Assembly: GCF_000190535.1 (NCBI RefSeq)
Contig: NC_015160.1
Coordinates: 4,216,001 to 4,280,000, forward strand
Source: Odoribacter splanchnicus DSM 20712
GTDB lineage: Bacteria > Bacteroidota > Bacteroidia > Bacteroidales > Marinifilaceae
Reading direction: 5' to 3'
Length of the DNA: 64,000 nucleotides
Each line of letters starts with the position of its first letter. The first letter of the stretch is position 1. Under the pieces are notes generated by a model, which was not told the origin of the DNA, searched no databases, and saw nothing but the letters and a program-made list of their open reading frames with translations. Position numbers and translations under genes: made by a program. This document shows, piece after piece, positions 1-64,000 of the stretch.

Positions 1-78
1 AAGATCATTATGCCGATGAGAAAAATGAATTCGATTACTCATTTCTCGATTATCGTTTAAAGGCTGAATAGGGTTGAG

Positions 79-834
79 TTATCCGAAAATCTTTTTTCGG
101 ATAGCCTTCGACCGTTCTTTCCGCTGATCTCTTCGTATGGAATAATGATTGTATTTCAACATCAGCCGGATACATGCTTCCTGATCGAAATTCCGGCATT
201 GCGCATATTTTTTAGCCAGAAAAATATAGAGTTCGTCGCTGATGAACATGCGTCTGAAATTTTTACAACCTTCTTCGAGGTTCATCGGTTTAAAAGTCAT
301 CCGGTTGATATCCACCAGGGAAAAATGGTATTGTCCGTCTATTTGTGCGATAAGTACATTCCCCGGCGAATAGTCTTCATGGCAAACTCCTTTTTCGTGT
401 AAAGCAGCTGTAAACTGTGCAAATGCAGTCATCAAAGCTTCATTGCCCTGTAACGGTCCCTGGTAGTATTCCCGGATTTCCCGTCGGTAAGGGCATTGCA
501 GGCTGATATAATAACTATAATGTAGTAATCCTCCCTTAAATTCTTCGATATAAGCGATCGATTCAGGGGTTTCGAATCCCCGTTTGATGACTTCGAAAGC
601 ATTGTTGTAAGCCCGGCAAGCTTTGGATTTCCGGAAAAAAGTATAAGCGATCCGGTTAATGAAAATCGGAACCCGGTAACGTTTTACGTTTATTTCCAGA
701 CCATTCACCTTGAATTTCTTGATCGTGTTCCGTCTGTCCTGGACGATTTCTCCACCTGCGTTGAAATTTTGGGGGAGGGTTTCGATGAAGGTATAGAGAG
801 ATTTATATTGGGGATTGAGTATAATTTTCCTCAT
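79..834 (-). CDS. WaaP/Kdo-kinase-like LPS core kinase (copy 1)
   Basis: A 251-residue protein with a protein-kinase-like fold of the WaaP/KdkA/InaA type, which phosphorylates sugars of lipopolysaccharide at the inner membrane. The catalytic loop is visible as HEDYSPGN at residues 152-159, with the putative base D154 and metal-binding N159. A DFG-like aspartate follows in VDINR near residue 175. A Lys/Arg-rich N-terminal part resembles other lipid-A-core kinases. It is paralogous to the gene at 2969-3718 over its whole length, so the locus has two related kinases that may act on different sugars or positions. A TAnnTTTG-type -7 box lies upstream at 902-909. The exact acceptor sugar cannot be told from sequence. 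Confidence 0.85.
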   Translation of the reverse strand: MRKIILNPQYKSLYTFIETLPQNFNAGGEIVQDRRNTIKKFKVNGLEINVKRYRVPIFINRIAYTFFRKSKACRAYNNAFEVIKRGFETPESIAYIEEFKGGLLHYSYYISLQCPYRREIREYYQGPLQGNEALMTAFAQFTAALHEKGVCHEDYSPGNVLIAQIDGQYHFSLVDINRMTFKPMNLEEGCKNFRRMFISDELYIFLAKKYAQCRNFDQEACIRLMLKYNHYSIRRDQRKERSKAIRKKIFG

Positions 835-901
835 TTATTCCTTTTTATCTAATAATACGTAGATGACTTCAGGCAATAAAAACCTTCGTTTATTTGTCGG
901 G

Positions 902-909
902 CAAAGATA
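902..909 (-). promoter_or_regulatory. Putative -7 box (TATCTTTG) of the copy-1 kinase
   Basis: The minus strand reads TATCTTTG, an exact match to the Bacteroidales TAnnTTTG -7 consensus, about 68 bases upstream of the kinase start at 834. No clear -33 element was assigned. Confidence 0.5.
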
Positions 910-1029
910 AAGAATCTTTTAGGATGTACAAATTTTATCATTCTAATACTAACCGGGATAGAATTCGCCGGCTTATCGCACCGGATGATTTTTCGCTACC
1001 AAAATAAACAAACATTTAAATTGGAGGCG

Positions 1030-1806
1030 ATGAAAATATCCGTGGTTATTCAGACTTATAACTCAGAACAATTTTTGGAACGGGTACTGAATTCGGTGAA
1101 AGAATTCGATGAAATTGTGGTGTGTGATATGTATAGCACCGACCGTACGATTGAAATAGCCCGAAAGTTCGATTGTAAGATCGTGTATCATAAGAAAACC
1201 GATTTTTGTGAACCGGCCCGGAATTTTGCCATACACTCGGCTACTTATGATTGGGTGTTGGTGGTCGATTCGGATGAAATTGTTCCTGCGGACTTGAAGG
1301 ATTATTTATATACTCTCCTTCGGGAACAGCGTGCTATCGGTGGAGTTTGGATCCCACGGAAGAATTATTTGATGGGAAAATTCATACATGGGGATTATCC
1401 GGATTATATCTTACGTTTTTTCCGTAAGCAAAATGCTTTTTGGCCTCCATATGTACATGCAGTTCCCCGGGTAGAAGGAAAGGTGGTCCGGGTGCCCCGT
1501 AATAAAAAAGAGCTGGCTTTTATTCATTTAGTCAACAATCCGCTGGAATTGAAGTTGAATAAACTGAATATTTACACCAGCAAAGAGATCCCCAAACGTA
1601 CCGGACAGAAATATACTTTTCTTAGTATTTTTTATGCTCCGGCATATCGTTTTTTCAAGTCTTATATTTTGAAGGGAGGTTTTCGGGATGGGAAAGCCGG
1701 TGTGATCAATGCCGGAATGGATGCCTTTTATAAATTTGTTACAATCGCTAAAATCTGGGAAAACCGGATAAAGAAACAGGATATATCGAAGGAGTTGTCG
1801 GAATAG
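1030..1806 (+). CDS. Family 2 glycosyltransferase (WaaE/LgtF-like)
   Basis: A GT-A fold glycosyltransferase of about 258 residues. It opens with the typical GT2 start KISVVIQTYNSE, followed by a nucleotide-binding segment (CDMYSTDRTIEIA) and the DxD-like metal site VVDSDE. Its compact size and sequence style match the WaaE/LgtF group, which adds a glucose or similar sugar to the LPS core on the cytoplasmic side. An upstream in-frame ATG at 985 would add 15 residues that do not look like GT2. I chose the ATG at 1030 because the conserved beta strand starts right after it. It is followed 18 bases later by a GT4 gene, so the two probably form one transcript. Donor and acceptor are unknown. Confidence 0.85.
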   Translation: MKISVVIQTYNSEQFLERVLNSVKEFDEIVVCDMYSTDRTIEIARKFDCKIVYHKKTDFCEPARNFAIHSATYDWVLVVDSDEIVPADLKDYLYTLLREQRAIGGVWIPRKNYLMGKFIHGDYPDYILRFFRKQNAFWPPYVHAVPRVEGKVVRVPRNKKELAFIHLVNNPLELKLNKLNIYTSKEIPKRTGQKYTFLSIFYAPAYRFFKSYILKGGFRDGKAGVINAGMDAFYKFVTIAKIWENRIKKQDISKELSE

Positions 1807-1824
1807 GAAATTATATTGATTTTT

Positions 1825-2886
1825 ATGCGTTTGCTCGGTGTTTTTCATTGTATCGATATTATAAATTACCATATGCTTCAGGCGATGAGGGGGAAGGGGA
1901 TCGAAACCTATGCAACTTATACTTCTGATGAAGAACGAGAGGCCTTGCCTAAGGAATGTGTGGCTTTGAGAATACCTCATTTTAAAAGTAAATTTAAATA
2001 TGCCTCTATCAAGGAGGTGCGTTCGATTATAAAGAAATATCGTATCGATGTAATCTATGCTTCGAGTAGCATCGATTTATCCATTGCATTGTTCGCTTCC
2101 TGGGGGACACCTGCCCGGGTGGTAGGGTATCGGGGCACGCAGGCTAAAATCAGAAGGAGCGACCCGACTTATTATCTGGGTATTCTCAATCCACGCATAG
2201 CCCATGTGATGTGTGCAACGGAAGATATAAAACAACAACTTGCCCGGTTTATTTCTCCGGATCGAATGACTGTGTCTCCGAAACCCTACGAGGTTATGTG
2301 GATGGAAGATGTATGGGCTCATCCTAAATCCGTAGCGGGAATACCGTCGACCGCTTTTCAAGTTATATGCCTGGCCAATACCAAGGGAAGATCTTTTAAA
2401 GGATTACGGATTTTGATCCGGGCTTTGGAGCTACTGACCGATACGGACATCCACTTGATCTATTTGGGGGAGTATGATAAAGCCGACTATAAATTGGCAC
2501 AAAATGGCCCTGCTGCGAAACAAATACATATGTTAGGTCCTCATAAAGATGCTGTTTATTATTTACCGGGTAAAGATGTCTGCATCTGTCCTTCGACCCG
2601 TGATGCCTCTCCCCGTAGTTTACGTGAAGCGATGGCCTGTAAAGTGGCCTGCATCGTAACGGATATTCCGGGGGCCCGGGATTTGGTCGTCGACGGGCGG
2701 ACAGGTATCATCGTACAGGCCGGATCTCCGCAAGCGATTGCCGAAGGGATCCGGGTTTTGGCTGCTGACCGTGCAAAAACCAAAATGATGGGAGAAGCCG
2801 GTTATCAGCGAATCAGGACAGATTATACCATGGAGGAGTATGTACGGAGACTGAAAGGAGTATTCGACGCAATAATGACAAAATGA
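1825..2886 (+). CDS. Family 4 glycosyltransferase
   Basis: A GT-B fold glycosyltransferase of about 353 residues. The C-terminal half has the GT4 donor-binding signature: CICPSTRDASPRSLREAMAC followed by the conserved stretch around VTDIPGARDLV. Retaining transfer from a nucleotide sugar to a growing core or O-unit is expected. The frame is open from a TTG at 1816, but the ATG at 1825 (MRLLGVFHC) is the more natural start, just before the first beta strand. It sits 18 bases after the GT2 gene and convergent to the kinase at 2969-3718. The sugar specificity cannot be assigned. Confidence 0.85.
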   Translation: MRLLGVFHCIDIINYHMLQAMRGKGIETYATYTSDEEREALPKECVALRIPHFKSKFKYASIKEVRSIIKKYRIDVIYASSSIDLSIALFASWGTPARVVGYRGTQAKIRRSDPTYYLGILNPRIAHVMCATEDIKQQLARFISPDRMTVSPKPYEVMWMEDVWAHPKSVAGIPSTAFQVICLANTKGRSFKGLRILIRALELLTDTDIHLIYLGEYDKADYKLAQNGPAAKQIHMLGPHKDAVYYLPGKDVCICPSTRDASPRSLREAMACKVACIVTDIPGARDLVVDGRTGIIVQAGSPQAIAEGIRVLAADRAKTKMMGEAGYQRIRTDYTMEEYVRRLKGVFDAIMTK

Positions 2887-2968
2887 TATTCTAAACAAAA
2901 CGGTAAGGTCTCTCACAGGAACGGGATGATCCTCGATAAATGAACAGTTTTCAATAATGGAGTCTGCT

Positions 2969-3718
2969 TTAAAAGAATCTTTTTTTGAATGCCTTGAATT
3001 TCTTTTTACGATAATCTCTTTTTAAAGAGAGGTGGTTGTAATAATGGATCCAGGCCTTACATTGTTGGGGACCGAAATGTCTGCTTCGGGCATATTCCTG
3101 TGCGATGAAAGTATATATCTCTTCGTTTTCGAACATCCGCATCAGGTTTTTACATCCCTTTTTTAGGTCCATCTGCCTGAATTTCATTCGATTGATATCG
3201 ATCAAAGCAAACTGAAAACAATCGCCTTCCCCGTTGACCAGGACATTCCCGGGAGAATAGTCCTGATGGCAAATACCGGCTTCATGTAAGGCTGCCGTGT
3301 AGCGGGCGAAAGCTCTGAGCAAGTCTTCATTACCCGTAAGGGGACCGAAATACAGTTCTCTCATCTCTTTATGAAAGGGACATTGAAGGCTGATATAGTA
3401 ACTGTAATGAAGTAAACCACCCCGGAAGGTTTCGATACAAGCGATAGATTCCGGAGTATTAAACCCCCGTTTCCGGACTTCTAAAGAGTTGAAATAAGCT
3501 TTGACCGCTTTTGATTTTCTGAAAAAACGGTATGCGATCCGATTGATGAATATAGGAACTCTGTAACGTTTTACGTTTATTTCCAATTCCTTGTATTCGA
3601 ATACTTTAATCGTATTTCTTTTGTCTTGAATGACTTTCCCTTCCGAGGCGAAACGGGTTGGAAGGTCTTGTACAAATTGTTGCAGGAATTTGTATTCCGG
3701 ATTCAGGACAATTTTCAT
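2969..3718 (-). CDS. WaaP/Kdo-kinase-like LPS core kinase (copy 2)
   Basis: A 249-residue paralogue of the kinase at 79-834, aligning from end to end with the same opening and the same catalytic loop (HQDYSPGN) and VDINR/IDINR-type metal site. Family knowledge points to phosphorylation of an LPS core sugar. It is the last gene of a tight minus-strand operon: 14 bases separate it from the CDP-glycerol-transferase-like gene. Its product may therefore work with that enzyme on the same phosphate-bearing decoration. The C-terminus is very basic (KKKFKAFKKRFF), which would suit contact with anionic membrane lipid. Confidence 0.84.
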   Translation of the reverse strand: MKIVLNPEYKFLQQFVQDLPTRFASEGKVIQDKRNTIKVFEYKELEINVKRYRVPIFINRIAYRFFRKSKAVKAYFNSLEVRKRGFNTPESIACIETFRGGLLHYSYYISLQCPFHKEMRELYFGPLTGNEDLLRAFARYTAALHEAGICHQDYSPGNVLVNGEGDCFQFALIDINRMKFRQMDLKKGCKNLMRMFENEEIYTFIAQEYARSRHFGPQQCKAWIHYYNHLSLKRDYRKKKFKAFKKRFF

Positions 3719-3732
3719 CGACGATAAGAATT

Positions 3733-4785
3733 TCAGTGTTTTTTGATTTTTCCGAATTTTTTGATACTGGTATATTTACGCCAAAGGTTCAGTTTTCGTT
3801 TGGCAGGTACCCCATGCCGGGAGATATAATCTTCGGCAGCGGTCAGCATCCGTTGTCCGACCTTCCCGTCGAGATAAGGATCGTAGTTGTCTATGATCCA
3901 TTGGCGTTTAAGTGCGGCACTTTCGTCATGCAGGGCCTGTTCATAGGCTTCGGGGAGTTCGTCTGTCTGTTGTATATCGATCCAATAAATATCTTTGGCT
4001 ACCGTCTGAAAGGTAATTACCGGTTTGTTCAGCAATAAAAATTCGTATACCGTCGATGAAGTATCACTGATCATGACATCGGCCATCAACTGATATTTGG
4101 TAATGTTATGATCGTCGATCCAGATGACATGCCTTTGAGAGGCTGCCCATTCCCGGTATTCATCAGTCCATTCCTGACGCGTCAGAGGATGGAATTTTAA
4201 TAATAACAGGATATCCTTTTCCTGCACTAATCTATCGAGTCCCGCTTTCAAATGAGGAAGCGAGGTGAGAGAAGGCGAAAAAGTCGGTGCATAAAGTACT
4301 AATTTTTCACGTTGGTGTTGCTGTAACAGCCGGGATTTTTCTTCATCGAAAGTATGCAGATTCTGAAAAATCCAATCCTGGCGCGGCCAACCGGTTTCTA
4401 CTACCTCGAAATCCTTGTATTTTTTTGCCAGAGCACTGAAACCTTCGGTGAAAAAAGGGCCTTGGGTAAAGTAGGTATCGAAATATCTTCGGATCACCCA
4501 ATGGTCTTTCTTTTCGGCAGCATAACCATGGAAGATTTGTATTTTTACGCCCGGCAGATAATAAGGGACAATGTTGCAGGGAACGAAAATGGCTTCCGGC
4601 GAATAATCATAAATCTTTTGTATGCTGTCGGTCCACTTCACTCGGTCTTTTAAGGGAAAGTCAGGGATATTCCGGGAATGGACATACCATAAAATGTCGT
4701 GTCCTCCGCTTTTCAGTGCTTCTTCCTGAATAGGAGTCAGAATATTGATGGCATATTTTTGTTCACAAAATAAAACAATACGCAT
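3733..4785 (-). CDS. CDP-glycerol glycerophosphotransferase-like enzyme (TagB/TagF family)
   Basis: A 350-residue protein resembling the glycerophosphotransferase family that moves a phospho-alcohol from a CDP-activated donor onto a polymer or lipid-linked sugar. Visible family marks are the early IFHGYAAEKK segment, the central LVLYAPTFSPS motif, LLLKFHPLTRQ, and the C-terminal DVMISDTSSTVYEFLLLNKPVITF block that binds the donor phosphate. It follows the nucleotidyltransferase gene by 8 bases, which suggests that enzyme makes its CDP-linked donor. In a Gram-negative setting the product is more likely a phosphoglycerol- or phosphoethanolamine-like group on LPS or capsule than a teichoic acid. 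The true alcohol is unknown. Confidence 0.8.
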   Translation of the reverse strand: MRIVLFCEQKYAINILTPIQEEALKSGGHDILWYVHSRNIPDFPLKDRVKWTDSIQKIYDYSPEAIFVPCNIVPYYLPGVKIQIFHGYAAEKKDHWVIRRYFDTYFTQGPFFTEGFSALAKKYKDFEVVETGWPRQDWIFQNLHTFDEEKSRLLQQHQREKLVLYAPTFSPSLTSLPHLKAGLDRLVQEKDILLLLKFHPLTRQEWTDEYREWAASQRHVIWIDDHNITKYQLMADVMISDTSSTVYEFLLLNKPVITFQTVAKDIYWIDIQQTDELPEAYEQALHDESAALKRQWIIDNYDPYLDGKVGQRMLTAAEDYISRHGVPAKRKLNLWRKYTSIKKFGKIKKH

Positions 4786-4793
4786 AACAGATA

Positions 4794-5525
4794 TTATAAT
4801 AAATGTGCAGGAATTTTATCAATAGCTTGCTGAAAGTCAGCAACGGTATCCAGTTCCATAGAAAAAAACGGGGTCGTATCTACGATACCGAAAGTATGAC
4901 CTTGGGCGATCAGACGTTCGAAGGCTGCTTCGTAAAAAATATTGACCTGATTTTCTTGCAGAATCATCCGGTCGAGTTCATCCACTAAAGCATGAGTATA
5001 ACCGCCCGACATTTTTTCGATACCTATAGATTCCCCGATAGCTTTTCCGATGGAACAGGTTTTACTGATTTCGGCTACTTTACCTTGGGCATCAGGAATA
5101 ACCTTGATTTCTTCTTCAGAAAGCGGGTGGTCGTTGAGAGCCAGACAAGTAGTGTCGGGACAATCCAATACGGCTTTTACCAATAACGGATCGAACAGGA
5201 TGTCACTATCTAAAAGTAAGATACGTTCCCCCCGGATTTTATCTTTAGTCAACCAAAGGGAATAGATATTATTGGTTGAAGCATATTTTTCGTTGTAAAT
5301 ATACTCGACCTTTAAATCAGGGTAGTGTCCCTGAACGAATTCGATGATTTGTTCTTGCAGGTATCCGGTGACAATAACCACTTCCCGGATACCGTTAAAA
5401 ATTAATCCCTCGATAGCTCTGCCCAGCAAACATTGTTTCCCGATTTCCAGCAAACATTTGGGTTTGTGATCTGTCAGGGGACGGAGGCGTGAAGCCATAC
5501 CTGCCGCGAGTATAATAGCTTTCAT
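4794..5525 (-). CDS. Nucleotidyltransferase (LicC-like sugar- or choline-phosphate type)
   Basis: A 243-residue NTP-transferase domain protein. The signature KAIILAAGMASRLRPLTDHK at the N-terminus is the nucleotide-binding loop, and LLLDSDILFD supplies the metal-binding aspartates. Its length and loop resemble LicC-type cytidylyltransferases more than the longer glucose-1-phosphate enzymes. Its start codon overlaps the stop of the aminotransferase gene by four bases (ATGA), and the next gene is CDP-glycerol-transferase-like. I infer that it activates a small phosphorylated alcohol or phosphonate with CTP. A sugar-1-phosphate substrate cannot be excluded. Confidence 0.8.
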   Translation of the reverse strand: MKAIILAAGMASRLRPLTDHKPKCLLEIGKQCLLGRAIEGLIFNGIREVVIVTGYLQEQIIEFVQGHYPDLKVEYIYNEKYASTNNIYSLWLTKDKIRGERILLLDSDILFDPLLVKAVLDCPDTTCLALNDHPLSEEEIKVIPDAQGKVAEISKTCSIGKAIGESIGIEKMSGGYTHALVDELDRMILQENQVNIFYEAAFERLIAQGHTFGIVDTTPFFSMELDTVADFQQAIDKIPAHLL

Positions 5526-6571
5526 TGTGCGACGACTTCTTTTATCGTAGCGATTACTTCGACATTCTGGCGATGTGTGCCCAAAGTAATACGCATGTGA
5601 GTATTGATATCCGGTTCGTTCATGAATTTGATCTGGTATCCTTTGGCTTTAAAGGCAGCCTGAAGAGTTGCTTTCAGTTCGATCGGATACTTCACCAGAA
5701 TGAAATTCGCATTCGACTGGTATACTTTGAAGCCCTCGAGGGTATTCAGTTCGTTCATGTACATTTGCCGGTCTTCGGCCATTTGATCGGCAACTTGCTG
5801 ATAGTAGTCTGTCGATTTCAATACGGCAATTCCCAGTTCTTCCGATAAACGGTTATAACCCAAATATTTGGTACTATAGTTCAAAAAGCGGGTTAATGCA
5901 GTTCCCATGAAAGCGAAACCCAAACGTAATCCGGGAAGTCCGTAAAATTTAGATAGAGTCCGTACAATCAACAGATTCGGAAATTTTTCCAATAAAGGTT
6001 TTATATAACTGGTATCTTTGTTGGCGAAAGAAGCATAAGCTTCGTCGATAACGACCACTGTTTCCGGCGAAATAAAAGAAAGAATCTGATCGAGTTCTTC
6101 AGAAGTCAGGGAATTCCCTGTCGGATTATTGGGCGAAGCAATCAATACCATTTCCGGATTTTCTTTCCGGATAGCTTCTTTCATCGCTTCGAAATCGTAT
6201 TTGAACGTATTTCCCTCTTCGTATAAAGGATAAAGTACACTTCGTCCCTCTACTTCATCGGCTATCGATTTATAATACCACCATGAAAATTTAGGGATCA
6301 ATAATGTCTTTTGTTTTTCTTTACCTGATAAAAAGCAGTGTACCACTTGTTTCAGGATATCTTCTCCACCATAACCGAGAATGATTTGTTTTTCAGGAAT
6401 ATTATAGATCGAAGAGAGATAATCTGAGAATATACTTTTTTTACCTTCATCATATATACGGGTATAGAAACAAAGATTGTTCGGGTCGAAATTCTTAAGT
6501 ACTTCTCCTACTGCTGGACAAGGTCCATAGTTATATTCGTTCCGGTCAAGATAGGTGATTTTTTTTTCCAT
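5522..6571 (-). CDS. Class I/II PLP aminotransferase (HisC/CobD-like)
   Basis: A fold-type I PLP enzyme of about 349 residues. Visible marks are IASPNNPTGN, the VVIDEAYASF strand with the PLP-contacting Asp and Tyr, and TLSKFYGLPGLRLGF, which carries the Schiff-base lysine. It resembles histidinol-phosphate aminotransferase and threonine-phosphate decarboxylase. Being first in an operon with a nucleotidyltransferase and a CDP-glycerol-transferase-like gene, it probably makes an amino-alcohol phosphate or an aminophosphonate for surface decoration rather than histidine. The frame is open from 6625. I chose the ATG at 6571 because the conserved protein begins there and a good -7 box sits at 6623-6630, which would overlap the longer start. 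Confidence 0.82.
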   Translation of the reverse strand: MEKKITYLDRNEYNYGPCPAVGEVLKNFDPNNLCFYTRIYDEGKKSIFSDYLSSIYNIPEKQIILGYGGEDILKQVVHCFLSGKEKQKTLLIPKFSWWYYKSIADEVEGRSVLYPLYEEGNTFKYDFEAMKEAIRKENPEMVLIASPNNPTGNSLTSEELDQILSFISPETVVVIDEAYASFANKDTSYIKPLLEKFPNLLIVRTLSKFYGLPGLRLGFAFMGTALTRFLNYSTKYLGYNRLSEELGIAVLKSTDYYQQVADQMAEDRQMYMNELNTLEGFKVYQSNANFILVKYPIELKATLQAAFKAKGYQIKFMNEPDINTHMRITLGTHRQNVEVIATIKEVVAQ

Positions 6572-6622
6572 GTTGATATTTTTTTCTAAATCTGCAGGGA
6601 TAATTTGAATCCCTGGAATATG

Positions 6623-6630
6623 CAAAAATA
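6623..6630 (-). promoter_or_regulatory. Putative -7 box (TATTTTTG) of the aminotransferase operon
   Basis: The minus strand reads TATTTTTG, matching TAnnTTTG, about 52 bases upstream of the chosen start at 6571. It lies over the alternative start at 6625 and so argues against that start. The gap 6572-6899 otherwise holds only the divergent promoter at 6853-6860 and AT-rich sequence. Confidence 0.55.
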
Positions 6631-6852
6631 TAAAATAAAAATATACAAAACCGATTCTGTAAAATTTTATGGCAATTATATACCTGTTAATATAAATAAA
6701 ACGTAGGTTTATTTTTTTCTATCTATTCCGATTTCGGGTTTTATACCGTCAGACCGGGTCGCCAATCCCGATCACCGAAGACGAATAAGTAACGACAGAA
6801 TAATTCTACGTTTAATGTAAACAGATATAAGTGCCAAATCAAAATTATATTG

Positions 6853-6860
6853 TACTTTTG
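6853..6860 (+). promoter_or_regulatory. Putative -7 box (TACTTTTG) of the O-antigen ligase gene
   Basis: TACTTTTG is an exact TAnnTTTG match, 40 bases upstream of the ATG at 6900, in an AT-rich divergent intergenic region. Confidence 0.6.
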
Positions 6861-6899
6861 CACCATTCATCAAATTAAGGTCTGAATAAAATAATTCAT

Positions 6900-8186
6900 A
6901 TGAAGAATCTGGAAAGCAAGCTTTTTTTGCTTATTGCTTTTTTTATCGGGACTTGGGGGGCCTTGTTCCATGCTATGCAAACGGGTTTGATCGCTTTAGG
7001 ATTAATTTATAACATCGTCAAATATAAAGATGATTTTGTAATGAATATAAAAAAATACAAGTATTATGTAGCAATCCCGGTCATTTATATTTTATATTCA
7101 GCTGTTCATACCTTGATTATTGTGACTTCCGGAAAATATGCCGGGCTGAAACCGGGATTCGGAATTTTTGAAAAAGAATTTCTGGTATTTTTATTGGGAG
7201 TGCTGTATGTTATTTCGTTGAAAAGTTTTGTCAGTTTGCGGTTATTGAAGCAATTTTTACTTTGTTTTTGTATCAGTGTCCTGACTTTCAATTTGGTCAT
7301 GCTTTTTCATCTTGGAGGGGAGAATTGGTTTACTGCTCCACAGACTGTCGTGCAAAATTTGTATGCCAGTCGTTTTGGGGGTACCAAGCACTTTTTAAAT
7401 GGTGAAGTCTATCTGGATGCACAGGCTTTACAGAGTTATGCGGCTGCTTTAATCGCTTATTTCTTCGGAATTATCCGTACGAAAATGGGCGAGAAAGTTA
7501 TCGCTTTCACTGCTTTTGCTCTGTTCGTATGGTTGCTTAGCCTGACAGTCACAAAAAGTTCGATACTCTCTTTTCTATGTGGTTTCGTTATTTTCAATCT
7601 TTATTTCTTTAGAAAACTTTCCGTATGGCAGCGTTGGATGTTTATCGGGGTAATTCTGCTTGTTGGAATAAGCGGATATATTTTTCGTCCGGCGAGTTTC
7701 GATCAAAGGTGGATACAGTTGAAACAGGAGATTGAAGATGTGAATAATGGAAAATTAGATGGGGGATCTACTTTAGTACCCCGGATCGTTTTCTATCAGT
7801 CTTGTTTGAAAAATATCGATTCGTGGGGAATTTGGGGATTAGGGGTGTATACGAATGTGGTGTCGAAACAATGGTATCAGGCATCGGGAAACCGGGTTGT
7901 CGCTTCGCTGACTCATAGCCACAATTCTTATCTGCAATACTGGATGTTGATGGGTGTGGTCGGACTGGCTTTCATACTGAGTTGGTTTGTGTATCCTGTA
8001 AAAAGCATGATCTGTAGCAAAAAATATTCTTTTCTTGCCTTATCGCTCCTGGTCGCTTTTTTTATTGACAGTAATTTTGAAGTATTGCTGATCGTAAATG
8101 ACGCACTTCCGGTTGTCATGTTCTTTTTAATGATGTTTTATGTCTTCCGGGATCAATTCTATGCTTTAGAACACGAAAGCGATTAA
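6900..8186 (+). CDS. O-antigen ligase/polymerase family membrane protein (Wzy/WaaL type)
   Basis: A 428-residue polytopic inner-membrane protein with roughly ten hydrophobic segments. It has a large periplasmic loop in the second half (about residues 265-340), which ends in the SHNSYLQYWMLMGVVG stretch typical of the Wzy_C/O-antigen ligase family. These enzymes either polymerise O-units or join a finished O-chain to lipid A-core in the periplasm, and sequence alone cannot separate the two. It stands alone on the plus strand between minus-strand LPS genes. Its stop overlaps the convergent GT9 stop by four bases. Confidence 0.8.
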   Translation: MKNLESKLFLLIAFFIGTWGALFHAMQTGLIALGLIYNIVKYKDDFVMNIKKYKYYVAIPVIYILYSAVHTLIIVTSGKYAGLKPGFGIFEKEFLVFLLGVLYVISLKSFVSLRLLKQFLLCFCISVLTFNLVMLFHLGGENWFTAPQTVVQNLYASRFGGTKHFLNGEVYLDAQALQSYAAALIAYFFGIIRTKMGEKVIAFTAFALFVWLLSLTVTKSSILSFLCGFVIFNLYFFRKLSVWQRWMFIGVILLVGISGYIFRPASFDQRWIQLKQEIEDVNNGKLDGGSTLVPRIVFYQSCLKNIDSWGIWGLGVYTNVVSKQWYQASGNRVVASLTHSHNSYLQYWMLMGVVGLAFILSWFVYPVKSMICSKKYSFLALSLLVAFFIDSNFEVLLIVNDALPVVMFFLMMFYVFRDQFYALEHESD

Positions 8187-9145
8187 ATCAATTCGGAAAT
8201 GGTTTTCAGTATCAGGTCCGGGGTGATATTACGGATATAATCTTCTTCCCGGATCAGATTATTTTCTATTTTCAATATCCGTCCTAACGGAACTTTAGGA
8301 AGGATTGTCGATGTCGGGCTGGTAGAAAGGCCCATCAGGGCGATAAAAGGAGTTTTTACGGCAGCCGCTATATGGAGAGCACTCGAATCGATGGTAATGA
8401 TCAAATCGACATTGGCTATCGTATTGATAAAACCTTCGATAGTTGTGCGTGCTGTCAGATTGATCAGATGATCGATACGGGCTTCCTCGGCATATTGGGT
8501 GTGTTTGATGTTGTCGTTTTCGTCCCCGATAAGCAAGAGGTTGTAGCCTTGCCGATTCAACAGCCTGAGGAGCTGAACCGCATATTCATCCGGATATTTC
8601 CGGAATTCTTTGTTCTCGCCTCCCAAATATAAAGCGATGGTCTTATGCGAATTATCGAATTGGAAAGTCTTCTGACCGGTGTGCCGGAGCGATAATTCGG
8701 GTAAATACACGTATTTGTTCCCGATATACTCATTGAATAAAAAAGCATATCGGTTGATGTAATGTTTGTGATAATTGATCTCAAGACTGAAATCCAGCAG
8801 AAAACCTCTGCCTTCTCTATTGTAACCGATATTCTTTTTTACATTTCCTAATCTGAAAAGCAAAGCAGAAATAAAGGTATTTACAAAAATGACACCTAAT
8901 TCACCGTTTTCTTTTCTTAATTCCCTGACAATTTTCCAATAGGTAGATAATTTTTTCTTCCGTTTGAGCGGGAAAGTAATATAATGAGTAATCCGGGGAT
9001 CGTATTTAAATAATTCCCTGACAAAATCCGGTCCGACAATAGTAAATTCCGCTTCCGGATACTCCTGTTTTATCAACTCTAAACAAGGAGTCGTATTTAT
9101 CGTGTCCCCTATGAAATTAGGGGTCCTGATAATTATTTTTTTCAT
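8183..9145 (-). CDS. Family 9 glycosyltransferase (ADP-heptose:LPS heptosyltransferase-like)
   Basis: A 320-residue GT-B protein of the GT9 family, starting with KKIIIRTPNFIGDTINTTP, the usual heptosyltransferase opening in which the early Gly/Asp region binds acceptor and donor. The C-terminal part shows LIGDENDN, then ITIDSSALHIAAAVKTPFIALMG, the conserved donor-binding segment (D-x-x-x-x-H). It probably adds heptose to the LPS inner core, acting at the cytoplasmic face. It is convergent with the ligase gene and overlaps its end by four bases. Confidence 0.85.
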   Translation of the reverse strand: MKKIIIRTPNFIGDTINTTPCLELIKQEYPEAEFTIVGPDFVRELFKYDPRITHYITFPLKRKKKLSTYWKIVRELRKENGELGVIFVNTFISALLFRLGNVKKNIGYNREGRGFLLDFSLEINYHKHYINRYAFLFNEYIGNKYVYLPELSLRHTGQKTFQFDNSHKTIALYLGGENKEFRKYPDEYAVQLLRLLNRQGYNLLLIGDENDNIKHTQYAEEARIDHLINLTARTTIEGFINTIANVDLIITIDSSALHIAAAVKTPFIALMGLSTSPTSTILPKVPLGRILKIENNLIREEDYIRNITPDLILKTISELI

Positions 9146-9241
9146 TACTGGTTGTTGTTTTTATCCTTAGTTGTGTCGATAGACTATGCTTTTACATATA
9201 CGATTCAAGTCATAAATTTGGTTTTGTTTTATTTGAAAAAT

Positions 9242-10657
9242 TTAAAAAAATCCCGTTTTAAATATTTTAAGCATGATGCCGAAACTGTTCTTTAATAAAT
9301 CGCCTTTATCAAACCCGACATTCAGCGCTGTATGGAAAGGAAGCTTGGTGTCCGGAGCAATGAGTTCCAAGCCCCAGCTGAATTGAGGTTTAGTGGTATA
9401 TTCGCCGTTTTTGTTTATGAAATGGACCGAATGGGTCCCGTAATTCAGGGAGTAGCTCATCATGAGTTTGTAACGGATATCTCCCGGCAGATCCCCGCAA
9501 ATTCCCAGATGATGGGCATAAAAACGATTATTGAGTACACCCCGGGTTATCCCGCTGGCTTCTTCCGGTTTGGGAGTGAAAAAGGGCGAACCGATCACTT
9601 GACCGTAGAATGTCCACCCCGACTGATAAATTCCGTTATTGAAATAATTATCGTTACCTCCGACGACCTCTCCGCTGACCGGATCATTGTGGAAGGGGCC
9701 ACTCTGGCATTTGGTATAATAAAATTCGTAGACGAAACTTTTGAACCATTTGAAATTCTTTTTCCGGGTAAAATAAAGTCCGTAGAGTCCATCGGGACGG
9801 TTTCTGAATTTTTCACCCGATCCGTCTTCGAAAATATGATCGTAATAGAACTCAGCCCCCCAACGCTCGTTATTATATCTTATTTTCAGAAACTCATTAC
9901 CGATGTGGTTCCCCAGTTTATTGATTTCATTTTCAGGAGCATCCCCTCCTCCGGCTTTAATAAGTACCACCCGGGCATAATCTTTGAAAGAGGTCGGGAG
10001 TTTACCGTCTTTTTCTGTCTCTCCTCCCCATTGGGCATAGTGGTCGAGTCCGGCTTCGATGCTGAGCTGGGGAATGATCGTAAATCTGATGTCCAGCATT
10101 TTGTGATGTAAGCGGGTACGGTTACCGGCATAACGATCGTCGATCATGAGGTATTCTCCGTACCGGGCTTTGAAAGATACCCATTTCCCTATCCAGGGAA
10201 TTTTGATAAAGTCTTGTGTTTGGAGATTAATACCTGGCATACTCCGGGAATTGGTCGAATACAGCATGTCTCCGTTGGTAGAAGACAGACCGTCGTAAAC
10301 AATTTCCGGTTTGATGATACCTAAATCCAGGATCAGGTTTTGCCAGCGTACACGACCGTAAAGCTGGTCGATGAAAATGCGGTGTTCTTTACGACCTAAA
10401 GCACCGGTACCTTCGAATCCGAATGAGTAGTCGAAAGCACGGGTATCGCTTTTACTGAAAGGAGTACCTACTCCGACAGTTCCCCACAAATAAGTGTCGT
10501 TTGTGATTTTTCCGAATGTGTTGGTATGCAGCCAGAAAGGAAGCCGGTCTGCTGTTACTCCACCACCGATTTCGGCCTGGTAATAGCCTTTCCGGTCCTG
10601 ACCATAACCTTGTAATCCTCCGATAAACAGTAAAATAAGAGCTGTTAGACGTAGCAT
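9242..10657 (-). CDS. Wzi-like capsule assembly outer-membrane protein
   Basis: A 471-residue protein with an N-terminal signal peptide (LTALILLFIGGLQGYGQ) followed by beta-strand-rich sequence ending in phenylalanine, as expected of an outer-membrane beta-barrel. The opening GYYQAEIGGGVTADRLPFWLHTN and later segments match the Bacteroidetes Wzi-family pattern. Wzi proteins hold capsule or polysaccharide at the outer surface. Its start overlaps the end of the IspD-family gene by 13 bases, so the two are translated from one message. Confidence 0.82.
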   Translation of the reverse strand: MLRLTALILLFIGGLQGYGQDRKGYYQAEIGGGVTADRLPFWLHTNTFGKITNDTYLWGTVGVGTPFSKSDTRAFDYSFGFEGTGALGRKEHRIFIDQLYGRVRWQNLILDLGIIKPEIVYDGLSSTNGDMLYSTNSRSMPGINLQTQDFIKIPWIGKWVSFKARYGEYLMIDDRYAGNRTRLHHKMLDIRFTIIPQLSIEAGLDHYAQWGGETEKDGKLPTSFKDYARVVLIKAGGGDAPENEINKLGNHIGNEFLKIRYNNERWGAEFYYDHIFEDGSGEKFRNRPDGLYGLYFTRKKNFKWFKSFVYEFYYTKCQSGPFHNDPVSGEVVGGNDNYFNNGIYQSGWTFYGQVIGSPFFTPKPEEASGITRGVLNNRFYAHHLGICGDLPGDIRYKLMMSYSLNYGTHSVHFINKNGEYTTKPQFSWGLELIAPDTKLPFHTALNVGFDKGDLLKNSFGIMLKIFKTGFF

Positions 10658-11355
10658 TTTCCTTCGTTTTTTAATAGTTGTTCCAGTATGATAATATCTT
10701 CTTTATAAGTGAATTTCATATTATACGTTTCTCCTTTCACGATCTTGATCTCTTCCTGAGGGAGGTATTTCTTAACGACACTACAGTCATCGGTCGTTTT
10801 AAAATCCGGATCTTTCAATGCCAGGGCATAAGCCTCTTGTAAAGTTTGGTTGTGAAATCCTTGAGGAGTTTGTACCTGGTACAAAATATTCCGGTCCGGA
10901 ATCCGGGAAACATAGGTATGGGTGGGATCGACTTCGATGATTGTATCTGTGGCGGGAATAGCCACATTGACAGCTTTATAAGTTTGAAGTTCGGTGATGA
11001 CCTCCTCGATTATTCTCCGGGTGACCAACGGACGTACAGCATCGTGGATCAGCAGATTACACGGGCGGCCGGCATAAAATTTCAACGCGGCTAAAACAGA
11101 ATGATAACGTTCTTTACCACCGTCGAGAAGATGTTTTACCTTGGAAATACGGCAGTCTGAAAGGATATGTTCACACTCTTGTCGCCATTCGGGATGAATG
11201 ACAACGGTAATTTCATCGATCGAAGGGGCTGAATTGAATTTTTCAAGGCTGTATTCCAAAATCGTTTTGTCGTTTATTTTTTTGAATTGTTTTGGAATAC
11301 CCCCTCCGGCTCTTTGTCCTGAACCCCCGGCTAATATGACGGCAATATTTAGCAT
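10645..11355 (-). CDS. ispD: 2-C-methyl-D-erythritol 4-phosphate cytidylyltransferase family
   Basis: A 236-residue IspD/TarI-family cytidylyltransferase. The N-terminal loop NIAVILAGGSGQRAGGGIPKQF binds CTP, and LIHDAVRPLVTRRIIEEV and TDDCSVV are the other family blocks. The MEP-pathway reaction makes CDP-ME for isoprenoids. The close relative TarI makes CDP-ribitol, which should be considered because the gene is cotranscribed with wzi. The frame runs open to 11703, but the ATG at 11355 starts the conserved domain exactly, and a TACCTTTG -7 box lies 30 bases upstream of it. The extra 116 residues of the long frame have no domain features. Confidence 0.82.
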   Translation of the reverse strand: MLNIAVILAGGSGQRAGGGIPKQFKKINDKTILEYSLEKFNSAPSIDEITVVIHPEWRQECEHILSDCRISKVKHLLDGGKERYHSVLAALKFYAGRPCNLLIHDAVRPLVTRRIIEEVITELQTYKAVNVAIPATDTIIEVDPTHTYVSRIPDRNILYQVQTPQGFHNQTLQEAYALALKDPDFKTTDDCSVVKKYLPQEEIKIVKGETYNMKFTYKEDIIILEQLLKNEGKCYV

Positions 11356-11384
11356 GATAAAGCACACTGGTAAATAATTGGGGA

Positions 11385-11392
11385 CAAAGGTA
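11385..11392 (-). promoter_or_regulatory. Putative -7 box (TACCTTTG) of ispD-wzi
   Basis: An exact TAnnTTTG match on the minus strand, 30 bases from the IspD start at 11355. It supports the short form of the protein. Confidence 0.6.
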
Positions 11393-11433
11393 ATATTTTT
11401 TAGGAATATTCGCAGGAATAAAGCAGAAAGCAG

Positions 11434-11441
11434 TATTTTTG
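11434..11441 (+). promoter_or_regulatory. Putative -7 box (TATTTTTG) of the epimerase-dehydrogenase operon
   Basis: TATTTTTG matches TAnnTTTG and lies 60 bases before the epimerase ATG at 11501. It is divergent from the ispD promoter. Confidence 0.55.
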
Positions 11442-11500
11442 TTACATGATAATTCGAAATAGAAAGATGGTATTGTAATCTATTCTTTAAAGTGGCTGGA

Positions 11501-12481
11501 ATGAGAAAATTTTTAGTAACAGGAGGAGCCGGTTTTATCGGTTCGAATCTGTGTGAATATCTTTTGAAAGCAGGGGAGGAAGTGACTTGTCTGGATAATT
11601 TTGCTACAGGTAAATTTGAAAATATAGAAGCTTTATTGAGGGAATATCCGGAGCGATTTAAATTGCAGGTGGGGGATATCCGCAAACCGGAAGATTGCCG
11701 CAAAGCAGTGGCTGAGGCGGAATATGTATTTCATGAGGCGGCTTTGGGCTCCGTACCGCGGTCGATCAATGACCCGCAGACCACCAATGAAGTGAATATT
11801 TCGGGTTTCCTGAATATGTTGGTCGCTGCCCGGGATGCCGGAGTCAGACGTTTTGTATATGCCGCCAGTTCTTCTACTTATGGCGATTCTCAGAATTTGC
11901 CCAAAGTGGAAGAGGTGATCGGGCGCCCTTTATCGCCTTATGCCATCACCAAATATGTGAACGAGCTTTATGCCGATGTGTTCGGACGGGTATATGGGAT
12001 GGAATGTATCGGTTTACGTTACTTCAACGTATTCGGACGCCGGCAATCGCCGGACGGTGCTTATGCTGCCGTTATCCCGAAATTCGTGGAACAACTGATG
12101 CGGTATGAATCTCCGGTCATTAACGGAGACGGTGAATATTCCCGCGATTTCACCTATATCGACAATGTCTTACAGATGAACTGGCTGGCGATGAATACGG
12201 AGAATCCGAAGGCTGTAAATACGGTATACAATACCGCTTATGGGGAGAATACCACGCTGAATCAATTGGTCGGTTATCTCAAAGAGTTGTTGGGCTTTTA
12301 CGACGCCCGGATTGCTGACGTGGATATTGTTTACGGCCCTGTCCGGAAAGGAGATATTCCGCATTCTCTGGCCTCTATCGATAAAGCCCGGCAGTTGTTG
12401 GGATACGATCCCCGGTTTAATATGAAACAGGGATTGAGGGAAGCGGTCAAATGGTATTGGGAGAATTTAAAAAGAAAGTGA
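11501..12481 (+). CDS. UDP-N-acetylglucosamine 4-epimerase-like SDR (WbpP/TviC type)
   Basis: An extended short-chain dehydrogenase of about 326 residues. The Rossmann motif TGGAGFIGSN starts at residue 7, and the catalytic triad is visible as Ser in AASSSTYGD and Tyr/Lys in YAITK. The length and the C-terminal VRKGDIPHSLASIDKARQLLGY block match the WbpP/TviC group, which interconverts UDP-GlcNAc and UDP-GalNAc. A GTG at 11492 is an alternative start three codons upstream; the ATG at 11501 is preferred. The stop overlaps the start of the nucleotide-sugar dehydrogenase by one base, so the pair should convert UDP-GlcNAc to UDP-N-acetylhexosaminuronate for capsule or O-chain. Confidence 0.88.
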   Translation: MRKFLVTGGAGFIGSNLCEYLLKAGEEVTCLDNFATGKFENIEALLREYPERFKLQVGDIRKPEDCRKAVAEAEYVFHEAALGSVPRSINDPQTTNEVNISGFLNMLVAARDAGVRRFVYAASSSTYGDSQNLPKVEEVIGRPLSPYAITKYVNELYADVFGRVYGMECIGLRYFNVFGRRQSPDGAYAAVIPKFVEQLMRYESPVINGDGEYSRDFTYIDNVLQMNWLAMNTENPKAVNTVYNTAYGENTTLNQLVGYLKELLGFYDARIADVDIVYGPVRKGDIPHSLASIDKARQLLGYDPRFNMKQGLREAVKWYWENLKRK

Positions 12482-13767
12482 TGGAAGAGATTAAAATCGG
12501 AGTCGTCGGATTAGGGTATGTAGGACTTCCTTTAGCCCGTCTCTTTGCGACAAAATATGCTGTAGTCGGGTTCGATCTGAAAAAAGAACGTATCGAAGCC
12601 TTGAACCGAGGGATAGACAGGACACTGGAAGTGTCGGAAGAAGTGATGAAATCGGTATTGCGCCCCTCCGTTCCCAAACGGGGAGAGAAGGGGTTGTATT
12701 GTTCCTGTGACCCGGAAGATCTGAGAGATTGCAATTATTATATCATTACCGTGCCCACTCCTGTCGATAAACATAACAGGCCCGATCTCACTCCGTTGAT
12801 CAGGGCTAGTGAGACAGTCGGTCAGGTGATTGTTCGCGGAGATATTGTCATTTATGAATCGACGGTTTATCCCGGGGCTACCGAAGAAGACTGTATCCCT
12901 GTGATAGAGCGGGTTTCAGGATTAAAATACAATGTAGATTTCTTTGCCGGTTATTCCCCCGAAAGAATCAATCCGGGAGATAAACAACATACGGTAGAAA
13001 AAATTAAAAAGGTAACTTCGGGTTCTACTCCCGGGGTGGCAGAGAAAGTGAACGCGCTCTATCATTCGGTTATCGTGGCGGGCACCCATCTGGCTCCTTC
13101 TATCAGAGTGGCCGAGGCAGCCAAGGTAATAGAAAATTCACAGCGGGATATCAATATCGCCTTTGTCAACGAATTGTCGAAAATCTTCAATTTAATGCAT
13201 ATCGATACACAAGCTGTGCTCGAAGCTGCCGCTACGAAGTGGAATTTTTTATCCTTCCGGCCCGGCTTGGTCGGAGGACATTGTATCGGTGTGGATCCCT
13301 ATTATTTGGCCCAGAAAGCTCAGGAATACGGATACCATCCGGAAATTATTCTGGCAGGACGCAGACTGAACGACAGTATGGGCGAGTATGTGGCCAAACA
13401 AACGTTGAAGTGTATGATCCGGAAAGGACAATGTATCAAGGGATCTAAAGTTTTGGTGCTGGGGATTACTTTTAAAGAAAATTGTCCCGATGTCAGAAAT
13501 ACCAAAGTGGTCGATATTATCGCTGCTTTGAAAGAATTTGACTTGGAAGTCGATGTTTACGATCCCTGGGCATCTCCCGAGGAAGTACGGAAAGTCTACG
13601 GTTTAGAAATGAAGAATACCCTCCCCGCCGAAAAATACGAGGCGGTGGTATTGGCTGTTGCTCATCAGGTATTCCGGTCTTTGCAATTGAGGGAGTTGTG
13701 TAAAGAAAACGGTATTGTTTATGATGTGAAAAGTGTTGCCGGAGAGGCTGTAGAAGGACGGTTGTAA
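12481..13767 (+). CDS. Nucleotide-sugar dehydrogenase (TviB/WbpO-like)
   Basis: A UDP-glucose/UDP-HexNAc dehydrogenase family enzyme of about 428 residues. It has the NAD-binding motif KIGVVGLGYVGLPLA at the N-terminus, the ESTVYPGATEE loop, and the catalytic-cysteine region RPGLVGGHCIGVDPYYLA with the nucleophile in GGHCIG. The C-terminal domain includes VLVLGITFKENCPDVRN. It oxidises C6 of a nucleotide sugar twice to give a uronic acid. The upstream epimerase makes UDP-GalNAc or UDP-GlcNAc the likely substrate, as in the TviB/TviC and WbpO/WbpP pairs. An intrinsic terminator follows at 13787-13835. Confidence 0.9.
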   Translation: MEEIKIGVVGLGYVGLPLARLFATKYAVVGFDLKKERIEALNRGIDRTLEVSEEVMKSVLRPSVPKRGEKGLYCSCDPEDLRDCNYYIITVPTPVDKHNRPDLTPLIRASETVGQVIVRGDIVIYESTVYPGATEEDCIPVIERVSGLKYNVDFFAGYSPERINPGDKQHTVEKIKKVTSGSTPGVAEKVNALYHSVIVAGTHLAPSIRVAEAAKVIENSQRDINIAFVNELSKIFNLMHIDTQAVLEAAATKWNFLSFRPGLVGGHCIGVDPYYLAQKAQEYGYHPEIILAGRRLNDSMGEYVAKQTLKCMIRKGQCIKGSKVLVLGITFKENCPDVRNTKVVDIIAALKEFDLEVDVYDPWASPEEVRKVYGLEMKNTLPAEKYEAVVLAVAHQVFRSLQLRELCKENGIVYDVKSVAGEAVEGRL

Positions 13768-13786
13768 CAGGAATTATTTATCGCTT

Positions 13787-13835
13787 GGCGGTTGCCGGAA
13801 GTTAAAAAATGAACTTAGGACAACCGCCTTTTTTA
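13787..13835 (+). terminator. Intrinsic terminator after the dehydrogenase
   Basis: GGCGGTTG at 13787-13794 pairs with CAACCGCC at 13821-13828 and is followed by TTTTTTAT. It closes the epimerase-dehydrogenase operon. Confidence 0.75.
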
Positions 13836-13849
13836 TTTGTGTTTCTTCT

Positions 13850-16054
13850 TTAAGGGCGGGTAGACAGGACGAATTTCAATTCTCCGCCATTCATGATCTC
13901 TTCGTGAGTGATCCAGGTGCGGTCGAGTTTTTTCTCATTCAGATATACTTCCTGTACATAGATGTGCCGGTCCGACTCTTTGTTGGCTGTGATGACGAAT
14001 TTTTTCTCCGGTCCTGTCGAGAGGGTTATTTTGTCGAACAGCGGAGCGCCCAACTGGTATTTTCCCTCGACCGGATTGACCGGGTAAAAGCCCATGGCCG
14101 AGAAGACATACCAGGCGGACATTTGCCCGCAATCTTCATTCCCGCAAAGGCCATCCGGAGTATTGTGATATAATCCGGTCAGAATTTTGTTGACATACAG
14201 CTGGGTTTTGTGTGGCTGCCCGACATAATTATATAAATAAGCGATGTGATGGGAAGGTTCGTTCCCATGGGCATATTGTCCGATAAAACCACTGATGTCG
14301 GGAGAGGCATTTTCGCCTTCCAGCCGGGCATCCAGGGTAAAGAGACTGTCGAGTTTGGTTATAAAAGCTTCGGCACCTCCGTGCAGGGCGATCAGCCCTT
14401 CGACATCGTGTTGCACCAGCCAGGAATATTGCCAGGCGTTACCTTCGGTATATTCATCGTCCCGGTGGTTGGAATAGAGCGGGGAGAAGGGTGTTTTCCA
14501 TTCTCCGGCAGAAGATTTGCCCCGCATAAAACCGGTACCGGGGTCGAAAAGATTGGTGTAATTGCGGGAGGCGTTTAAAAAGAAAAGATAGTCGTCTTCT
14601 TTTTGCAGGGCTTTGGCCATTTGAGCGATACACCAGTCATCGTAAGCATATTCGAGCGTTTTGGATACCGATTCGTTTTCGAGCTCATAAGGAATATAAT
14701 GGTATTTCCGGTAAACACCCATACCGGCCCGGTCGGTGAGCGACGTTTTTTTCATCGCTTCGTAAGCCTTTTCGACATCAAAATTGCGGATGCCTTTCAG
14801 ATAGGCTTCGGTGATAACAGGGATGGCATGGTTACCGATCATACAGAACGTTTCGTTGCCCGCTAGTTCCCAAACGGGTAGTAAGCCATAGGCATCATAG
14901 TGCTTGAGCATAGAATTGATCATATCCGATACCCGTTTCTTTTGGGTGATGGTGAATAAGGGATGTGCTGCCCGGTAAGTATCCCAAAGGGAAAATACCG
15001 AATATTGGTTGTGTTTATGAACACTGTGGATTTCTTTATCAGGGCCTTTATAATTACCGTTTACATCCGAGAAGAGATAAGGTGCTGTGTAAGCATGATA
15101 CAAAGCGGTATAAAAATTTTCTAAGTCGGCTTCGTTCCGGCCTTCTGCTTTGATTTTTTGGAGCTGTCTTTTCCAGGCGTGGTTGGCATCCCTTTTCACT
15201 TTGTCAAAGCTCCAGTGGGAGAGTTCTTTTTCCAGATTGGCTATCGCTCCTTCGGTATTGGCAGACGAAATACTGATTTTGGCCAGGATTTTATTGGTCT
15301 TCTGGCCGAAATCGACATAGAGATAACATCCTTTGTCGGTTATTTTCTGCCCGTTTTCGAGAGGAGAGAATTTCTTGTATCCTGCTAATACTTCGCAATC
15401 CTGTGAAAATTCGATGATAAAGTACACCCGCTGGTCATTGGCCCAGCCTTGCGATTTCCGGTAACCTTCGAGGGTTCGGTTGTTGACTTTACGGATACTT
15501 GTTTCTGTCGTTCGGTCCCAGTTGCGGGCGGTGGTTAAATCGATAGTCAGAGCATGGGCCGAGTTGGCAGGGTATTGATAGTAATGGATACCGCATCGGT
15601 TGGTGACGGATAATTCTGTTTTTATACCGTTGTCGAATACGACACTGTAATAGCCGGGTTCGGCCTGCTCGTTGCGGTGGGAAAAACGGGCATATCCCGA
15701 TTGGATATAAGCAGCAGGGCTGATCGATGTATCCGGTGTCGTACTCACCGGAAGAAACCGGATATCTTGCAGATCACCGATACCTGTGCCGCTCAGATGA
15801 GTGTGAGAGAAAGAGGATATGATGCTGTCGGAATAATGATAACCTGAGGTCCAGTCCCAACCGTTACGGGGATTATCGGGGCTGAGCTGAATACCGCCGA
15901 AGGGCAGGATCGCTCCCGGAAAACAATGGCCGTGACCGTCGGTACCGATAAAAGGATTTACGTAGGCCGTTATTTTGAGTTCCTTTTCATTTTGACGACA
16001 ACCGGTTATGCCCAGACATAAAAGAAGACTACAGACAAATAAAAGAGTTTTCAT
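13850..16054 (-). CDS. GH92 alpha-mannosidase lipoprotein
   Basis: A glycoside hydrolase family 92 enzyme of about 734 residues, a calcium-dependent exo-alpha-mannosidase in known members. A lipoprotein signal (LLFVCSLLLCLGITGC) places it in the periplasm or on the outer membrane. Family marks include VNPFIGTDGHGHCFPGA near the mature N-terminus, SFSHTHLSGTGIGD, the SLWDTYRAAHPLF segment, and the C-terminal GLCGNEDCGQMSAWYVFSAMG with conserved acidic residues. The open frame extends to a TTG at 16093; the ATG at 16054 puts the signal peptide at the start and is preferred. It is alone in its transcription unit, and its substrate is probably host or yeast mannan-type glycan. Confidence 0.92.
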   Translation of the reverse strand: MKTLLFVCSLLLCLGITGCRQNEKELKITAYVNPFIGTDGHGHCFPGAILPFGGIQLSPDNPRNGWDWTSGYHYSDSIISSFSHTHLSGTGIGDLQDIRFLPVSTTPDTSISPAAYIQSGYARFSHRNEQAEPGYYSVVFDNGIKTELSVTNRCGIHYYQYPANSAHALTIDLTTARNWDRTTETSIRKVNNRTLEGYRKSQGWANDQRVYFIIEFSQDCEVLAGYKKFSPLENGQKITDKGCYLYVDFGQKTNKILAKISISSANTEGAIANLEKELSHWSFDKVKRDANHAWKRQLQKIKAEGRNEADLENFYTALYHAYTAPYLFSDVNGNYKGPDKEIHSVHKHNQYSVFSLWDTYRAAHPLFTITQKKRVSDMINSMLKHYDAYGLLPVWELAGNETFCMIGNHAIPVITEAYLKGIRNFDVEKAYEAMKKTSLTDRAGMGVYRKYHYIPYELENESVSKTLEYAYDDWCIAQMAKALQKEDDYLFFLNASRNYTNLFDPGTGFMRGKSSAGEWKTPFSPLYSNHRDDEYTEGNAWQYSWLVQHDVEGLIALHGGAEAFITKLDSLFTLDARLEGENASPDISGFIGQYAHGNEPSHHIAYLYNYVGQPHKTQLYVNKILTGLYHNTPDGLCGNEDCGQMSAWYVFSAMGFYPVNPVEGKYQLGAPLFDKITLSTGPEKKFVITANKESDRHIYVQEVYLNEKKLDRTWITHEEIMNGGELKFVLSTRP

Positions 16055-16111
16055 GGACAAAGTCGTAAATTTGAGTGTTGTTAATGATTTCAATGGATAA
16101 AGATAGAAAAA

Positions 16112-16142
16112 AATAAGAGACCGGGGAAACCGATCTCTTATT
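16112..16142 (-). terminator. Intrinsic terminator after trmN6
   Basis: AATAAGAGA at 16112-16120 pairs with TCTCTTATT at 16134-16142. On the minus strand the stem is followed by a run of T. It lies downstream of the methyltransferase gene and upstream of the GH92 start. The same hairpin also sits 5' of the relic leader on the plus strand. Confidence 0.6.
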
Positions 16143-16175
16143 AATTACTAACTACTAACCTAAACATACAAACTT

Positions 16176-16214
16176 ATGAAAAAAACGTGTCTTTTATTCT
16201 TCGTTTTGACATGA
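16176..16214 (+). pseudogene. Relic leader: 12-codon signal-peptide-like ORF
   Basis: A plus-strand ATG starts MKKTCLLFFVLT and then stops at TGA. The preceding stretch (TAACTACTAACC, then ACTTATGAAAAAAA) strongly resembles the leader just upstream of the SusC gene at 56741, which also has a hairpin 5' of it. I read this as the leftover 5' end of a deleted exported-protein gene. A real leader peptide is the alternative. It lies in the gap 16055-16321, which holds no other gene. Confidence 0.35.
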
Positions 16215-16321
16215 CAAAGATAAGGCGGTTCCGAATAATTTACAGTTAATGGATCGTTAAATGTCCGGACAGATTTCTTTAAAACCGGGAAATTTCCCTA
16301 AAAAAGATAAAAATCAGACAG

Positions 16322-17020
16322 TTATTCCATTTTTAGATAAAATTCACGGGTCAAAGCGATGTATTCTTCGCTGTAATGATGGCGGGAAAGTTCTACGGTC
16401 AGATCTGTTTCGACCGGAGGAAGAGTTTGTCTTGTCAGTTGGATAAGAAGCCGCTTGGGGGCTTTTCCCGGATTGGGATGTACACGGGTGATTTTCCGGG
16501 GGAATAAATGGTATCGCCTGGCATAGGCGATTAACTGGCAAGCTTCTTCTACAGGGAGAATTACCTGGAACTTACCGTGAGGTGTAAGCAGGCGTTCGGC
16601 ATGAACGATCAATTCGGTATGGGGAAGCGTGCCGGTATGCCGCGCTAAACTACGGCCGTTATCCGGTGCCGGTGTGGAGTGTACGAAAAAAGGAGGATTA
16701 CAAAGGATACAGTCATAACCGATAGCAGGAAAGAAGGCTTGCAAGGCCTGGGGATATAACCGGATACGTTCGGCCCACGGACTGATTCGAATGTTATAGG
16801 CGGCTTCCCGGCAGGCCGCCGGTTCGATTTCCAGGGCATCGATCCGGGCTTGTGCGTTTCTTTGGGCTGCCATGAGTGCGATCAGGCCGGTCCCCGTACC
16901 GATATCCAAAATGGACGCCGCCTCTTCAAGCTCTGCCCACGCTCCTAATAATACACCGTCTGTTCCGACTTTCATCGGAGTATGTTCTTGATGGATGACG
17001 AATCGCTTGAATTGAAACAT
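16322..17020 (-). CDS. trmN6: tRNA1(Val) A37 N6-methyltransferase
   Basis: A 232-residue Rossmann-fold SAM methyltransferase of the YfiC/TrmN6 family. Residues near 40-50 carry ILDIGTGTGLIAL (SAM-binding motif I), and DCILCNPPFF near residue 110 is the NPPF motif of N6-adenine methyltransferases. The opening FQFKRFVIHQEHTPMKVGTDGVLLGAW is characteristic of this family. It modifies A37 of valine tRNA in the cytoplasm. It is a housekeeping gene with a hairpin terminator downstream on its strand. Confidence 0.88.
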   Translation of the reverse strand: MFQFKRFVIHQEHTPMKVGTDGVLLGAWAELEEAASILDIGTGTGLIALMAAQRNAQARIDALEIEPAACREAAYNIRISPWAERIRLYPQALQAFFPAIGYDCILCNPPFFVHSTPAPDNGRSLARHTGTLPHTELIVHAERLLTPHGKFQVILPVEEACQLIAYARRYHLFPRKITRVHPNPGKAPKRLLIQLTRQTLPPVETDLTVELSRHHYSEEYIALTREFYLKME

Positions 17021-17101
17021 CGGTGGTCAGAAATGAAAAGAAGTTGAGATGGTCCGAAAGCCTTTCGGGGCACCCCGACTTCTTTATGTTTTAGGAGGAG
17101 G

Positions 17102-17518
17102 TTATGCTTCTTTTTTCTCTTCTTCTTTGGCTTCTTCATCCAGGTCCAGCATTCCCTTCTCGGTGAGCAGGTTGTACCACTGAATGATTTTTTTCATATC
17201 CGAGACATATACCCGTTCCTTATCATATTCCGGAACGATCTCTTCGAAATAAGCCAGAATTTTTTCAGTAGGTTCTTTGTGACTCAGTGCAGATTTTCCA
17301 TTTTCTTTAGCAGAAATGCGTTTGAAAACTTCTTTCAAAGGCATATCTTCAGCCTCAGTATAAATAGAGATATCTTCCAGTGCAATAATTTTTGAATTTG
17401 AATAGGCGGGGAAACGCTTGCCATCGATAAGTGATTCGACGATAATGGCATTAGAAGAATTACTGATCAGTTTTTGTAAACCAGGCTTTCCTGAAATGGA
17501 TAAAATTTCTTTTAACAT
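17102..17518 (-). CDS. DUF5606-like conserved Bacteroidetes protein
   Basis: A 138-residue cytoplasmic protein with no signal or membrane segment. The opening LKEILSISGKPGLQKLISNS matches a small conserved Bacteroidetes family usually called DUF5606, whose function is unknown. The first half is beta-rich. The second half is charged and ends in a Glu/Lys-rich tail that may be disordered. A TAGTTTTG -7 box lies at 17553-17560, so it seems to have its own promoter although it follows the DnaJ-like gene in the same direction. Confidence 0.75.
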   Translation of the reverse strand: MLKEILSISGKPGLQKLISNSSNAIIVESLIDGKRFPAYSNSKIIALEDISIYTEAEDMPLKEVFKRISAKENGKSALSHKEPTEKILAYFEEIVPEYDKERVYVSDMKKIIQWYNLLTEKGMLDLDEEAKEEEKKEA

Positions 17519-17552
17519 AGTTCGTTATTTGAAGTTTCACAAAAATGAGTTG

Positions 17553-17560
17553 CAAAACTA
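17553..17560 (-). promoter_or_regulatory. Putative -7 box (TAGTTTTG) of the DUF5606 gene
   Basis: An exact TAnnTTTG match on the minus strand, 35 bases from the start codon at 17518. Confidence 0.55.
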
Positions 17561-17605
17561 GTGCATTTAATTGGAAATTGAAAATGTTCATCTTACAATC
17601 TGATA

Positions 17606-18343
17606 CTAATTCATGCCTCTTTGTTTTTTGATCTTTTCGTAAGCGACGTTGATCCGGCTGAATTTTTCTTCCGCAGCTTTCCGGATATCTTCTCCGAGGT
17701 GCCCTACTTTATCGGGATGATTTTCCATTGCTATTTTGCGGTAAGCTTTTTTGATCTCTTCATTACTGGCACTGCTGTCGATGCCCAAAACCTGATAGGC
17801 GGATTCGATGTCATCGTAATACATGGATTTTACGGACATGAAAGTGACATGATCGATGCCCAGCCGGTTGGAAATATTTTCGAGCAGACCGATCTCGGCC
17901 GTACTGACGGTGCCGTCTGCTTTGGCAATACCGAACAGGAAATAGAGCAATTGTACTTTAGAAGCTTCAGGCATCTGAAAACGGATTTGCTGACATACAT
18001 CGTCGACAGGGATATCTCGTGTACTCAGTTCTTTGATCATTTGCATGGCCTCACGTGTGGCTTCGATGCCGAAATTCCGGATGAGAAATGTTTTGACATA
18101 ATCGAGTTCGGAACGCATGATCCGGCCGTCGGCTTTCATCACTGCGGTCGCCAACACGGTCAGACTGAAAGTAAAATCACCACGCCCGGTTTGGCCCGGA
18201 GGAATAGGTCCCCCGTCCGATGGGATCGCAATGGTCTGGATGTTGTCGAACATCGACCCGATAAACAATCCGAATAAAGCACCGAGAGGTCCCCCCAGTG
18301 CTAATCCTAAACCTGCACCAATCCATTTTCCATATTTTGCCAT
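17606..18343 (-). CDS. TerB-DnaJ domain protein (DjlA-like co-chaperone)
   Basis: A 245-residue protein. It starts with a Gly-rich hydrophobic segment ([22 protein letters not shown]) that can anchor it in a membrane. A TerB-like helical domain spans about residues 50-165 ([21 protein letters not shown]). A C-terminal J-domain begins near residue 180 ([23 protein letters not shown]) and contains the HPD tripeptide needed to stimulate DnaK. This is the DjlA arrangement. It is 6 bases downstream of coaE and part of the DUF1573-yajC-ybbR-coaE cluster. Confidence 0.85.
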
Positions 18344-18349
18344 GACTAT

Positions 18350-18943
18350 TTATTGTATTTTTAAATTCAACTTATTCAAAACATCCAGGACTTGCTGTAC
18401 GACCATATGGTCCTCGTCGTTGTAAATGATGAAATCCGAATTTTTACATTTTTCTGTGTCGGCAGCCTGGTTTTGCATTCTTTCTTTTACCTTGTCTTCA
18501 TTCGTCGCATCCCGAAGAATCACTCTTTTTAAACGGGTGGCTTCTGATGCTGTTACACAAATAATAAAATCAAAATGACGGGTGAGACCGGCTTCAAAAA
18601 GAATAGCCGATTCGAAGAAGACCAAAGGACTGTTCTGCTGTTCCCGCCAGTGTTGAAAATCACGGATTACCCGGGGATGAACGATCCGGTTCACCTGACT
18701 CAGGGCTTGTGGATTTTTGAAGATGATATCCGCTAATAATTTTTTGTCGAGCATTCCTCGGGGGGTATACAGATCCGCCCCGAACAGACCGGTAAGGTCG
18801 TTACGGATTTCTACAGAACGATTGATTAACCGGGAAGCTTCCGGGTCGGCGAGATAGACCGGATAACCCAGTTGTTTCAAGATACCGGCGATCGTACTCT
18901 TCCCTGAACCTATGCCACCTGTTAAACCGATAGAATGTATCAT
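18350..18943 (-). CDS. coaE: Dephospho-CoA kinase
   Basis: A 197-residue P-loop kinase catalysing the last step of coenzyme A synthesis. The Walker A motif is GLTGGIGSGKSTIAGIL at residues 6-22. The DPEASRLINR segment and RNDLTGLFGADLYT belong to the CoA-binding domain, and CVTASEATRLKRVILRDA lies in the lid. Length and motifs are normal for CoaE. Its start overlaps the stop of ybbR by one base, so it is translationally linked to that gene. Confidence 0.93.
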   Translation of the reverse strand: MIHSIGLTGGIGSGKSTIAGILKQLGYPVYLADPEASRLINRSVEIRNDLTGLFGADLYTPRGMLDKKLLADIIFKNPQALSQVNRIVHPRVIRDFQHWREQQNSPLVFFESAILFEAGLTRHFDFIICVTASEATRLKRVILRDATNEDKVKERMQNQAADTEKCKNSDFIIYNDEDHMVVQQVLDVLNKLNLKIQ

Positions 18944-19935
18944 TATTTTTTTTCCAATATATATTCGACCTTTTGGGGGGTATAGGACAAGTTTTTGATG
19001 TAATCCGGTGCTTTTACAACCTTGACTTCCAGATAAGTGACATCTGCATTTTTCGGATAATCTACAGAAAAGATGAAATCGCTGGCTGTAATTTTATCGT
19101 ATTTACTCAGTCCTATTTCATAACTGATATTGACATTATCCGGGAAGAGCCGGAGCGTCAAAGAATCGGGGACATGAAGGGGGGTGATCGGGATGATCTT
19201 CCTGGCCTCCGTAAATTGCTCTACTTGTATATCGACTTCCACAGCGGTTTCCTGAGGAGTGCAATAAGGTAAAGCGACTAATTCTGCTGTACGGGTTATA
19301 TTTTTACTGATATTTTTCAGCTTGATAAGTTCGGTCGGGATACAGTGTAAAGTGTCCAGTATATTGACCGGTCCTTCTATCCAGGTACTGTCGGGAGCTA
19401 CCGTTATCTGGTTGACGATATATTGTCTTTTCAGGGTGTAATCCACAATAGGCCGGATGGCTACCTTTTTCCGGCCCGATTGTGCGAATTGGAATACGAT
19501 CTCTTCCGGAGCTACACTCTGTAATTGAATTTCCGTATTTAATTGACTGCTGATTTTGTCTTTGATGTCGTTGGTGTTCAGGATGAATTCCTGTATGCCT
19601 GCCTTGTCGGAGAGGGCATGATTACAATAACTGCCTACATTAAAAGTAATGGGCAGAAAAGAAGTGCGGATGCTATGTCCCAATAAAGCAAATCCTTTGG
19701 CTTTTACCGTGAGCTGGATTTGGGTGGGGAGTTCTGCAACGGGATATTTTCCCGCGGGGAAATTGGTGTACTTGACCGGATAGGTTATTTCTGTCAGATA
19801 ATCTTTGCTCAAAGTGTTCAGAAACCATAAGATGGAAGCTATGACAACACAAATCAGGTAGGAGACGATATTCCGGTTGAGGTATTTCTCCTTAAACTGC
19901 TGGATTTGCTGAAGGTTGACTTTGGGCAAGTACAT
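18943..19935 (-). CDS. YbbR-like domain protein
   Basis: A 330-residue protein with one N-terminal membrane anchor (IVSYLICVVIASILWFLNTL, residues 19-38) followed by a periplasmic part with YbbR-type beta repeats. The conserved IASILWFLNTLSKDY start is typical of Bacteroidetes YbbR proteins. In other bacteria YbbR (CdaR) regulates the diadenylate cyclase CdaA, but no cyclase gene lies here. It is between yajC and coaE in the usual Bacteroidales order. The 168 bases upstream (19936-20103) hold short inverted repeats such as GATTGGCAG/CTGCCAATC but no convincing gene. Confidence 0.82.
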   Translation of the reverse strand: MYLPKVNLQQIQQFKEKYLNRNIVSYLICVVIASILWFLNTLSKDYLTEITYPVKYTNFPAGKYPVAELPTQIQLTVKAKGFALLGHSIRTSFLPITFNVGSYCNHALSDKAGIQEFILNTNDIKDKISSQLNTEIQLQSVAPEEIVFQFAQSGRKKVAIRPIVDYTLKRQYIVNQITVAPDSTWIEGPVNILDTLHCIPTELIKLKNISKNITRTAELVALPYCTPQETAVEVDIQVEQFTEARKIIPITPLHVPDSLTLRLFPDNVNISYEIGLSKYDKITASDFIFSVDYPKNADVTYLEVKVVKAPDYIKNLSYTPQKVEYILEKK

Positions 19936-20103
19936 GGAATCGGTTTTTATGATAAAATAGTCACATCGATCCGTCGGTTTTCGGGGGATCGGCTTTCTTT
20001 TCAGAGACAGACCGGCGAAGAGGATTGGCAGGACTGAAGCCGCTGATCCGTAGTTCGGTCAGTGCATAGGTCTGCCAATCGTTCCGGACGTCGGTCGGGT
20101 GAT

Positions 20104-20412
20104 TTATTTTGCCGGAGTAGCGTCGGTCATGTCTTTTATAACTGCCGATTTGTCGATTTTCAGGCGGTTTTGGCCTTCCACTTCCATGATAATATAATAA
20201 TCCCCGATTTCGAGTACTTTTCCATAAATACCTCCGGTCGTCACAATCTTATCTCCTTTTTTCAGTGAGTCACGGAAGTTTTTCAATTCTTTCTGTCTTT
20301 TCATCTGAGGACGAATCATAAAGAACCAGAATACGACGATGATCAGGATCAAGGGTAAGAAATTCATTAAACCGTTGCTTTGTTGTTGTAATACAATAAG
20401 TAATGTGTTCAT
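20104..20412 (-). CDS. yajC: Preprotein translocase subunit YajC
   Basis: A 102-residue single-span inner-membrane protein that accompanies SecDF in the Sec translocase. Hydrophobic residues 16-35 (LPLILIIVVFWFFMIRPQMK) form the anchor with the classic FMIRPQMKRQKE junction, then the cytoplasmic KGDKIVTTGGIYGKV motif. Length and motifs are typical. It is flanked by the DUF1573 and ybbR genes, the usual Bacteroidales neighbourhood. Confidence 0.95.
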   Translation of the reverse strand: MNTLLIVLQQQSNGLMNFLPLILIIVVFWFFMIRPQMKRQKELKNFRDSLKKGDKIVTTGGIYGKVLEIGDYYIIMEVEGQNRLKIDKSAVIKDMTDATPAK

Positions 20413-20445
20413 AATTGTTGTTTATTAATTTAAAATGATTTGATT

Positions 20446-20850
20446 TTATTCTTTTACAGTCGCGGTAAAACTCAGGATAACCTGTTTTTCCAGAATGTTT
20501 GCAAATATACGGATTTCTTTGTATTGTTTACCGTATCTGCCTTCAGAGTTGAAGGCAATTTCTATTTTTCCTTCTTTCCCGGGGCGAACGGGAGCTTTGT
20601 CATAATCGGCTGTTGTACATCCACATCCCGTTTCCACATTTTTAATCAGCAGGTTTTGGGTCCCTGTGTTTTTGAAATAGAAGGTATGGGTTACCGTTTC
20701 ACCTTGGGTGATGTTACCGAAGTCCCAGGTCTTCTTTATCCATTCCACCCGGGTGTCGGCTGGCGGAACGGAAGAATTTTGTTTTTCTTTACACGAAAAA
20801 AGAAATAGATAAAAAGTAAAAAGTAGAAAATAAGAAATTTGTTTCTTCAT
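20446..20850 (-). CDS. DUF1573 lipoprotein
   Basis: A 134-residue lipoprotein with signal peptide ending in FLFSC (lipidated cysteine) and one DUF1573 immunoglobulin-like domain. The domain marks are WDFGNITQGETVTHTFYFKNTG and the VETGCGCTTADYDKAPVRPGKEGKIE segment with its GCGC cysteines. The function is unknown, and many Bacteroidetes copies sit next to yajC as here. Six bases separate it from the AMP nucleosidase stop. Confidence 0.88.
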   Translation of the reverse strand: MKKQISYFLLFTFYLFLFSCKEKQNSSVPPADTRVEWIKKTWDFGNITQGETVTHTFYFKNTGTQNLLIKNVETGCGCTTADYDKAPVRPGKEGKIEIAFNSEGRYGKQYKEIRIFANILEKQVILSFTATVKE

Positions 20851-20856
20851 CTTCGA

Positions 20857-21627
20857 TTAAAAAATCAGGTGTTTTACGGAGTAATTTTTTTCTTTGATAT
20901 TATTCAGGACCTCTACGCCTATTTCCAGATGTTGTTTAACGAAATTCTGCGTGACGTGTTTGTCCGATTCGGCTGTTTTTATTCCGTCGGAGATCATGGG
21001 ACGGTCGGAGACTAACAGTAAGGCACCTGTCGGGATACGATTGGCAAAACCGACAGTAAAGATCGTGGCCGTTTCCATATCGACCGCCATGGCCCGGGTA
21101 CTTTTCAGGTATTCTTTAAAACGATCGTCGTATTCCCATACCCGTCGGTTCGTCGTGTAGACTACGCCGGTATAATATTCCCGCCCATGATTCGTGATGG
21201 CCTTCGAACAGGCTTTTTGAATGCTGAAAGCCGGTAGGGCAGGCACTTCGTGAGGCAGATAATCGTCGGAGGTTCCTTCGCCTTTTATCGCAGCGATGGG
21301 AAGAATATAATCACCCACGGAGTTCTTTTCCTTAATCCCGCCACATTTACCGATAAAAAGCACGGCTTCGGGCTCTATGGCCGAAAGTAAATCCAGTATG
21401 GTGGCGGCATTCGGACTGCCCATACCGAAATTGACCAGCGTAATCCCGTTACAGGAGACATTAGGCATGGTCTTGTCTGCTCCGACGATAGGTACCTGAT
21501 ATAATTCGGAGAATAGTTCCAGATAATATTCGAAGTTGGTGAGTAAAATATATTTTGAAAAATCTTTTAATTCTCTTCCCGTATACCGGGGTAACCAATT
21601 GTCTACAATGTCTTTCTTTGTTTTCAT
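20857..21627 (-). CDS. amn: AMP nucleosidase (nucleoside phosphorylase fold)
   Basis: A purine nucleosidase/phosphorylase superfamily protein of about 256 residues. The Bacteroidetes AMP nucleosidase pattern is seen in DIVDNWLPRYTGRELKDF at the start, NFGMGSPNAATILDLL, FIGKCGGIK, and AVDMETATIFTVGFANRIPTGALLLVSD with the substrate-binding ME dipeptide. It would split AMP into adenine and ribose 5-phosphate. The frame opens at 21690, but the ATG at 21627 (MKTKKDI) is the normal start for the family. It reads divergently from queA. Confidence 0.85.
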   Translation of the reverse strand: MKTKKDIVDNWLPRYTGRELKDFSKYILLTNFEYYLELFSELYQVPIVGADKTMPNVSCNGITLVNFGMGSPNAATILDLLSAIEPEAVLFIGKCGGIKEKNSVGDYILPIAAIKGEGTSDDYLPHEVPALPAFSIQKACSKAITNHGREYYTGVVYTTNRRVWEYDDRFKEYLKSTRAMAVDMETATIFTVGFANRIPTGALLLVSDRPMISDGIKTAESDKHVTQNFVKQHLEIGVEVLNNIKEKNYSVKHLIF

Positions 21628-21732
21628 AACCTGATCTTTGATCTTTTTGTTATCTTTGGATAAGATTAGGATGCGGTTCAGTAGGGTCAAATTGAAAATA
21701 AATTTTCATTTGTCACTGTTCTCACCTTTCAC

Positions 21733-21740
21733 TATCTTTG
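21733..21740 (+). promoter_or_regulatory. Putative -7 box (TATCTTTG) of queA
   Basis: An exact TAnnTTTG match 76 bases upstream of the queA ATG at 21816, in the divergent gap with the AMP nucleosidase gene. Confidence 0.5.
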
Positions 21741-21815
21741 ACCGATTTTGCAAAATGCAATCCCCGGCCTTTCAGAACATAAAAATAGAATATTATTGTC
21801 AAACGACAAAATGAT

Positions 21816-23042
21816 ATGGATAGAGAACTGGATAAACTCAGGAATATAAGGATTGAAGACTATACTTACAATTTGCCCGACGAACGGATAGCAAAATTCC
21901 CTTTGGCCGAACGAGAGGCTTCTAAATTGTTGATATATAGGGGTGAACGGATAGAAGAAAGTCGTTTTTCAGAGGTGCGTCACCTCCTTAGGGCTGGACA
22001 GATGCTTGTGTTCAACAATACGAAAGTCATTCATGCCCGTCTGTTTTTCCGCAAGGCGACAGGAGCTGTGATCGAAGTGTTTTGTCTCGAACCGTATCTG
22101 CCGGTCGATTATGCTCAGAATTTTGCAGCTCGTGATAGTTGTGAATGGAGTTGTATGGTGGGGAACCTGAAAAAATGGAAGGAAGGGAGCATTGCCTGTG
22201 ACTTTACCTATGGCGAAGCGACCTATCGGTTAACCGCCGAAAAGGTGCGGCAACAAGAGGGGGAGTTGATTATCCGTTTTAGCTGGACGGGAGGTCTTTC
22301 GTTCAGTGAAGTGCTGGAAGGATGCGGCCGGATTCCGATCCCTCCTTATCTGAACCGGGAATCGGAAGCTTCCGATGAAGTCCGATACCAAACGGTGTAT
22401 TCCAAAGAAGAAGGGTCTGTGGCAGCTCCGACTGCCGGATTACATTTTACCCGGGCGATTTTAAACGATCTGAAAGAGAAAGGTGTGCATGTCCGGGAAT
22501 TGACCTTGCATGTCGGGGCAGGTACTTTCCGGCCGGTAAAAGCAGAGACGATCGGAGATCACGATATGCATACGGAACATTTGGTCATTTCCCGCGAATT
22601 GGTAGAACAATTGAAGGAGAAGACCGGTGATATCGTTGCAGTGGGAACAACCTCGGTACGTACGTTGGAAAGTTTATACTGGATGGGGGTGAAACGCCTG
22701 GCAGGACAGGAGGATTTTTTTACGCTAGGACAATGGGAAGCGTATACTTTACCTCAGGATTATTCTTTGAGGGAAGCCATGGAAGCCTTGTGCGGTTGGT
22801 TCGACACAGCTTGTCAGGAGTTGCTGAAAGCCCGTACGACGATTATTATTGTTCCCGGGTACCGCTATCGGGTGATCGATGCCATGTTCACTAATTTCCA
22901 TCAGCCCCAAAGTACCCTGTTGTTATTGGTCGGTGCGGCCGTCGGAGAGGATTGGCACAAAATTTATGATTACGCGCTGACTCATGATTTCCGGTTTTTG
23001 AGTTATGGAGATAGTAGTTTGTTGGAGGTGAAAAAGTCATAG
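21816..23042 (+). CDS. queA: S-adenosylmethionine:tRNA ribosyltransferase-isomerase
   Basis: QueA moves the ribosyl part of SAM onto 7-aminomethyl-7-deazaguanine in tRNA to make epoxyqueuosine. Family marks are YNLPDERIAKFPLAEREASKLL near the N-terminus, MLVFNNTKVIHARLFF, GRIPIPPYLNRE, SVAAPTAGLHFT, and the C-terminal TNFHQPQSTLLLLV. At 408 residues it is somewhat longer than the usual 340-350, with extra sequence in the region around residues 90-150 and 290-310, as seen in other Bacteroidetes copies. Confidence 0.93.
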   Translation: MDRELDKLRNIRIEDYTYNLPDERIAKFPLAEREASKLLIYRGERIEESRFSEVRHLLRAGQMLVFNNTKVIHARLFFRKATGAVIEVFCLEPYLPVDYAQNFAARDSCEWSCMVGNLKKWKEGSIACDFTYGEATYRLTAEKVRQQEGELIIRFSWTGGLSFSEVLEGCGRIPIPPYLNRESEASDEVRYQTVYSKEEGSVAAPTAGLHFTRAILNDLKEKGVHVRELTLHVGAGTFRPVKAETIGDHDMHTEHLVISRELVEQLKEKTGDIVAVGTTSVRTLESLYWMGVKRLAGQEDFFTLGQWEAYTLPQDYSLREAMEALCGWFDTACQELLKARTTIIIVPGYRYRVIDAMFTNFHQPQSTLLLLVGAAVGEDWHKIYDYALTHDFRFLSYGDSSLLEVKKS

Positions 23043-23082
23043 GCTATAAACTAAAGGCGAAAATAAAGCGAGGAGAAAAATA

Positions 23083-23553
23083 GTGAAGGATATGTTAGAG
23101 CTTTCGTTACCGGGATTCGATTATAAGGTGAAAAAGCAAAACGGGACGGTGATGATATTCGATATCGTCCGGAAGAAGTATGTGGTCCTGACGCCTGAAG
23201 AATGGGTACGGCAACATGTGGTGCATTATCTGGTAGAAAAGAAAGGATATGCGATCTCCCGGGTTGCCGTCGAAAGAGAAATTGAACTGTATGGCCTGAA
23301 AAGGCGTTTCGATATCGTGGTTTTCGACCGGAGCGGTAATCCTTGGCTGCTGGTCGAATGTAAAGCGCCTGCTGTGGCACTTACCCAAAAAGTGTTCGAC
23401 CAGGTGTTTCGCTATAATCTGACACTGGCAGCTCCCTATGTAGCCATTACCAATGGGGTTCGCCATTTTTGCGGTTATATGAATCAGGAAAACGACTTCT
23501 GTTTTCTGGACGATTTCCCGGAATTTTCCCAGGAGAGGGAACTATTGGCCTGA
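23083..23553 (+). CDS. HsdR N-terminal-domain-like nuclease-fold protein
   Basis: A 153-156-residue stand-alone protein matching the type I restriction enzyme R N-terminal domain (HSDR_N). The PD-(D/E)xK-like core is visible as RFDIVVFDRSGNPWLLVECKAP, giving an Asp and the E-C-K pair. Most Bacteroidetes carry this small protein as a conserved single gene without hsdM/hsdS, so it is probably not a restriction enzyme. It could be a DNA-binding or repair factor. Start choices are the GTG at 23083 or the ATG at 23092. The 111 bases that follow show a short open frame without a clear start, which I do not call. Confidence 0.75.
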   Translation: MKDMLELSLPGFDYKVKKQNGTVMIFDIVRKKYVVLTPEEWVRQHVVHYLVEKKGYAISRVAVEREIELYGLKRRFDIVVFDRSGNPWLLVECKAPAVALTQKVFDQVFRYNLTLAAPYVAITNGVRHFCGYMNQENDFCFLDDFPEFSQERELLA

Positions 23554-23664
23554 TTCCTTATTTATACGTAAATCCCATCCAGGTATGCCTGTTATTGATA
23601 GAACAAGCTATCCGGGAAGGGATTTGTGCTGATGACGTGGTGAAGCTTTCCGTGATTCTGAATG

Positions 23665-24042
23665 TTATCTTTTTTTAATCACGATATTTTTCCCGCCCAT
23701 GAGGTTCGTTTGGTTCTTTCTTCCACTTTTATAAGCGATTTGTGTCAACAGATTGGCTGGCCCTTCTTTTATGTTTTCCGGTATCCAGACAATAGAGTCC
23801 CGGTACGGTTTGAGCACGCCGATCAAATGATCATTATTCCAGTTTTCCCAATAGACTCTGATATCTAAGTCCTGGTTGATCACTCCCTTGATGGTTACAG
23901 GTTCATTCAGATAAACGGTATCCGAAACGGTCAACGAATAACTAATCTCTTCCGCATTCAGGTAATCTTTCTCGCAACTGTTCATAAACAGTAAAAGGCT
24001 TGCTAAAATCATACCGGTAATTACTGAGCATTTTTTCATCAT
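23665..24042 (-). CDS. Small lipoprotein of unknown function
   Basis: A 125-residue protein with a lipoprotein signal (MILASLLLFMNSC) and a mature part of mostly beta strands (YSLTVSDTVYLNEPVTIKGVINQD). I do not recognise a family. Its ATG-ATG start overlaps the stop of the upstream gene at 24039, so the two are translationally coupled. With that gene it forms an AT-rich pair unlike its housekeeping neighbours, which suggests acquired DNA. Confidence 0.7.
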   Translation of the reverse strand: MMKKCSVITGMILASLLLFMNSCEKDYLNAEEISYSLTVSDTVYLNEPVTIKGVINQDLDIRVYWENWNNDHLIGVLKPYRDSIVWIPENIKEGPANLLTQIAYKSGRKNQTNLMGGKNIVIKKR

Positions 24043-25125
24043 TCTCCAAAATTTTCTGTTATTAAAGGCCTTATAATTTGTGGGGTTCCTGTGGTAGGAA
24101 TAATAAAGGGCAAAGAAATAAATGAATCTCTTGTATAAACAACAACAGCCCCGCTATTACCTGTACCACGAGTACTAACTCTAGTTTGTACAAAACTTAT
24201 ATCTTTTTCATTAATGGAAATATATTTTTCTGGAATCCATAAATTTGAGGGAGATAAAAAATAGTTCATTGTCATAGTCTTTTTTTCTCCAACAGAACCT
24301 CCACCTCCTAAGCCCTCGAATCTTACATTGCGTGTGGAGTAATTTCCGTCTTCTTTCTTATAAACTCCTTTTGAGCAATAAAAACCAAGAACATCTACAG
24401 AATGGACTGTTTTGTACCTTTTATATCTTCCTAATACTCTTTTGTATGATGTAGATTCTAATTGTAATATTTGCTTTCCAACCCATTCTCCGTTAGTATT
24501 TCGAACAATTTCTCGAATATATAATACTGTAACATGTACACGTCGTTTATTACCTGTATATGTTGAAGAAGCTATGGGGTATCTTGGTTCTTGTTTTGTT
24601 CGTGTTTGGGGAGAGTTGTTAACAATATATTTTCTGCTTTCTATGTTCCTAAGTTGATTGTCTTTAGTAATAATTTCATCTGAAATCACTTGATGTTTAT
24701 ATTTATTGATGAAAAAATATCCCTCATTATTACAAATTAGTTGATATAATCGAGAGGGTACTTTGGCTTGAATTGTTTCATTTTCATCTAAATACACTAA
24801 ATTTTCGTATTGTTTTAATTTCTTTTCAAAAGATACACTATCAGAAAAAATATCTTCCTCTGCATTTGAAATTGCATGATATAACGAATAAAAATTATTT
24901 GTTTTTTCCCATGCAAAAAATTCCTCATCAGACATTTTTTCTAACACATTTACTAATGTACTCATTGCTTCGGGAGATTTGAAATGTAGAATACCGTCTA
25001 TAATTTCATAGGAATTCTGTTGGGAACAGCCTTTAGTTGAAGGAAGATCTTCTTTTTCTATTATTTTTTCTTCACAAGAAAAAAAATAATAAAATTATAC
25101 TAATACATTTTAATAGTTTATTCAT
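24039..25125 (-). pseudogene. Lipoprotein gene frameshifted at a T8 tract (phase-variable or broken)
   Basis: The frame usually seen starts at 24965, but reading further upstream in the same frame gives an unbroken extension ending in FFSCEEKIIEKEDLPS, a lipobox plus mature N-terminus. The matching start is the ATG at 25125 (MNKLLKCISIILLFF), one base out of frame. The break falls in eight T on the coding strand (A8 at 25079-25086). With seven T the two parts join into a normal lipoprotein of about 360 residues. The body is polar and beta-rich with no recognised family. The gene is much more AT-rich than its surroundings. It may be phase-variable, decayed, or a sequencing error. Confidence 0.7.
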
Positions 25126-25834
25126 AGTTTTAAAAATTAAAATTGATGGATTAAAATTATAGAATAAATTAAGGATTCAATTAATATACCTCTTGTTTCT
25201 AATTGTAATGTTGTTTTTTTATACACTGATTGTGAGTTTGTTATAAAAATAGTATTAAGAAAAATTGGTAAAAGGTGATAATTCGTTTATAAGGGGTGGA
25301 AACTGGAGACTTGTTATTCGGGAATCTAAACGGGGGCAGTCTGTTTTATAGGTAAATGATAGGAGTACTGCTTGCCGTATATTCCTGCTGTAGGGTTTCG
25401 GTGAGTGATTTCAGGATATTCGTCCTTTTGTTTCATTCGGGCGTATGTTTCCGGATTTTCTCCCGTATGTTTTTCCAAAAAGATACGGACGAATTTTAAA
25501 AAAGATATGTATGGATTTTAACGAAGATATGTATGGATTTCCCGGGGGAGAATGATCTTTCCCGGATCAGAGTCGGTTTGCAATTCAGTGATACATTTAG
25601 GGTAAACATATATTAACTGCCAAAATTCTATTAAATACAAATTCTAAATGGTGTAATCTGGTATGTAGGTGCCTTATCTTATTTTGTGGATTCTGTATTC
25701 GTAATTTGTGTTTTTGTAATTGTAAAACAGAAAAATGTGTGTCTGTAAATCAGTTTGTTGTGATTGGACAGGTTTGTAAATTTGGTAAAAAAATGAAATT
25801 GAATTGTAAGGTCGTATTTATCCTGCTTTTTCTT
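25126..25834 (-). other. Gene-free AT-rich stretch with a short direct repeat
   Basis: 709 bases without a convincing gene. A 15-bp direct repeat, GATATGTATGGATTT, occurs at 25504-25518 and 25526-25540, a 22-base period. A minus-strand open stretch around 25340-25520 of about 56 codons lacks an upstream start codon and looks like decayed coding sequence. Confidence 0.4.
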
Positions 25835-27460
25835 CTATGAATTGTCCAGTAAGGAGAGTATTATTGTTAAGATATCGGCCCGTTCGTCCATACCCAATTT
25901 TTTCCGGATAGCCGTTTTCCGTTTGTGGATTGAATAGACACTTTGCCGGATGACAAAAGCGATTTCATCGGTTTTGAAACCACCTCGGATCAGACAACAC
26001 AATTGAATTTCTTTTTCGTTCAGGGAAGGAAACTTATCCTTCAATTTTTGCTGGAAATTGTTGTATAAATAATTTATGGTGAAATAGAGTTCATCCCAGT
26101 TTAAATCGGTCTGTCCGATGTCTCCCAGAATTTCATTATACATTTTTAAAAATGCCTGATGCTTGTCATGGGGATAGCTTGAAATAAAAGCTAATTTTTT
26201 GGATACTTCCAATTTATTCAGCAACAGTTCTTTAAATTTATCCTGACATCGGTTTTGTTCTTGGCATAAATGCTGTAGAGTTTCGATCATTTGGCAGGCG
26301 TTCAGGTATTTTTCCCGTCTTTTTTTCAATAAGATACCGATATAAGTGGCTAGTAGTATAAAAAGTAAAGCCAGAACGAGGCTACCGTTGACCAATAGCA
26401 TGCGCTGGCGGACCAGCCTGCGGTTTTCGCGTTGCCATTTCTTTTGGTGGTGGCGGTTGACGATATTGTCGATGCGTTCTTCGGTCTTGTTTAGTTGGTA
26501 ATCTGTAATATAGGTTGTATATTTCTTATAATGATTTAATGCCGACTGATAGTCTTTCTTTAACTCGGCAATTTGGTATAGTTGTTTATAATATTGGGCT
26601 TGTAATTTTTCCGAATCGTCCGTTGACACGGATGCCTTTTTCAGATAATACCTGGCAGAATCCAGCTGTTGGCGATGTAGATAAATTTCACTTAAAAGGA
26701 GATAACCCTGTTTCTGAAACTCCGGATTCGGATCATATTTTAAGGCATTATGCGTGTAAAGAATTGCATTCGCTGTATTTTGTGTGTTCGAATAAGAAAT
26801 ACCGATCTGCAACATGAGGTAAGCCACATTTACCGAATCCTGTAAATTCAAAGCGTTTAGCTCGGCCTTTTTATAATATGTCCGGGCTGCTGCATATTGT
26901 CTGGTGTTGAGCAGACAGTCGCCCATTTCATAATTGCTGTATTTATTCTGGGGAGAGTGATATTCTATGGCTTTTTGGTAAGATTCGATACTCGCTTGTT
27001 GGTCACGGCGAAGTTTATATAGCTCTCCGAGGTGATAATGAATTTGAAATAAGAGCATACTGTCTTGTCGTGGTGCATTCTCTTTTGCTTCCGACAGGTT
27101 GATAGAGGCTTTTTCATAATAACCGTTCTTGCTGTCCATGATACCCGTAAATAAATAGGCCCACCCTGCTTTGGTTGAATCACCCTGTTGCTGAAAATAT
27201 CGGGCTGTATTAGAAAGGGGAGGATATACCGAGATATCCTGATAGGCTTCGTAAGCAGCATGAACTTTTAATAAATATAGGTTGTGACGGGCATTCCGTT
27301 TTAATATTTTTTGGGAAATGGAATCCAGCAGCTTCAAAGCTTGTTGAGGGGAGGAATAAATCAATTGTGCAGCTTGATTCAGCATTCTTTCTGAAGGATA
27401 TCGATTTCGGCAACTGCCCCAAAGGCTTGCAAAAATAAAGATGAACAGACAGCTTTTCAT
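25835..27460 (-). CDS. TPR membrane regulator with C-terminal LuxR-like helix-turn-helix
   Basis: A 541-residue protein. A signal-like N-terminus with a cysteine (ASLWGSC) is followed by about ten tetratricopeptide-like helical pairs (residues 40-335), then a single membrane span (GSLVLALLFILLATYIGILL, about 350-375) and a cytoplasmic coiled region. The end is a helix-turn-helix (IQLCCLIRGGFKTDEIAFVIRQSVYSIHKRKTAIRKKLG) of the LuxR/GerE type. This one-component design, with an exported sensor part joined to DNA-binding sequence, is common in Bacteroidetes. No target gene is obvious nearby. Confidence 0.8.
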   Translation of the reverse strand: MKSCLFIFIFASLWGSCRNRYPSERMLNQAAQLIYSSPQQALKLLDSISQKILKRNARHNLYLLKVHAAYEAYQDISVYPPLSNTARYFQQQGDSTKAGWAYLFTGIMDSKNGYYEKASINLSEAKENAPRQDSMLLFQIHYHLGELYKLRRDQQASIESYQKAIEYHSPQNKYSNYEMGDCLLNTRQYAAARTYYKKAELNALNLQDSVNVAYLMLQIGISYSNTQNTANAILYTHNALKYDPNPEFQKQGYLLLSEIYLHRQQLDSARYYLKKASVSTDDSEKLQAQYYKQLYQIAELKKDYQSALNHYKKYTTYITDYQLNKTEERIDNIVNRHHQKKWQRENRRLVRQRMLLVNGSLVLALLFILLATYIGILLKKRREKYLNACQMIETLQHLCQEQNRCQDKFKELLLNKLEVSKKLAFISSYPHDKHQAFLKMYNEILGDIGQTDLNWDELYFTINYLYNNFQQKLKDKFPSLNEKEIQLCCLIRGGFKTDEIAFVIRQSVYSIHKRKTAIRKKLGMDERADILTIILSLLDNS

Positions 27461-27605
27461 ATTTGGTTCGAAAGGTTTGTATTCACTTTGCTAAGTTTAC
27501 TTTTTTCAGTATGCTGATTGGCGAATCTGCAGTTCTGATAGATAGGTCAGTAGTTTCAGTTCCACCAATCAGCAGGGGGCCGATTTTTGAATAAGATGCT
27601 AATTA

Positions 27606-27631
27606 CGAAAAGTCATAGATTCGACTTTTCG
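27606..27631 (-). terminator. Hairpin downstream of meaB
   Basis: A perfect 9-bp stem CGAAAAGTC/GACTTTTCG with an 8-base loop, 31 bases beyond the meaB stop. There is no T run, so termination is uncertain. A second inverted repeat TGCTGATTGG/CCAATCAGCA spans 27512-27574 in the same gap. Confidence 0.4.
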
Positions 27632-27661
27632 GGCAGTCTCGGTAATCGGGATAGCGCTCCT

Positions 27662-28768
27662 TTATTTGTTTGTATTGAAATAGTTGTCCAACAGTTCGAA
27701 AGCAACGGCAAAGGAGCTGACCTGATTACTCATGACCTGTTTTTCTGCTATTTTTAAATTTTCCTTTTGGCTTTGATAGAAATGGTTGCGTAATTGTTCG
27801 TCGATGGTTTCGTACATCCAGTATTTGGATTGTTCGGCACGGCGGACATCGAAATAACCGTTTTGTTGAGTTTCACTGCAATAGTGCAGGATATTTTCCC
27901 AAATAGCATCGATACCGGTGCGTTCATAAGCGGAACAAGTCATGACTTTGGGCATGACGCCGGATTCGTGGGGCGGGAAAAAGTGCAGGGCGGTCTGGAG
28001 CTGCGCTTTAGCTAGTTCTGCCCGTTGAATGTTGTTCCCGTCGGCTTTGTTGATAATGATGCTGTCGGCCATTTCCATGATTCCCCGTTTGATGCCCTGA
28101 AGCTCGTCTCCGGCTCCGGCAATTTGTACCAGCAGGAAAAAGTCGACCATCGAGTGTACGGCTGTTTCGCTTTGGCCTACACCGACCGTCTCGATGAGGA
28201 TGATGTCGAAGCCGGCTGTTTCACAAAGGATCATGGCTTCGCGGGTTTTCCGGGCGACACCACCTAAGGAACCTGCTGACGGGGAAGGCCGAATGTAAGC
28301 ATGAGGATCACAGGCAAGCTCTTCCATACGGGTCTTGTCGCCCAGGATACTTCCTTTCGACCGTTCACTACTCGGGTCGATGGCCAATACAGCGATTTTA
28401 TGTCCCTGGCCGGTGAGATATTTTCCGAAACTTTCGATGAAAGTACTCTTGCCGGCTCCCGGTACACCCGTGATACCGATCCGTACAGACCGTCCGGAGG
28501 AGGGCAGGCAACGGTTGATCACTTCCTGGGCAACGGCCTGGTGCTCGGGTTTGGCACTTTCTACCAGCGTGATCGCCTGGCTTAGGATGTTGATGTTTCC
28601 TTTCAGAATACCTTCGACATAATCGTCGGTGGTCAGGGTTTGCCTCCGTATATTTTTCAGGCGCGCAGCAATATTGGGATTCATGGGATCGGGCTGCTCG
28701 ATGCCTTTGTTCACCTTTAATCCTTCATATTCCGGAGCATTCTCCGGATGTTCTATACATTCTGACAT
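27662..28768 (-). CDS. meaB: Methylmalonyl-CoA mutase-associated GTPase
   Basis: A G3E-family GTPase of 368 residues that protects and loads the B12-dependent methylmalonyl-CoA mutase. Walker A is GITGVPGAGKSTFIESFG. DPSSERSKGSILGDKTRM is the switch I region characteristic of MeaB/ArgK, ETVGVGQSE is switch II, and NKADG is the base-recognition motif. The frame opens at 28981, but the ATG at 28768 (MSECIEH) gives the normal length, and a TATCTTTG -7 box lies 28 bases upstream of it. The mutase genes themselves are not in this window. Confidence 0.92.
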   Translation of the reverse strand: MSECIEHPENAPEYEGLKVNKGIEQPDPMNPNIAARLKNIRRQTLTTDDYVEGILKGNINILSQAITLVESAKPEHQAVAQEVINRCLPSSGRSVRIGITGVPGAGKSTFIESFGKYLTGQGHKIAVLAIDPSSERSKGSILGDKTRMEELACDPHAYIRPSPSAGSLGGVARKTREAMILCETAGFDIILIETVGVGQSETAVHSMVDFFLLVQIAGAGDELQGIKRGIMEMADSIIINKADGNNIQRAELAKAQLQTALHFFPPHESGVMPKVMTCSAYERTGIDAIWENILHYCSETQQNGYFDVRRAEQSKYWMYETIDEQLRNHFYQSQKENLKIAEKQVMSNQVSSFAVAFELLDNYFNTNK

Positions 28769-28795
28769 AATTTCCCAGATTTGATTTGTTTCACG

Positions 28796-28803
28796 CAAAG
28801 ATA
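28796..28803 (-). promoter_or_regulatory. Putative -7 box (TATCTTTG) of meaB
   Basis: An exact TAnnTTTG match on the minus strand, 28 bases from the meaB start at 28768. It supports that start over the longer open frame. Confidence 0.6.
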
Positions 28804-28950
28804 GGATAAAAAGGTGGATTTTCATAAAAAACAGCCGGTAACCGAAAGTCTGGAAAGAAACGATTGATTTGCCGACTGCCTGCTGGGTTTTTGGAACTCC
28901 GCTATATAATAGGGGACAGGCAAGTTTTGCGTACTTTTTAATAAAAAAAT

Positions 28951-29026
28951 AAGCGTGGAACTTGCACATACCCGGAATCAAGGGAACTGGTATTCCACAA
29001 CAACCGGGTAAGACAAGCTCACGCTT
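28951..29026 (+). ncRNA. Structured element, unit A (possible ncRNA)
   Basis: Nested stems: AAGCGTG (28951-28957) with CACGCTT (29020-29026), CTTG (28961-28964) with CAAG (29014-29017), ACCCGG (28970-28975) with CCGGGT (29004-29009), and GGAAT with ATTCC inside. The loop core GAATCAAGGGAACTGGTA resembles that of unit B on the other strand. On the minus strand the stem is followed by TTATTTTTTT, so it could also end a transcript. The strand assigned is arbitrary and the function is unknown. Confidence 0.45.
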
Positions 29027-29061
29027 AGAATATGTATATTTATATACGTACTCACTACGCG

Positions 29062-29149
29062 AGCGTTGTCAATATCCGCCTTAGTTGTTGTAAATGAATC
29101 ACAATTGAAATTACCAGTTTCTTGATTCTAAGGCGCTTTTGAAAACGCT
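29062..29149 (-). ncRNA. Structured element, unit B (possible ncRNA, related to unit A)
   Basis: On the minus strand an outer stem AGCGTT/AACGCT and an inner stem CGCCTTAG/CTAAGGCG (29077-29084 with 29128-29135) enclose GAATCAAGAAACTGGTAATTTC and later ACAACAAC. The same order of blocks is seen in unit A on the plus strand. The two units face each other 35 bases apart, like a mirrored pair. Confidence 0.45.
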
Positions 29150-29166
29150 ACATGAAATAAAAAAAT

Positions 29167-29188
29167 GCCGATACCTCTTGTATCCGGC
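29167..29188 (-). terminator. Intrinsic terminator, probably of the displaced DUF4954 gene
   Basis: On the minus strand GCCGGATAC pairs with GTATCGGC and is followed by ATTTTTTTATTT. No minus-strand gene now ends just upstream. If 29208-46861 is removed, the DUF4954 gene stop comes to lie about 40 bases before this stem, so the insertion seems to have separated the gene from its terminator. Confidence 0.65.
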
Positions 29189-29201
29189 TTTACAAAGAAA
29201 T

Positions 29202-29207
29202 ATAATT
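29202..29207. repeat. Outer direct repeat ATAATT, left edge of the IS982-bounded segment
   Basis: ATAATT immediately precedes the left inverted repeat of IS982 copy 1 (ACCTGTTGGCGG at 29208). The same six bases directly follow the right end of copy 2, at 46862-46867. Neither IS copy has a matching repeat at its own two ends, so these look like target duplications of the whole segment. Confidence 0.5.
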
Positions 29208-29230
29208 ACCTGTTGGCGGAATTAAATTAT

Positions 29231-30212
29231 AGGTATAGGCGTTTAGTGCGCACTAACTTTATGGATTTTGCCTACTTTTGCAGGCATGGAACAACGCGAT
29301 AAATTCAAAGGAGTGGAATCAATCAAATTTTATAGTCGTTTTACCGATGATGCCTCATGCCTTGAGTACTTGTCCTCGATAAAGTGGGCAGACGGCTTCA
29401 AATGCAAGAAATGCGGTCATACCAATTATTGCAATGACAGATATCCCTATTCTCGCCGTTGTACACGCTGTAAGTATGACGAGAGCGTTACCAGCGGAAG
29501 CATGTTCGACAAGATAAAATTCCCGCTTGTCTACGCTTTCCACATAGCCTTCAAAATATCGACAAAGAAGAAAGGGATGTCCTCTTTGGAACTGGCGGAA
29601 GAATATTGTATGCGTCAGAAAACCGTATGGGAATTCAAGCGTAAGATACAGAAAGCCATGCGGAGCAGCGGTAATTATCCTCTTAAAGGAGAGGTACATG
29701 TCGATGAGTTTTATATCGGAGGAGAAGAGGAAGGAATCATTGGACGAAGCACGGAAGGCAAAAAGAAGCTTGTGATAGTCGCTTTGGAGATTGTCCGAGA
29801 CGGCGTGGGACGTGCGTATGCCCAAGTGATAGATGATGCTTCGGCAAGTTCTTTTCGTCCGTTCTTCGACAGATACATATCAAAGGACGCAAAAGTCATA
29901 ACCGATGAATGGTCAGGCTACCTGCCGTTAAAGAAAGATTATCCAAAATTGGAGCAACGCCCTTCGGATAAGGGCAAAGGGCATCCACAGATTCATATTC
30001 ACATCATGAACATAAAGGGATGGTTGCGTGGAATACACCACCATTGCTCCAAAGAGCATCTTCAAGGATACCTTGACGAGTATCATTTCAGGTTCAACCG
30101 CCGTAATAATATGGACACAATCTTCGATATGCTACTTCGTCGAATGATTTGTCAAAAGAAAACTGACTGATAATCAGCTGTGAATGTAGTGCGCTCTAAA
30201 CGCCTATACCTA
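29231..30212 (+). mobile_element. IS1595-family element nested in IS982 copy 1
   Basis: The ends AGGTATAGGCGTTTAG and its inverted counterpart (CTAAACGCCTATACCT) frame a single transposase gene. TAAATTAT occurs at 29223-29230 and again at 30213-30220, the 8-bp target duplication expected of this family. The right terminal base is ambiguous by one. The flanking TAAATTAT belongs to the IS982 leader. Confidence 0.85.
29286..30170 (+). CDS. IS1595-family (ISXO2-like) transposase
   Basis: A 294-residue transposase. An N-terminal zinc ribbon (CKKCGHTNYC ... CTRCKYDESVTSGSMFDKIKFPL) is followed by the ISXO2-like catalytic domain with HVDEFYIGG as the first acidic residue, VITDEWSGY as the second, and IHIMNIKGWLRGIHH near the third position. 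The C-terminus has YLDEYHFRFNRR, which is typical. A TACTTTTG box lies just upstream at 29273-29280. The start chosen is the ATG at 29286 (MEQRDKF) rather than the upstream open frame. It appears intact and probably active. Confidence 0.88.
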   Translation: MEQRDKFKGVESIKFYSRFTDDASCLEYLSSIKWADGFKCKKCGHTNYCNDRYPYSRRCTRCKYDESVTSGSMFDKIKFPLVYAFHIAFKISTKKKGMSSLELAEEYCMRQKTVWEFKRKIQKAMRSSGNYPLKGEVHVDEFYIGGEEEGIIGRSTEGKKKLVIVALEIVRDGVGRAYAQVIDDASASSFRPFFDRYISKDAKVITDEWSGYLPLKKDYPKLEQRPSDKGKGHPQIHIHIMNIKGWLRGIHHHCSKEHLQGYLDEYHFRFNRRNNMDTIFDMLLRRMICQKKTD

Positions 30213-30304
30213 TAAATTATAAAAGATTTATGTTTAAAAAGTTGTGCATATTGTTGATATTTAGTAAATTAAAGGTGACTAAACTTTTAATAGACAAATA
30301 TCGT

Positions 30305-31204
30305 ATGCACAACTTATATGCAATATTCGCAAAATTACTGAACATATGCAAGCAAATTGCCGGCAATTTAGTCAATGAATCCGGGAATGTACCAAGACGA
30401 GGAGTCGTCCCTAAATTCTCAGACCTTGAAGTAGTGGCTTTGAACATGGCATCAGAGGCTGTTGGTATTGACAGTGAGTCGCTGTTGTTTGCAAAGCTAC
30501 AGGAATATAGGGTTGAAATACCCAACCTTATTTCCCGCCGACAATACAATGACAGGCGTAAAATAACTTCCTCCCTATGTAATGCAATCCGAGAAAGAAT
30601 GGTTTCTAAAATGGATGGTGGTGAAGACTATTTCTGTATTGATTCGAAACCGATAGAAGTATGTCGTATTGCCCGTTCCAAACGTTGCAGTATGGGAAAG
30701 AAGGATTTTAGAAAAGCACCTGGGGTAGGATACTGCGCATCACAAAGCATGTATTATTATGGGTGTAAACTCCATGCAGTCTGCGGGTTAAGTGGTATCA
30801 TCCATTCCTTTGACCTCACTAAGGCAAGTGTGCATGACATTCATTACCTGAAGGATGTGAAAGTGGATTATAGTAATTGTACAGTCATAGGGGACAGAGG
30901 ATATATAAGTGCCCAAGTGCAATTGGATTTGTTTGAAACTGCCAATATCAGATTGGAGGTACCATACAGATGTAATCAAAAAGAATGGAAGCCAACATTC
31001 CCAGCTTTTGCCAAAGCGAGAAAAAGAATTGAAACCCTATTCTCGCAATTGTGTGACCAGTTTATGATTATAAGGAATTATGCGAAAGATACAGATGGAT
31101 TGTTTGCCCGGATTATTGGGAAGATTAGCGCACTTACAATCCTTCAATATATTAACTACAAAAATGAAAAGCCTATTGGCAGAGTTAAATATGCGCTATT
31201 TTAA
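30305..31204 (+). CDS. IS982-family transposase (copy 1)
   Basis: A 299-residue DDE transposase. The catalytic residues are suggested by FCIDSKPIEVC, VIGDRGYIS and the KARKRIETLFSQL segment with the final Glu. It aligns throughout with the transposase at 45942-46847 but differs at many positions, so the two copies are different members of the family rather than recent duplicates. The ATG at 30305 (MHNLYAIF) corresponds to the start of copy 2. The gene is complete despite the IS1595 element inserted upstream of it. Confidence 0.9.
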   Translation: MHNLYAIFAKLLNICKQIAGNLVNESGNVPRRGVVPKFSDLEVVALNMASEAVGIDSESLLFAKLQEYRVEIPNLISRRQYNDRRKITSSLCNAIRERMVSKMDGGEDYFCIDSKPIEVCRIARSKRCSMGKKDFRKAPGVGYCASQSMYYYGCKLHAVCGLSGIIHSFDLTKASVHDIHYLKDVKVDYSNCTVIGDRGYISAQVQLDLFETANIRLEVPYRCNQKEWKPTFPAFAKARKRIETLFSQLCDQFMIIRNYAKDTDGLFARIIGKISALTILQYINYKNEKPIGRVKYALF

Positions 31205-31231
31205 TTCCGCCAACAGGTCATGCTAATAAAA

Positions 31232-31636
31232 CTATATAAAGTTTTCGTTGTCGGCACTGAATGTAGCCGTGCATACCACCTTGCCTGTTCCTACGTTCGT
31301 AACCTGGAAGGTGTAATCCCCTTGCCAGGCCTCGCTTTTGAGCGAATCGAATGCTTTCCGGCAAGCCTCGTAAACCTGTTTGTCACATTCTTCTATCGTA
31401 CCTTTCTTGGTGAAGAGCTTGCCGGTGATACCGAGGGCTGACTGGAAGGCGTTCTCTATTTTCCCCATCTCTTCGAGAAAGTCGGGGTGTGAGGCCGACA
31501 TGCTGGAGAAGCCGTAGGTGTAAGTCACTTCCGTCACAGGATCGTCATCATCGCTGCAAGCGGTGAAGGTGAAAGTAAGGATGGCGACAGCCATCATCGT
31601 CAGCAGTGCTGACATTTTTTTGATTGAACTTTTCAT
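31232..31636 (-). CDS. Small lipoprotein in the position expected of a DGR reverse transcriptase
   Basis: A 134-residue protein with a clear lipoprotein signal (MMAVAILTFTFTACSDDDD) and a short mature domain of unknown family (FSSMSASHPDFLEEMGKIENAF ... GDYTFQVTNVGTGKV). It starts about 50 bases beyond the DGR template repeat on the same strand and stops 13 bases before the right end of IS982 copy 1. In related DGRs the reverse transcriptase gene normally follows the template, so this position is notable. Its role in the cassette is unknown. Confidence 0.7.
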   Translation of the reverse strand: MKSSIKKMSALLTMMAVAILTFTFTACSDDDDPVTEVTYTYGFSSMSASHPDFLEEMGKIENAFQSALGITGKLFTKKGTIEECDKQVYEACRKAFDSLKSEAWQGDYTFQVTNVGTGKVVCTATFSADNENFI

Positions 31637-31687
31637 TTTGATTTATTGTTTTTGAAATTTACAATACTTCGGTAAATTTTTATTGAA

Positions 31688-31815
31688 AAAGCTAAGACCG
31701 GACGCACGTAACTATTTCTGTTGTTCTTATTGTTGTTGTTCACGTTGCCGTTGTTCACATTCACATAAAGAGCGTTGTTCGCCGGATTGTTGTAGAACTC
31801 CGAGGAGGACCAGTA
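31688..31815 (-). repeat. DGR template repeat (TR), 128 bp
   Basis: On the minus strand this segment reads as an Asn-codon-rich copy (many AAC/AAT) of the C-terminal ends of the two target genes. It aligns gap-free with 32421-32548 and 34166-34293. All differences, 21 and 20 by my count, lie at positions where this copy has A on the sense strand and include A to G, A to C and A to T changes; no G, C or T of the template is changed. That is the hallmark of adenine-specific mutagenic retrohoming. It is non-coding or only incidentally open (a 79-codon frame at 31633-31872). Confidence 0.95.
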
Positions 31816-31936
31816 AATGTTGTCTGTTTTTGTCTTTGCGAGCCTCCCTGCACGAGGAAAGCCTGCCGACAACCCTTTTTCAATAATAAACAGTTCGCTT
31901 CGGGAAGCCTTGACCGCCCGAATCCCGACTGATAAA

Positions 31937-32311
31937 TCATTGCCTTTTATCTTCCTGTTTCTTCATTCCGCGTTCGTTATATTGTTTCCAGCTCGTAGCC
32001 TGCTTGCCTATCTTCTCCAACAGCAGCCCGAACGAGGCGTATTTGCGCTCGGTAATGACCTTCTGCTCCACACATACGCGGAAAAGCATCTGCAACATGC
32101 GGTAACGGTCGAGAAATTCGGTCAATACGCCCACTTTTTCATAGCTGCTGTTCGCCTTGTAAATCAGAGAAAGCATATCCAAAGTCAAATCCACCATACG
32201 GCTGCCCATACTGTAGCGGAAGAAGCGCGGAAAATCCTGCGTCAGGATCAACAGGTTGTTCAACAACCGGTAAGTGTCGCGGTATAGGGGTAATTCTTCG
32301 GATAATGCCAT
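31937..32311 (-). CDS. avd: Avd-like accessory variability protein of a DGR
   Basis: A 124-residue all-helical protein of the four-helix-bundle family that includes Avd, the partner of DGR reverse transcriptases. It has the typical opening ELPLYRDTYRLLNNLLILTQ and the core FPRFFRYSMGSRMVDLTLDMLSLIYKAN, and is basic at the C-terminus. Avd binds the template RNA and the reverse transcriptase and is needed for cDNA synthesis. I take the ATG at 32311 (MALSEEL); the longer frame from 32386 runs into the hairpin region after the first variable repeat. The order target, target, avd, template on one strand is that of known DGRs, but the reverse transcriptase is missing. Confidence 0.88.
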   Translation of the reverse strand: MALSEELPLYRDTYRLLNNLLILTQDFPRFFRYSMGSRMVDLTLDMLSLIYKANSSYEKVGVLTEFLDRYRMLQMLFRVCVEQKVITERKYASFGLLLEKIGKQATSWKQYNERGMKKQEDKRQ

Positions 32312-32337
32312 AACTCGATTTTTCAAAAATTTTTCCG

Positions 32338-32384
32338 ACCCGCTTCGCGGGTATTCAGCCTTTATCAACGAGCGGCTACGCCGC
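32338..32384 (-). promoter_or_regulatory. Paired hairpins downstream of variable repeat 1
   Basis: On the sense strand GCGGC-GTA-GCCGC (32372-32384) and then ACCCGC-GAA-GCGGGT (32338-32352) follow the end of variable repeat 1 by about 36 and 68 bases. Identical hairpins follow variable repeat 2 but not the template. Hairpin or cruciform structures after the variable repeat are known to mark the target in DGR retrohoming. Confidence 0.65.
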
Positions 32385-32416
32385 AAATAGATAAATAGAT
32401 TGAATAGGTAAATAGG

Positions 32417-33982
32417 TCAGAAAGCCAAGACCGGACGCACGAAACTACTTCTGCTGTACTTATAGCTGCGGAACACGTCGCCGTTGCGCACACTCACATA
32501 AAGAGCGCGGCGCGCCGGATAGTCGTAGAACTCCGAGGAGGACCAGTACCAGTCAGACTTTAAGCCTGATACCACTGTCTTGCCTTCAAACAAAGAAGCG
32601 CGGTTTTGATAAACATTCCACATCTGGCCGATGGAGGGCAAAAACCAGCCGGTGCTGTTGGCAGGGGACGGGACTTTGTGCGCATAATCCACAACGGCAT
32701 AGTAGGTGGCAGGATAACCGGAATCTTCGGTGGCATTCAACTTGTCCTTGCCGCCGGCAGCGGTGATGATTTTCTGTGTCCAGGCGTAGCCGCTCCAGTC
32801 GATGTCAGGTGCAGAGTAATTGTTCTGTTTTTTTCCGCTTCCATCCGTGGGGCAGCAACCCAACTCGGTTCCGTAAACGCCCCACTTACAATAACCGTTT
32901 GTGGCATCCTGCAAGGCAACGGCATAGCCGTGGCACTTCTGCTGACCGATACCGGTGGCGGAGTAATCGGAGGCATCGTTTTCGTGATGACCGGCATGGA
33001 ACACGATGGCGATAACGCTTGCTTTCTGTTCTTCGGTCAAAGTTTCGTCTTTGCCTACAATATTGCCGTCGGCAAGGAGGTAGTCCCCTACTTGCAAATT
33101 GTGATCTTTGTCAATCGTCGGTGCTCCGTCCACCTTATAGGTCTTGTATGAGCTTACGCTGATATTGTTCGGGGTGATGAAAAACTCCTTCTTGCCGTCG
33201 GCATAGCTGCCGGTGAGGGTTACGGTATTGCCTTGTCCGGGACGGACGAAGTAGCGGTATGTGCCGTCCGTATTGCGGCAGGGCTTGGCCTCTCCACTGA
33301 AATCGGCTGTAGTAGCAATCACATAGTCGGGAATGGAGGTGTCGGTGAACTTATACACCGTCTTGGGCATTTCGACTACGGCGAGTGCCATGCGGTGGGT
33401 CATGGAGAATGAGAGCGAGAGCTTGCCGTCGGCTTTGCTTCCCGAGCCCGTGGCGGTCATGAGGTCGGAGGCTGTGTAGCCTTGCGTGTAGTCGCTCTGA
33501 TCAGCTTCCGGCTGCCAGTCATTGATAAGCGTGGCGAAGAAATCGCCATCGCTCGTGGTGTCGGTGGCATTTACCTTGCCCGCCATCTTCGCTGTCTCTT
33601 GATAGGGATAGTAGAGGAAATACTTCTCGCCCGCCATTCCGCCGGCAAGGGTTACGCCCGCTTCGGGTTGCCAGGTAAGACTGCCGTTCGTGCCTGCTGT
33701 GGCGGTGAGTTTCACATTGTCATAGACTATCGCCCCATTGCGCACAAGGTAGAGTCCGCAGGCGTCACTGGCGGTAAACTCGGTACGGTAACCGTCCTCG
33801 GTAGCACGGGTAGCGGCTTTCTGCGAGCCGTCAGCCGAAGTTGTCAGGGCATAGCCGCCGTCGGTGATGGTGATGGCGAGCGGTGCGGCATTGTCAGCAC
33901 CGGGCAGGGGAAGCTCCTCCTGCGTGCAGCCGGTCAGCAGCAGTGCCGCCGCCCAAAGGGTATGTAGGATATTTCGTTTCAT
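32417..33982 (-). CDS. DGR target protein 1: fimbrillin-like lipoprotein with variable lectin-like C-terminus
   Basis: About 521 residues. A lipoprotein signal (LWAAALLLTGC) precedes a fimbrillin/Mfa-like N-terminal region (about residues 20-330). The C-terminal domain of about 190 residues is of the DUF1566/C-type-lectin-like kind, with GWFLPSIGQMWNVYQ and DWYWSSSEFY. The last 43 residues are encoded by variable repeat 1 and end in SFVRPVLAF. Varied residues are Asp, Tyr, Arg, Ser and Phe where the template encodes Asn. By analogy with pilus-tip adhesins it would be surface-exposed and bind a variable ligand. The ATG at 33982 is preferred to the GTG at 33988. Confidence 0.88.
   Translation of the reverse strand: MKRNILHTLWAAALLLTGCTQEELPLPGADNAAPLAITITDGGYALTTSADGSQKAATRATEDGYRTEFTASDACGLYLVRNGAIVYDNVKLTATAGTNGSLTWQPEAGVTLAGGMAGEKYFLYYPYQETAKMAGKVNATDTTSDGDFFATLINDWQPEADQSDYTQGYTASDLMTATGSGSKADGKLSLSFSMTHRMALAVVEMPKTVYKFTDTSIPDYVIATTADFSGEAKPCRNTDGTYRYFVRPGQGNTVTLTGSYADGKKEFFITPNNISVSSYKTYKVDGAPTIDKDHNLQVGDYLLADGNIVGKDETLTEEQKASVIAIVFHAGHHENDASDYSATGIGQQKCHGYAVALQDATNGYCKWGVYGTELGCCPTDGSGKKQNNYSAPDIDWSGYAWTQKIITAAGGKDKLNATEDSGYPATYYAVVDYAHKVPSPANSTGWFLPSIGQMWNVYQNRASLFEGKTVVSGLKSDWYWSSSEFYDYPARRALYVSVRNGDVFRSYKYSRSSFVRPVLAF
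32421..32548 (-). repeat. DGR variable repeat 1 (VR1), 128 bp
   Basis: It aligns without gaps to the template at 31688-31815. I count 21 differences, all at template A on the sense strand. It ends two bases before the stop triplet at 32417-32419, so it covers the very C-terminus of target protein 1. Conserved flanks are YWSSSEF at the 5' side and RPVLAF at the 3' side. Confidence 0.95.
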
Positions 33983-34081
33983 TGTCACACTTTTTATTTT
34001 AACTTTACGTTACTTGTTTTTATCTTCCTTGCGGGGCAAAGACTGCAAGCGGCCGTTGCCACAATTCCGTTTGTAAATCCG

Positions 34082-34128
34082 ACCCGCTTCGCGGGTATTC
34101 AGCCTTTATCAACGAGCGGCTACGCCGC
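34082..34128 (-). promoter_or_regulatory. Paired hairpins downstream of variable repeat 2
   Basis: ACCCGCTTCGCGGGT at 34082-34096 and GCGGCTACGCCGC at 34116-34128, identical to the pair after variable repeat 1. The template has no such pair after it. Confidence 0.65.
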
Positions 34129-34161
34129 ATAATAGATAAATAGGCTGAATAGGTAAATAGG

Positions 34162-35796
34162 TCAGAAAGCCAAGACCGGACGCACGTAACTACCCCTGCT
34201 GCTCTTACGGTAGTAGTACACGTCGCCGTCGCCCACACTCACACAAAGAGCGTAGTTCGCCGGATTGCGGTAGAACTCCGAGGAGGACCAGTACCAGTCA
34301 GACTTTAAGCCTGATACCACTGTCTTGCCTTCAAACAAAGAAGCGCGGTTTTGATAAACATTCCACATCTGGCCGATGGAGGGCAAAAACCAGCCGGTGC
34401 TGTTGGCAGGGGACGGGACTTTGTGCGCATAATCCACAACGGCATAGTAGGTGGCAGGATAACCGGAATCTTCGGTGGCATTCAACTTGTCCTTGCCGCC
34501 GGCAGCGGTGATGATTTTCTGTGTCCAGGCGTAGCCGCTCCAGTCGATGTCAGGTGCAGAGTAATTGTTCTGTTTTTTTCCGCTTCCATCCGTGGGGCAG
34601 CAACCCAACTCGGTTCCGTAAACGCCCCACTGACAATAACCGTTTGTGGCATCCTGCAAGGCAACGGCATAGCCGTGGCACTTCTGCTGACCGATACCGG
34701 TGGCGGAGTAATCGGAGGCATCGTTTTCGTGATGACCGGCATGGAACACGATGGCGATAACGTTCTTACCGTTCTCCGGCTGCGGCTTGGTCTCTGCCCA
34801 CTCCATCGTGCCGTCGGCATAGAGCTTGCGCAGGCCACCGTCTCTCCAGGTGCCGTCGGAGTAGTAATAGTCGCCGATTTTCGGTTCTGTTTCCGTGCCG
34901 TCATAGGTGATGGTCACGCCCACATTCTCGCTGCCGCCGGCGTTCCACGTTCCGCCCTTGGCTGCGGTCACCTCTATGCCACTGGCTTTCACGGTGATGG
35001 TGTAGGCATACCGCTTGCCACCGAAAAACCCAAATTTGCCGGCAGCTTCTGTTTCGGGAGTGTAGGTAAAGTCATTGCTGCCTATGCTGATTCGGATGAG
35101 CGGCTTGCCCGTCATATCCTGCGGCGGCACTAACGCCTCGTATTTCTTCGTTGCGGCATCGTAATAGGGCTTTATCTCGCCGTCCGATTGGTCACCCGGT
35201 GATACCAAGCCGGCGGTTGAGTGCGTTAGCGGGTCTCCGAAAATGGTGACGGTCGCACCCTCCAACTCCTCTTCCGTAATGCCTTCGCCAGCTTTGAGAA
35301 TTACTTCGATTTTCGCCATGCGGTGGATGAAACGGAGATTTATGGCTTGGTCATAACGCCCTATGGCACTGGCGTACAGGACATCGAAAGCGGCGTACCC
35401 GCCACTTTGGTCGGAAATATCCGTTTCCGATTCTATGTCCGGGGTCCATGCACTGACGCGGGCTTCATCGGTGTTCTTCCAATAGAAGGCATTATCGGCA
35501 TCCTTCGGGCTTGCATTGCCCGATGCGTCCATCACGTATGTTTTGTTACCAAACACGCCTTCCAGTGACACTCTAATCTCCTCGCCGCCCGTCCACGCAT
35601 CCTTACCTCCGGCGCGGGTCTGCGGCTGCGCCACCTCCGCCGTCAGTTGCAGCGGGTACTTGCCGTCGGGCAGGGGCGCGGTGCTTTCATCCTCACTGCT
35701 ACAGGAAGCGAGCACCCCACAGATGAGCATCATAACCGGCAACCAGCCGCCGATGCGCGGCCACGGCCTTCTCGCTATGTTCCTTATTATTTTCAT
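34162..35796 (-). CDS. DGR target protein 2: fimbrillin-like lipoprotein with variable lectin-like C-terminus
   Basis: About 544 residues. A signal peptide ends in a lipobox (LICGVLASC). The N-terminal region (about residues 30-320) is fimbrillin-like, with a TRAGGKDAWTGGEEIRVSL segment and WNAGGSENVGVTITYD typical of Mfa2/FimA-family domains. The C-terminal lectin-like scaffold is almost identical to that of target 1. The last 43 residues come from variable repeat 2 and end in SYVRPVLAF. The frame opens at 35856; the ATG at 35796 (MKIIRN) places the signal correctly. It lies between a fimbrillin gene and target 1 on one strand, so the three probably form one pilus operon. Confidence 0.87.
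   Translation of the reverse strand: MKIIRNIARRPWPRIGGWLPVMMLICGVLASCSSEDESTAPLPDGKYPLQLTAEVAQPQTRAGGKDAWTGGEEIRVSLEGVFGNKTYVMDASGNASPKDADNAFYWKNTDEARVSAWTPDIESETDISDQSGGYAAFDVLYASAIGRYDQAINLRFIHRMAKIEVILKAGEGITEEELEGATVTIFGDPLTHSTAGLVSPGDQSDGEIKPYYDAATKKYEALVPPQDMTGKPLIRISIGSNDFTYTPETEAAGKFGFFGGKRYAYTITVKASGIEVTAAKGGTWNAGGSENVGVTITYDGTETEPKIGDYYYSDGTWRDGGLRKLYADGTMEWAETKPQPENGKNVIAIVFHAGHHENDASDYSATGIGQQKCHGYAVALQDATNGYCQWGVYGTELGCCPTDGSGKKQNNYSAPDIDWSGYAWTQKIITAAGGKDKLNATEDSGYPATYYAVVDYAHKVPSPANSTGWFLPSIGQMWNVYQNRASLFEGKTVVSGLKSDWYWSSSEFYRNPANYALCVSVGDGDVYYYRKSSRGSYVRPVLAF
34166..34293 (-). repeat. DGR variable repeat 2 (VR2), 128 bp
   Basis: It aligns without gaps to the template. I count 20 differences, all at template A on the sense strand. 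The pattern of changes differs from that in variable repeat 1, so the two were diversified independently. Confidence 0.95.
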
Positions 35797-35916
35797 ATTG
35801 TCTTTATTTATTTCGTTTTGTGCCACTGCCCGTTGCGACGCGGGCTGCCGCACCATTTATTATATATGGCGTGCCTCCGTCTTACGCCTGATGCACGGCA
35901 GTGGCTTTCAGACACA

Positions 35917-36948
35917 CTACATTTTTGCATCACCCGCATGGCTACCACCGTCGTTCCAGTTTTCGATGGTGCTTCCGCTAAGGGTCAGCCCCGTCTTCTT
36001 CACCGTGATGGTGTAGGTATAAGAATAACCGGCCTCCAACGCGGGTTTGATCATGTCCTTGTTGGAGTAGCTCTGGTATTCCTCGTCATCGGGAGATATC
36101 TCAAGCACCAAAGCGTTGGCGAGTGTCTGCGGGAGCAGGATCATGGTGAAAGTCATCACGCCCGTGGCGGCGTCAAAGGTTGCCACGCACTTGTCCGTGG
36201 CCGTCTTCGGGGCACCGGTGCACTGGCGTAACATCCAGTCGCTCACAACGCTGCCCGCGGTCGCGGCGGTACCGGTCTTCACATCGAACGTTCCCTCGTG
36301 AACCAGGCCGCCCAGCTTGTAGTCGGCGAATTCCAGCACGGCAGTGTCGTCGAAACCGTCGGTGTTCGACACCTGCACCTTGAGGATAAGACGGGCCATC
36401 TTGTGCTTGAAGGAGCAGTCGCTGCCGCCCGCGGCGGGGTTGTCCGTGAAGCTGACGGTCGGGCTGTCTTTATCGGCCTTGGCTCCCGTGGCATGGATGT
36501 AGTCCACCTTCTCCTGTTCCGTGGTCGTGGGCTGGTTGCTTGTATTTACCGTAATCTTCCCGTCTGTACCAGGCAGGGTGGAGGCGTTTGCGCCCGATGC
36601 GTAAGGCGCGTAGGCGGCAAAAGTAAACTCGAGGAAAGCGTCCTCGAAGAAGATGCCGCCACCCGCCGTCATCGGGGTGAAGTCCGCGTTGGTGCCGGTA
36701 CTCGTGGTCGCGTATCCCACGTTCTTGTACTTGCCGCCCATGGTCGTGGTCGTGCCAGGGGCATCCACCACCATCACGCCGATTCGGTCGGCGTTCCACC
36801 CGTTGTCCACAGCACGGGTCTTCGGCCCGCTCACGCCTGCCGTGATTCGTGCTTCCACCGGATTGTTCTGTACCTCGTTCTCTTGTGTACACGCAGCCAA
36901 TAGCGTTGCCGCTGCTGCAATAATGAAAAACCTCATGTTCATTGTCAT
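35917..36948 (-). CDS. Fimbrillin family lipoprotein (Mfa1/FimA-like)
   Basis: A 343-residue protein with a lipoprotein signal (FIIAAAATLLAACTQENE) and the fimbrillin opening ITAGVSGPKTRAVDNGWN. It continues with FEFTFAAYAPYA-like beta strands and the C-terminal YSYTITVKKTGLTLSGSTIENWNDGG pattern seen in Bacteroidales fimbrillin-A-associated proteins. Such proteins polymerise into pili by donor-strand exchange after cleavage by a trypsin-like protease. It is first in the operon with the two DGR targets, so the variable proteins may be tip subunits of the pilus it builds. The GC content is higher here than in the lipoprotein genes upstream. Confidence 0.82.
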   Translation of the reverse strand: MTMNMRFFIIAAAATLLAACTQENEVQNNPVEARITAGVSGPKTRAVDNGWNADRIGVMVVDAPGTTTTMGGKYKNVGYATTSTGTNADFTPMTAGGGIFFEDAFLEFTFAAYAPYASGANASTLPGTDGKITVNTSNQPTTTEQEKVDYIHATGAKADKDSPTVSFTDNPAAGGSDCSFKHKMARLILKVQVSNTDGFDDTAVLEFADYKLGGLVHEGTFDVKTGTAATAGSVVSDWMLRQCTGAPKTATDKCVATFDAATGVMTFTMILLPQTLANALVLEISPDDEEYQSYSNKDMIKPALEAGYSYTYTITVKKTGLTLSGSTIENWNDGGSHAGDAKM

Positions 36949-37170
36949 AATCTTGTTTTTTTTATTAAAAATTTATCGAAGAACCGATTTGGAAGATTTG
37001 GCATCAACTTATTGTTATTCGCTTTAATTAGGATTACAATTATAGAAAAAACTTTTTATTATAATGATGAAAAGAAAGCCATCAGTTCCAATATAAAATA
37101 TCGTGGCTGTCGTATTTGACGATATTCAGGTAATTGTTCATCCAATTAATTTCAACCACAGCTTACGACC

Positions 37171-37230
37171 TCTTTCCAAAAAGCATACTACCTTTTCTTG
37201 AAAAGCATACTACCTTTTTGAAAAGAGGTC
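37171..37230. promoter_or_regulatory. Tandem 22-bp repeats inside an inverted repeat (possible AraC-type operator)
   Basis: GCATACTACCTTTT occurs at 37183 and again at 37205, exactly 22 bases apart. The pair is framed by GACCTCTTT on the left and AAAGAGGTC on the right. Direct half-sites about two helical turns apart are typical of AraC-family operators, and a TPR-AraC regulator is encoded at 38975. The rest of the gap 36949-37257 shows no gene. Confidence 0.45.
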
Positions 37231-37257
37231 ATACTTGCGTTGATCAGTAATGGGATT

Positions 37258-38118
37258 TTACTCTGTACTTTTCACGAAGATAGTTTCTCCCTTGTCAAGT
37301 ATGTTTTTGATTTCCTTGCCGCCGCTTTGTATCTTGCAAAAGCTTATATCCTCGCCTTGTACATCCATTATCTTCAACTTGCCTACTTGAGTCTTAGCTT
37401 CTTTCCCTGCAATCGTTTTTACAGTGTAGGCAGTTAGATGAAGTCCTTTGTATGCGCCTAAATTAGTTCCGAGGTCGATATACACCTCTTTTTGCTTGTC
37501 TTTGCTTTGTCGGGCACTTTCCAATATTGTGCCATAGATTGGATACTTGCGATTACAATATCCTCCTACGTAAGCTGACAACTTGCGCAAAGTAGAGGTA
37601 ATCGCACTTTCCTCTGTTTCTATCCATGCAACATCTACGTCGGAAATCTTAAACATCGGACTAGCTATCACTTCCTCGGTTTGTGAATCTTTGAATTGCA
37701 GGGTAATTCCCACCATGGCTTTATAGTATGTGTTAACACCATTCTTGGTAGTAGTTATTGATTCCGTTTTAGTCGTGGTGGAAATGTTATTTATTGTTGC
37801 ATCCACATAATAGTCAAAAGTGGCATTCGTTTGTTCACCAATATTCCCCATGTCGGTAGCGATTGTGCGAAAGCCGGAAGTCAATCCTCTCACAATAGCT
37901 GCCCTAACAGCATCCTTGTATTGTGGTTGTTGTGTAGTATTCTGCCCAGTAATCAAGACGTTCGCAATAGAGCCTAATGCGCTTCCAACCGTTTCCTTTC
38001 CCTCTTTCGGAGTATAGGTGAAGTTGCGCACGCCTAATGCGATGATACGATTGCGGTCTCCAGCCCAAGATACTCCGATTGATAGAAGAAGGACTAATGT
38101 GATGATGCTGCTTCTCAT
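37258..38118 (-). CDS. Exported protein of unknown function (CsgG/LpoB-like features)
   Basis: A 286-residue protein with a cleavable signal peptide (IITLVLLLSIGVSWAGD). The mature part alternates strands and helices and has segments such as RIIALGVRNFTYTPKE, FDYYVDATINNISTTTK and AMVGITLQFKDSQTEEVI. These recall the CsgG/LpoB-type periplasmic fold used in curli secretion and cell-wall regulation, but I cannot claim membership. It follows the lipoprotein gene at 38122 by three bases, forming a two-gene operon that reads divergently from the TPR-AraC regulator. Confidence 0.65.
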   Translation of the reverse strand: MRSSIITLVLLLSIGVSWAGDRNRIIALGVRNFTYTPKEGKETVGSALGSIANVLITGQNTTQQPQYKDAVRAAIVRGLTSGFRTIATDMGNIGEQTNATFDYYVDATINNISTTTKTESITTTKNGVNTYYKAMVGITLQFKDSQTEEVIASPMFKISDVDVAWIETEESAITSTLRKLSAYVGGYCNRKYPIYGTILESARQSKDKQKEVYIDLGTNLGAYKGLHLTAYTVKTIAGKEAKTQVGKLKIMDVQGEDISFCKIQSGGKEIKNILDKGETIFVKSTE

Positions 38119-38121
38119 GTA

Positions 38122-38700
38122 TTATTGCTTTAGATATTCGATGGTGAAATAACTATCTTGCGCATTCTTTTTCTTATCTAAAACATAAGAATAATAAGTA
38201 TTAGAACTCTCTTTTTTGATATATTCTTCTACTTTGTCTTTTCCTACAGATAAATATGAATTAGTACTACCAGATGTAGCAGAATCAACAGTCTTTTTGT
38301 TTTGATCAAAGATAGCGACTGTGATTAATAGCGAATGACTACTAAATTGATAAGACTTCTTCTCTAATTCCACATTTGCTTTTAACGTACGTTTGATGGA
38401 AATCAATCCTTTGGCAGGCAAACTACTAAAATTGATTTGTTTTTTCCATTTTGTAGCAGTGATAGCTTCTGTCTTAGTCGCTCCATTCTCATCTGTGTAC
38501 TCCGCAATCATGTCGCATATAGACAGTTCATCCTCCGTTGCTGCATACAAAAAAACAATAGCCCCTGTTGTTGGAACTTTAGTTTCCTCTACAGGGATAT
38601 TTTTGTCATCATCATCACTGCTGCAACTGACTAAACCGGCAAATAACATAACTATCAAACCGAGCATCGAGGCTCTAAAAGTCATTTTCTTGTAATTCAT
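38122..38700 (-). CDS. Lipoprotein of unknown function
   Basis: A 192-residue protein with a lipoprotein signal (LGLIVMLFAGLVSCSSDDDD) whose Asp-rich start after the cysteine is a common surface-export signal in Bacteroidetes. The mature domain is mainly beta with no recognised family. It is first in an operon with the CsgG/LpoB-like gene. A TATGTTTG -7 box lies at 38790-38797. The divergent regulator gene at 38975 is a likely controller. Confidence 0.7.
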   Translation of the reverse strand: MNYKKMTFRASMLGLIVMLFAGLVSCSSDDDDKNIPVEETKVPTTGAIVFLYAATEDELSICDMIAEYTDENGATKTEAITATKWKKQINFSSLPAKGLISIKRTLKANVELEKKSYQFSSHSLLITVAIFDQNKKTVDSATSGSTNSYLSVGKDKVEEYIKKESSNTYYSYVLDKKKNAQDSYFTIEYLKQ

Positions 38701-38789
38701 AATTTGGAATTTTAAACGTTAATATTTAATGTATGTGTCTGCAAGAATAAATAACGCCAAATAAACAAGCAAGCGATTGTTTCGTTTAA

Positions 38790-38797
38790 CAAACATA
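38790..38797 (-). promoter_or_regulatory. Putative -7 box (TATGTTTG) of the lipoprotein operon
   Basis: An exact TAnnTTTG match on the minus strand, 90 bases upstream of the start at 38700. Confidence 0.5.
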
Positions 38798-38944
38798 AGA
38801 TAGATTTACTGAATTACTCAGAATACACTCTTTCGCTTTTTCAGCTGCCATTCCCGATTATTAATTTCCCTCCCAAATCTTCATAATCTTACCCAGATAT
38901 TACCAAAAAAGAAGTAAAGCATCCTTAATTTTAGATATAAGTTG

Positions 38945-38952
38945 TACTTTTG
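38945..38952 (+). promoter_or_regulatory. Putative -7 box (TACTTTTG) of the TPR-AraC regulator
   Basis: An exact TAnnTTTG match 23 bases before the ATG at 38975. The divergent gap 38701-38974 also holds the opposite promoter. Confidence 0.6.
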
Positions 38953-38974
38953 ATAATCATAACAACATAGTATA

Positions 38975-40654
38975 ATGAAAAGGCATTTGCATAGAAAAAT
39001 GAGAATATGGTTATGTTCGCTTGTTTGCGGATTGTGGGCGATGCCTTTGCTCGCCAACCGGTCAGCCTTGCCCGATAGCCTGATAACAGAAGATAAAGTG
39101 TACGAGTTTACTTTTTCGGACACACCTTTGGCTGAACGCATCATGATGGAACTACGGAAGAAGGGAAAGCAAGCTACTCATGAACTCGATATAACGGAAG
39201 GTGACTTGTATTATAACACCGGCCGCTTCATCATAGCTGCCAGCTTCTATAAAAACGCCCTTGCTGCAAAGGCGGTGAAGCGAGATGAGCAGATGACAAT
39301 GAAGCTGCTTCATCGTTTGATTTCATGCTATGATGGCTTATATGATGAAAAGCGAAAAGCAGAGACGGTAAAGCTTTTAATGCAAAATGCCCAAGAAGCT
39401 GGAGACAGTGGTATGGAGTCGATTGCCCTATTTTATTTAGGCAAGAGCCTTCATGAACAAGGCACGAAAGAACGTGGTTATGTCTATATGTTGCAAGCCA
39501 CAGAGATGATGGAGAAATCGCATTACGACAGGAAATATGACAATTTGCGTGCAAACTGCAACGATTTGCTTATCTGCTACGAGCGTGATAAAAGATACGG
39601 GGAAGCCCTTCAAGTACTTGATAAACTTGAGAAATACTTGTATGCCAAAACTCCAGGCGAGGCTGAAATGGAAGGACTCTATGAGCAAGAAAAATGCAAA
39701 TGGCTTGCCCATCGTGCTGTCGTATGTTCCAAATTAGGGAAAGAAAAAGAAGCGAATGAGGCATATTCTGAATTTCAGAAGATGGGGCGTATCAATCGCC
39801 GGTACGCCTACTTGGTTGTGCCTTATCTCTTTGACTTGCATCGTTATGATGAAATCGTGGATATGTGCAAGCAACGTGAAACAGAGATGATGCATAAGAA
39901 AGATACTATCAACCTCTACATGTCTTCCACCTTAAAATTCTACGGCATGGCATATCAGGGATTGGAACAATATGACAAGGCGGCAAGCTATTTTGAGCGA
40001 CTAAGCGTATTGCGGGACAGCCTGCGTGTAAGGGAGTTGCGCAGTTCCTCACAAGAGTTGTCCATCATCTACGATGTCAAAGACAAGGAGGCTCAAATCA
40101 CTCACCAACGTTGGGAGCTTGTGATAGCCATCTGCATCTTGATTGCTTTAGCTATCATTGGTTGCGTGCTGGGATATAACAACCGCATCATCAGAAAGAA
40201 GAACATTTCTTTGGTTGCCAACGTGAAAGAGGCGATGAGATATAAGGAAGAGCTTGAGAAGTTAAACCGTAGTACTCTGTCCGAAAATATTGCATGGAAT
40301 GACGATGAGGATCCAGACTTACTGCTGTTCGAGCAAATCAAAGTAAAAATCATTGATCAGAAATTCTTCCTCGACAACACTTTCTCCCGCAAGGCGCTCA
40401 TGGGCGAATTCAATATTCCTGCTAACAAGTTCGCCGGCTTGTTCCGTCAGTTCACAGGTAAAAGTTTCAGCGAATATATCAACGATTTGCGCATCGAATA
40501 TGTAGCGGAACTTTTGCTTTCGGGTAAATACGCCAGTGTAGAAGAACTATTGAAAGAATGCACTTTCATCTCCTCCACCTCGCTGTACCGTCTCTTTACA
40601 AAGAAATACGGCATGACTCCACAAAAGTTCTTGCGGAATGCACGGTTATGTTAA
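38975..40654 (+). CDS. TPR membrane regulator with AraC-type DNA-binding domain
   Basis: A 559-residue one-component regulator. An N-terminal signal/anchor (LCSLVCGLWAMPLLA) is followed by a TPR-like helical sensor (about residues 60-370), a membrane span (LVIAICILIALAIIGCVLGY, about 385-405), and an AraC/XylS helix-turn-helix pair at the C-terminus (FSRKALMGEFNIPANKFAGLFRQ and TSLYRLFTKKYGMTPQKFLRN). The first helix set probably faces the periplasm and senses a surface signal. It is divergent from the two-gene lipoprotein operon and near the fimbrillin-DGR operon, so either may be its target. The tandem repeats at 37183 and 37205 are a candidate site. Confidence 0.82.
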   Translation: MKRHLHRKMRIWLCSLVCGLWAMPLLANRSALPDSLITEDKVYEFTFSDTPLAERIMMELRKKGKQATHELDITEGDLYYNTGRFIIAASFYKNALAAKAVKRDEQMTMKLLHRLISCYDGLYDEKRKAETVKLLMQNAQEAGDSGMESIALFYLGKSLHEQGTKERGYVYMLQATEMMEKSHYDRKYDNLRANCNDLLICYERDKRYGEALQVLDKLEKYLYAKTPGEAEMEGLYEQEKCKWLAHRAVVCSKLGKEKEANEAYSEFQKMGRINRRYAYLVVPYLFDLHRYDEIVDMCKQRETEMMHKKDTINLYMSSTLKFYGMAYQGLEQYDKAASYFERLSVLRDSLRVRELRSSSQELSIIYDVKDKEAQITHQRWELVIAICILIALAIIGCVLGYNNRIIRKKNISLVANVKEAMRYKEELEKLNRSTLSENIAWNDDEDPDLLLFEQIKVKIIDQKFFLDNTFSRKALMGEFNIPANKFAGLFRQFTGKSFSEYINDLRIEYVAELLLSGKYASVEELLKECTFISSTSLYRLFTKKYGMTPQKFLRNARLC

Positions 40655-40901
40655 GCAGAAGAAAAAAGTAAGTAAAACAACGGTTGCTGTTTTTTGCTGA
40701 AAAATTAAAAGTTAAACAATAGAACCGGCAAAAGCTGGTTCGAAAACACTAAAGAGGTCATTGAAATGTTGTCAAAAACGAATGGTTAAGCATGAAGAAA
40801 TGTACTGAAAAAAGAGTGCTAACCTGCTGATAATAAAGGTGGAAAGTATTGCATAATTCGTTGATTTTTAGTAAATTAGAAGTCTCCCAACTCTTCTGAT
40901 T

Positions 40902-42115
40902 ATGACTAAAGAAACACTCCTTATGCAATACCAATCCGAGTGCCTATCGGCTCTCAAATCAGTCGTGAATATACACAAACCTTTTGAAAAAACGTTCATG
41001 GATGCAATGAAATTATTCATGGCCATCCCTGATCGTATAAACTTCCTCCAATTGGGTAGGTATGGACGTTTTTCGGAACAGACCTACCGTAACCTTTTTG
41101 AGCATGAAACTTTCGACTGGTTTGCGTTCAACGGCTCTATCATCAGCAAGCATCTCACAGGTAAAAGAAAAGCCATCGCCATCGATCCTTCCTATATCCC
41201 CAAATCAGGCAAGAAGACACCTTGGATAGGTTACTTCTGGTCTGGTTGTGCAGGAGAGTACAAGCGTGGATTGGAAATCATGGGCATCGGTGTCATAGAC
41301 ATCGACAACCATGAATGCATGACTTTAGGTTCCATTCAGACACCGGATTGTAAAACCTTGGATAATATGGACAAGAACCTCGTTGACTGGTACAGCAGCT
41401 ATCTTATCAGTAGAAAAGACAAGATACAGAGCATATCAAGAACGGTGGTTGCAGACGCATTCTTTTCCAAGGAAACATTCATAACGCCTATGTGTGAGAA
41501 CGATTTCCATGTCATCAGCCGCTTTCGGAATGACGTAATCCTGTACTATCCGACATTGGAACAGAAAACAGGAAAACGTGGCCATCCAAAGTGGTTTGAC
41601 GGAAGAATCGACTTTGCCAATCTGGATCTGACCCGGTGCAAGGAATACGAGGTGAACAAAGGAAAGCTATACGGATTGAGGGTATATGCAAAAGCTCTCA
41701 AAAGGTATGTTTCCTTAGCCATCTGGTATCCGATGGACGGGAGGACAGACAAGTGGCAGCTTTACTTCTCTACAGACGATTCGATGGATGGACGGGAGGT
41801 TCTGGATTATTACAGAACCAGGTTCCAATTGGAATTTTGAGAGATGGTAAGCAACATGCAGGAATCACCAACTGTCAGTCAACCGACTTCAGAAAGTTGG
41901 ATTTTCACTTCAATGCATCGCTTGCTGCTGTCAACTTGGCCAAAGCGGCATGTAAGAGGCTCGGAATAACCTATTCCATATCCTCCTGCAAGTCTTTTAT
42001 ACACAATGCTTATATGCTTGAACGATTTATTTGCGTGTTCGGGATTAACCCAGACATGCAAGTTATTGACAAACTTTTCAAAGAACTCATTTTATTTACT
42101 GCCAGAGCCGCTTAG
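40902..42115 (+). pseudogene. IS4-like transposase gene broken by a one-base frameshift
   Basis: The first frame (40902-41840) carries AIAIDPSYIPKSG and VVADAFFSKE, the first two catalytic aspartates, and runs to YYRTRFQLEF with the catalytic Glu, then hits TGA. The second frame continues the protein as LRDGKQHAGITNCQSTDFRKLDFHFNAS to 42115. One extra T in the four-T run at 41835-41838 would join them into about 400 residues. I find no convincing inverted repeats around it. The break may be decay, a sequencing error or translational frameshifting. The gap 40655-40901 before it shows only AT-rich sequence. Confidence 0.75.
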
Positions 42116-42128
42116 GCGTGGCTATTTT

Positions 42129-44258
42129 TTAACGAACTATTGAATTTATAAATTCTGACATATTGGCTGAATAAAGATTGCCATAGTTTTCAGCATTATA
42201 CACCATAACATGGCTTCCGACAGTATTGATGAACAGCCGGTAATAGAGGTCGCGCATAGCCACCTCCTTGTTATCGGTTATTTGTTCGATAAAGGTGGAG
42301 GTGAAACGGTTGCTCATCCACACTTTCATCTCTGAGTTGAAGACATCAGCCTTGGATGTTTCGTCGCCGTTGGCCGCAGTGACGAACAGCATCCCGGGGA
42401 TGCCCTCGCACTGCTTCATCACACCGCCCGAAAAACAAGCCTCCACCATCATGAGAAGTTTACGGTAACGCCTTTTGCGGTTCATATCCTCAAAAACAGA
42501 AGACAGTTTATCGCCTGTCATGGCGTAAGCTTCCTCATCCCAACACATGGCCCCCGGCACACCGTGTCCGCTCCAGAAAACGAACAGGTTGTCGTTCTCA
42601 GTAGATTCGATTACCGTGGGCAGTTTTTCGCTTTTTTCGCCACTGAGAATGGCAAGTATATCTTTTGTATTCAACGATGACATACGATAATCAATCTCTA
42701 CATTTTCGTATACATTGTTTCCCCCGATAGTCACCTGTATGACTCCCTTGTTGGGATTTGATATATTATCGGCTATGTCATCCTCGACAATGAGAATGAT
42801 ACGGTCGTCGGTATATCCGGCTTGTCTGAGCTGCTGATAGATAGCGAGCACATCTGCCTGATGGCGGTAATTGGTCCATTCCTTGGAGGAAGCGACAAGG
42901 AGTGCCCAGTTGCCGGTATGTGCAGGGTAATTGAATTCTCCTGAATTGTCGAAATCCTGCATCCGGAAGGCTTTCCAGTTCCAACCGGCAAGTGTCGCAT
43001 CCGTGCGGTTCCCCCCGTCGCTGGTGTTATAGTCAAGGATGATGTACTGTCCGTTGTAAACCTTGAAATTATAGTAAGTGGTGGCAAGTACATTGGTAAA
43101 CACCTTGGCATCGAACCTTAAATGTCCTGACGCTCCACGGACATAGGGCGACTTTCCGGCAGCGAGCGCATCCACCACAAGCCCCATATCCTCACCTGTC
43201 CAGCTGCCCATGTTCAAGCCTTCACCCGAAACAACGGCCCTTAATGATTTCTGTAACGACAACTCCGGTCTGAACTGCTGGTACCATGCGGCATAGCCGA
43301 TGAGCATAGCGGCATCGTAGAGCTGAGATTCTCCAAGAGTAGGCGTAGCATTGAAAAAGGTCCTGTAACTTACGTCAAACCCCGACTCAGGGTCGGCACC
43401 AAATGCGACTCCCTCTATGCCTTCGGCGGCATCACCGTGAATCTTGAGTACATCCGCACCGTAGGCGGTATCCGAAAACAACATCCGCGGTACACTGCGC
43501 CCGTTCAGACTTTGTGCTTTATGCGCTTCAAGCATCGGCTTCATCTCTTCTATTTCAGAGGGGATACATATCACATACTCTGCACCTGACTGCATGGCTT
43601 GGCGAGACACATCAGCTATATTGTCAGAGGTGTAAGCATAGCATCCCATGTTTTCCAAGCCCAGTTCGCGTGCTTGAAATGCGAACCAGTCAATGAACGT
43701 TTGTCCGTAACCGTCGTTCTCCTTGACCAAAAGTGCCACACTTTTACCCTCATAGTTAATCACCTTGGAGAGAAGCACCTCACATTGCGTAATGTCGGTC
43801 TCGGTCATCGCCCAAAGATAGCCTGTCGATGCGTATGCACGAACCAGTTGTTCGGCGGTGGCGAGAGTGAAGAATGTTTTGCCCACAATAGTCAGTTCCG
43901 CCGCGAGGATTGCCGCATTGGAAGAATACAGCCCGCCGATTACGGCATACACCTCGTCGTTGAATGCCAGCGACCGGGCAAGTTCCCGCACATCGGTCTT
44001 TGCCTCATCGTAGTATTCAAACTTTAACCTTATACCCGCTTCGTGGTTCTTGAATGCACGCTCAAAGTTGGTTGTAAACATTCCCAATGTCCTTTTCCAA
44101 TGCACATCAAGCCCTTTCTCCATGGGAAGCACCACGGCAACAACCTTCTCTGTCCACTGCTTGTTGTCAGGAGACAGGGAAGGCTCATCGTCCGAACAGC
44201 TCCACAGACCAATCAGGCAGAGGAGCGGTGCAATAAGTTTAATAACCACTTGTTTCAT
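42129..44258 (-). CDS. Periplasmic-binding-protein/legumain (C13) protease fusion lipoprotein
   Basis: About 709 residues. A lipobox (LIGLWSC) is followed by a type I periplasmic-binding fold like that of branched-chain amino acid receptors (about residues 40-400: VIGGLYSSNAAILAAELTIVGKTFF). A C13 cysteine-protease domain follows (about 470-690). The protease motifs are NWALLVASSKEWTNYRHQAD, FWSGHG (catalytic His about 570) and MMVEACFSGG (catalytic Cys about 613), counted from the upstream Met at 44273. The dyad looks intact. The combination suggests a ligand-controlled surface protease. Its start (ATG 44258, or 44273) overlaps the end of the BMP-like gene. Confidence 0.85.
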   Translation of the reverse strand: MKQVVIKLIAPLLCLIGLWSCSDDEPSLSPDNKQWTEKVVAVVLPMEKGLDVHWKRTLGMFTTNFERAFKNHEAGIRLKFEYYDEAKTDVRELARSLAFNDEVYAVIGGLYSSNAAILAAELTIVGKTFFTLATAEQLVRAYASTGYLWAMTETDITQCEVLLSKVINYEGKSVALLVKENDGYGQTFIDWFAFQARELGLENMGCYAYTSDNIADVSRQAMQSGAEYVICIPSEIEEMKPMLEAHKAQSLNGRSVPRMLFSDTAYGADVLKIHGDAAEGIEGVAFGADPESGFDVSYRTFFNATPTLGESQLYDAAMLIGYAAWYQQFRPELSLQKSLRAVVSGEGLNMGSWTGEDMGLVVDALAAGKSPYVRGASGHLRFDAKVFTNVLATTYYNFKVYNGQYIILDYNTSDGGNRTDATLAGWNWKAFRMQDFDNSGEFNYPAHTGNWALLVASSKEWTNYRHQADVLAIYQQLRQAGYTDDRIILIVEDDIADNISNPNKGVIQVTIGGNNVYENVEIDYRMSSLNTKDILAILSGEKSEKLPTVIESTENDNLFVFWSGHGVPGAMCWDEEAYAMTGDKLSSVFEDMNRKRRYRKLLMMVEACFSGGVMKQCEGIPGMLFVTAANGDETSKADVFNSEMKVWMSNRFTSTFIEQITDNKEVAMRDLYYRLFINTVGSHVMVYNAENYGNLYSANMSEFINSIVR

Positions 44259-45258
44259 AATACTCTTTCTCAAAAATCATAGCCTGAGGGCGCATTCCAT
44301 TGACTAAGCTGCTGAAATCATTCACGTATCGGGGTGCGACCAGCCAGTCGGCATACCCGCTTTCAAGACCGTAAAGTTGGTTCTCCGGCATATCCCCTGT
44401 GACGACCCATTCCGTCAGATACCTGTAAATCAATTGGTCAATATGCTTAATGACCGAACCCGTAATCCGGTTGGAGAGGCTTGACTGATCGATGTCCATA
44501 CCTGCAAGGTACGGTGAGACCTCAAATTCACGGGAGTAGCGGTATATACCGGCGTTGGAGCCACCTGCCACCGGAAAGATGAAGTCGTAATCAACCGCCC
44601 AATCGCTCATTTTCCGGTAAGCGAGCGAAGCCGACACATATCCCGTCCAATCATCCGCCAGATACTCCACATCGCAGTCGCTGCCATAGCCTGCAATAAA
44701 ACCGTCCTTGGCTATGTTGATGGGGCTGTCGGTATTATTGGCAAGCAGCACCAGAGGTGTCATCTCAGAACATTTTCTTGCACATACTCCTGCAAGGTAT
44801 GAAGCCCCGAACATCGAAATCTGGAAGGTATGGATGTTCTCGTCCTTATACTGTTTCCGGCTTTCAAAAAGCAGAATACTTTTGTTGGGTGTCAAGTCGT
44901 GTTCTGCCAGATAAAGTTCCGCCATTGGCTCATAATCACTGCTACCCAATACAAAAAGCACGGGTATGCTGCTTTGGGGACGTTCAAGCCAGTCCGCAAA
45001 AATTTTCTCAGCCTCTTGCAGGGATTCCGGGGAGTAGATATAGATGTCTATATCTCCGTTTTCCATCTTGAATCTCTGAACACCCTCAAGTATACGGTCA
45101 TTATAGCTCATGTCACCCAATCCCCCCGGAGAGAAGAGAAAAACAATCTGTGGTGCCGGAGATTCCGGCTCCAACTCATCGGTATGATTACAGGATGACA
45201 ACGCTCCTGTTACCAGGAACGTTGTCATTGCCAAGATAGCGCGGAAAGTATTGTGCAT
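44239..45258 (-). CDS. BMP/PnrA-like binding lipoprotein
   Basis: About 339 residues, with signal and lipobox (TTFLVTGALSSC) and a basic-membrane-protein/PnrA-type binding fold. Visible marks are IVFLFSPGGLGDMSYNDRILEG at the first strand, ISMFGASYLAGVCARK, and DYDFIFPVAGGSNAGIYR in the hinge region. Relatives bind purine nucleosides or act as sensors. It is one base downstream of the zinc-ribbon gene and overlaps the protease fusion, so all three are cotranscribed. No ABC permease is nearby, which favours a sensing or adaptor role. The start at 45258 is chosen over the longer frame from 45330, which overlaps the upstream gene. Confidence 0.8.
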   Translation of the reverse strand: MHNTFRAILAMTTFLVTGALSSCNHTDELEPESPAPQIVFLFSPGGLGDMSYNDRILEGVQRFKMENGDIDIYIYSPESLQEAEKIFADWLERPQSSIPVLFVLGSSDYEPMAELYLAEHDLTPNKSILLFESRKQYKDENIHTFQISMFGASYLAGVCARKCSEMTPLVLLANNTDSPINIAKDGFIAGYGSDCDVEYLADDWTGYVSASLAYRKMSDWAVDYDFIFPVAGGSNAGIYRYSREFEVSPYLAGMDIDQSSLSNRITGSVIKHIDQLIYRYLTEWVVTGDMPENQLYGLESGYADWLVAPRYVNDFSSLVNGMRPQAMIFEKEYYETSGY

Positions 45259-45259
45259 A

Positions 45260-45808
45260 CTAATCAAACTTATGACCACATTCGGAGCATGTATATGGTC
45301 CGGATGCAAATGTTTTCCACTTATGACCACAATTGGGACATTTTTCAGTCCATCTTGCCGGGAAGTATTGGTCTATAGCAAGATTATCCCCGTCCATGTA
45401 TTCCTCCGGAACGATTACGACTGTCATGTCCGGTTCTTTGAAATTCTTGAGAGCATTGAACGAAACGGTGTAAAAGATACTTTCGTCCGAACCGGGTGTG
45501 AGTGAGATTCTGCCGCAGTTGTCAGGGAGTTTGACAGTGCGTTGCTTTACGTCCCACTGATCGAGAATGAACTTCTCACACACTCCATGGGCAGCCTCCT
45601 TTGAGTCTGCTACCAATATAAACCGGGCAGCATCATCCTTTTTCTGATAGAGATTTCCGGCATCAGCTTGGTCGACTATTATCTTGTCGATATTCTCCAA
45701 CATTTTTTCTCCAAACGGTCCTTGTGGCTCATCGTCGTTGCTGTAAGCAGTGAAAGCGAGCATTGCCATCACTGAAGCAAACATGATTGTTAAAAATTTC
45801 TTTACCAT
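45260..45808 (-). CDS. Exported zinc-ribbon protein of unknown function
   Basis: A 182-residue protein. The N-terminus is a signal peptide (FASVMAMLAFTAYSNDDE) of lipoprotein style in which the expected lipid-bearing cysteine is Tyr (TAC instead of TGC). The middle is a small mixed domain (FILVADSKEAAHGVCEKFILDQ), and the C-terminus is a zinc ribbon with CPNCGHKW and CSECGHKFD. It is first of three genes in the protease operon and ends one base before the BMP-like gene. An exported zinc ribbon is unusual. The function is unknown. Confidence 0.7.
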   Translation of the reverse strand: MVKKFLTIMFASVMAMLAFTAYSNDDEPQGPFGEKMLENIDKIIVDQADAGNLYQKKDDAARFILVADSKEAAHGVCEKFILDQWDVKQRTVKLPDNCGRISLTPGSDESIFYTVSFNALKNFKEPDMTVVIVPEEYMDGDNLAIDQYFPARWTEKCPNCGHKWKTFASGPYTCSECGHKFD

Positions 45809-45834
45809 AACAAGTTGTTTTTTAATTGATTGTT

Positions 45835-46861
45835 ACCCGTTGGCGGAATTAATTTAAGTTGATAAAGATGAGTAAAAAGTTGCACATATCGTTGATTTTT
45901 AGTAACTTAGCGACAATCAAACATTAAGTTCAAACCATCGTATGTACAACCTTTATACAAAATTCGTCAAAATACTTGAGATATGCAAGCAATTCTCTGA
46001 AAATCTCGTCAATGAATCGGGTAATGTTCCACGCCGTGGTCCTGTTCCTAAGTTTTCTGACTTGGAAGTAGTGGCACTGTCCCTGACAGCAGAGACAGAG
46101 AGCATTGATAGTGAGAAGTGGTTGTTCGACTATAAATTGCAAGAGTACAAGGACTGCATTCCCAATCTCATATCAAGGAGACAGTTCAATGACCGCAGGA
46201 AGAAAACTGCAGGCTTGTGTGAGGAACTGCGCAAAAGGGTTGCCATGGAAATGGATGGTGGAGAGGAACAATTCTTTGTTGACTCCAAGCCAATAGAGGT
46301 CTGTAGGGTTGCAAGAGGGAAACGATGCAAGATGGGACGTACCGGTGATTTCTCGCAAGCTCCAGACTTCGGTTTCTGCGCTTCGCAGAACACGTATTAT
46401 TTTGGTTATAAGTTACACGCTCTCTGTTGGTTATGTGGAGTTATCCATTCCTATGATCTCTCAAAGGCAAGTGCGGCTGATCTCCATTATATGAAGGATG
46501 TGAAACATGCTTATCACGACTGTAGCATCTATGGCGACAAAGGGTATATTGGAGCTGATGTACAGCTTGACTTGTTCGAAACCGCACACATAAGACTGGA
46601 GTGTCCGTATCGGCTCAACCAGAAGGACTGGAAGCCGACATTCATTCCGTTTGCAAAGGCAAGAAAGAGGATTGAGACAATATTCTCACAACTTACAGAC
46701 CAGTTCTTGGCCATCAGAAACTATGCGAAAATAACGAATGGTTTGTTTGCCAGAATCATCGGCAAAATTAGTGCACTTACCATTCTGCAATACGTAAACT
46801 TCATCAACAACAAGCCCATTGGCAGAATTAAGTATGCACTAAATTAATTCCGCCAACGGGT
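45835..46861 (+). mobile_element. IS982-family element, copy 2
   Basis: The ends ACCCGTTGGCGGAATTAA and TTAATTCCGCCAACGGGT frame one transposase gene. It has the same orientation as copy 1. No target duplication is seen between its own flanks (GATTGTT left, ATAATT right), whereas ATAATT matches the outer flank of copy 1. Confidence 0.88.
45942..46847 (+). CDS. IS982-family transposase (copy 2)
   Basis: A 301-residue DDE transposase with FFVDSKPIEVCR, IYGDKGYIGAD and KARKRIETIFSQL as the catalytic blocks. It is complete, and its start (MYNLYTKF) matches that of copy 1. The many residue differences from copy 1 show the two are distinct family members. A promoter-like stretch shared with copy 1 (TTGATTTTTAGTAAcTTAG) precedes the gene. 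Confidence 0.9.
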   Translation: MYNLYTKFVKILEICKQFSENLVNESGNVPRRGPVPKFSDLEVVALSLTAETESIDSEKWLFDYKLQEYKDCIPNLISRRQFNDRRKKTAGLCEELRKRVAMEMDGGEEQFFVDSKPIEVCRVARGKRCKMGRTGDFSQAPDFGFCASQNTYYFGYKLHALCWLCGVIHSYDLSKASAADLHYMKDVKHAYHDCSIYGDKGYIGADVQLDLFETAHIRLECPYRLNQKDWKPTFIPFAKARKRIETIFSQLTDQFLAIRNYAKITNGLFARIIGKISALTILQYVNFINNKPIGRIKYALN

Positions 46862-46867
46862 ATAATT
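46862..46867. repeat. Outer direct repeat ATAATT, right edge of the IS982-bounded segment
   Basis: ATAATT directly follows the right inverted repeat of IS982 copy 2 and matches 29202-29207 at the other outer edge. Confidence 0.5.
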
Positions 46868-46889
46868 TTTAGTTTATATCCAATTATTT

Positions 46890-48872
46890 TTAAATATTTT
46901 TTAATCGTTCGATCAATTCATCACCTAAAGCGGTTTTTGCCTTTATGTGTTCCTGGACGGTTTCCACGAAAGGATTATTTTCAAAAGCTCCCCGTACCTG
47001 TTCGAAATCGATCTTCTTTTGTTTTTGATTACCGTCGGCTCCGAAACCGGTTTGAGCTGTCATGGAAAATTCTTTTTTCGCATCTTCATAAAGCATTTTA
47101 TCGAGATTGACCACAGCTTCTTTCCAGGTATTCACTATCCGGATCACATCCCCGGCTGTGATACTTTCAGGTGTGACCCGGTACCAGGGTTGCATGACTT
47201 CCCAAGCCCAGGTCCATTCGAGTTGATAATAGTCGGCATGAAGTTGGCGGAAAGTATCCGTGATCTGTCCGACAGATTCGATCTCTCCGTTTTCTATCCG
47301 GCGGATCAGGCGGATGATCCCTTGTTGGGGGACGATCAGACCGGAAAGGTCTACCCATTCGCCGCTACCTTCTGTCCGGGTAGGGGCCAGGCGCTGGCGG
47401 ATCTCTTCGTTGTTGTGAAATGTCAGGTTTTCCAGCCTTTTAATGATCGAGTTCCCTAGAAATTTGTTGATAGCCATGGAATAATATTGGATACCTTTTT
47501 TCAGGGAATTACTTTTGATGTGTGCACTTTGGTATGAATATTCTTCCGAAGTTTCACCGGACACCTGTTGCAGGGTGCGGAGTACTTCTATACCGCTCAG
47601 CATTTTCTGAATGGTATAGGGACTGAGCAGGTTAAAATTGATATAATCGAGTTGATGGCTGTCTTTGCGTTTGTCACGTTTGGGCCATTTCTGAGCATCC
47701 CGGATCGTACCGACACTCCTTAGATTGACTGCCGGTACCAGATAAGTCTGGTTATTTTGTTCGATCAGATAGGAAAAAGGCAGGTCCGAAGTATCCGGAT
47801 GGCTGACATGTCGCCCCATAATCAAAGAAAAAGCCCCGATTTTCGCCGGCCAGAGTATATAAGAATCACTGGTTGTTTTCGAACCGCGTTCGACGATACC
47901 TTGGTGGATGGGTCCCAATTTATAAAGATGATTGCTTTGGTTTGAACCACTACCGGCATTCAGAAAAGAGAACATACCGGCGATCAACAGACTGGATTTA
48001 TGCATGGTCACCGTATAAGGACCGGCAAATACGGCACAAGCCTCTCCGTTTTCTCCCTGGCAATTGCTGAAGAATAGAGAATCATGAGCTGAGAACAGAT
48101 GGCCTAAATGACAGGCTTGCCCGATGAAACACCGTACTAAAGCTGCTCCGTCGTTGATACAGGTGCCCGAAGAAAAAATGAAATCTTCAGCCATCACATT
48201 ATGACCGATAAATACCGGTGCTTCTGCATTACTGTTGATGGAACCGTTTTTCAAACGGGATGTACCTTCGATGGTCGTGTAATCGCCTATGCAGACGTTA
48301 CGGATCGTTCCGGTGTTGATGATTCGTACGTGATTACCGATTTTTCCTTCTGTCGAGGACACTTGCTCGGTATATCGTTCGATCAGTGCCTTGAGACGCT
48401 CGGTCAGGACAGGGAAATGGCGGTATAGGGCGATAATATAAGCCAGATGGGCCGATAATTCATTGAAAATAGGTACTTCCCGTCCTCCGGTTTCATTCAA
48501 TACAGCCACTAAAGTTCCGTTTCCAAAGGACGAACGTCCTTCCGTTACGATCAGATTGGCATTCTGTATAAAACAATTTTCTCCGATCCGGTAGTTGGCG
48601 ATATAATTGGGGATATTTTCGATCAGGACATTATTACCCACCCGACAGTTGTGTAAGGTGACATTGAACAAACCGGCATGTCTGGGGAGTCCTCCCTCTA
48701 AAATGAACTCGTAATCGAATATGCCTAGTTCGATATCTCCTGAAAAACGGACATTTTGTATATAATCGGTTTTAAATCCGGAAGCAACTTTTACACGTTG
48801 CCAATCTGTCGAACTGCAGCCTTGTGCTTGCAGCCGGGTGATTTCCTCTTGGGTCAGATTTCTCGATACCAT
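46890..48872 (-). CDS. DUF4954 family protein (left-handed beta-helix)
   Basis: A 660-residue cytoplasmic protein with hexapeptide-like repeats of a left-handed beta-helix (NVLIENIPNYIANYRIGENCFIQ, GNHVRIINTGTIRNVCIGDYT) in the first half and a helical second half. It matches the Bacteroidetes/Spirochaete DUF4954 family, whose function is unknown. The fold resembles sugar-nucleotide acyl- and nucleotidyltransferases. Its 3' end lies 28 bases from the IS982 copy 2 edge. A good minus-strand terminator that would suit it is found only on the far side of the 17.65 kb insertion, at 29167-29188. Confidence 0.82.
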   Translation of the reverse strand: MVSRNLTQEEITRLQAQGCSSTDWQRVKVASGFKTDYIQNVRFSGDIELGIFDYEFILEGGLPRHAGLFNVTLHNCRVGNNVLIENIPNYIANYRIGENCFIQNANLIVTEGRSSFGNGTLVAVLNETGGREVPIFNELSAHLAYIIALYRHFPVLTERLKALIERYTEQVSSTEGKIGNHVRIINTGTIRNVCIGDYTTIEGTSRLKNGSINSNAEAPVFIGHNVMAEDFIFSSGTCINDGAALVRCFIGQACHLGHLFSAHDSLFFSNCQGENGEACAVFAGPYTVTMHKSSLLIAGMFSFLNAGSGSNQSNHLYKLGPIHQGIVERGSKTTSDSYILWPAKIGAFSLIMGRHVSHPDTSDLPFSYLIEQNNQTYLVPAVNLRSVGTIRDAQKWPKRDKRKDSHQLDYINFNLLSPYTIQKMLSGIEVLRTLQQVSGETSEEYSYQSAHIKSNSLKKGIQYYSMAINKFLGNSIIKRLENLTFHNNEEIRQRLAPTRTEGSGEWVDLSGLIVPQQGIIRLIRRIENGEIESVGQITDTFRQLHADYYQLEWTWAWEVMQPWYRVTPESITAGDVIRIVNTWKEAVVNLDKMLYEDAKKEFSMTAQTGFGADGNQKQKKIDFEQVRGAFENNPFVETVQEHIKAKTALGDELIERLKNI

Positions 48873-49074
48873 ACGATTTTGTTATTTTATCTGAATGCAA
48901 AGATATACTTTTTGCATCAATATTTATCCGGTGGATAGAAACGGTCGGGGAAATGAATGAACGCTTAAAAATAAATAGAAGTTTGTTTGGTTAAGTGGTT
49001 TGTAATCAGTGTGATGGAGTGTGAATAGCCTGAAGAAACGAATATTTTTTGCTTTTCAATAAGAAAAAAGTAAT

Positions 49075-49082
49075 TATATTTG
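49075..49082 (+). promoter_or_regulatory. Putative -7 box (TATATTTG) of the ECF sigma gene
   Basis: An exact TAnnTTTG match 121 bases upstream of the ATG at 49203. The gap 48873-49202 contains no gene. Confidence 0.5.
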
Positions 49083-49202
49083 TTCGGTTTTACGGAAGTG
49101 ATCCTAAGGAGACTTTCAGTGCTGATACCGTGGTTTTAAATATCCTGAGGTCTGAAATTGATTATTATTTTTAGCTTCGTCGGTAAAAGTTGTGCAACGT
49201 GA

Positions 49203-49760
49203 ATGAATAAAGAAATCCTTTTTGAAGATATCAGGTGTGGGAATTTGAGTGCTTTTGAGGCATTATTTCGGCAGTATTATCCCTCTATGTGTGTGATTGC
49301 CGGAAAATTGGTCGCTAACAGGGAAGTGGCAGAGGATATTGTACAGGATGTTTTTATCCGTTTATGGGAAAAAAAGGCGGAATATGACAAAATACCGGAT
49401 TTCAGGACTTTTCTTTACGTTGCAGTGCGTAATCTTTGTTATAATTACCTGAGAGATAAAAAGAAAACGATCGATTTTTCCCAGATCGAACTGTCTGATA
49501 AACAACTTTCTTTTCAAGAACAACTGATACAGGAAGAAACATATCGCTTGATCTCTAATGCAATTGCGGAATTACCTGTACAAAGTGGAAAAATTATGCG
49601 GCTGGCTCTCGAGGGAAAGCAAAATAAAGAAATCTCGGAAATATTGGGAATCGCAGTTACTACTGTAAAAACCCTGAAATACAACGCACTGAAAATGTTG
49701 AAAAATTCCCTGAAAGGTTATTTCCCCGTGTTGTTGTATATTTTATTCCGGAAAAAATAA
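49203..49760 (+). CDS. ECF RNA polymerase sigma factor (FecI-like)
   Basis: A 185-residue sigma-70 family protein of the extracytoplasmic-function type. Region 2 is AFEALFRQYYPSMCVIAGKL ... AEDIVQDVFIRLWEKK with the core-binding and -10 recognition helices. Region 4 is LALEGKQNKEISEILGIAVTTVKTLKYNALKMLK. It is followed 60 bases later by a FecR anti-sigma gene. With the STN-bearing SusC at 56741 this is the standard trans-envelope circuit that switches on SusC/SusD loci. Confidence 0.92.
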   Translation: MNKEILFEDIRCGNLSAFEALFRQYYPSMCVIAGKLVANREVAEDIVQDVFIRLWEKKAEYDKIPDFRTFLYVAVRNLCYNYLRDKKKTIDFSQIELSDKQLSFQEQLIQEETYRLISNAIAELPVQSGKIMRLALEGKQNKEISEILGIAVTTVKTLKYNALKMLKNSLKGYFPVLLYILFRKK

Positions 49761-49820
49761 AAAAAATGATTCCCATTCATCCTTTTACAATCTTTGTGTG
49801 TTCTTAGGACAGAATCTTGA

Positions 49821-51014
49821 ATGTACAATGAAATGGAGTATCAGGAAGAATACCGGATGGCAGATCTGATCAGAAGACAGTGGTTAGGTATTATCACCGC
49901 TGAAGAGCAGGCAGAACTGGAAGCTTGGAGCTTACAAGAGGAGCATGCCCGTCTTTATGCAAAAATCAGGAACCAGGCCGAGTTGCAAAAGAGAAATTTA
50001 TATGTGGACGGATTGGATGTAGACGGAGTGTGGCATAAACTTCGGGAACAGATTGCTGACGTTCCTGTACGAAAACGCCGTTTCTTCACCCGTTACCGGG
50101 TGGTAGCCTGTCTGCTGTTATTGATCGGTGTCGGGACTTTACTGGTGTATAACCGGTATAGCCGTTTGCAGCCTTCAGACTTATTGGTCCAGTCCATTCA
50201 TCCGGGATCTTCGAAAGCAGTTCTGATTACGAACGAAGGCAAACAGATTATTTTGCAGGATTCCCTGAACCAGGAAATTCAGGTGGATGAATCGGTGACT
50301 GTAAAGAATACCGGTCTGTTGGCGGAATATTGTCTGCAAGATTTACAGGCCGCAGAACAGGCCGAAATCAAGTACAATACGATCGTTGTACCCCGTGGTG
50401 GGGAATATGAAGTTCGGCTACCGGATGGGAGCTATGTGTGGATGAATGCTGATTCGGAAATTCGTTTTCCGGTCGTATTTACGGGGCAGACCCGGCAGGT
50501 CAGTTTAAAAGGAGAGGCTTATTTTAAAGTGGAAAAAGATAGCTTGCATCCTTTTATCGTGAATGTATACGATAAATTGAAAGTAGAGGTATTGGGGACA
50601 GAGTTCAATGTGCAGGCTTATTCGGGGGATGAGGTGGTAAAAACGACGCTGAATTGTGGAAAAGTCAGGGTTATGATGGGGAAGGAAGCTTTGGAACTGG
50701 CACCTGATCAACAGGCAGTCTGTGACTTACGGCATCGGAGATTTCACAAAATAGAGGTGAATGCAAACTATTTTTCGGCTTGGAAGGACGGTAAATTTAT
50801 TTTTGAAGATGAACCTCTGGAAAATATTTTGAACAGTCTGGCCCGGTGGTATAATATTTCTGTTTTTTATCAAAACGAGGAACTCAAAAATTTTCATTTT
50901 ACCGGAGATTTGGAGAGGTACGATGATTTTTCCGTCGCTTTGCGGATGTTGGAAAAAGCCACTAATATACGGTTTCTGGTGACCGGTCGCACTGTCGTAG
51001 TTCAAATAATATAA
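49821..51014 (+). CDS. FecR-family anti-sigma factor
   Basis: A 397-residue single-span protein. The N-terminal cytoplasmic part (about 1-90) would hold the sigma factor. The span is VVACLLLLIGVGTLLVY (about 95-112). The periplasmic FecR domain follows (IVVPRGGEYEVRLPDGSYVWMNADSEIRFPVVF) and then the DUF4974-type C-terminus (FIFEDEPLENILNSLARWYNISVFY), which contacts the SusC STN domain. It is 91 bases from the ATG of the ABC gene, or 22 from the earlier in-frame ATG. Confidence 0.92.
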   Translation: MYNEMEYQEEYRMADLIRRQWLGIITAEEQAELEAWSLQEEHARLYAKIRNQAELQKRNLYVDGLDVDGVWHKLREQIADVPVRKRRFFTRYRVVACLLLLIGVGTLLVYNRYSRLQPSDLLVQSIHPGSSKAVLITNEGKQIILQDSLNQEIQVDESVTVKNTGLLAEYCLQDLQAAEQAEIKYNTIVVPRGGEYEVRLPDGSYVWMNADSEIRFPVVFTGQTRQVSLKGEAYFKVEKDSLHPFIVNVYDKLKVEVLGTEFNVQAYSGDEVVKTTLNCGKVRVMMGKEALELAPDQQAVCDLRHRRFHKIEVNANYFSAWKDGKFIFEDEPLENILNSLARWYNISVFYQNEELKNFHFTGDLERYDDFSVALRMLEKATNIRFLVTGRTVVVQII

Positions 51015-51105
51015 CAATTACCTGATATAATGATGAATGGGGGTGAGAAAGCGGCTTACCCGGCTTTTTTCATGTCTTAACTTAACTAAAATAATCAGCT
51101 TATTT

Positions 51106-52032
51106 ATGGGAGAAACAATCGTAGAAGCCCGGCACTTATCGCATCGTTATGCAACACAGTGGGCTATTCAAGACATTAATTTCGAAATCAGTCAGAGGGG
51201 GATTTTGGGGTTATTGGGTTCTAACGGAGCAGGTAAATCGACGACGATGAATATTATCTGTGGGGTTTTGAATCAGACCGAAGGGGAGGTTTTTATCAAC
51301 GGTATCAATTTGAGGACCGATCCGGTAGAGGCCAAGAAGTATATCGGTTTTTTACCGCAACGGCCACCTTTATATCCGGAATTATCCGTTGATGAATACC
51401 TGACTTATTGTGCCCGTCTGCGGCTGATGGACGCCCGGGAAATCCGGCAGGCAGTAGATACGGCCGAAGCTAAATGCGGCATTACACATTTTAAAAAGCG
51501 GTTGATCGGAAATTTGTCCGGGGGTTATCAGCAACGGGTGGGAATTGCACAGGCAATCGTTCATAATCCGCGCTTTGTGGTACTGGACGAACCGACTAAC
51601 GGGCTCGATCCGGTGCAGATCGTAGAGGTCAGACACCTGATTAAGGAGATCGCTGCTGAACGGGCAGTTATGCTTTCTACCCATATCTTGTCGGAAGTAC
51701 AGGCCACCTGTGATAAGATCAAAATGATAGAACACGGTCATATGATTTTTTCGGGTACGATGGAAGAATTTAATAATTATGTAGAACCTTGTTCTTTTTT
51801 GGTGACTTTCGGTAATCCGCCGGCTCCGGAAGAATTGAAAAATATCGATGGCATTTCGGAAGTCGAACCGTTGACCCTCAGGGAGTATCGCGTATATTTC
51901 ACAGCTCCGGCCGGTATTACACAACAGGTCATTGCCCGGAGTGTAGAGAAAGGATGGCAATTGGAAGAAATTTGCCTGGAGCGGGAATCGCTGGATACCA
52001 TTTTTGCACGTTTATCTAAGAATAGTAAATGA
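51106..52032 (+). CDS. ABC transporter ATP-binding protein (GldA-like)
   Basis: About 308 residues with all nucleotide-binding motifs: Walker A GSNGAGKST, Q-loop FLPQRPPLYPELSV, signature NLSGGYQQRVGIAQA, Walker B FVVLDEPTNGLDP and switch STH. It resembles GldA, the ATPase paired with GldF/GldG in gliding bacteria, and other ABC-2 ATPases. The frame opens at an ATG at 51037; the ATG at 51106 (MGETIVEARHL) is the conserved start. The stop is one base before the first permease start. The substrate is unknown. Confidence 0.88.
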   Translation: MGETIVEARHLSHRYATQWAIQDINFEISQRGILGLLGSNGAGKSTTMNIICGVLNQTEGEVFINGINLRTDPVEAKKYIGFLPQRPPLYPELSVDEYLTYCARLRLMDAREIRQAVDTAEAKCGITHFKKRLIGNLSGGYQQRVGIAQAIVHNPRFVVLDEPTNGLDPVQIVEVRHLIKEIAAERAVMLSTHILSEVQATCDKIKMIEHGHMIFSGTMEEFNNYVEPCSFLVTFGNPPAPEELKNIDGISEVEPLTLREYRVYFTAPAGITQQVIARSVEKGWQLEEICLERESLDTIFARLSKNSK

Positions 52033-52033
52033 T

Positions 52034-54343
52034 ATGAGGCTCAAAGATTTCAATATAGTTTACCAAATCGCCCGGACAGAATTGAGGGTTATTTTTTATT
52101 CTCCTGTAGCCTGGTTGATTTTGGTGGTATTTGCCGTACAATGTGGGTTTTCGTTTTGTGACGTGATCTGGCCGGCGATAAAGAGCCAATCTTTAGGATA
52201 TGAGGTTCAGGCTCTGACGGGTAGTGTGTTTACGAGCGGAAAAGGTATTTTCCCGGTGATGCTGGAACACTTGTATTTTTATATTCCTTTGCTGACCATG
52301 GGACTGATGAGCCGGGAATTCAGCAGCGGCTCTATAAAGCTATTGTATTCTTCTCCGGTGACTAGTGCCCAGATTATCCTGGGAAAATACTTGTCGGTTA
52401 TGATTTATTGTGCCGTTTTGCTGGGGGTGATTTTAGTATATGTCGGTCTGGGGGCTTTGACGATCGGGCATATGGACGGTACGCTGATTTTTTCGAATTT
52501 TTTGGGTATGTATCTGCTGATTTGTGCTTATGCTGTCATCGGGCTGTTTATGTCCTGCCTCACTTCCTATCAGGTAGTGGCTGCTATCGGAACTCTGGCT
52601 TTTTTATCTTTTTTGAATTTTATCGGCGGAGTGGGACAGGAGATACCTTTGGTCCGGGATATTACTTATTGGCTGGCTTTGAACGGTAGGGTAGGCCTTT
52701 TTGTCGCCGGCATGATCAATACGGAAAACTTAATTTACTTTTTGGTGGTGATCGCTGCTTTTCTCTTACTTTCGGTCTGGCGTTTACAGGCGGTAAGAGA
52801 AAAACAGCCGGGGAGGAAAAAAATACTGAAATTAACGGGATTGGCAGTAGGAGTCGTTGTGCTCAGTTATGTTTCGTCACGTCCTTTTCTTACCTGGTAT
52901 TGGGATACGACCGCTACGCAGAGTAATACTATTTCTGTTCTTTCACAGGATTTACTCCGGCAATTGAAAGGAGAACTGAAGATCACTACATATGTGAATT
53001 TATTGGATGCCAATTATGAGAGTGGGCTGCCAGCGGCACATAAAAAGGATTTCGAACGTTTCCGCCCTTATGCCCGCTTTAAGCGGAATTTGAAACTGGA
53101 TTATGTGTATTATTATGATTATGCCGGATATAAATATCTGGACGAATTGTATCCCGGGTTGTCGGACCGGGAAAGGGCTGAAAAAATCTGCCAGGCTAAG
53201 GGCTTGGATTTCGGTATGTTTCTGACGCCGGAAGAGATTCGCCGGAAGATCGATCTGAGCGGAGAATCGAATCATTTTGTCCGCCAGGTGGAATGGAACG
53301 GTGAACGGAAGACCTGGTTACGGGTGTATAAAGATATGTATGTATTCCCCAGTGAGCAGGAGATGACTGCTGCTCTGAAAAGGTTGTTGGTAAAACCGCC
53401 CAAATTGTGTTTTCTGACCGGATACGGCGAACGGAATAGTACGAATAAGAGAGAAATGGATTATAGTTTTTTTTCCTCTGAGCTGTCTTTGCGGAGTGCT
53501 TTGATCAATCAAGGGTTCGATGTGGAAGATTTCTCTCTTTCCGGAAAGGAGAGAATTCCGGATGAAGTGGATATTTTAGTAATAGCCGATGTAAGAAGTA
53601 AGATCCCGGAGGGAGATTTCCGGATGATCTGCGAATATATTGAACGCGGGGGAAATTTGTTTTTGCTGGGTGAACCGGGTACGCAGGAATTTATAAATCC
53701 GTTGGCAGAATTGATTGGGGTGAGATTCCGGAATGGGATGCTGTTACAGGCCAGGGAAGGATATTTACCTTCTTTGACAATTGCCGGAATGGATCCGGAG
53801 GGGGATGAAAAGTTCCCGGTTTTCCAGAAAATGCGGCAATATGGTTTTTGTTTTGCTTTACCTGGTTGTACAGGTCTGGAAATACAGAAAAAGGGCTTCG
53901 GGATAACACCTGTTGCCTGTGTGGGGGATTCCATCAGTTGGCAAGTGAACCGGTTGTATGCAGAAGATGCTTTGAAGGGTCTGAATCATCCGGGCCCGGC
54001 CGAAGGGAAAGTACTGCCTGTCATTGTCGCCCTGGACCGTAAGGTCGGGGATAAAGAACAGCGGATTTTAGTTGCCGGGGATGCCGATTGTATCAGTAAT
54101 GCAGAGCTGACCCGGGCCCGGCAGGGAGTTAAGACTGCTAATTTCACTCTGGCTACCGAATCTTTCCGCTGGTTGGCCCGGAATGAATTTCCGGTATTGC
54201 TCCCCAGTATACCTCCCCGTGACAACGAATTGTATTTGGGACGGAAGGATATGCCCTGGCTGAAATTCGGAACCATGGGATTGCTGCCCGGTCTTTTGGC
54301 CCTGGCTTATGGAGTGGTTCACTACAGAAGAAAAAGAAATTAA
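52034..54343 (+). CDS. GldF-GldG-like fusion: ABC-2 permease with exported auxiliary domain (copy 1)
   Basis: About 769 residues. The first roughly 250 are an ABC-2 permease with six spans (YSPVAWLILVVFAVQCGFSF, MSREFSSGSIKLLYSSPVT as the conserved coupling helix). The remaining part starts with a further span near residue 275 and continues as a GldG/ABC_transp_aux-type domain (FLTGYGERNS, VDILVIADVRSKIPEGDF, GGNLFLLGEPG). In gliding bacteria GldF and GldG are separate proteins; here one protein carries both. The start overlaps nothing but follows the ATPase stop by one base. A full-length paralogue follows. Confidence 0.85.
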   Translation: MRLKDFNIVYQIARTELRVIFYSPVAWLILVVFAVQCGFSFCDVIWPAIKSQSLGYEVQALTGSVFTSGKGIFPVMLEHLYFYIPLLTMGLMSREFSSGSIKLLYSSPVTSAQIILGKYLSVMIYCAVLLGVILVYVGLGALTIGHMDGTLIFSNFLGMYLLICAYAVIGLFMSCLTSYQVVAAIGTLAFLSFLNFIGGVGQEIPLVRDITYWLALNGRVGLFVAGMINTENLIYFLVVIAAFLLLSVWRLQAVREKQPGRKKILKLTGLAVGVVVLSYVSSRPFLTWYWDTTATQSNTISVLSQDLLRQLKGELKITTYVNLLDANYESGLPAAHKKDFERFRPYARFKRNLKLDYVYYYDYAGYKYLDELYPGLSDRERAEKICQAKGLDFGMFLTPEEIRRKIDLSGESNHFVRQVEWNGERKTWLRVYKDMYVFPSEQEMTAALKRLLVKPPKLCFLTGYGERNSTNKREMDYSFFSSELSLRSALINQGFDVEDFSLSGKERIPDEVDILVIADVRSKIPEGDFRMICEYIERGGNLFLLGEPGTQEFINPLAELIGVRFRNGMLLQAREGYLPSLTIAGMDPEGDEKFPVFQKMRQYGFCFALPGCTGLEIQKKGFGITPVACVGDSISWQVNRLYAEDALKGLNHPGPAEGKVLPVIVALDRKVGDKEQRILVAGDADCISNAELTRARQGVKTANFTLATESFRWLARNEFPVLLPSIPPRDNELYLGRKDMPWLKFGTMGLLPGLLALAYGVVHYRRKRN

Positions 54344-54361
54344 GATTAAAAGAAAGTTCAA

Positions 54362-56578
54362 ATGAAAACGATTTTTAGAATAGCACAGACAGAACTTCGT
54401 TTGTTTTTCTATTCACCGATAGCCTGGCTGATCCTGATCATTTTTGCTTTTCAGGCCGGAATGGCATTTTGTGATACTTTTAGCTATCAATTGCAGAATA
54501 AAGCTTTGGGACGGGGGCAGATTCCTTTCCAGACAGTGATTTTATTGTTGGGGGATAGCGGTTCGTTCTTCAAGGTGCTGAATAATCTGTATCTGTATAT
54601 TCCTTTACTGACAATGGCATTGATGAGCCGGGAATATAGTTCCGGTTCTATCAAGTTATTATATTCTTCGCCGGTAACTAATTTTCAGATTATCGGGGGG
54701 AAATTTCTTGCTATGATGTTGTACGGCGGATTGATGCTGGTAATTTTGCTCCTGCAGGTGGTGTTTGCTTTTATTTTTGTGAAAAACCTCGATATTCCGC
54801 TGATATTGTCCGGGTTGCTCGGTATTTATCTGGTTTTGTGTGCTTATTCGGCTATCGGTCTCTTTATGTCTACCCTGACTTCTTACCAGATCGTGGCAGC
54901 GGTCGGTACACTGGTGATACTTACCTGCTTGAATTTTGTAGGCGGACTTTGGCAGGATATTCCTGTCGTACAGGAGATTACCTGGTGGCTGTCTTTGTCG
55001 GGACGGGCCAAAACGTTTACGGCAGGACTGATATGCAGTGAAGATGTCGTGTACTTTGGGGTGGTGATCGGATTATTTTTGACCTTGTCTGTTTTGAAAT
55101 TGCAATCGACCAAGCAGCATTATTCCTGGTGGTGGCGGTGGGCACGTTACGGGGGAGTGGTTTGTATCGCTCTGGGAATCGGATACCTGACTTCGAAACC
55201 GATGTTCATGTGTTATTATGATACGACGGAAACCGAACACAATACCATCACCCGCGAAGGCCAACGGGTCATGAATCTGATCGACGATCAGCTGACTATT
55301 ACCATGTATGTCAATTTATTGGATAAAAGTGCTCCGGCAGGGATGCCGGAGAATCAAATGTCGAACCTCCGGGAATTGAAACCTTTTCTACGTTTTAAAC
55401 CCGATACCCGCTTGAAATATGTCTATTTTTATGATAGCACCGATCATAGCCGTTTCCGTGGGGCTACGGCTTCTTTACCTTTGAGGGAACAAATGCTGAA
55501 AATATGTGATGACGAGGACCTGGATCCGGAATTTTTTCTGTCTCCGGAAGAAATTCACCGGCAGATCGATCTGACCTCCGAAGGAAACCGGATGATTTAT
55601 CTACTGGAACGGGCGAACGGCCGGAAATCTTTTCTGCGTTTTTACGACGGCATGGATATCCGCCCCAGGGAAACAGAGATTACGGTGGCCTTGAAACGGT
55701 TGGTGACCGATGCTTCCAGAATAGTTTTTCTGACCGGACACGGGGAGCGGAGCTTGTATTGGAATGATAAAGGTGGATTATATTCACTGATTCAAAGAAA
55801 CGGCCGGAATGCTTTAGTGAATCAGGGGTTTGATGTAGATACCCTGAATTTGACCGGCCGGACGGTTATTCCCGAAGATATCGATATTCTGGTGATTGCG
55901 GCTCCTGAAAAAAGATTGTCCCCTCAGGAACAGGGATTACTGGATTCATATATAGCTAAAGGAGGTAATCTGATCATTACCGGTGAACCGGGTAAACAAG
56001 AATTGATGAACGGGTTGGTGAAAAATCTGGGAATCGGCTTTAAGGAAGGAATAATCCTGCAACATGAGGAGGCCGACTGGGAGGAAGATTTTATTGTCGG
56101 TGATATCGCTGAATCCGGGGCACAACAAACCGGAGTCGGTGCAGGGCTTTTAGCCCGGCAATACCAAGTCGCTTTTCCGGGTACTACGGCTTTGTCGTTC
56201 AATGCAGGCTACGGATTTCAGGGGGTACCTATCGTGGAATATGCCGGGGATACGCTTATGCTGGCTTTGAAACGGCAGCTGGGAGGAGAAGAACAACGTA
56301 TTATCGTTTCCGGGGATGCCGATTGGTTCAGTACCGAAGGACTGGCTTTACGGAAAGACGATGTCCGACTGAATAATTTCGGGTTATTCATGGAGATGTT
56401 GCATTATATGACTTATCAGCAATTCCCGGTGGATAATAGCCGTCCATCTCCTACGGACGATACCCATTATCTCGATATTGCCGATATCGGATGGATAAAA
56501 GGTCTTTTTATCGGCCTGATTCCTTTACTCGTCTTGGGAGGAGCGATAGGATTCCGGCTGAAACGGAAAAGGCAATAA
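54362..56578 (+). CDS. GldF-GldG-like fusion: ABC-2 permease with exported auxiliary domain (copy 2)
   Basis: A 738-residue paralogue of the preceding gene with the same two-part plan: permease spans in residues 1-245 (MSREYSSGSIKLLYSSPVTNFQI) and an exported auxiliary domain (FLTGHGERSLYWNDKGG, IDILVIAAPEKRLSPQEQ, GGNLIITGEPGKQ). The two fusions probably form a heterodimer with the ATPase at 51106. The operon sits between FecR and SusC, so it may be under the same sigma control. Confidence 0.85.
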   Translation: MKTIFRIAQTELRLFFYSPIAWLILIIFAFQAGMAFCDTFSYQLQNKALGRGQIPFQTVILLLGDSGSFFKVLNNLYLYIPLLTMALMSREYSSGSIKLLYSSPVTNFQIIGGKFLAMMLYGGLMLVILLLQVVFAFIFVKNLDIPLILSGLLGIYLVLCAYSAIGLFMSTLTSYQIVAAVGTLVILTCLNFVGGLWQDIPVVQEITWWLSLSGRAKTFTAGLICSEDVVYFGVVIGLFLTLSVLKLQSTKQHYSWWWRWARYGGVVCIALGIGYLTSKPMFMCYYDTTETEHNTITREGQRVMNLIDDQLTITMYVNLLDKSAPAGMPENQMSNLRELKPFLRFKPDTRLKYVYFYDSTDHSRFRGATASLPLREQMLKICDDEDLDPEFFLSPEEIHRQIDLTSEGNRMIYLLERANGRKSFLRFYDGMDIRPRETEITVALKRLVTDASRIVFLTGHGERSLYWNDKGGLYSLIQRNGRNALVNQGFDVDTLNLTGRTVIPEDIDILVIAAPEKRLSPQEQGLLDSYIAKGGNLIITGEPGKQELMNGLVKNLGIGFKEGIILQHEEADWEEDFIVGDIAESGAQQTGVGAGLLARQYQVAFPGTTALSFNAGYGFQGVPIVEYAGDTLMLALKRQLGGEEQRIIVSGDADWFSTEGLALRKDDVRLNNFGLFMEMLHYMTYQQFPVDNSRPSPTDDTHYLDIADIGWIKGLFIGLIPLLVLGGAIGFRLKRKRQ

Positions 56579-56653
56579 TGTGAAAATTATCTTAAAAAAG
56601 TATCTTTTTTATTCATCCCTTTCTTGGATTGATGTGTTCTATATATCGAAAAA

Positions 56654-56680
56654 CGGAAGATTATTGGGGATAATCTTCCG
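56654..56680 (+). promoter_or_regulatory. Hairpin in the SusC 5' leader or terminator of the ABC operon
   Basis: A perfect 11-bp stem, CGGAAGATTAT (56654-56664) and ATAATCTTCCG (56670-56680), with loop TGGGG, located 61 bases 5' of the SusC ATG. No T run follows, so a leader role is as likely as termination. Confidence 0.45.
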
Positions 56681-56740
56681 TAAGAACTCAGCAATTAACG
56701 GGGTGTCGTTACTATCATTAACTACTAAGCATGTAAAATT

Positions 56741-59700
56741 ATGAAAAAAAAGCGAAATTTTTTACTGAAAAGTATTTTGCTGCAGTTAAATTTCTCTCTG
56801 GAAAAGGCGGGGATTTTACTGGTACTGGTGTTGGTGTTTTCCATCCAGGCAAAAGCTTATTCTCAGACGCGTATTACTGCAAAAAGGCAGGGGGTTACAA
56901 TTGACGAGGTTTTAAAAGAGGTCCGGGAAAAGTCCGGTTACCGTTTTTTATACCGGGTAGAGGAAGTAAACAGATATGGCAAAAGAGATATAGATGTGAA
57001 AGATGCGGAAGTCGAAGATTTTCTGGGACAATTACTGCAAAATACGGATCTCACCTATGAAGTGGAGAATGAGGTCATTATTATCCGGCCGGAAAAACAA
57101 CGGCAGGACTCCCGGGTGAATGTACAGGTGGTCAGAGGAAAGGTGACCGATGAAAATAACCTGGCTTTACCGGGAGCTACGGTTTTATTGAAGGGGACAT
57201 CCTACGGAGTAGTCACTGATTCACACGGGAAATTTACGATGGAAGTCCTGGAAAGGGATACGGTTACTTTACTGGTATCGTTTGTAGGGATGGAAACGAG
57301 GCTTGTAAACCTGAAAAAAGGGCAAACGGAAATATTGGTTTCGCTTGAACCGGATATCAAAGAGATGAAAGAAGTCGTGGTGACCGGGTACGGGAATGTC
57401 CGTAAAACAAGTTTTACCGGAAATTCGGTTACAGTGACCAAAGATGAATTGATGTCCGTTTCGAAATCGAATGTCATCAAGGCATTACAGGCTTTCGATC
57501 CTTCATTCCGTATTCAAACCAATAACGATTGGGGGTCCGATCCGAATGCACTGCCCGAAATGTATGTGCGGGGAAGGTCGGGTATCAGCGGTGTAAAGGA
57601 ATTGGACCGTGATCCTTTGACGAAATCGGCTCTGAAGGATAATCCCAACTTACCGACCTTCATCATGGATGGTTTTCAGATCAGTGTGGAACAGTTATAC
57701 GATATGGATCCTAACCGTATTGAAAGTATTACCATATTGAAAGATGCTGCGGCTACGGCTTTGTATGGTTCCAGGGCTGCCAACGGTGTGGTGGTGATTA
57801 CGACGGTGGCTCCTCAGATGGGTAAGCTGAATGTGTCCTATAATTTTACAGGGGATGTTACGGTACCCGATCTGTCGGATTATAACCTGATGAATGCACG
57901 CGAGAAACTCGAAACGGAAGTGGCGGCCGGAGTATTCGAAGATCTGGCTAAAGATAATCCTTTGGGAGCCGAACAACAATATTATGCTAAACTGGCTTCC
58001 ATTACCAGAGGGGTGGATACTTACTGGTTATCGAAACCGTTACAGACCTCTTTCAATCACAAACACAGCCTGAGCATCGACGGCGGATCGGATAATTTCC
58101 GTTTCGGCATACAATTGAGCTACAATAATGAAGACGGGGTGATGAAAGAGTCTTTCCGGAACCGGGTGGGAGCCGGCGTATATCTGGATTACCGGATCGG
58201 TTCATTCCAGCTCAAAAATATGGTCACTTATACCAATACCCGTTCGCAGGAGTCTCCTTACGGGGCTTTTTCCGACTATACCGGTTGTCAGCCTTACGAT
58301 CCTTATAAGGACGACGAGGGGAACTATCTGGAAAATCTGCCCAATTGGGACGGAAAGAATGAAAAACGCCCTAATCCTCTTTATGAGGCGACTTTATCCA
58401 ATTTCGATAAATCCAAATATGAAGAGTTTGTCGATAATCTGGGTATCAACTGGAATATAACTACCGGTTTGTTATGGAAAACTCAATTCAGCCTGACGCG
58501 TAAGATTACCGATACGAAACGTTTTCTGGATCCGTTGTCTTCGAAAAATACAACTCCCCAGACTGCAGAAAATCCTTCTTCCGGCGAATTGAATACCAGC
58601 CGGGGAAATGAGTTCTACTGGGATCTGAGTTCAACCCTGTCTTATAACCGTTCTGTCGAAAAACACCATATCAATTTGTTGTTGGGGGTGAATGCCCGCT
58701 CTGCCAAAACCGATAATATTTCGGCTTCTTACCGGGGATTCCCTTCCGGGGCTTTGAGTTCTCCGAATTATGCCGAAGAAATTGTTTCCAAACCGGTAAG
58801 TTCCGATAATTCTACCCGGCTGATCGGTTTCCTGGGAACCCTGAATTACAGTTATAACGATGTGTATTTGCTGGATGCTTCGGTACGTATGGACGGTTCT
58901 TCGGAATTCGGGGCGGATAAACGGTTTGCTCCCTTCTGGTCTGCGGGGACCGGTGTCAATATTCATAACTACGGTTTTATGAAAGGACAAACGGTTATTG
59001 ACCAGTTGAAAATACGGGCTTCATACGGACAAACCGGGAAAGTGAATTTTCCGCCTTATGTAGCCCGAACGACTTATAAAATGTTTACGGACGGTTGGTA
59101 TAAAACCGGTTTCGGCGGTACCCTCTATGCTTTGGGGAATACAAACCTAACCTGGGAAACGACGAATACCTGGGATGCCGGTGTTGAACTGAGTTTATGG
59201 AAACGCCTGCTTTATATCAAAGCTTCTTATTATCAGAAAAAAACGGTGGATCTCGTCAATTCGGTGACGATTCCGAGTTCGACAGGTTTTACCACTTATA
59301 TGGATAATATCGGAGAGGTGGAAAATAAAGGATATGAACTGGAATTCCGGAGCGAAGTAGTCCGTCGAAAAGATCTGTTTGTAGCTGTTTTCGCTAACCT
59401 GGCCCACAATGAAAATAGAATCCTGAAAATATCGGAGAGTCTGAAGGCTTACAATGACCGGGTAAAAGACCATTTTGCCAACAGTAACCGGTTCGACGGT
59501 TCGAATACCCAGCCGTTTACTCAATATGTCGAAGGAGGATCCCAGACGTCGATTTGGGGAGTTCCCTCACTTGGAATCGATCCTGCTACCGGAGAGGAGA
59601 TTTTTATCCGCCCGGACGGAAGCATTACCAATACCTGGAATACGAACGATCAGGTGGTCTTGGGGGATACGGAACCCAAAATACAAGGTACTTTCGGGTT

Positions 59701-60148
59701 GAATGCCACTTATAAAAATCTGAGTTTGTATATGACTTTTATGTATGAAGCCGGCGGCCAGATATACAACAGCACTTTACGTGACAAAGTAGAAGATGTG
59801 AATGTATACACCTCTAATGTCGATAAACGGGTGTTCTCCGAACGTTGGCAAGAACCGGGGGATAAGGCTCGTTACCGTAAGCTGACCAGCGGAGTGGGCG
59901 GCAGTATTATGCGTACCCGTCCGACTTCCCGTTTTGTCGAGGATAACAATGTATTGACCCTGAACTCTATTTCTCTGGGCTATGATTTCGACGCCGGGCA
60001 GAAGTGGATGAAGACGATCGGCTTGAGTATGCTGCGTTTTGAGATCGGTGCGAACGATGTTTGCCGTTGGTCGTCGGTGAAGGTGGAAAGAGGATTGAAT
60101 TATCCTTATGCCCGGAGTTTTAATTTTTCGCTGAAAGCTGCTTTCTAA
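56741..60148 (+). CDS. SusC/RagA-type TonB-dependent transporter with STN signalling domain
   Basis: A 1135-residue outer-membrane transporter. After the signal peptide (VLVLVFSIQAKAYSQ) come an STN secretin/TonB short N-terminal domain (about residues 45-120, ITAKRQGVTIDEVLKEVREKS), a carboxypeptidase-like domain (about 130-205, GKVTDENNLALPGATVLLKG), and the plug (EVVVTGYGNVRKTSFTG). The plug includes the SusC segment RIESITILKDAAATALYGSRAANGVV, followed by a 22-strand barrel ending in Phe. The STN domain allows it to signal to the FecR at 49821. It imports an oligosaccharide or peptide together with the SusD that follows. Confidence 0.94.
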   Translation: MKKKRNFLLKSILLQLNFSLEKAGILLVLVLVFSIQAKAYSQTRITAKRQGVTIDEVLKEVREKSGYRFLYRVEEVNRYGKRDIDVKDAEVEDFLGQLLQNTDLTYEVENEVIIIRPEKQRQDSRVNVQVVRGKVTDENNLALPGATVLLKGTSYGVVTDSHGKFTMEVLERDTVTLLVSFVGMETRLVNLKKGQTEILVSLEPDIKEMKEVVVTGYGNVRKTSFTGNSVTVTKDELMSVSKSNVIKALQAFDPSFRIQTNNDWGSDPNALPEMYVRGRSGISGVKELDRDPLTKSALKDNPNLPTFIMDGFQISVEQLYDMDPNRIESITILKDAAATALYGSRAANGVVVITTVAPQMGKLNVSYNFTGDVTVPDLSDYNLMNAREKLETEVAAGVFEDLAKDNPLGAEQQYYAKLASITRGVDTYWLSKPLQTSFNHKHSLSIDGGSDNFRFGIQLSYNNEDGVMKESFRNRVGAGVYLDYRIGSFQLKNMVTYTNTRSQESPYGAFSDYTGCQPYDPYKDDEGNYLENLPNWDGKNEKRPNPLYEATLSNFDKSKYEEFVDNLGINWNITTGLLWKTQFSLTRKITDTKRFLDPLSSKNTTPQTAENPSSGELNTSRGNEFYWDLSSTLSYNRSVEKHHINLLLGVNARSAKTDNISASYRGFPSGALSSPNYAEEIVSKPVSSDNSTRLIGFLGTLNYSYNDVYLLDASVRMDGSSEFGADKRFAPFWSAGTGVNIHNYGFMKGQTVIDQLKIRASYGQTGKVNFPPYVARTTYKMFTDGWYKTGFGGTLYALGNTNLTWETTNTWDAGVELSLWKRLLYIKASYYQKKTVDLVNSVTIPSSTGFTTYMDNIGEVENKGYELEFRSEVVRRKDLFVAVFANLAHNENRILKISESLKAYNDRVKDHFANSNRFDGSNTQPFTQYVEGGSQTSIWGVPSLGIDPATGEEIFIRPDGSITNTWNTNDQVVLGDTEPKIQGTFGLNATYKNLSLYMTFMYEAGGQIYNSTLRDKVEDVNVYTSNVDKRVFSERWQEPGDKARYRKLTSGVGGSIMRTRPTSRFVEDNNVLTLNSISLGYDFDAGQKWMKTIGLSMLRFEIGANDVCRWSSVKVERGLNYPYARSFNFSLKAAF

Positions 60149-60165
60149 TTTTTAAATTTTGAATT

Positions 60166-61620
60166 ATGAAAATATATCATTGGATAATAGCCTGTTGTTT
60201 ACTGTTGCCATTGGGAGGTTGCAGTAATTGGCTGGATGTGATTCCGGAGGATTCTGTGGATGAAAAAGATTTGTTTTCCACCGGAGAGGGATACCGGAAT
60301 GCGTTGAACGGCGTATACCGCCAGATGTCTCAGACTTCGATGTACGGGCAGCAGATGAGCTGGGGATTTATTGATGTTTTGGGACAGTTGTACAATACTC
60401 AAAAATTGTCGAATTATTCGGCATATGGAATCGCGGGAAAGAATTATGCTTACCGTGATGAAACAGTGAAGTCGGTGATTCAGGTTATCTGGTCGAATAC
60501 CTATAATTCGATTGCAAACTGTAACAATATTGTCGGGCGGATTACCGGGGAGGATCCCTCTAAATTCAGAGGAGGTGAGGCAGAACAGCATATGATCCAG
60601 GGGGAGGCGCTGGCTTTACGGGCTTTCCTGCATTTTGATTTACTGCGGCTTTGGGCTCCGGCACCGGTGACCAATCCTTCGAGAAATTACATGCCTTATT
60701 TCGAGAATTATCCTTCTACCTACGAACCGGATAAAAGTGTACAGGAGATTTTGTCGCTGGTCGAACGGGATTTGCTCCAGGCCAAAAACTTAGTAGCTCC
60801 GTTCGATACACTACCCGACAAATCGATGTTGGTGGCTGAAAAACGGATTAAGAATAACTGGGTGAGCAGTTCGGTAACCGATTTGTTTTTCCTTTACCGG
60901 GGATTCCGTATGAATTATTACGCTGTTATAGCCCAGCTGGCCAGGGTTTATAATTATATGGGCGAATATGAAAAAGCCGCTCATTGTGCACAAGAAGTAC
61001 TGGATGCCTATGCAGAAGAATATGCTGCAGTTTGTTTCCAGTTGTCAAAGAAGGAGGAGGTACAGAACAATGATCGGAAACGGTATAAAGAAGTGATTTT
61101 TGCCCTGTCGAACGAATTGAACCTGGATAATTATGAGCCTTATTATACGACGAGTTCCGACCGACTTGTACTGGCCGGATATCCCGGTATTTTCGACGAT
61201 GAGGCAGATGTGAGGAAAGAGTATTTGACAGAGACTTCGGGAGCCGACCGGATCTGTAATAAATATATTTTACCGACCAATAATACCTTGGAATATACGC
61301 AAACCGAGGATTTGATTCCGCTGATCCGGGTGAGCGAGATGTATTTTATTCAAGCCGAATATCTTTACCGGAAAGGAGAGACTCAGGCCGCTATCGAACA
61401 ACTGGATCAGGTACGTGTTGCCCGGGATTGTACTAAAGGACGGCTGACGGTTTCCAGCCTCGACGATTTTAAAAAGATACTGATCGATGAGGCCCGGCGT
61501 GAATTTATGCAGGAAGGGCAGTTGTATTATTATTTTAAACGTTTGAACATAAAACCCCTGGAATCTATGCCTGACGATGGTTTTGTATTTCCTCTGCCGG
61601 ATAATGAAGTGATCAATTAA
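60166..61620 (+). CDS. SusD/RagB-family nutrient-binding lipoprotein
   Basis: A 484-residue surface lipoprotein with lipobox LPLGGC followed by SNWLDVIPEDSVDEKDLFST, the usual SusD start. The TPR-type helical framework is seen in GEALALRAFLHFDLLRLWAP and LIRVSEMYFIQAEYLYRKGETQAAIEQLDQVR, and the C-terminal EARREFMQEGQLYYYFKRLN is diagnostic. It forms a lid over the SusC barrel. Its TAA stop overlaps the next in-frame ATG by one base. Confidence 0.94.
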   Translation: MKIYHWIIACCLLLPLGGCSNWLDVIPEDSVDEKDLFSTGEGYRNALNGVYRQMSQTSMYGQQMSWGFIDVLGQLYNTQKLSNYSAYGIAGKNYAYRDETVKSVIQVIWSNTYNSIANCNNIVGRITGEDPSKFRGGEAEQHMIQGEALALRAFLHFDLLRLWAPAPVTNPSRNYMPYFENYPSTYEPDKSVQEILSLVERDLLQAKNLVAPFDTLPDKSMLVAEKRIKNNWVSSSVTDLFFLYRGFRMNYYAVIAQLARVYNYMGEYEKAAHCAQEVLDAYAEEYAAVCFQLSKKEEVQNNDRKRYKEVIFALSNELNLDNYEPYYTTSSDRLVLAGYPGIFDDEADVRKEYLTETSGADRICNKYILPTNNTLEYTQTEDLIPLIRVSEMYFIQAEYLYRKGETQAAIEQLDQVRVARDCTKGRLTVSSLDDFKKILIDEARREFMQEGQLYYYFKRLNIKPLESMPDDGFVFPLPDNEVIN

Positions 61621-61637
61621 TGTTAATCGTGAAAATT

Positions 61638-62325
61638 ATGAACAGATACATATTTATCGGTTTGCTGTGCTTCGTGATCGGAGCCTGTACCCATCATACA
61701 ACCGGATTTTACGAAGGGCCGCGGTATTTGTCTTTCGTCAATGAAAAAGGAGCCGATACTGCATTTATTTCTTTTGCCAATTATCCCGGAGCATCGACTC
61801 ATGAAGTTGCTTTTGTTTTGAAGCTGACCGGAAATATACTGGAAGAGGATTTGACTTACCGCCTGGAAGTAGTGGATAGTCTGACGACTGCAGGAACGAC
61901 TGACTACCAACTTCCCGAACACCTGGTTTTCCGGAAAGACCGGGTGACGGATACGCTGGTAGTGACTGTAATGAATTCGAATCCCTTGTTGACAGAACAG
62001 ACTTTATCAGTTGGTTTGCGGATCGTTGCAAACGAGCATTTCCGGCCCGGTCTGGATGGGCAACAAAGAGCCAAACTGACCTTTACCGCTGTGAAGAGCA
62101 AGCCGGAATGGTGGAAGGGAGAATTGGAGTCCTTGATATTGGGAGAGTATTCATCCAAAAAAATGGAGGAGTTTATCTTGTGCACAGGGGTGAATACCCT
62201 GGAAGGGGGTCGAACTTTCTGTTGCCAGAGCGTATACCTTACAATTTAAACGGTATTGCATAGAACATAATATTATGTGGGACGATAATGTGACTCCGAT
62301 GGTTGATAAAATCCCTTGTTATTAA
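61638..62325 (+). pseudogene. DUF4843-type lipoprotein, frameshifted at a G5 run
   Basis: The lipobox is in FIGLLCFVIGAC, and the body matches the DUF4843 lipoproteins found after RagAB pairs (YLSFVNEKGADTAFISF ... EWWKGELESLILGEYSSKK). The open frame ends early at 62249 with an unlikely tail. Removing one G from the five-G run at 62205-62209 restores VELSVARAYTLQFKRYCIEH and a stop at 62325, only 18 bases before the next gene and giving a normal family length. It could be phase-variable, broken, or a sequencing error. The open frame starts at the ATG at 61620; the ATG at 61638 is a better signal-peptide start. Confidence 0.75.
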
Positions 62326-62343
62326 TTTATAATTCCGATACCT

Positions 62344-63912
62344 ATGAAAAATAAAATATATTTATTGTATTGGCTGCTGGCTTTTCTGTCTGTAGGGTGT
62401 TACGACGACAAAGGCAATAACGATTATCGTTTTGTAAATACGATCGAGGTGGAACCTTTCGGGCAGGATTCCTATCCCTGGGCAGCTCTGGGAGATACGG
62501 TCCGGTATAAACCGGTTCTGCATTTTGCAAGCGGGAACGGGGACGAACTCGATTTGGCATATGAGTGGACATTTGCCGGTAAAACGATCGGAGACGAACT
62601 TAACCTGGAATGGATTGTAGATACTGTAGCTACGGGACAGGTGATCCTGAGGGTAACCGACCGGGCAAACGGATTGGTATACAGCAATCAGAAATCGCTC
62701 CGGATAGATTCTCCCTATAAAAGTAAAGGCTGGATGATTTTGTCTGAGAAGAACGGTCAGTCTTCTCTGGGGTTTGTCCGGGAAATGATTACTGCTTACG
62801 AGATGGATGATTTAGGGATATATTGTGTTTTTGATAATCAGACTTTCCCGGATGTCTACGAAGAAACGAACGGGGAAGTATTGGGTAGTGGTCCGGTCCG
62901 GATAACCGAGCATTTTTCCCGGACTGCTCCGGGATCGTTGCTGATTTTACAACAGGGAGCTCCGGGCTGTATCGATATCGACGGGAATACTTTATTGCGC
63001 GATATTTATCTGTCGGAGACTTTTATGGACGGAGTATTCCCGGAACAGTTCGAACCGGTGAATGCAACCTGGATGCATTGGCTGGATGTCATTGAAAATA
63101 AAGATGGACGGTTGTATACCCGGTTGAAGTATTCCGATGCCTTGTTTAATTCGGGTTATTTTATTACCGAGCCTGTTCTGGTCGGTGAAGAAGAGGTGCG
63201 TGGACATTTGTTGGATTGTGATTGGCAGGCGGTAGGGTATACCGTGGTACACGACCGTGGAACGGCTGCAAATCCCCGTAACCGTCTGGCAGCTGTTTTT
63301 GATTTCCGTGATTTTTGGGGGGTGAACTACGCCGGATATGCAGCTGTTTTTCCGGAAGCCGACAAGGGATGGCCTGACGGTTTTGTTCCTCTGAACGATT
63401 TGGGGGATCATGAGTTGATCTATTTCAGAGGATGGGGGGATTGGAGTGGTGGATATTATTATATGATACTTAAAACTCCCGGAGGAAAATACTTACAACA
63501 GACCTTTACTTTAAAACGTTCGACAGCAGAATTGTACTATGAGGAGGGTAGCCTTGCTGTTCAGGAATTACCGTCCGGATTCGTGTATGAGGATTGTTTA
63601 CCCTATGTTTTGTCGACGGATAAGTACCTGTTATTGATGAAAGGAAACGACATGTACTATTACAATTATGCTTCTCCGGGAGACGGTGTGTCGTTTTATT
63701 GGCATTTCGATGCTCCGGTAAAACATATGACTGCATCGGTTCAGGGACATCCTCAGCTGGGATGTGCTTTGGCGAACGGGCAGTTTGTTATTCTGAATGT
63801 GAAGCTCATAAAGAACAGACCGGAAGAGAAGCGCTTGTATTGGCAGACTCCTGCTGAGGTCGATTTGGGAAATCCGGTATCCTTGATTTATAAAACTTCC
63901 GGTCAGTTATAG
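62344..63912 (+). CDS. PKD-like family lipoprotein
   Basis: A 522-residue lipoprotein with signal LLYWLLAFLSVGC followed by YDDKGNNDYRFVNTIEV, the typical start of the PKD-like lipoproteins that accompany RagA/RagB and DUF4843 genes. The N-terminal roughly 110 residues form PKD-type Ig folds (LDLAYEWTFAGKTIGDELNLEW). The rest is a beta-propeller-like region (KGWMILSEKNGQSSLGFV ...). It is the last gene of the SusCD operon seen here and is complete. A surface-binding role for the same substrate is inferred. Confidence 0.83.
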   Translation: MKNKIYLLYWLLAFLSVGCYDDKGNNDYRFVNTIEVEPFGQDSYPWAALGDTVRYKPVLHFASGNGDELDLAYEWTFAGKTIGDELNLEWIVDTVATGQVILRVTDRANGLVYSNQKSLRIDSPYKSKGWMILSEKNGQSSLGFVREMITAYEMDDLGIYCVFDNQTFPDVYEETNGEVLGSGPVRITEHFSRTAPGSLLILQQGAPGCIDIDGNTLLRDIYLSETFMDGVFPEQFEPVNATWMHWLDVIENKDGRLYTRLKYSDALFNSGYFITEPVLVGEEEVRGHLLDCDWQAVGYTVVHDRGTAANPRNRLAAVFDFRDFWGVNYAGYAAVFPEADKGWPDGFVPLNDLGDHELIYFRGWGDWSGGYYYMILKTPGGKYLQQTFTLKRSTAELYYEEGSLAVQELPSGFVYEDCLPYVLSTDKYLLLMKGNDMYYYNYASPGDGVSFYWHFDAPVKHMTASVQGHPQLGCALANGQFVILNVKLIKNRPEEKRLYWQTPAEVDLGNPVSLIYKTSGQL

Positions 63913-63927
63913 TCCGGATCTGCATAA

Positions 63928-63963
63928 GACGGTTCACAGATGTCCTGGCATCTGTGAACCGTC
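63928..63963 (+). terminator. Strong hairpin after the SusCD operon
   Basis: GACGGTTCACAGATG pairs perfectly with CATCTGTGAACCGTC around a 6-base loop, 15 bases past the stop of the PKD-like gene. There is only a weak T content after it. Confidence 0.55.
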
Positions 63964-64000
63964 TGTATATCGTTTGGGGAGGCTGATAAAGGGAGGAAAC

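What the first reader, a model, noticed from the sequence alone, without database searches (positions are those of the whole stretch)
31688..34293. Diversity-generating retroelement with one template and two variable fimbrillin-like adhesins
Seen directly: three 128-bp minus-strand segments align with no gaps. Both variable copies differ from the Asn-rich template only where the template has A in the sense strand (21 and 20 differences by my count), with A changed to G, C or T and no template G, C or T changed. Known: this bias is the signature of DGR mutagenic retrohoming. The varied residues fall in the C-terminal end of a lectin-like fold on two lipoproteins with fimbrillin-like N-termini, and an Avd-like gene lies between targets and template. 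Inference: the cassette diversifies pilus-tip or surface adhesins.
Basis: partly seen in the sequence, partly recalled or inferred. Interest (0 to 1): 0.95.

Follow-up and report, generated by a model that had tools for sequence, protein, structure and literature searches.

The report
Adhesin-mutating retroelement lacking its enzyme
A gut bacterium carries two pilus-tip proteins whose binding ends were scrambled by a natural protein-evolving machine, but the copying enzyme that does the scrambling is missing here while a close relative keeps it, so the tips now look frozen.

Summary
Avd is real. Target 2 is a predicted two-domain type V tip pilin whose variable domain resembles Lcl. By size the genome is Odoribacter splanchnicus 1651/6T. 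Two relatives of another genus carry the same cassette on a conjugative element with RT (open in one, frameshifted in the other). Here homology stops 16 bp past TR, inside a 9-kb insert in an IS982-bounded composite transposon whose DGR-free form sits in the same relatives. One difference per VR is a template mutation, leaving 20 and 19. Homologues vary almost only at template-Asn sites. Best reading: a recently active, now stranded DGR. Inactivated DGRs, trans-acting DGRs and DGR-diversified tip pilins are in print.

The parts
31688..31815 (-). Template repeat (TR), Asn(AAC/AAT)-rich; position 123 (A) is a window-specific change
32421..32548 (-). Variable repeat VR1, 3' end of target 1; identical to VR1 of L018
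34166..34293 (-). Variable repeat VR2, 3' end of target 2; 17 differences from VR2 of L018
31937..32311 (-). Avd (124 aa), intact, identical at DNA level to that of G013
   Evidence: PF22296, PHROG 3206
32417..33982 (-). Target 1: lipoprotein, probable tip pilin (521 aa from ATG), Lcl_C-like C-terminus (25.2 bits, below Pfam cut-off)
34162..35796 (-). Target 2: lipoprotein tip pilin (544 aa), Mfa_like_1 N-terminus, Lcl-like C-terminal domain
35917..36948 (-). Fimbrillin-like (Mfa_like_1) pilin, probable stalk subunit
   Evidence: 175 bits
32334..32385 (-). Pair of small GC hairpins 37 and 69 nt after VR1; absent after TR
34078..34129 (-). The same hairpin pair 38 and 70 nt after VR2 (100% identical 52-nt block)
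31672..36978 (-). Cassette homologous to the conjugative-element DGR of G013 (98.8%) and G017 (93.8%); ends 16 bp past TR, before the RT gene
31672..40690 (.). About 9.0-kb insert missing from the same element in G013/G017 (empty site = window 31690|40691 within short homology)
29208..46861 (.). IS982-bounded composite transposon; 6-bp flanking repeat ATAATT (read by eye); DGR-free copy in G013 has its own 7-bp repeat
29223..30219 (+). IS1595-family IS nested in the left IS982
45837..46861 (+). Right-hand IS982-type IS (68% identical to the left one)
31232..31636 (-). Small lipoprotein gene that now occupies the place where RT stands in relatives; belongs to the transposon, not to the DGR

Best explanation
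It is the target-Avd-template part of a DGR that was carried on a Bacteroidales conjugative element, where RT (420 aa, LPIGNLTSQ and YVDD motifs) copied TR RNA with errors at A and the cDNA overwrote the ends of two tip-pilin genes (established DGR mechanism, inferred here from footprints). A fragment ending 16 bp past TR, thus without RT and the MutS-domain-I gene, came to lie inside an IS982 composite transposon (shown by the empty site), and this composite sits in the O. splanchnicus chromosome (supported by end repeats and a short flanking repeat). The order of those moves is inferred. In this strain the two tip adhesins are intact but their binding ends should no longer change on their own.
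For: A-only differences (P about 1e-12). Relatives G013 and G017, 99% identical to each other over some 61 kb, carry the same cassette with RT; Pfam supports RT, MutS_I, histidine kinase, NtrC-type regulator and integrase in G017 and TraG, relaxase, topoisomerase in G013. Homologues: of 120 taken from the capped list (274 hits, best 120 shown), 80 have an ungapped tail; mean entropy 3.04 bits at 15 template-Asn codons v 0.58 at 27 others; five of the 27 were fixed by my tail filter, without them about 0.71. RT not found: PF00078 gives three loci that look like group II intron proteins (by eye) and one prophage RT; a relative's RT protein finds only that prophage, 34%; MutS_I protein no match (no positive control); window profile scan without filters nothing of note. 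DGR-free copy of the transposon in both relatives. Recent loss: Avd 0 differences in 375 nt from G013; VR1 identical to L018 while VR2 differs at 17 sites against 13 background differences in 4,035 nt.
Against: A DGR-type RT exists elsewhere in the genome (prophage, C1:939 kb, IGNYLSQ motif, own TR/VR with 13 of 13 differences at A); action in trans is not excluded. The VR2 difference could be recombination with an unsampled allele instead of rewriting. In G017 the TR and VR1 share three non-A markers, but the VR1-gene/Avd/TR block there is a divergent lineage (180 of 969 nt in the VR1-gene N-terminal part), so common descent explains this as well as marker transfer. One isolate only.
Confidence: 0.83

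Rival explanations
1. Still active in trans: the prophage DGR RT at C1:939 kb copies this TR with the local Avd and keeps diversifying the tips.
For: An open RT frame with DGR-type motif and an A-biased TR/VR pair is present in the same genome; trans activity at incomplete DGR loci is argued for Thiohalocapsa (passages of PMC10907252).
Against: 34% identity to the cognate-type RT; its best phage matches, several of them named as crAss-like-type phages, are at about 42-53%, and it has its own unrelated TR.
Confidence: 0.07
2. A portable, non-autonomous DGR: the cassette stays on a composite transposon and is rewritten whenever an RT-bearing conjugative element enters the cell.
For: Avd and TR are nearly identical to those of G013 (0 of 375 nt and 1 of 128 nt); hairpins and both targets intact; DGR-free copies in other genomes show that the carrier moves.
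Against: No genome seen with both the stranded and the complete copy. G013's own RT is frameshifted. The TR point mutation is in neither VR, though it lies at the 3' edge where transfer may not reach.
Confidence: 0.08
3. Assembly artefact: RT was lost by misassembly of repeats in the finished genome.
For: The three repeats are similar enough to confuse assembly.
Against: Single finished chromosome; the sequence after TR continues into a transposon arm found at 99.8% in two other genomes, and of the 7.0 kb from the end of RT onward in L018 only a 279-nt stretch at 65% occurs in the genome.
Confidence: 0.02

Closest known systems
DGR-diversified type V tip pilins of gut Bacteroides (Macadangdang et al. 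2024; paper not held, known here from two passages of PMC12632263)
   Same: Tip pilins with a diversified C-terminal binding domain; DGR mechanism
   Different: Here RT is missing; host is Odoribacter; cassette sits on an IS982 composite transposon
DGR targets in human microbiome contigs (2014, PMC4159848, passages)
   Same: Lipoprotein targets, one with an Mfa2 domain, one with a DUF1566 domain likened to 4EPS; that survey also counted partial systems lacking RT
   Different: Metagenome contigs; no carrier or empty site in the passages seen
DGRs with inactivated RT but clean TR/VR (2012, PMC3521204, section 8 read)
   Same: TR/VR pair with only A changes although RT is dead; explained there as very recent loss
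   Different: Those are RT genes truncated by nonsense, IS insertion or frameshift; here RT is wholly absent and the cassette was relocated
Transposon-shaped, incomplete and trans-acting DGRs of Thiohalocapsa PB-PSB1 (passages of PMC10907252)
   Same: Incomplete loci, transposons as movers
   Different: Different targets; there matching DGR parts exist elsewhere in the genome for some loci
BPP-1 phage DGR (passages of PMC3240598)
   Same: TR/VR, hairpin after VR
   Different: Phage-type hairpins have 7-10 bp stems and 4-nt GRNA loops 4-34 bp after VR; here 5-6 bp stems, 3-nt loops, 37-70 nt after VR
BACOVA_04982 fimbrial protein, PDB 4eps
   Different: 16-21% identity; the high rmsd means the two domains do not superpose as one body

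Membership tests
Diversity-generating retroelement (complete, autonomous) | TR/VR pair with substitutions confined to template A | tested here: met
   21 of 21 and 20 of 20 differences at A; 20 and 19 after removing the template mutation
Diversity-generating retroelement (complete, autonomous) | DGR-type RT ((I/V/L)GxxxSQ) beside the TR | tested here: not met
   Absent from window; no close match in genome; open in G017, frameshifted in G013
Diversity-generating retroelement (complete, autonomous) | Accessory protein Avd | tested here: met
   PF22296 over cut-off, PHROG 3206; NCBIfam DivGenRetAVD 57.5 bits, under its cut-off of 80
Diversity-generating retroelement (complete, autonomous) | Target recognition hairpin after VR | tested here: inconclusive
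   Two short hairpins after both VRs, none after TR, but not of the phage geometry
Diversity-generating retroelement (complete, autonomous) | Mutagenic retrohoming takes place | not testable with these tools
   Footprints only
Type V pilus tip pilin | Lipoprotein with Mfa/fimbrillin-like N-terminal domains and a separate C-terminal binding domain | tested here: met
Lcl_C / C-type-lectin-like domain | Fold of the variable C-terminal domain | tested here: met
IS982 composite transposon | Outer IS inverted repeats starting AC and a direct repeat at the insertion | tested here: met
   ACC(T/C)GTTGGCGGAATTAA ends; ATAATT in the window, AGTCCAT in G013, read by eye; AC ends and a 7-bp repeat of IS1187 in passages of PMC7335449

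The most novel reading that the evidence does not exclude
The target-Avd-template module behaves as a portable, non-autonomous DGR: it spreads on ordinary transposons, stays fixed in a resident strain, and is reopened for a round of mutation only when an RT-bearing conjugative element passes through, so that adhesin evolution is switched by horizontal transfer.
Probability: 0.08. Interest if true: 0.7.

Novelty: new member of a known kind. Interest (0 to 1): 0.42.

Why it matters
The case shows, with an empty site and RT-bearing relatives, how a DGR can lose its mutator while the hypervariable adhesins it made survive and travel, and it warns that a perfect TR/VR footprint does not prove an active DGR. 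The type strain is in culture, so frozen versus active is directly testable.

Tried and rejected
23S rRNA intervening-sequence protein instead of Avd: no such family listed. RT hidden or divergent in the window: not found without filters. RT moved elsewhere by inversion: no cognate RT, MutS_I gene or downstream element in the genome apart from weak matches. Second fimbrial operon at C1:617.7-624 kb (L030) as further target: its two C-termini end RPVLAF, but no template was found for the first of them (the second was not searched) and the hairpins are absent. Viral and plasmid collections: no relative. First structure model failed (pLDDT 30.6). Natural marker transfer in G017 as proof of retrohoming: withdrawn, since common descent of a divergent block explains it too.

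Survey limits: one search listed 53 matches, 50 places after merging split hits; besides the window 39 were fetched and 10 were not, plus one locus (G031). With 13 earlier loci and the window, 54 loci were examined. 31 have a TR/VR pair. I dropped L062 (same values as L016, taken as a duplicate), L011 (615 nt after TR), L067 (pair found on both strands; 331 nt left in the Avd orientation), L078 (887 nt; RT 193 positions) and L097 (995 nt; RT 269 positions). Of the 26 left, 22 have an RT of 300 or more profile positions in one frame, 1 is frameshifted (L037), 1 truncated (L072), 2 have none (L082, window). Of the 23 loci without a pair, 6 have such an RT, 1 has it in two frames (L094), 1 a fragment (L018), 15 none, several of them on short contigs or with broken Avd. 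The set was found through Avd and mixes MAGs with isolates, so it is no rate.

Against a simple story: L018 is a MAG, so its deletion may be an assembly error; the L037 frameshift may be a sequencing error. Macadangdang et al. is not held. One search had no positive control.

Full report
Observation. The three 128-nt segments exist at the stated places and are returned as one family by a blind repeat search. All 21 TR-VR1 and all 20 TR-VR2 differences lie at template A; random placement would give this with P about 4e-13 and 2e-12. One correction: repeat position 123 is A only in the window TR; both window VRs and the eight VR/TR copies compared from L018, L037 (G013) and L039 (G017) have G. 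That is a template mutation, so 20 and 19 sites remain; 36 of these 39 lie in AAC/AAT codons.

Genes. On the minus strand, in order of transcription: a fimbrillin-like pilin (35917-36948), target 2 with VR2, target 1 with VR1, Avd, TR. Avd passes the Pfam bAvd cut-off and hits the PHROG Avd family, but is under the NCBIfam cut-off. A model of target 2 from 106 sequences (pLDDT 80.3, pTM 0.48) matches the Bacteroides ovatus fimbrial protein 4eps over both domains, Mfa3 at the N-terminus and the Legionella Lcl C-terminal domain at the variable end. Both VRs are followed by an identical 52-nt block with two small hairpins, TR is not; the geometry differs from the phage type.

The missing enzyme. 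No RT profile match of note in the window even without filters. In the whole genome PF00078 finds three loci that look like group II intron proteins (by eye) and one prophage RT; the RT of a Bacteroides timonensis relative (L009) finds only the prophage copy at 34%.

Relatives. In 56 genomes of the family, Avd occurs in 5; in G013 and G017, of another genus, it is 100% and 97% identical. There the operon starts earlier (DUF3575 protein, Mfa2 anchor) and continues after TR with RT, a MutS-domain-I gene, a histidine kinase and an NtrC-type regulator; a tyrosine integrase, TraG, relaxase and topoisomerase lie on the same element (family hits in G017; in G013; order). RT is open (420 aa) in G017 and frameshifted in G013. 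A Bacteroides MAG (L018) has a deletion that fuses the start of Avd to the end of RT. Phocaeicola sartorii (L008) keeps Avd and, by eye, a piece of a TR, but no RT in the 7 kb that follow. B. stercorirosoris (L010) has an Avd with a foreign end; its contig stops about 0.8 kb later, so RT loss cannot be judged.

How it got here. Window 29207-31690 and 40691-46862 are contiguous in G013 and G017 at 99.8%, while 31672-36978 matches their DGR, which lies about 32 kb away. So the window carries an insert of about 9.0 kb in an element that is DGR-free elsewhere. The element is bounded by IS982-type inverted repeats with a different short direct repeat in the window and in G013 (ATAATT, AGTCCAT). The DGR part ends 16 bp past TR; in G017 the RT start codon comes 41 nt after TR. 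Of the remaining 3.7 kb of the insert, 36979-39144 was not found in the 55 other family genomes; 39145-40690 was compared only with the fetched G013 and G017 stretches, without a match.

History of activity. The window's VR1 equals that of L018, while VR2 differs at 17 sites against 13 background differences in 4,035 nt: VR2 was probably rewritten, or exchanged, in one lineage before the loss. In G017, TR and VR1 share non-A markers that VR2 lacks; this fits template-to-target transfer, but its VR1-gene, Avd and TR form a divergent block (180 of 969 nt in the N-terminal part of the VR1 gene), so common descent explains it as well. G013 VR2 has one and G017 VR2 two differences at non-A template positions. 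Of 120 homologues taken, 80 have an ungapped tail; entropy is 3.04 bits at the 15 template-Asn codons and 0.58 at the other 27, or about 0.71 without the five positions fixed by my filter. The other 40 were not counted, and the templates of those lineages are unknown.

How common. In 392 genomes of the order, 38 have an Avd match. Of 54 Avd loci examined, 26 have a TR/VR pair and enough sequence after it; 22 have an RT in one frame, 1 frameshifted, 1 truncated, 2 none, the window among them (exclusions in Tried and rejected). RT loss with a clean TR/VR pair is thus uncommon but not unique, and inactivated RTs were reported in 2012 (PMC3521204 section 8).

Verdict. What it works like: a DGR that made two hypervariable tip adhesins. 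What it is: the non-autonomous remainder of one. Membership as a complete DGR fails on the RT. Diversified Bacteroides tip pilins (two passages of PMC12632263), inactivated DGRs and transposon-shaped or trans-acting DGRs (passages of PMC10907252) are in print. One search for DGR with Odoribacter listed five papers, of which I saw only passages of PMC12632263, so a first report in this host is not claimed.

Noticed in passing
L032:8771-12031 (G000 C1:938.8-942.0 kb): A prophage in the same genome has its own DGR: TR 10268-10389, VR 10625-10746 with 13 of 13 differences at A, RT with IGNYLSQ; the eight best phage matches are at about 42-53%.
   Followed up: partly
L030:7694-14250 (G000 C1:617.7-624.2 kb): A second fimbrial operon, 95% identical to the L018 operon over 3.5 kb, whose two tip proteins end in VR-like tails (RPVLAF) without hairpins or a template found for the first; an IS66-like gene (by eye) follows.
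   Followed up: partly
L039:12142-12618: A 158-aa protein with MutS domain I (PF01624, 27.7 bits) overlaps the end of RT; similar genes (by eye) sit next to Avd or RT in L009, L011, L012 and L015. Its role in the DGR is unknown to me.
   Followed up: no
window 42129-44273: Cargo of the composite transposon: a 714-aa protein with Peripla_BP_6 and Peptidase_C13 domains next to a PnrA-like lipoprotein.
   Followed up: no
window 36979-40690: 3.7 kb of unknown origin (AraC/TPR regulator, two small secreted proteins) fused upstream of the cassette; its first 2.2 kb is absent from 55 other family genomes.
   Followed up: partly
L010:7330-7480: Avd of B. stercorirosoris ends in foreign sequence that looks like a group II intron end (recognised by eye, not tested).
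   Followed up: no
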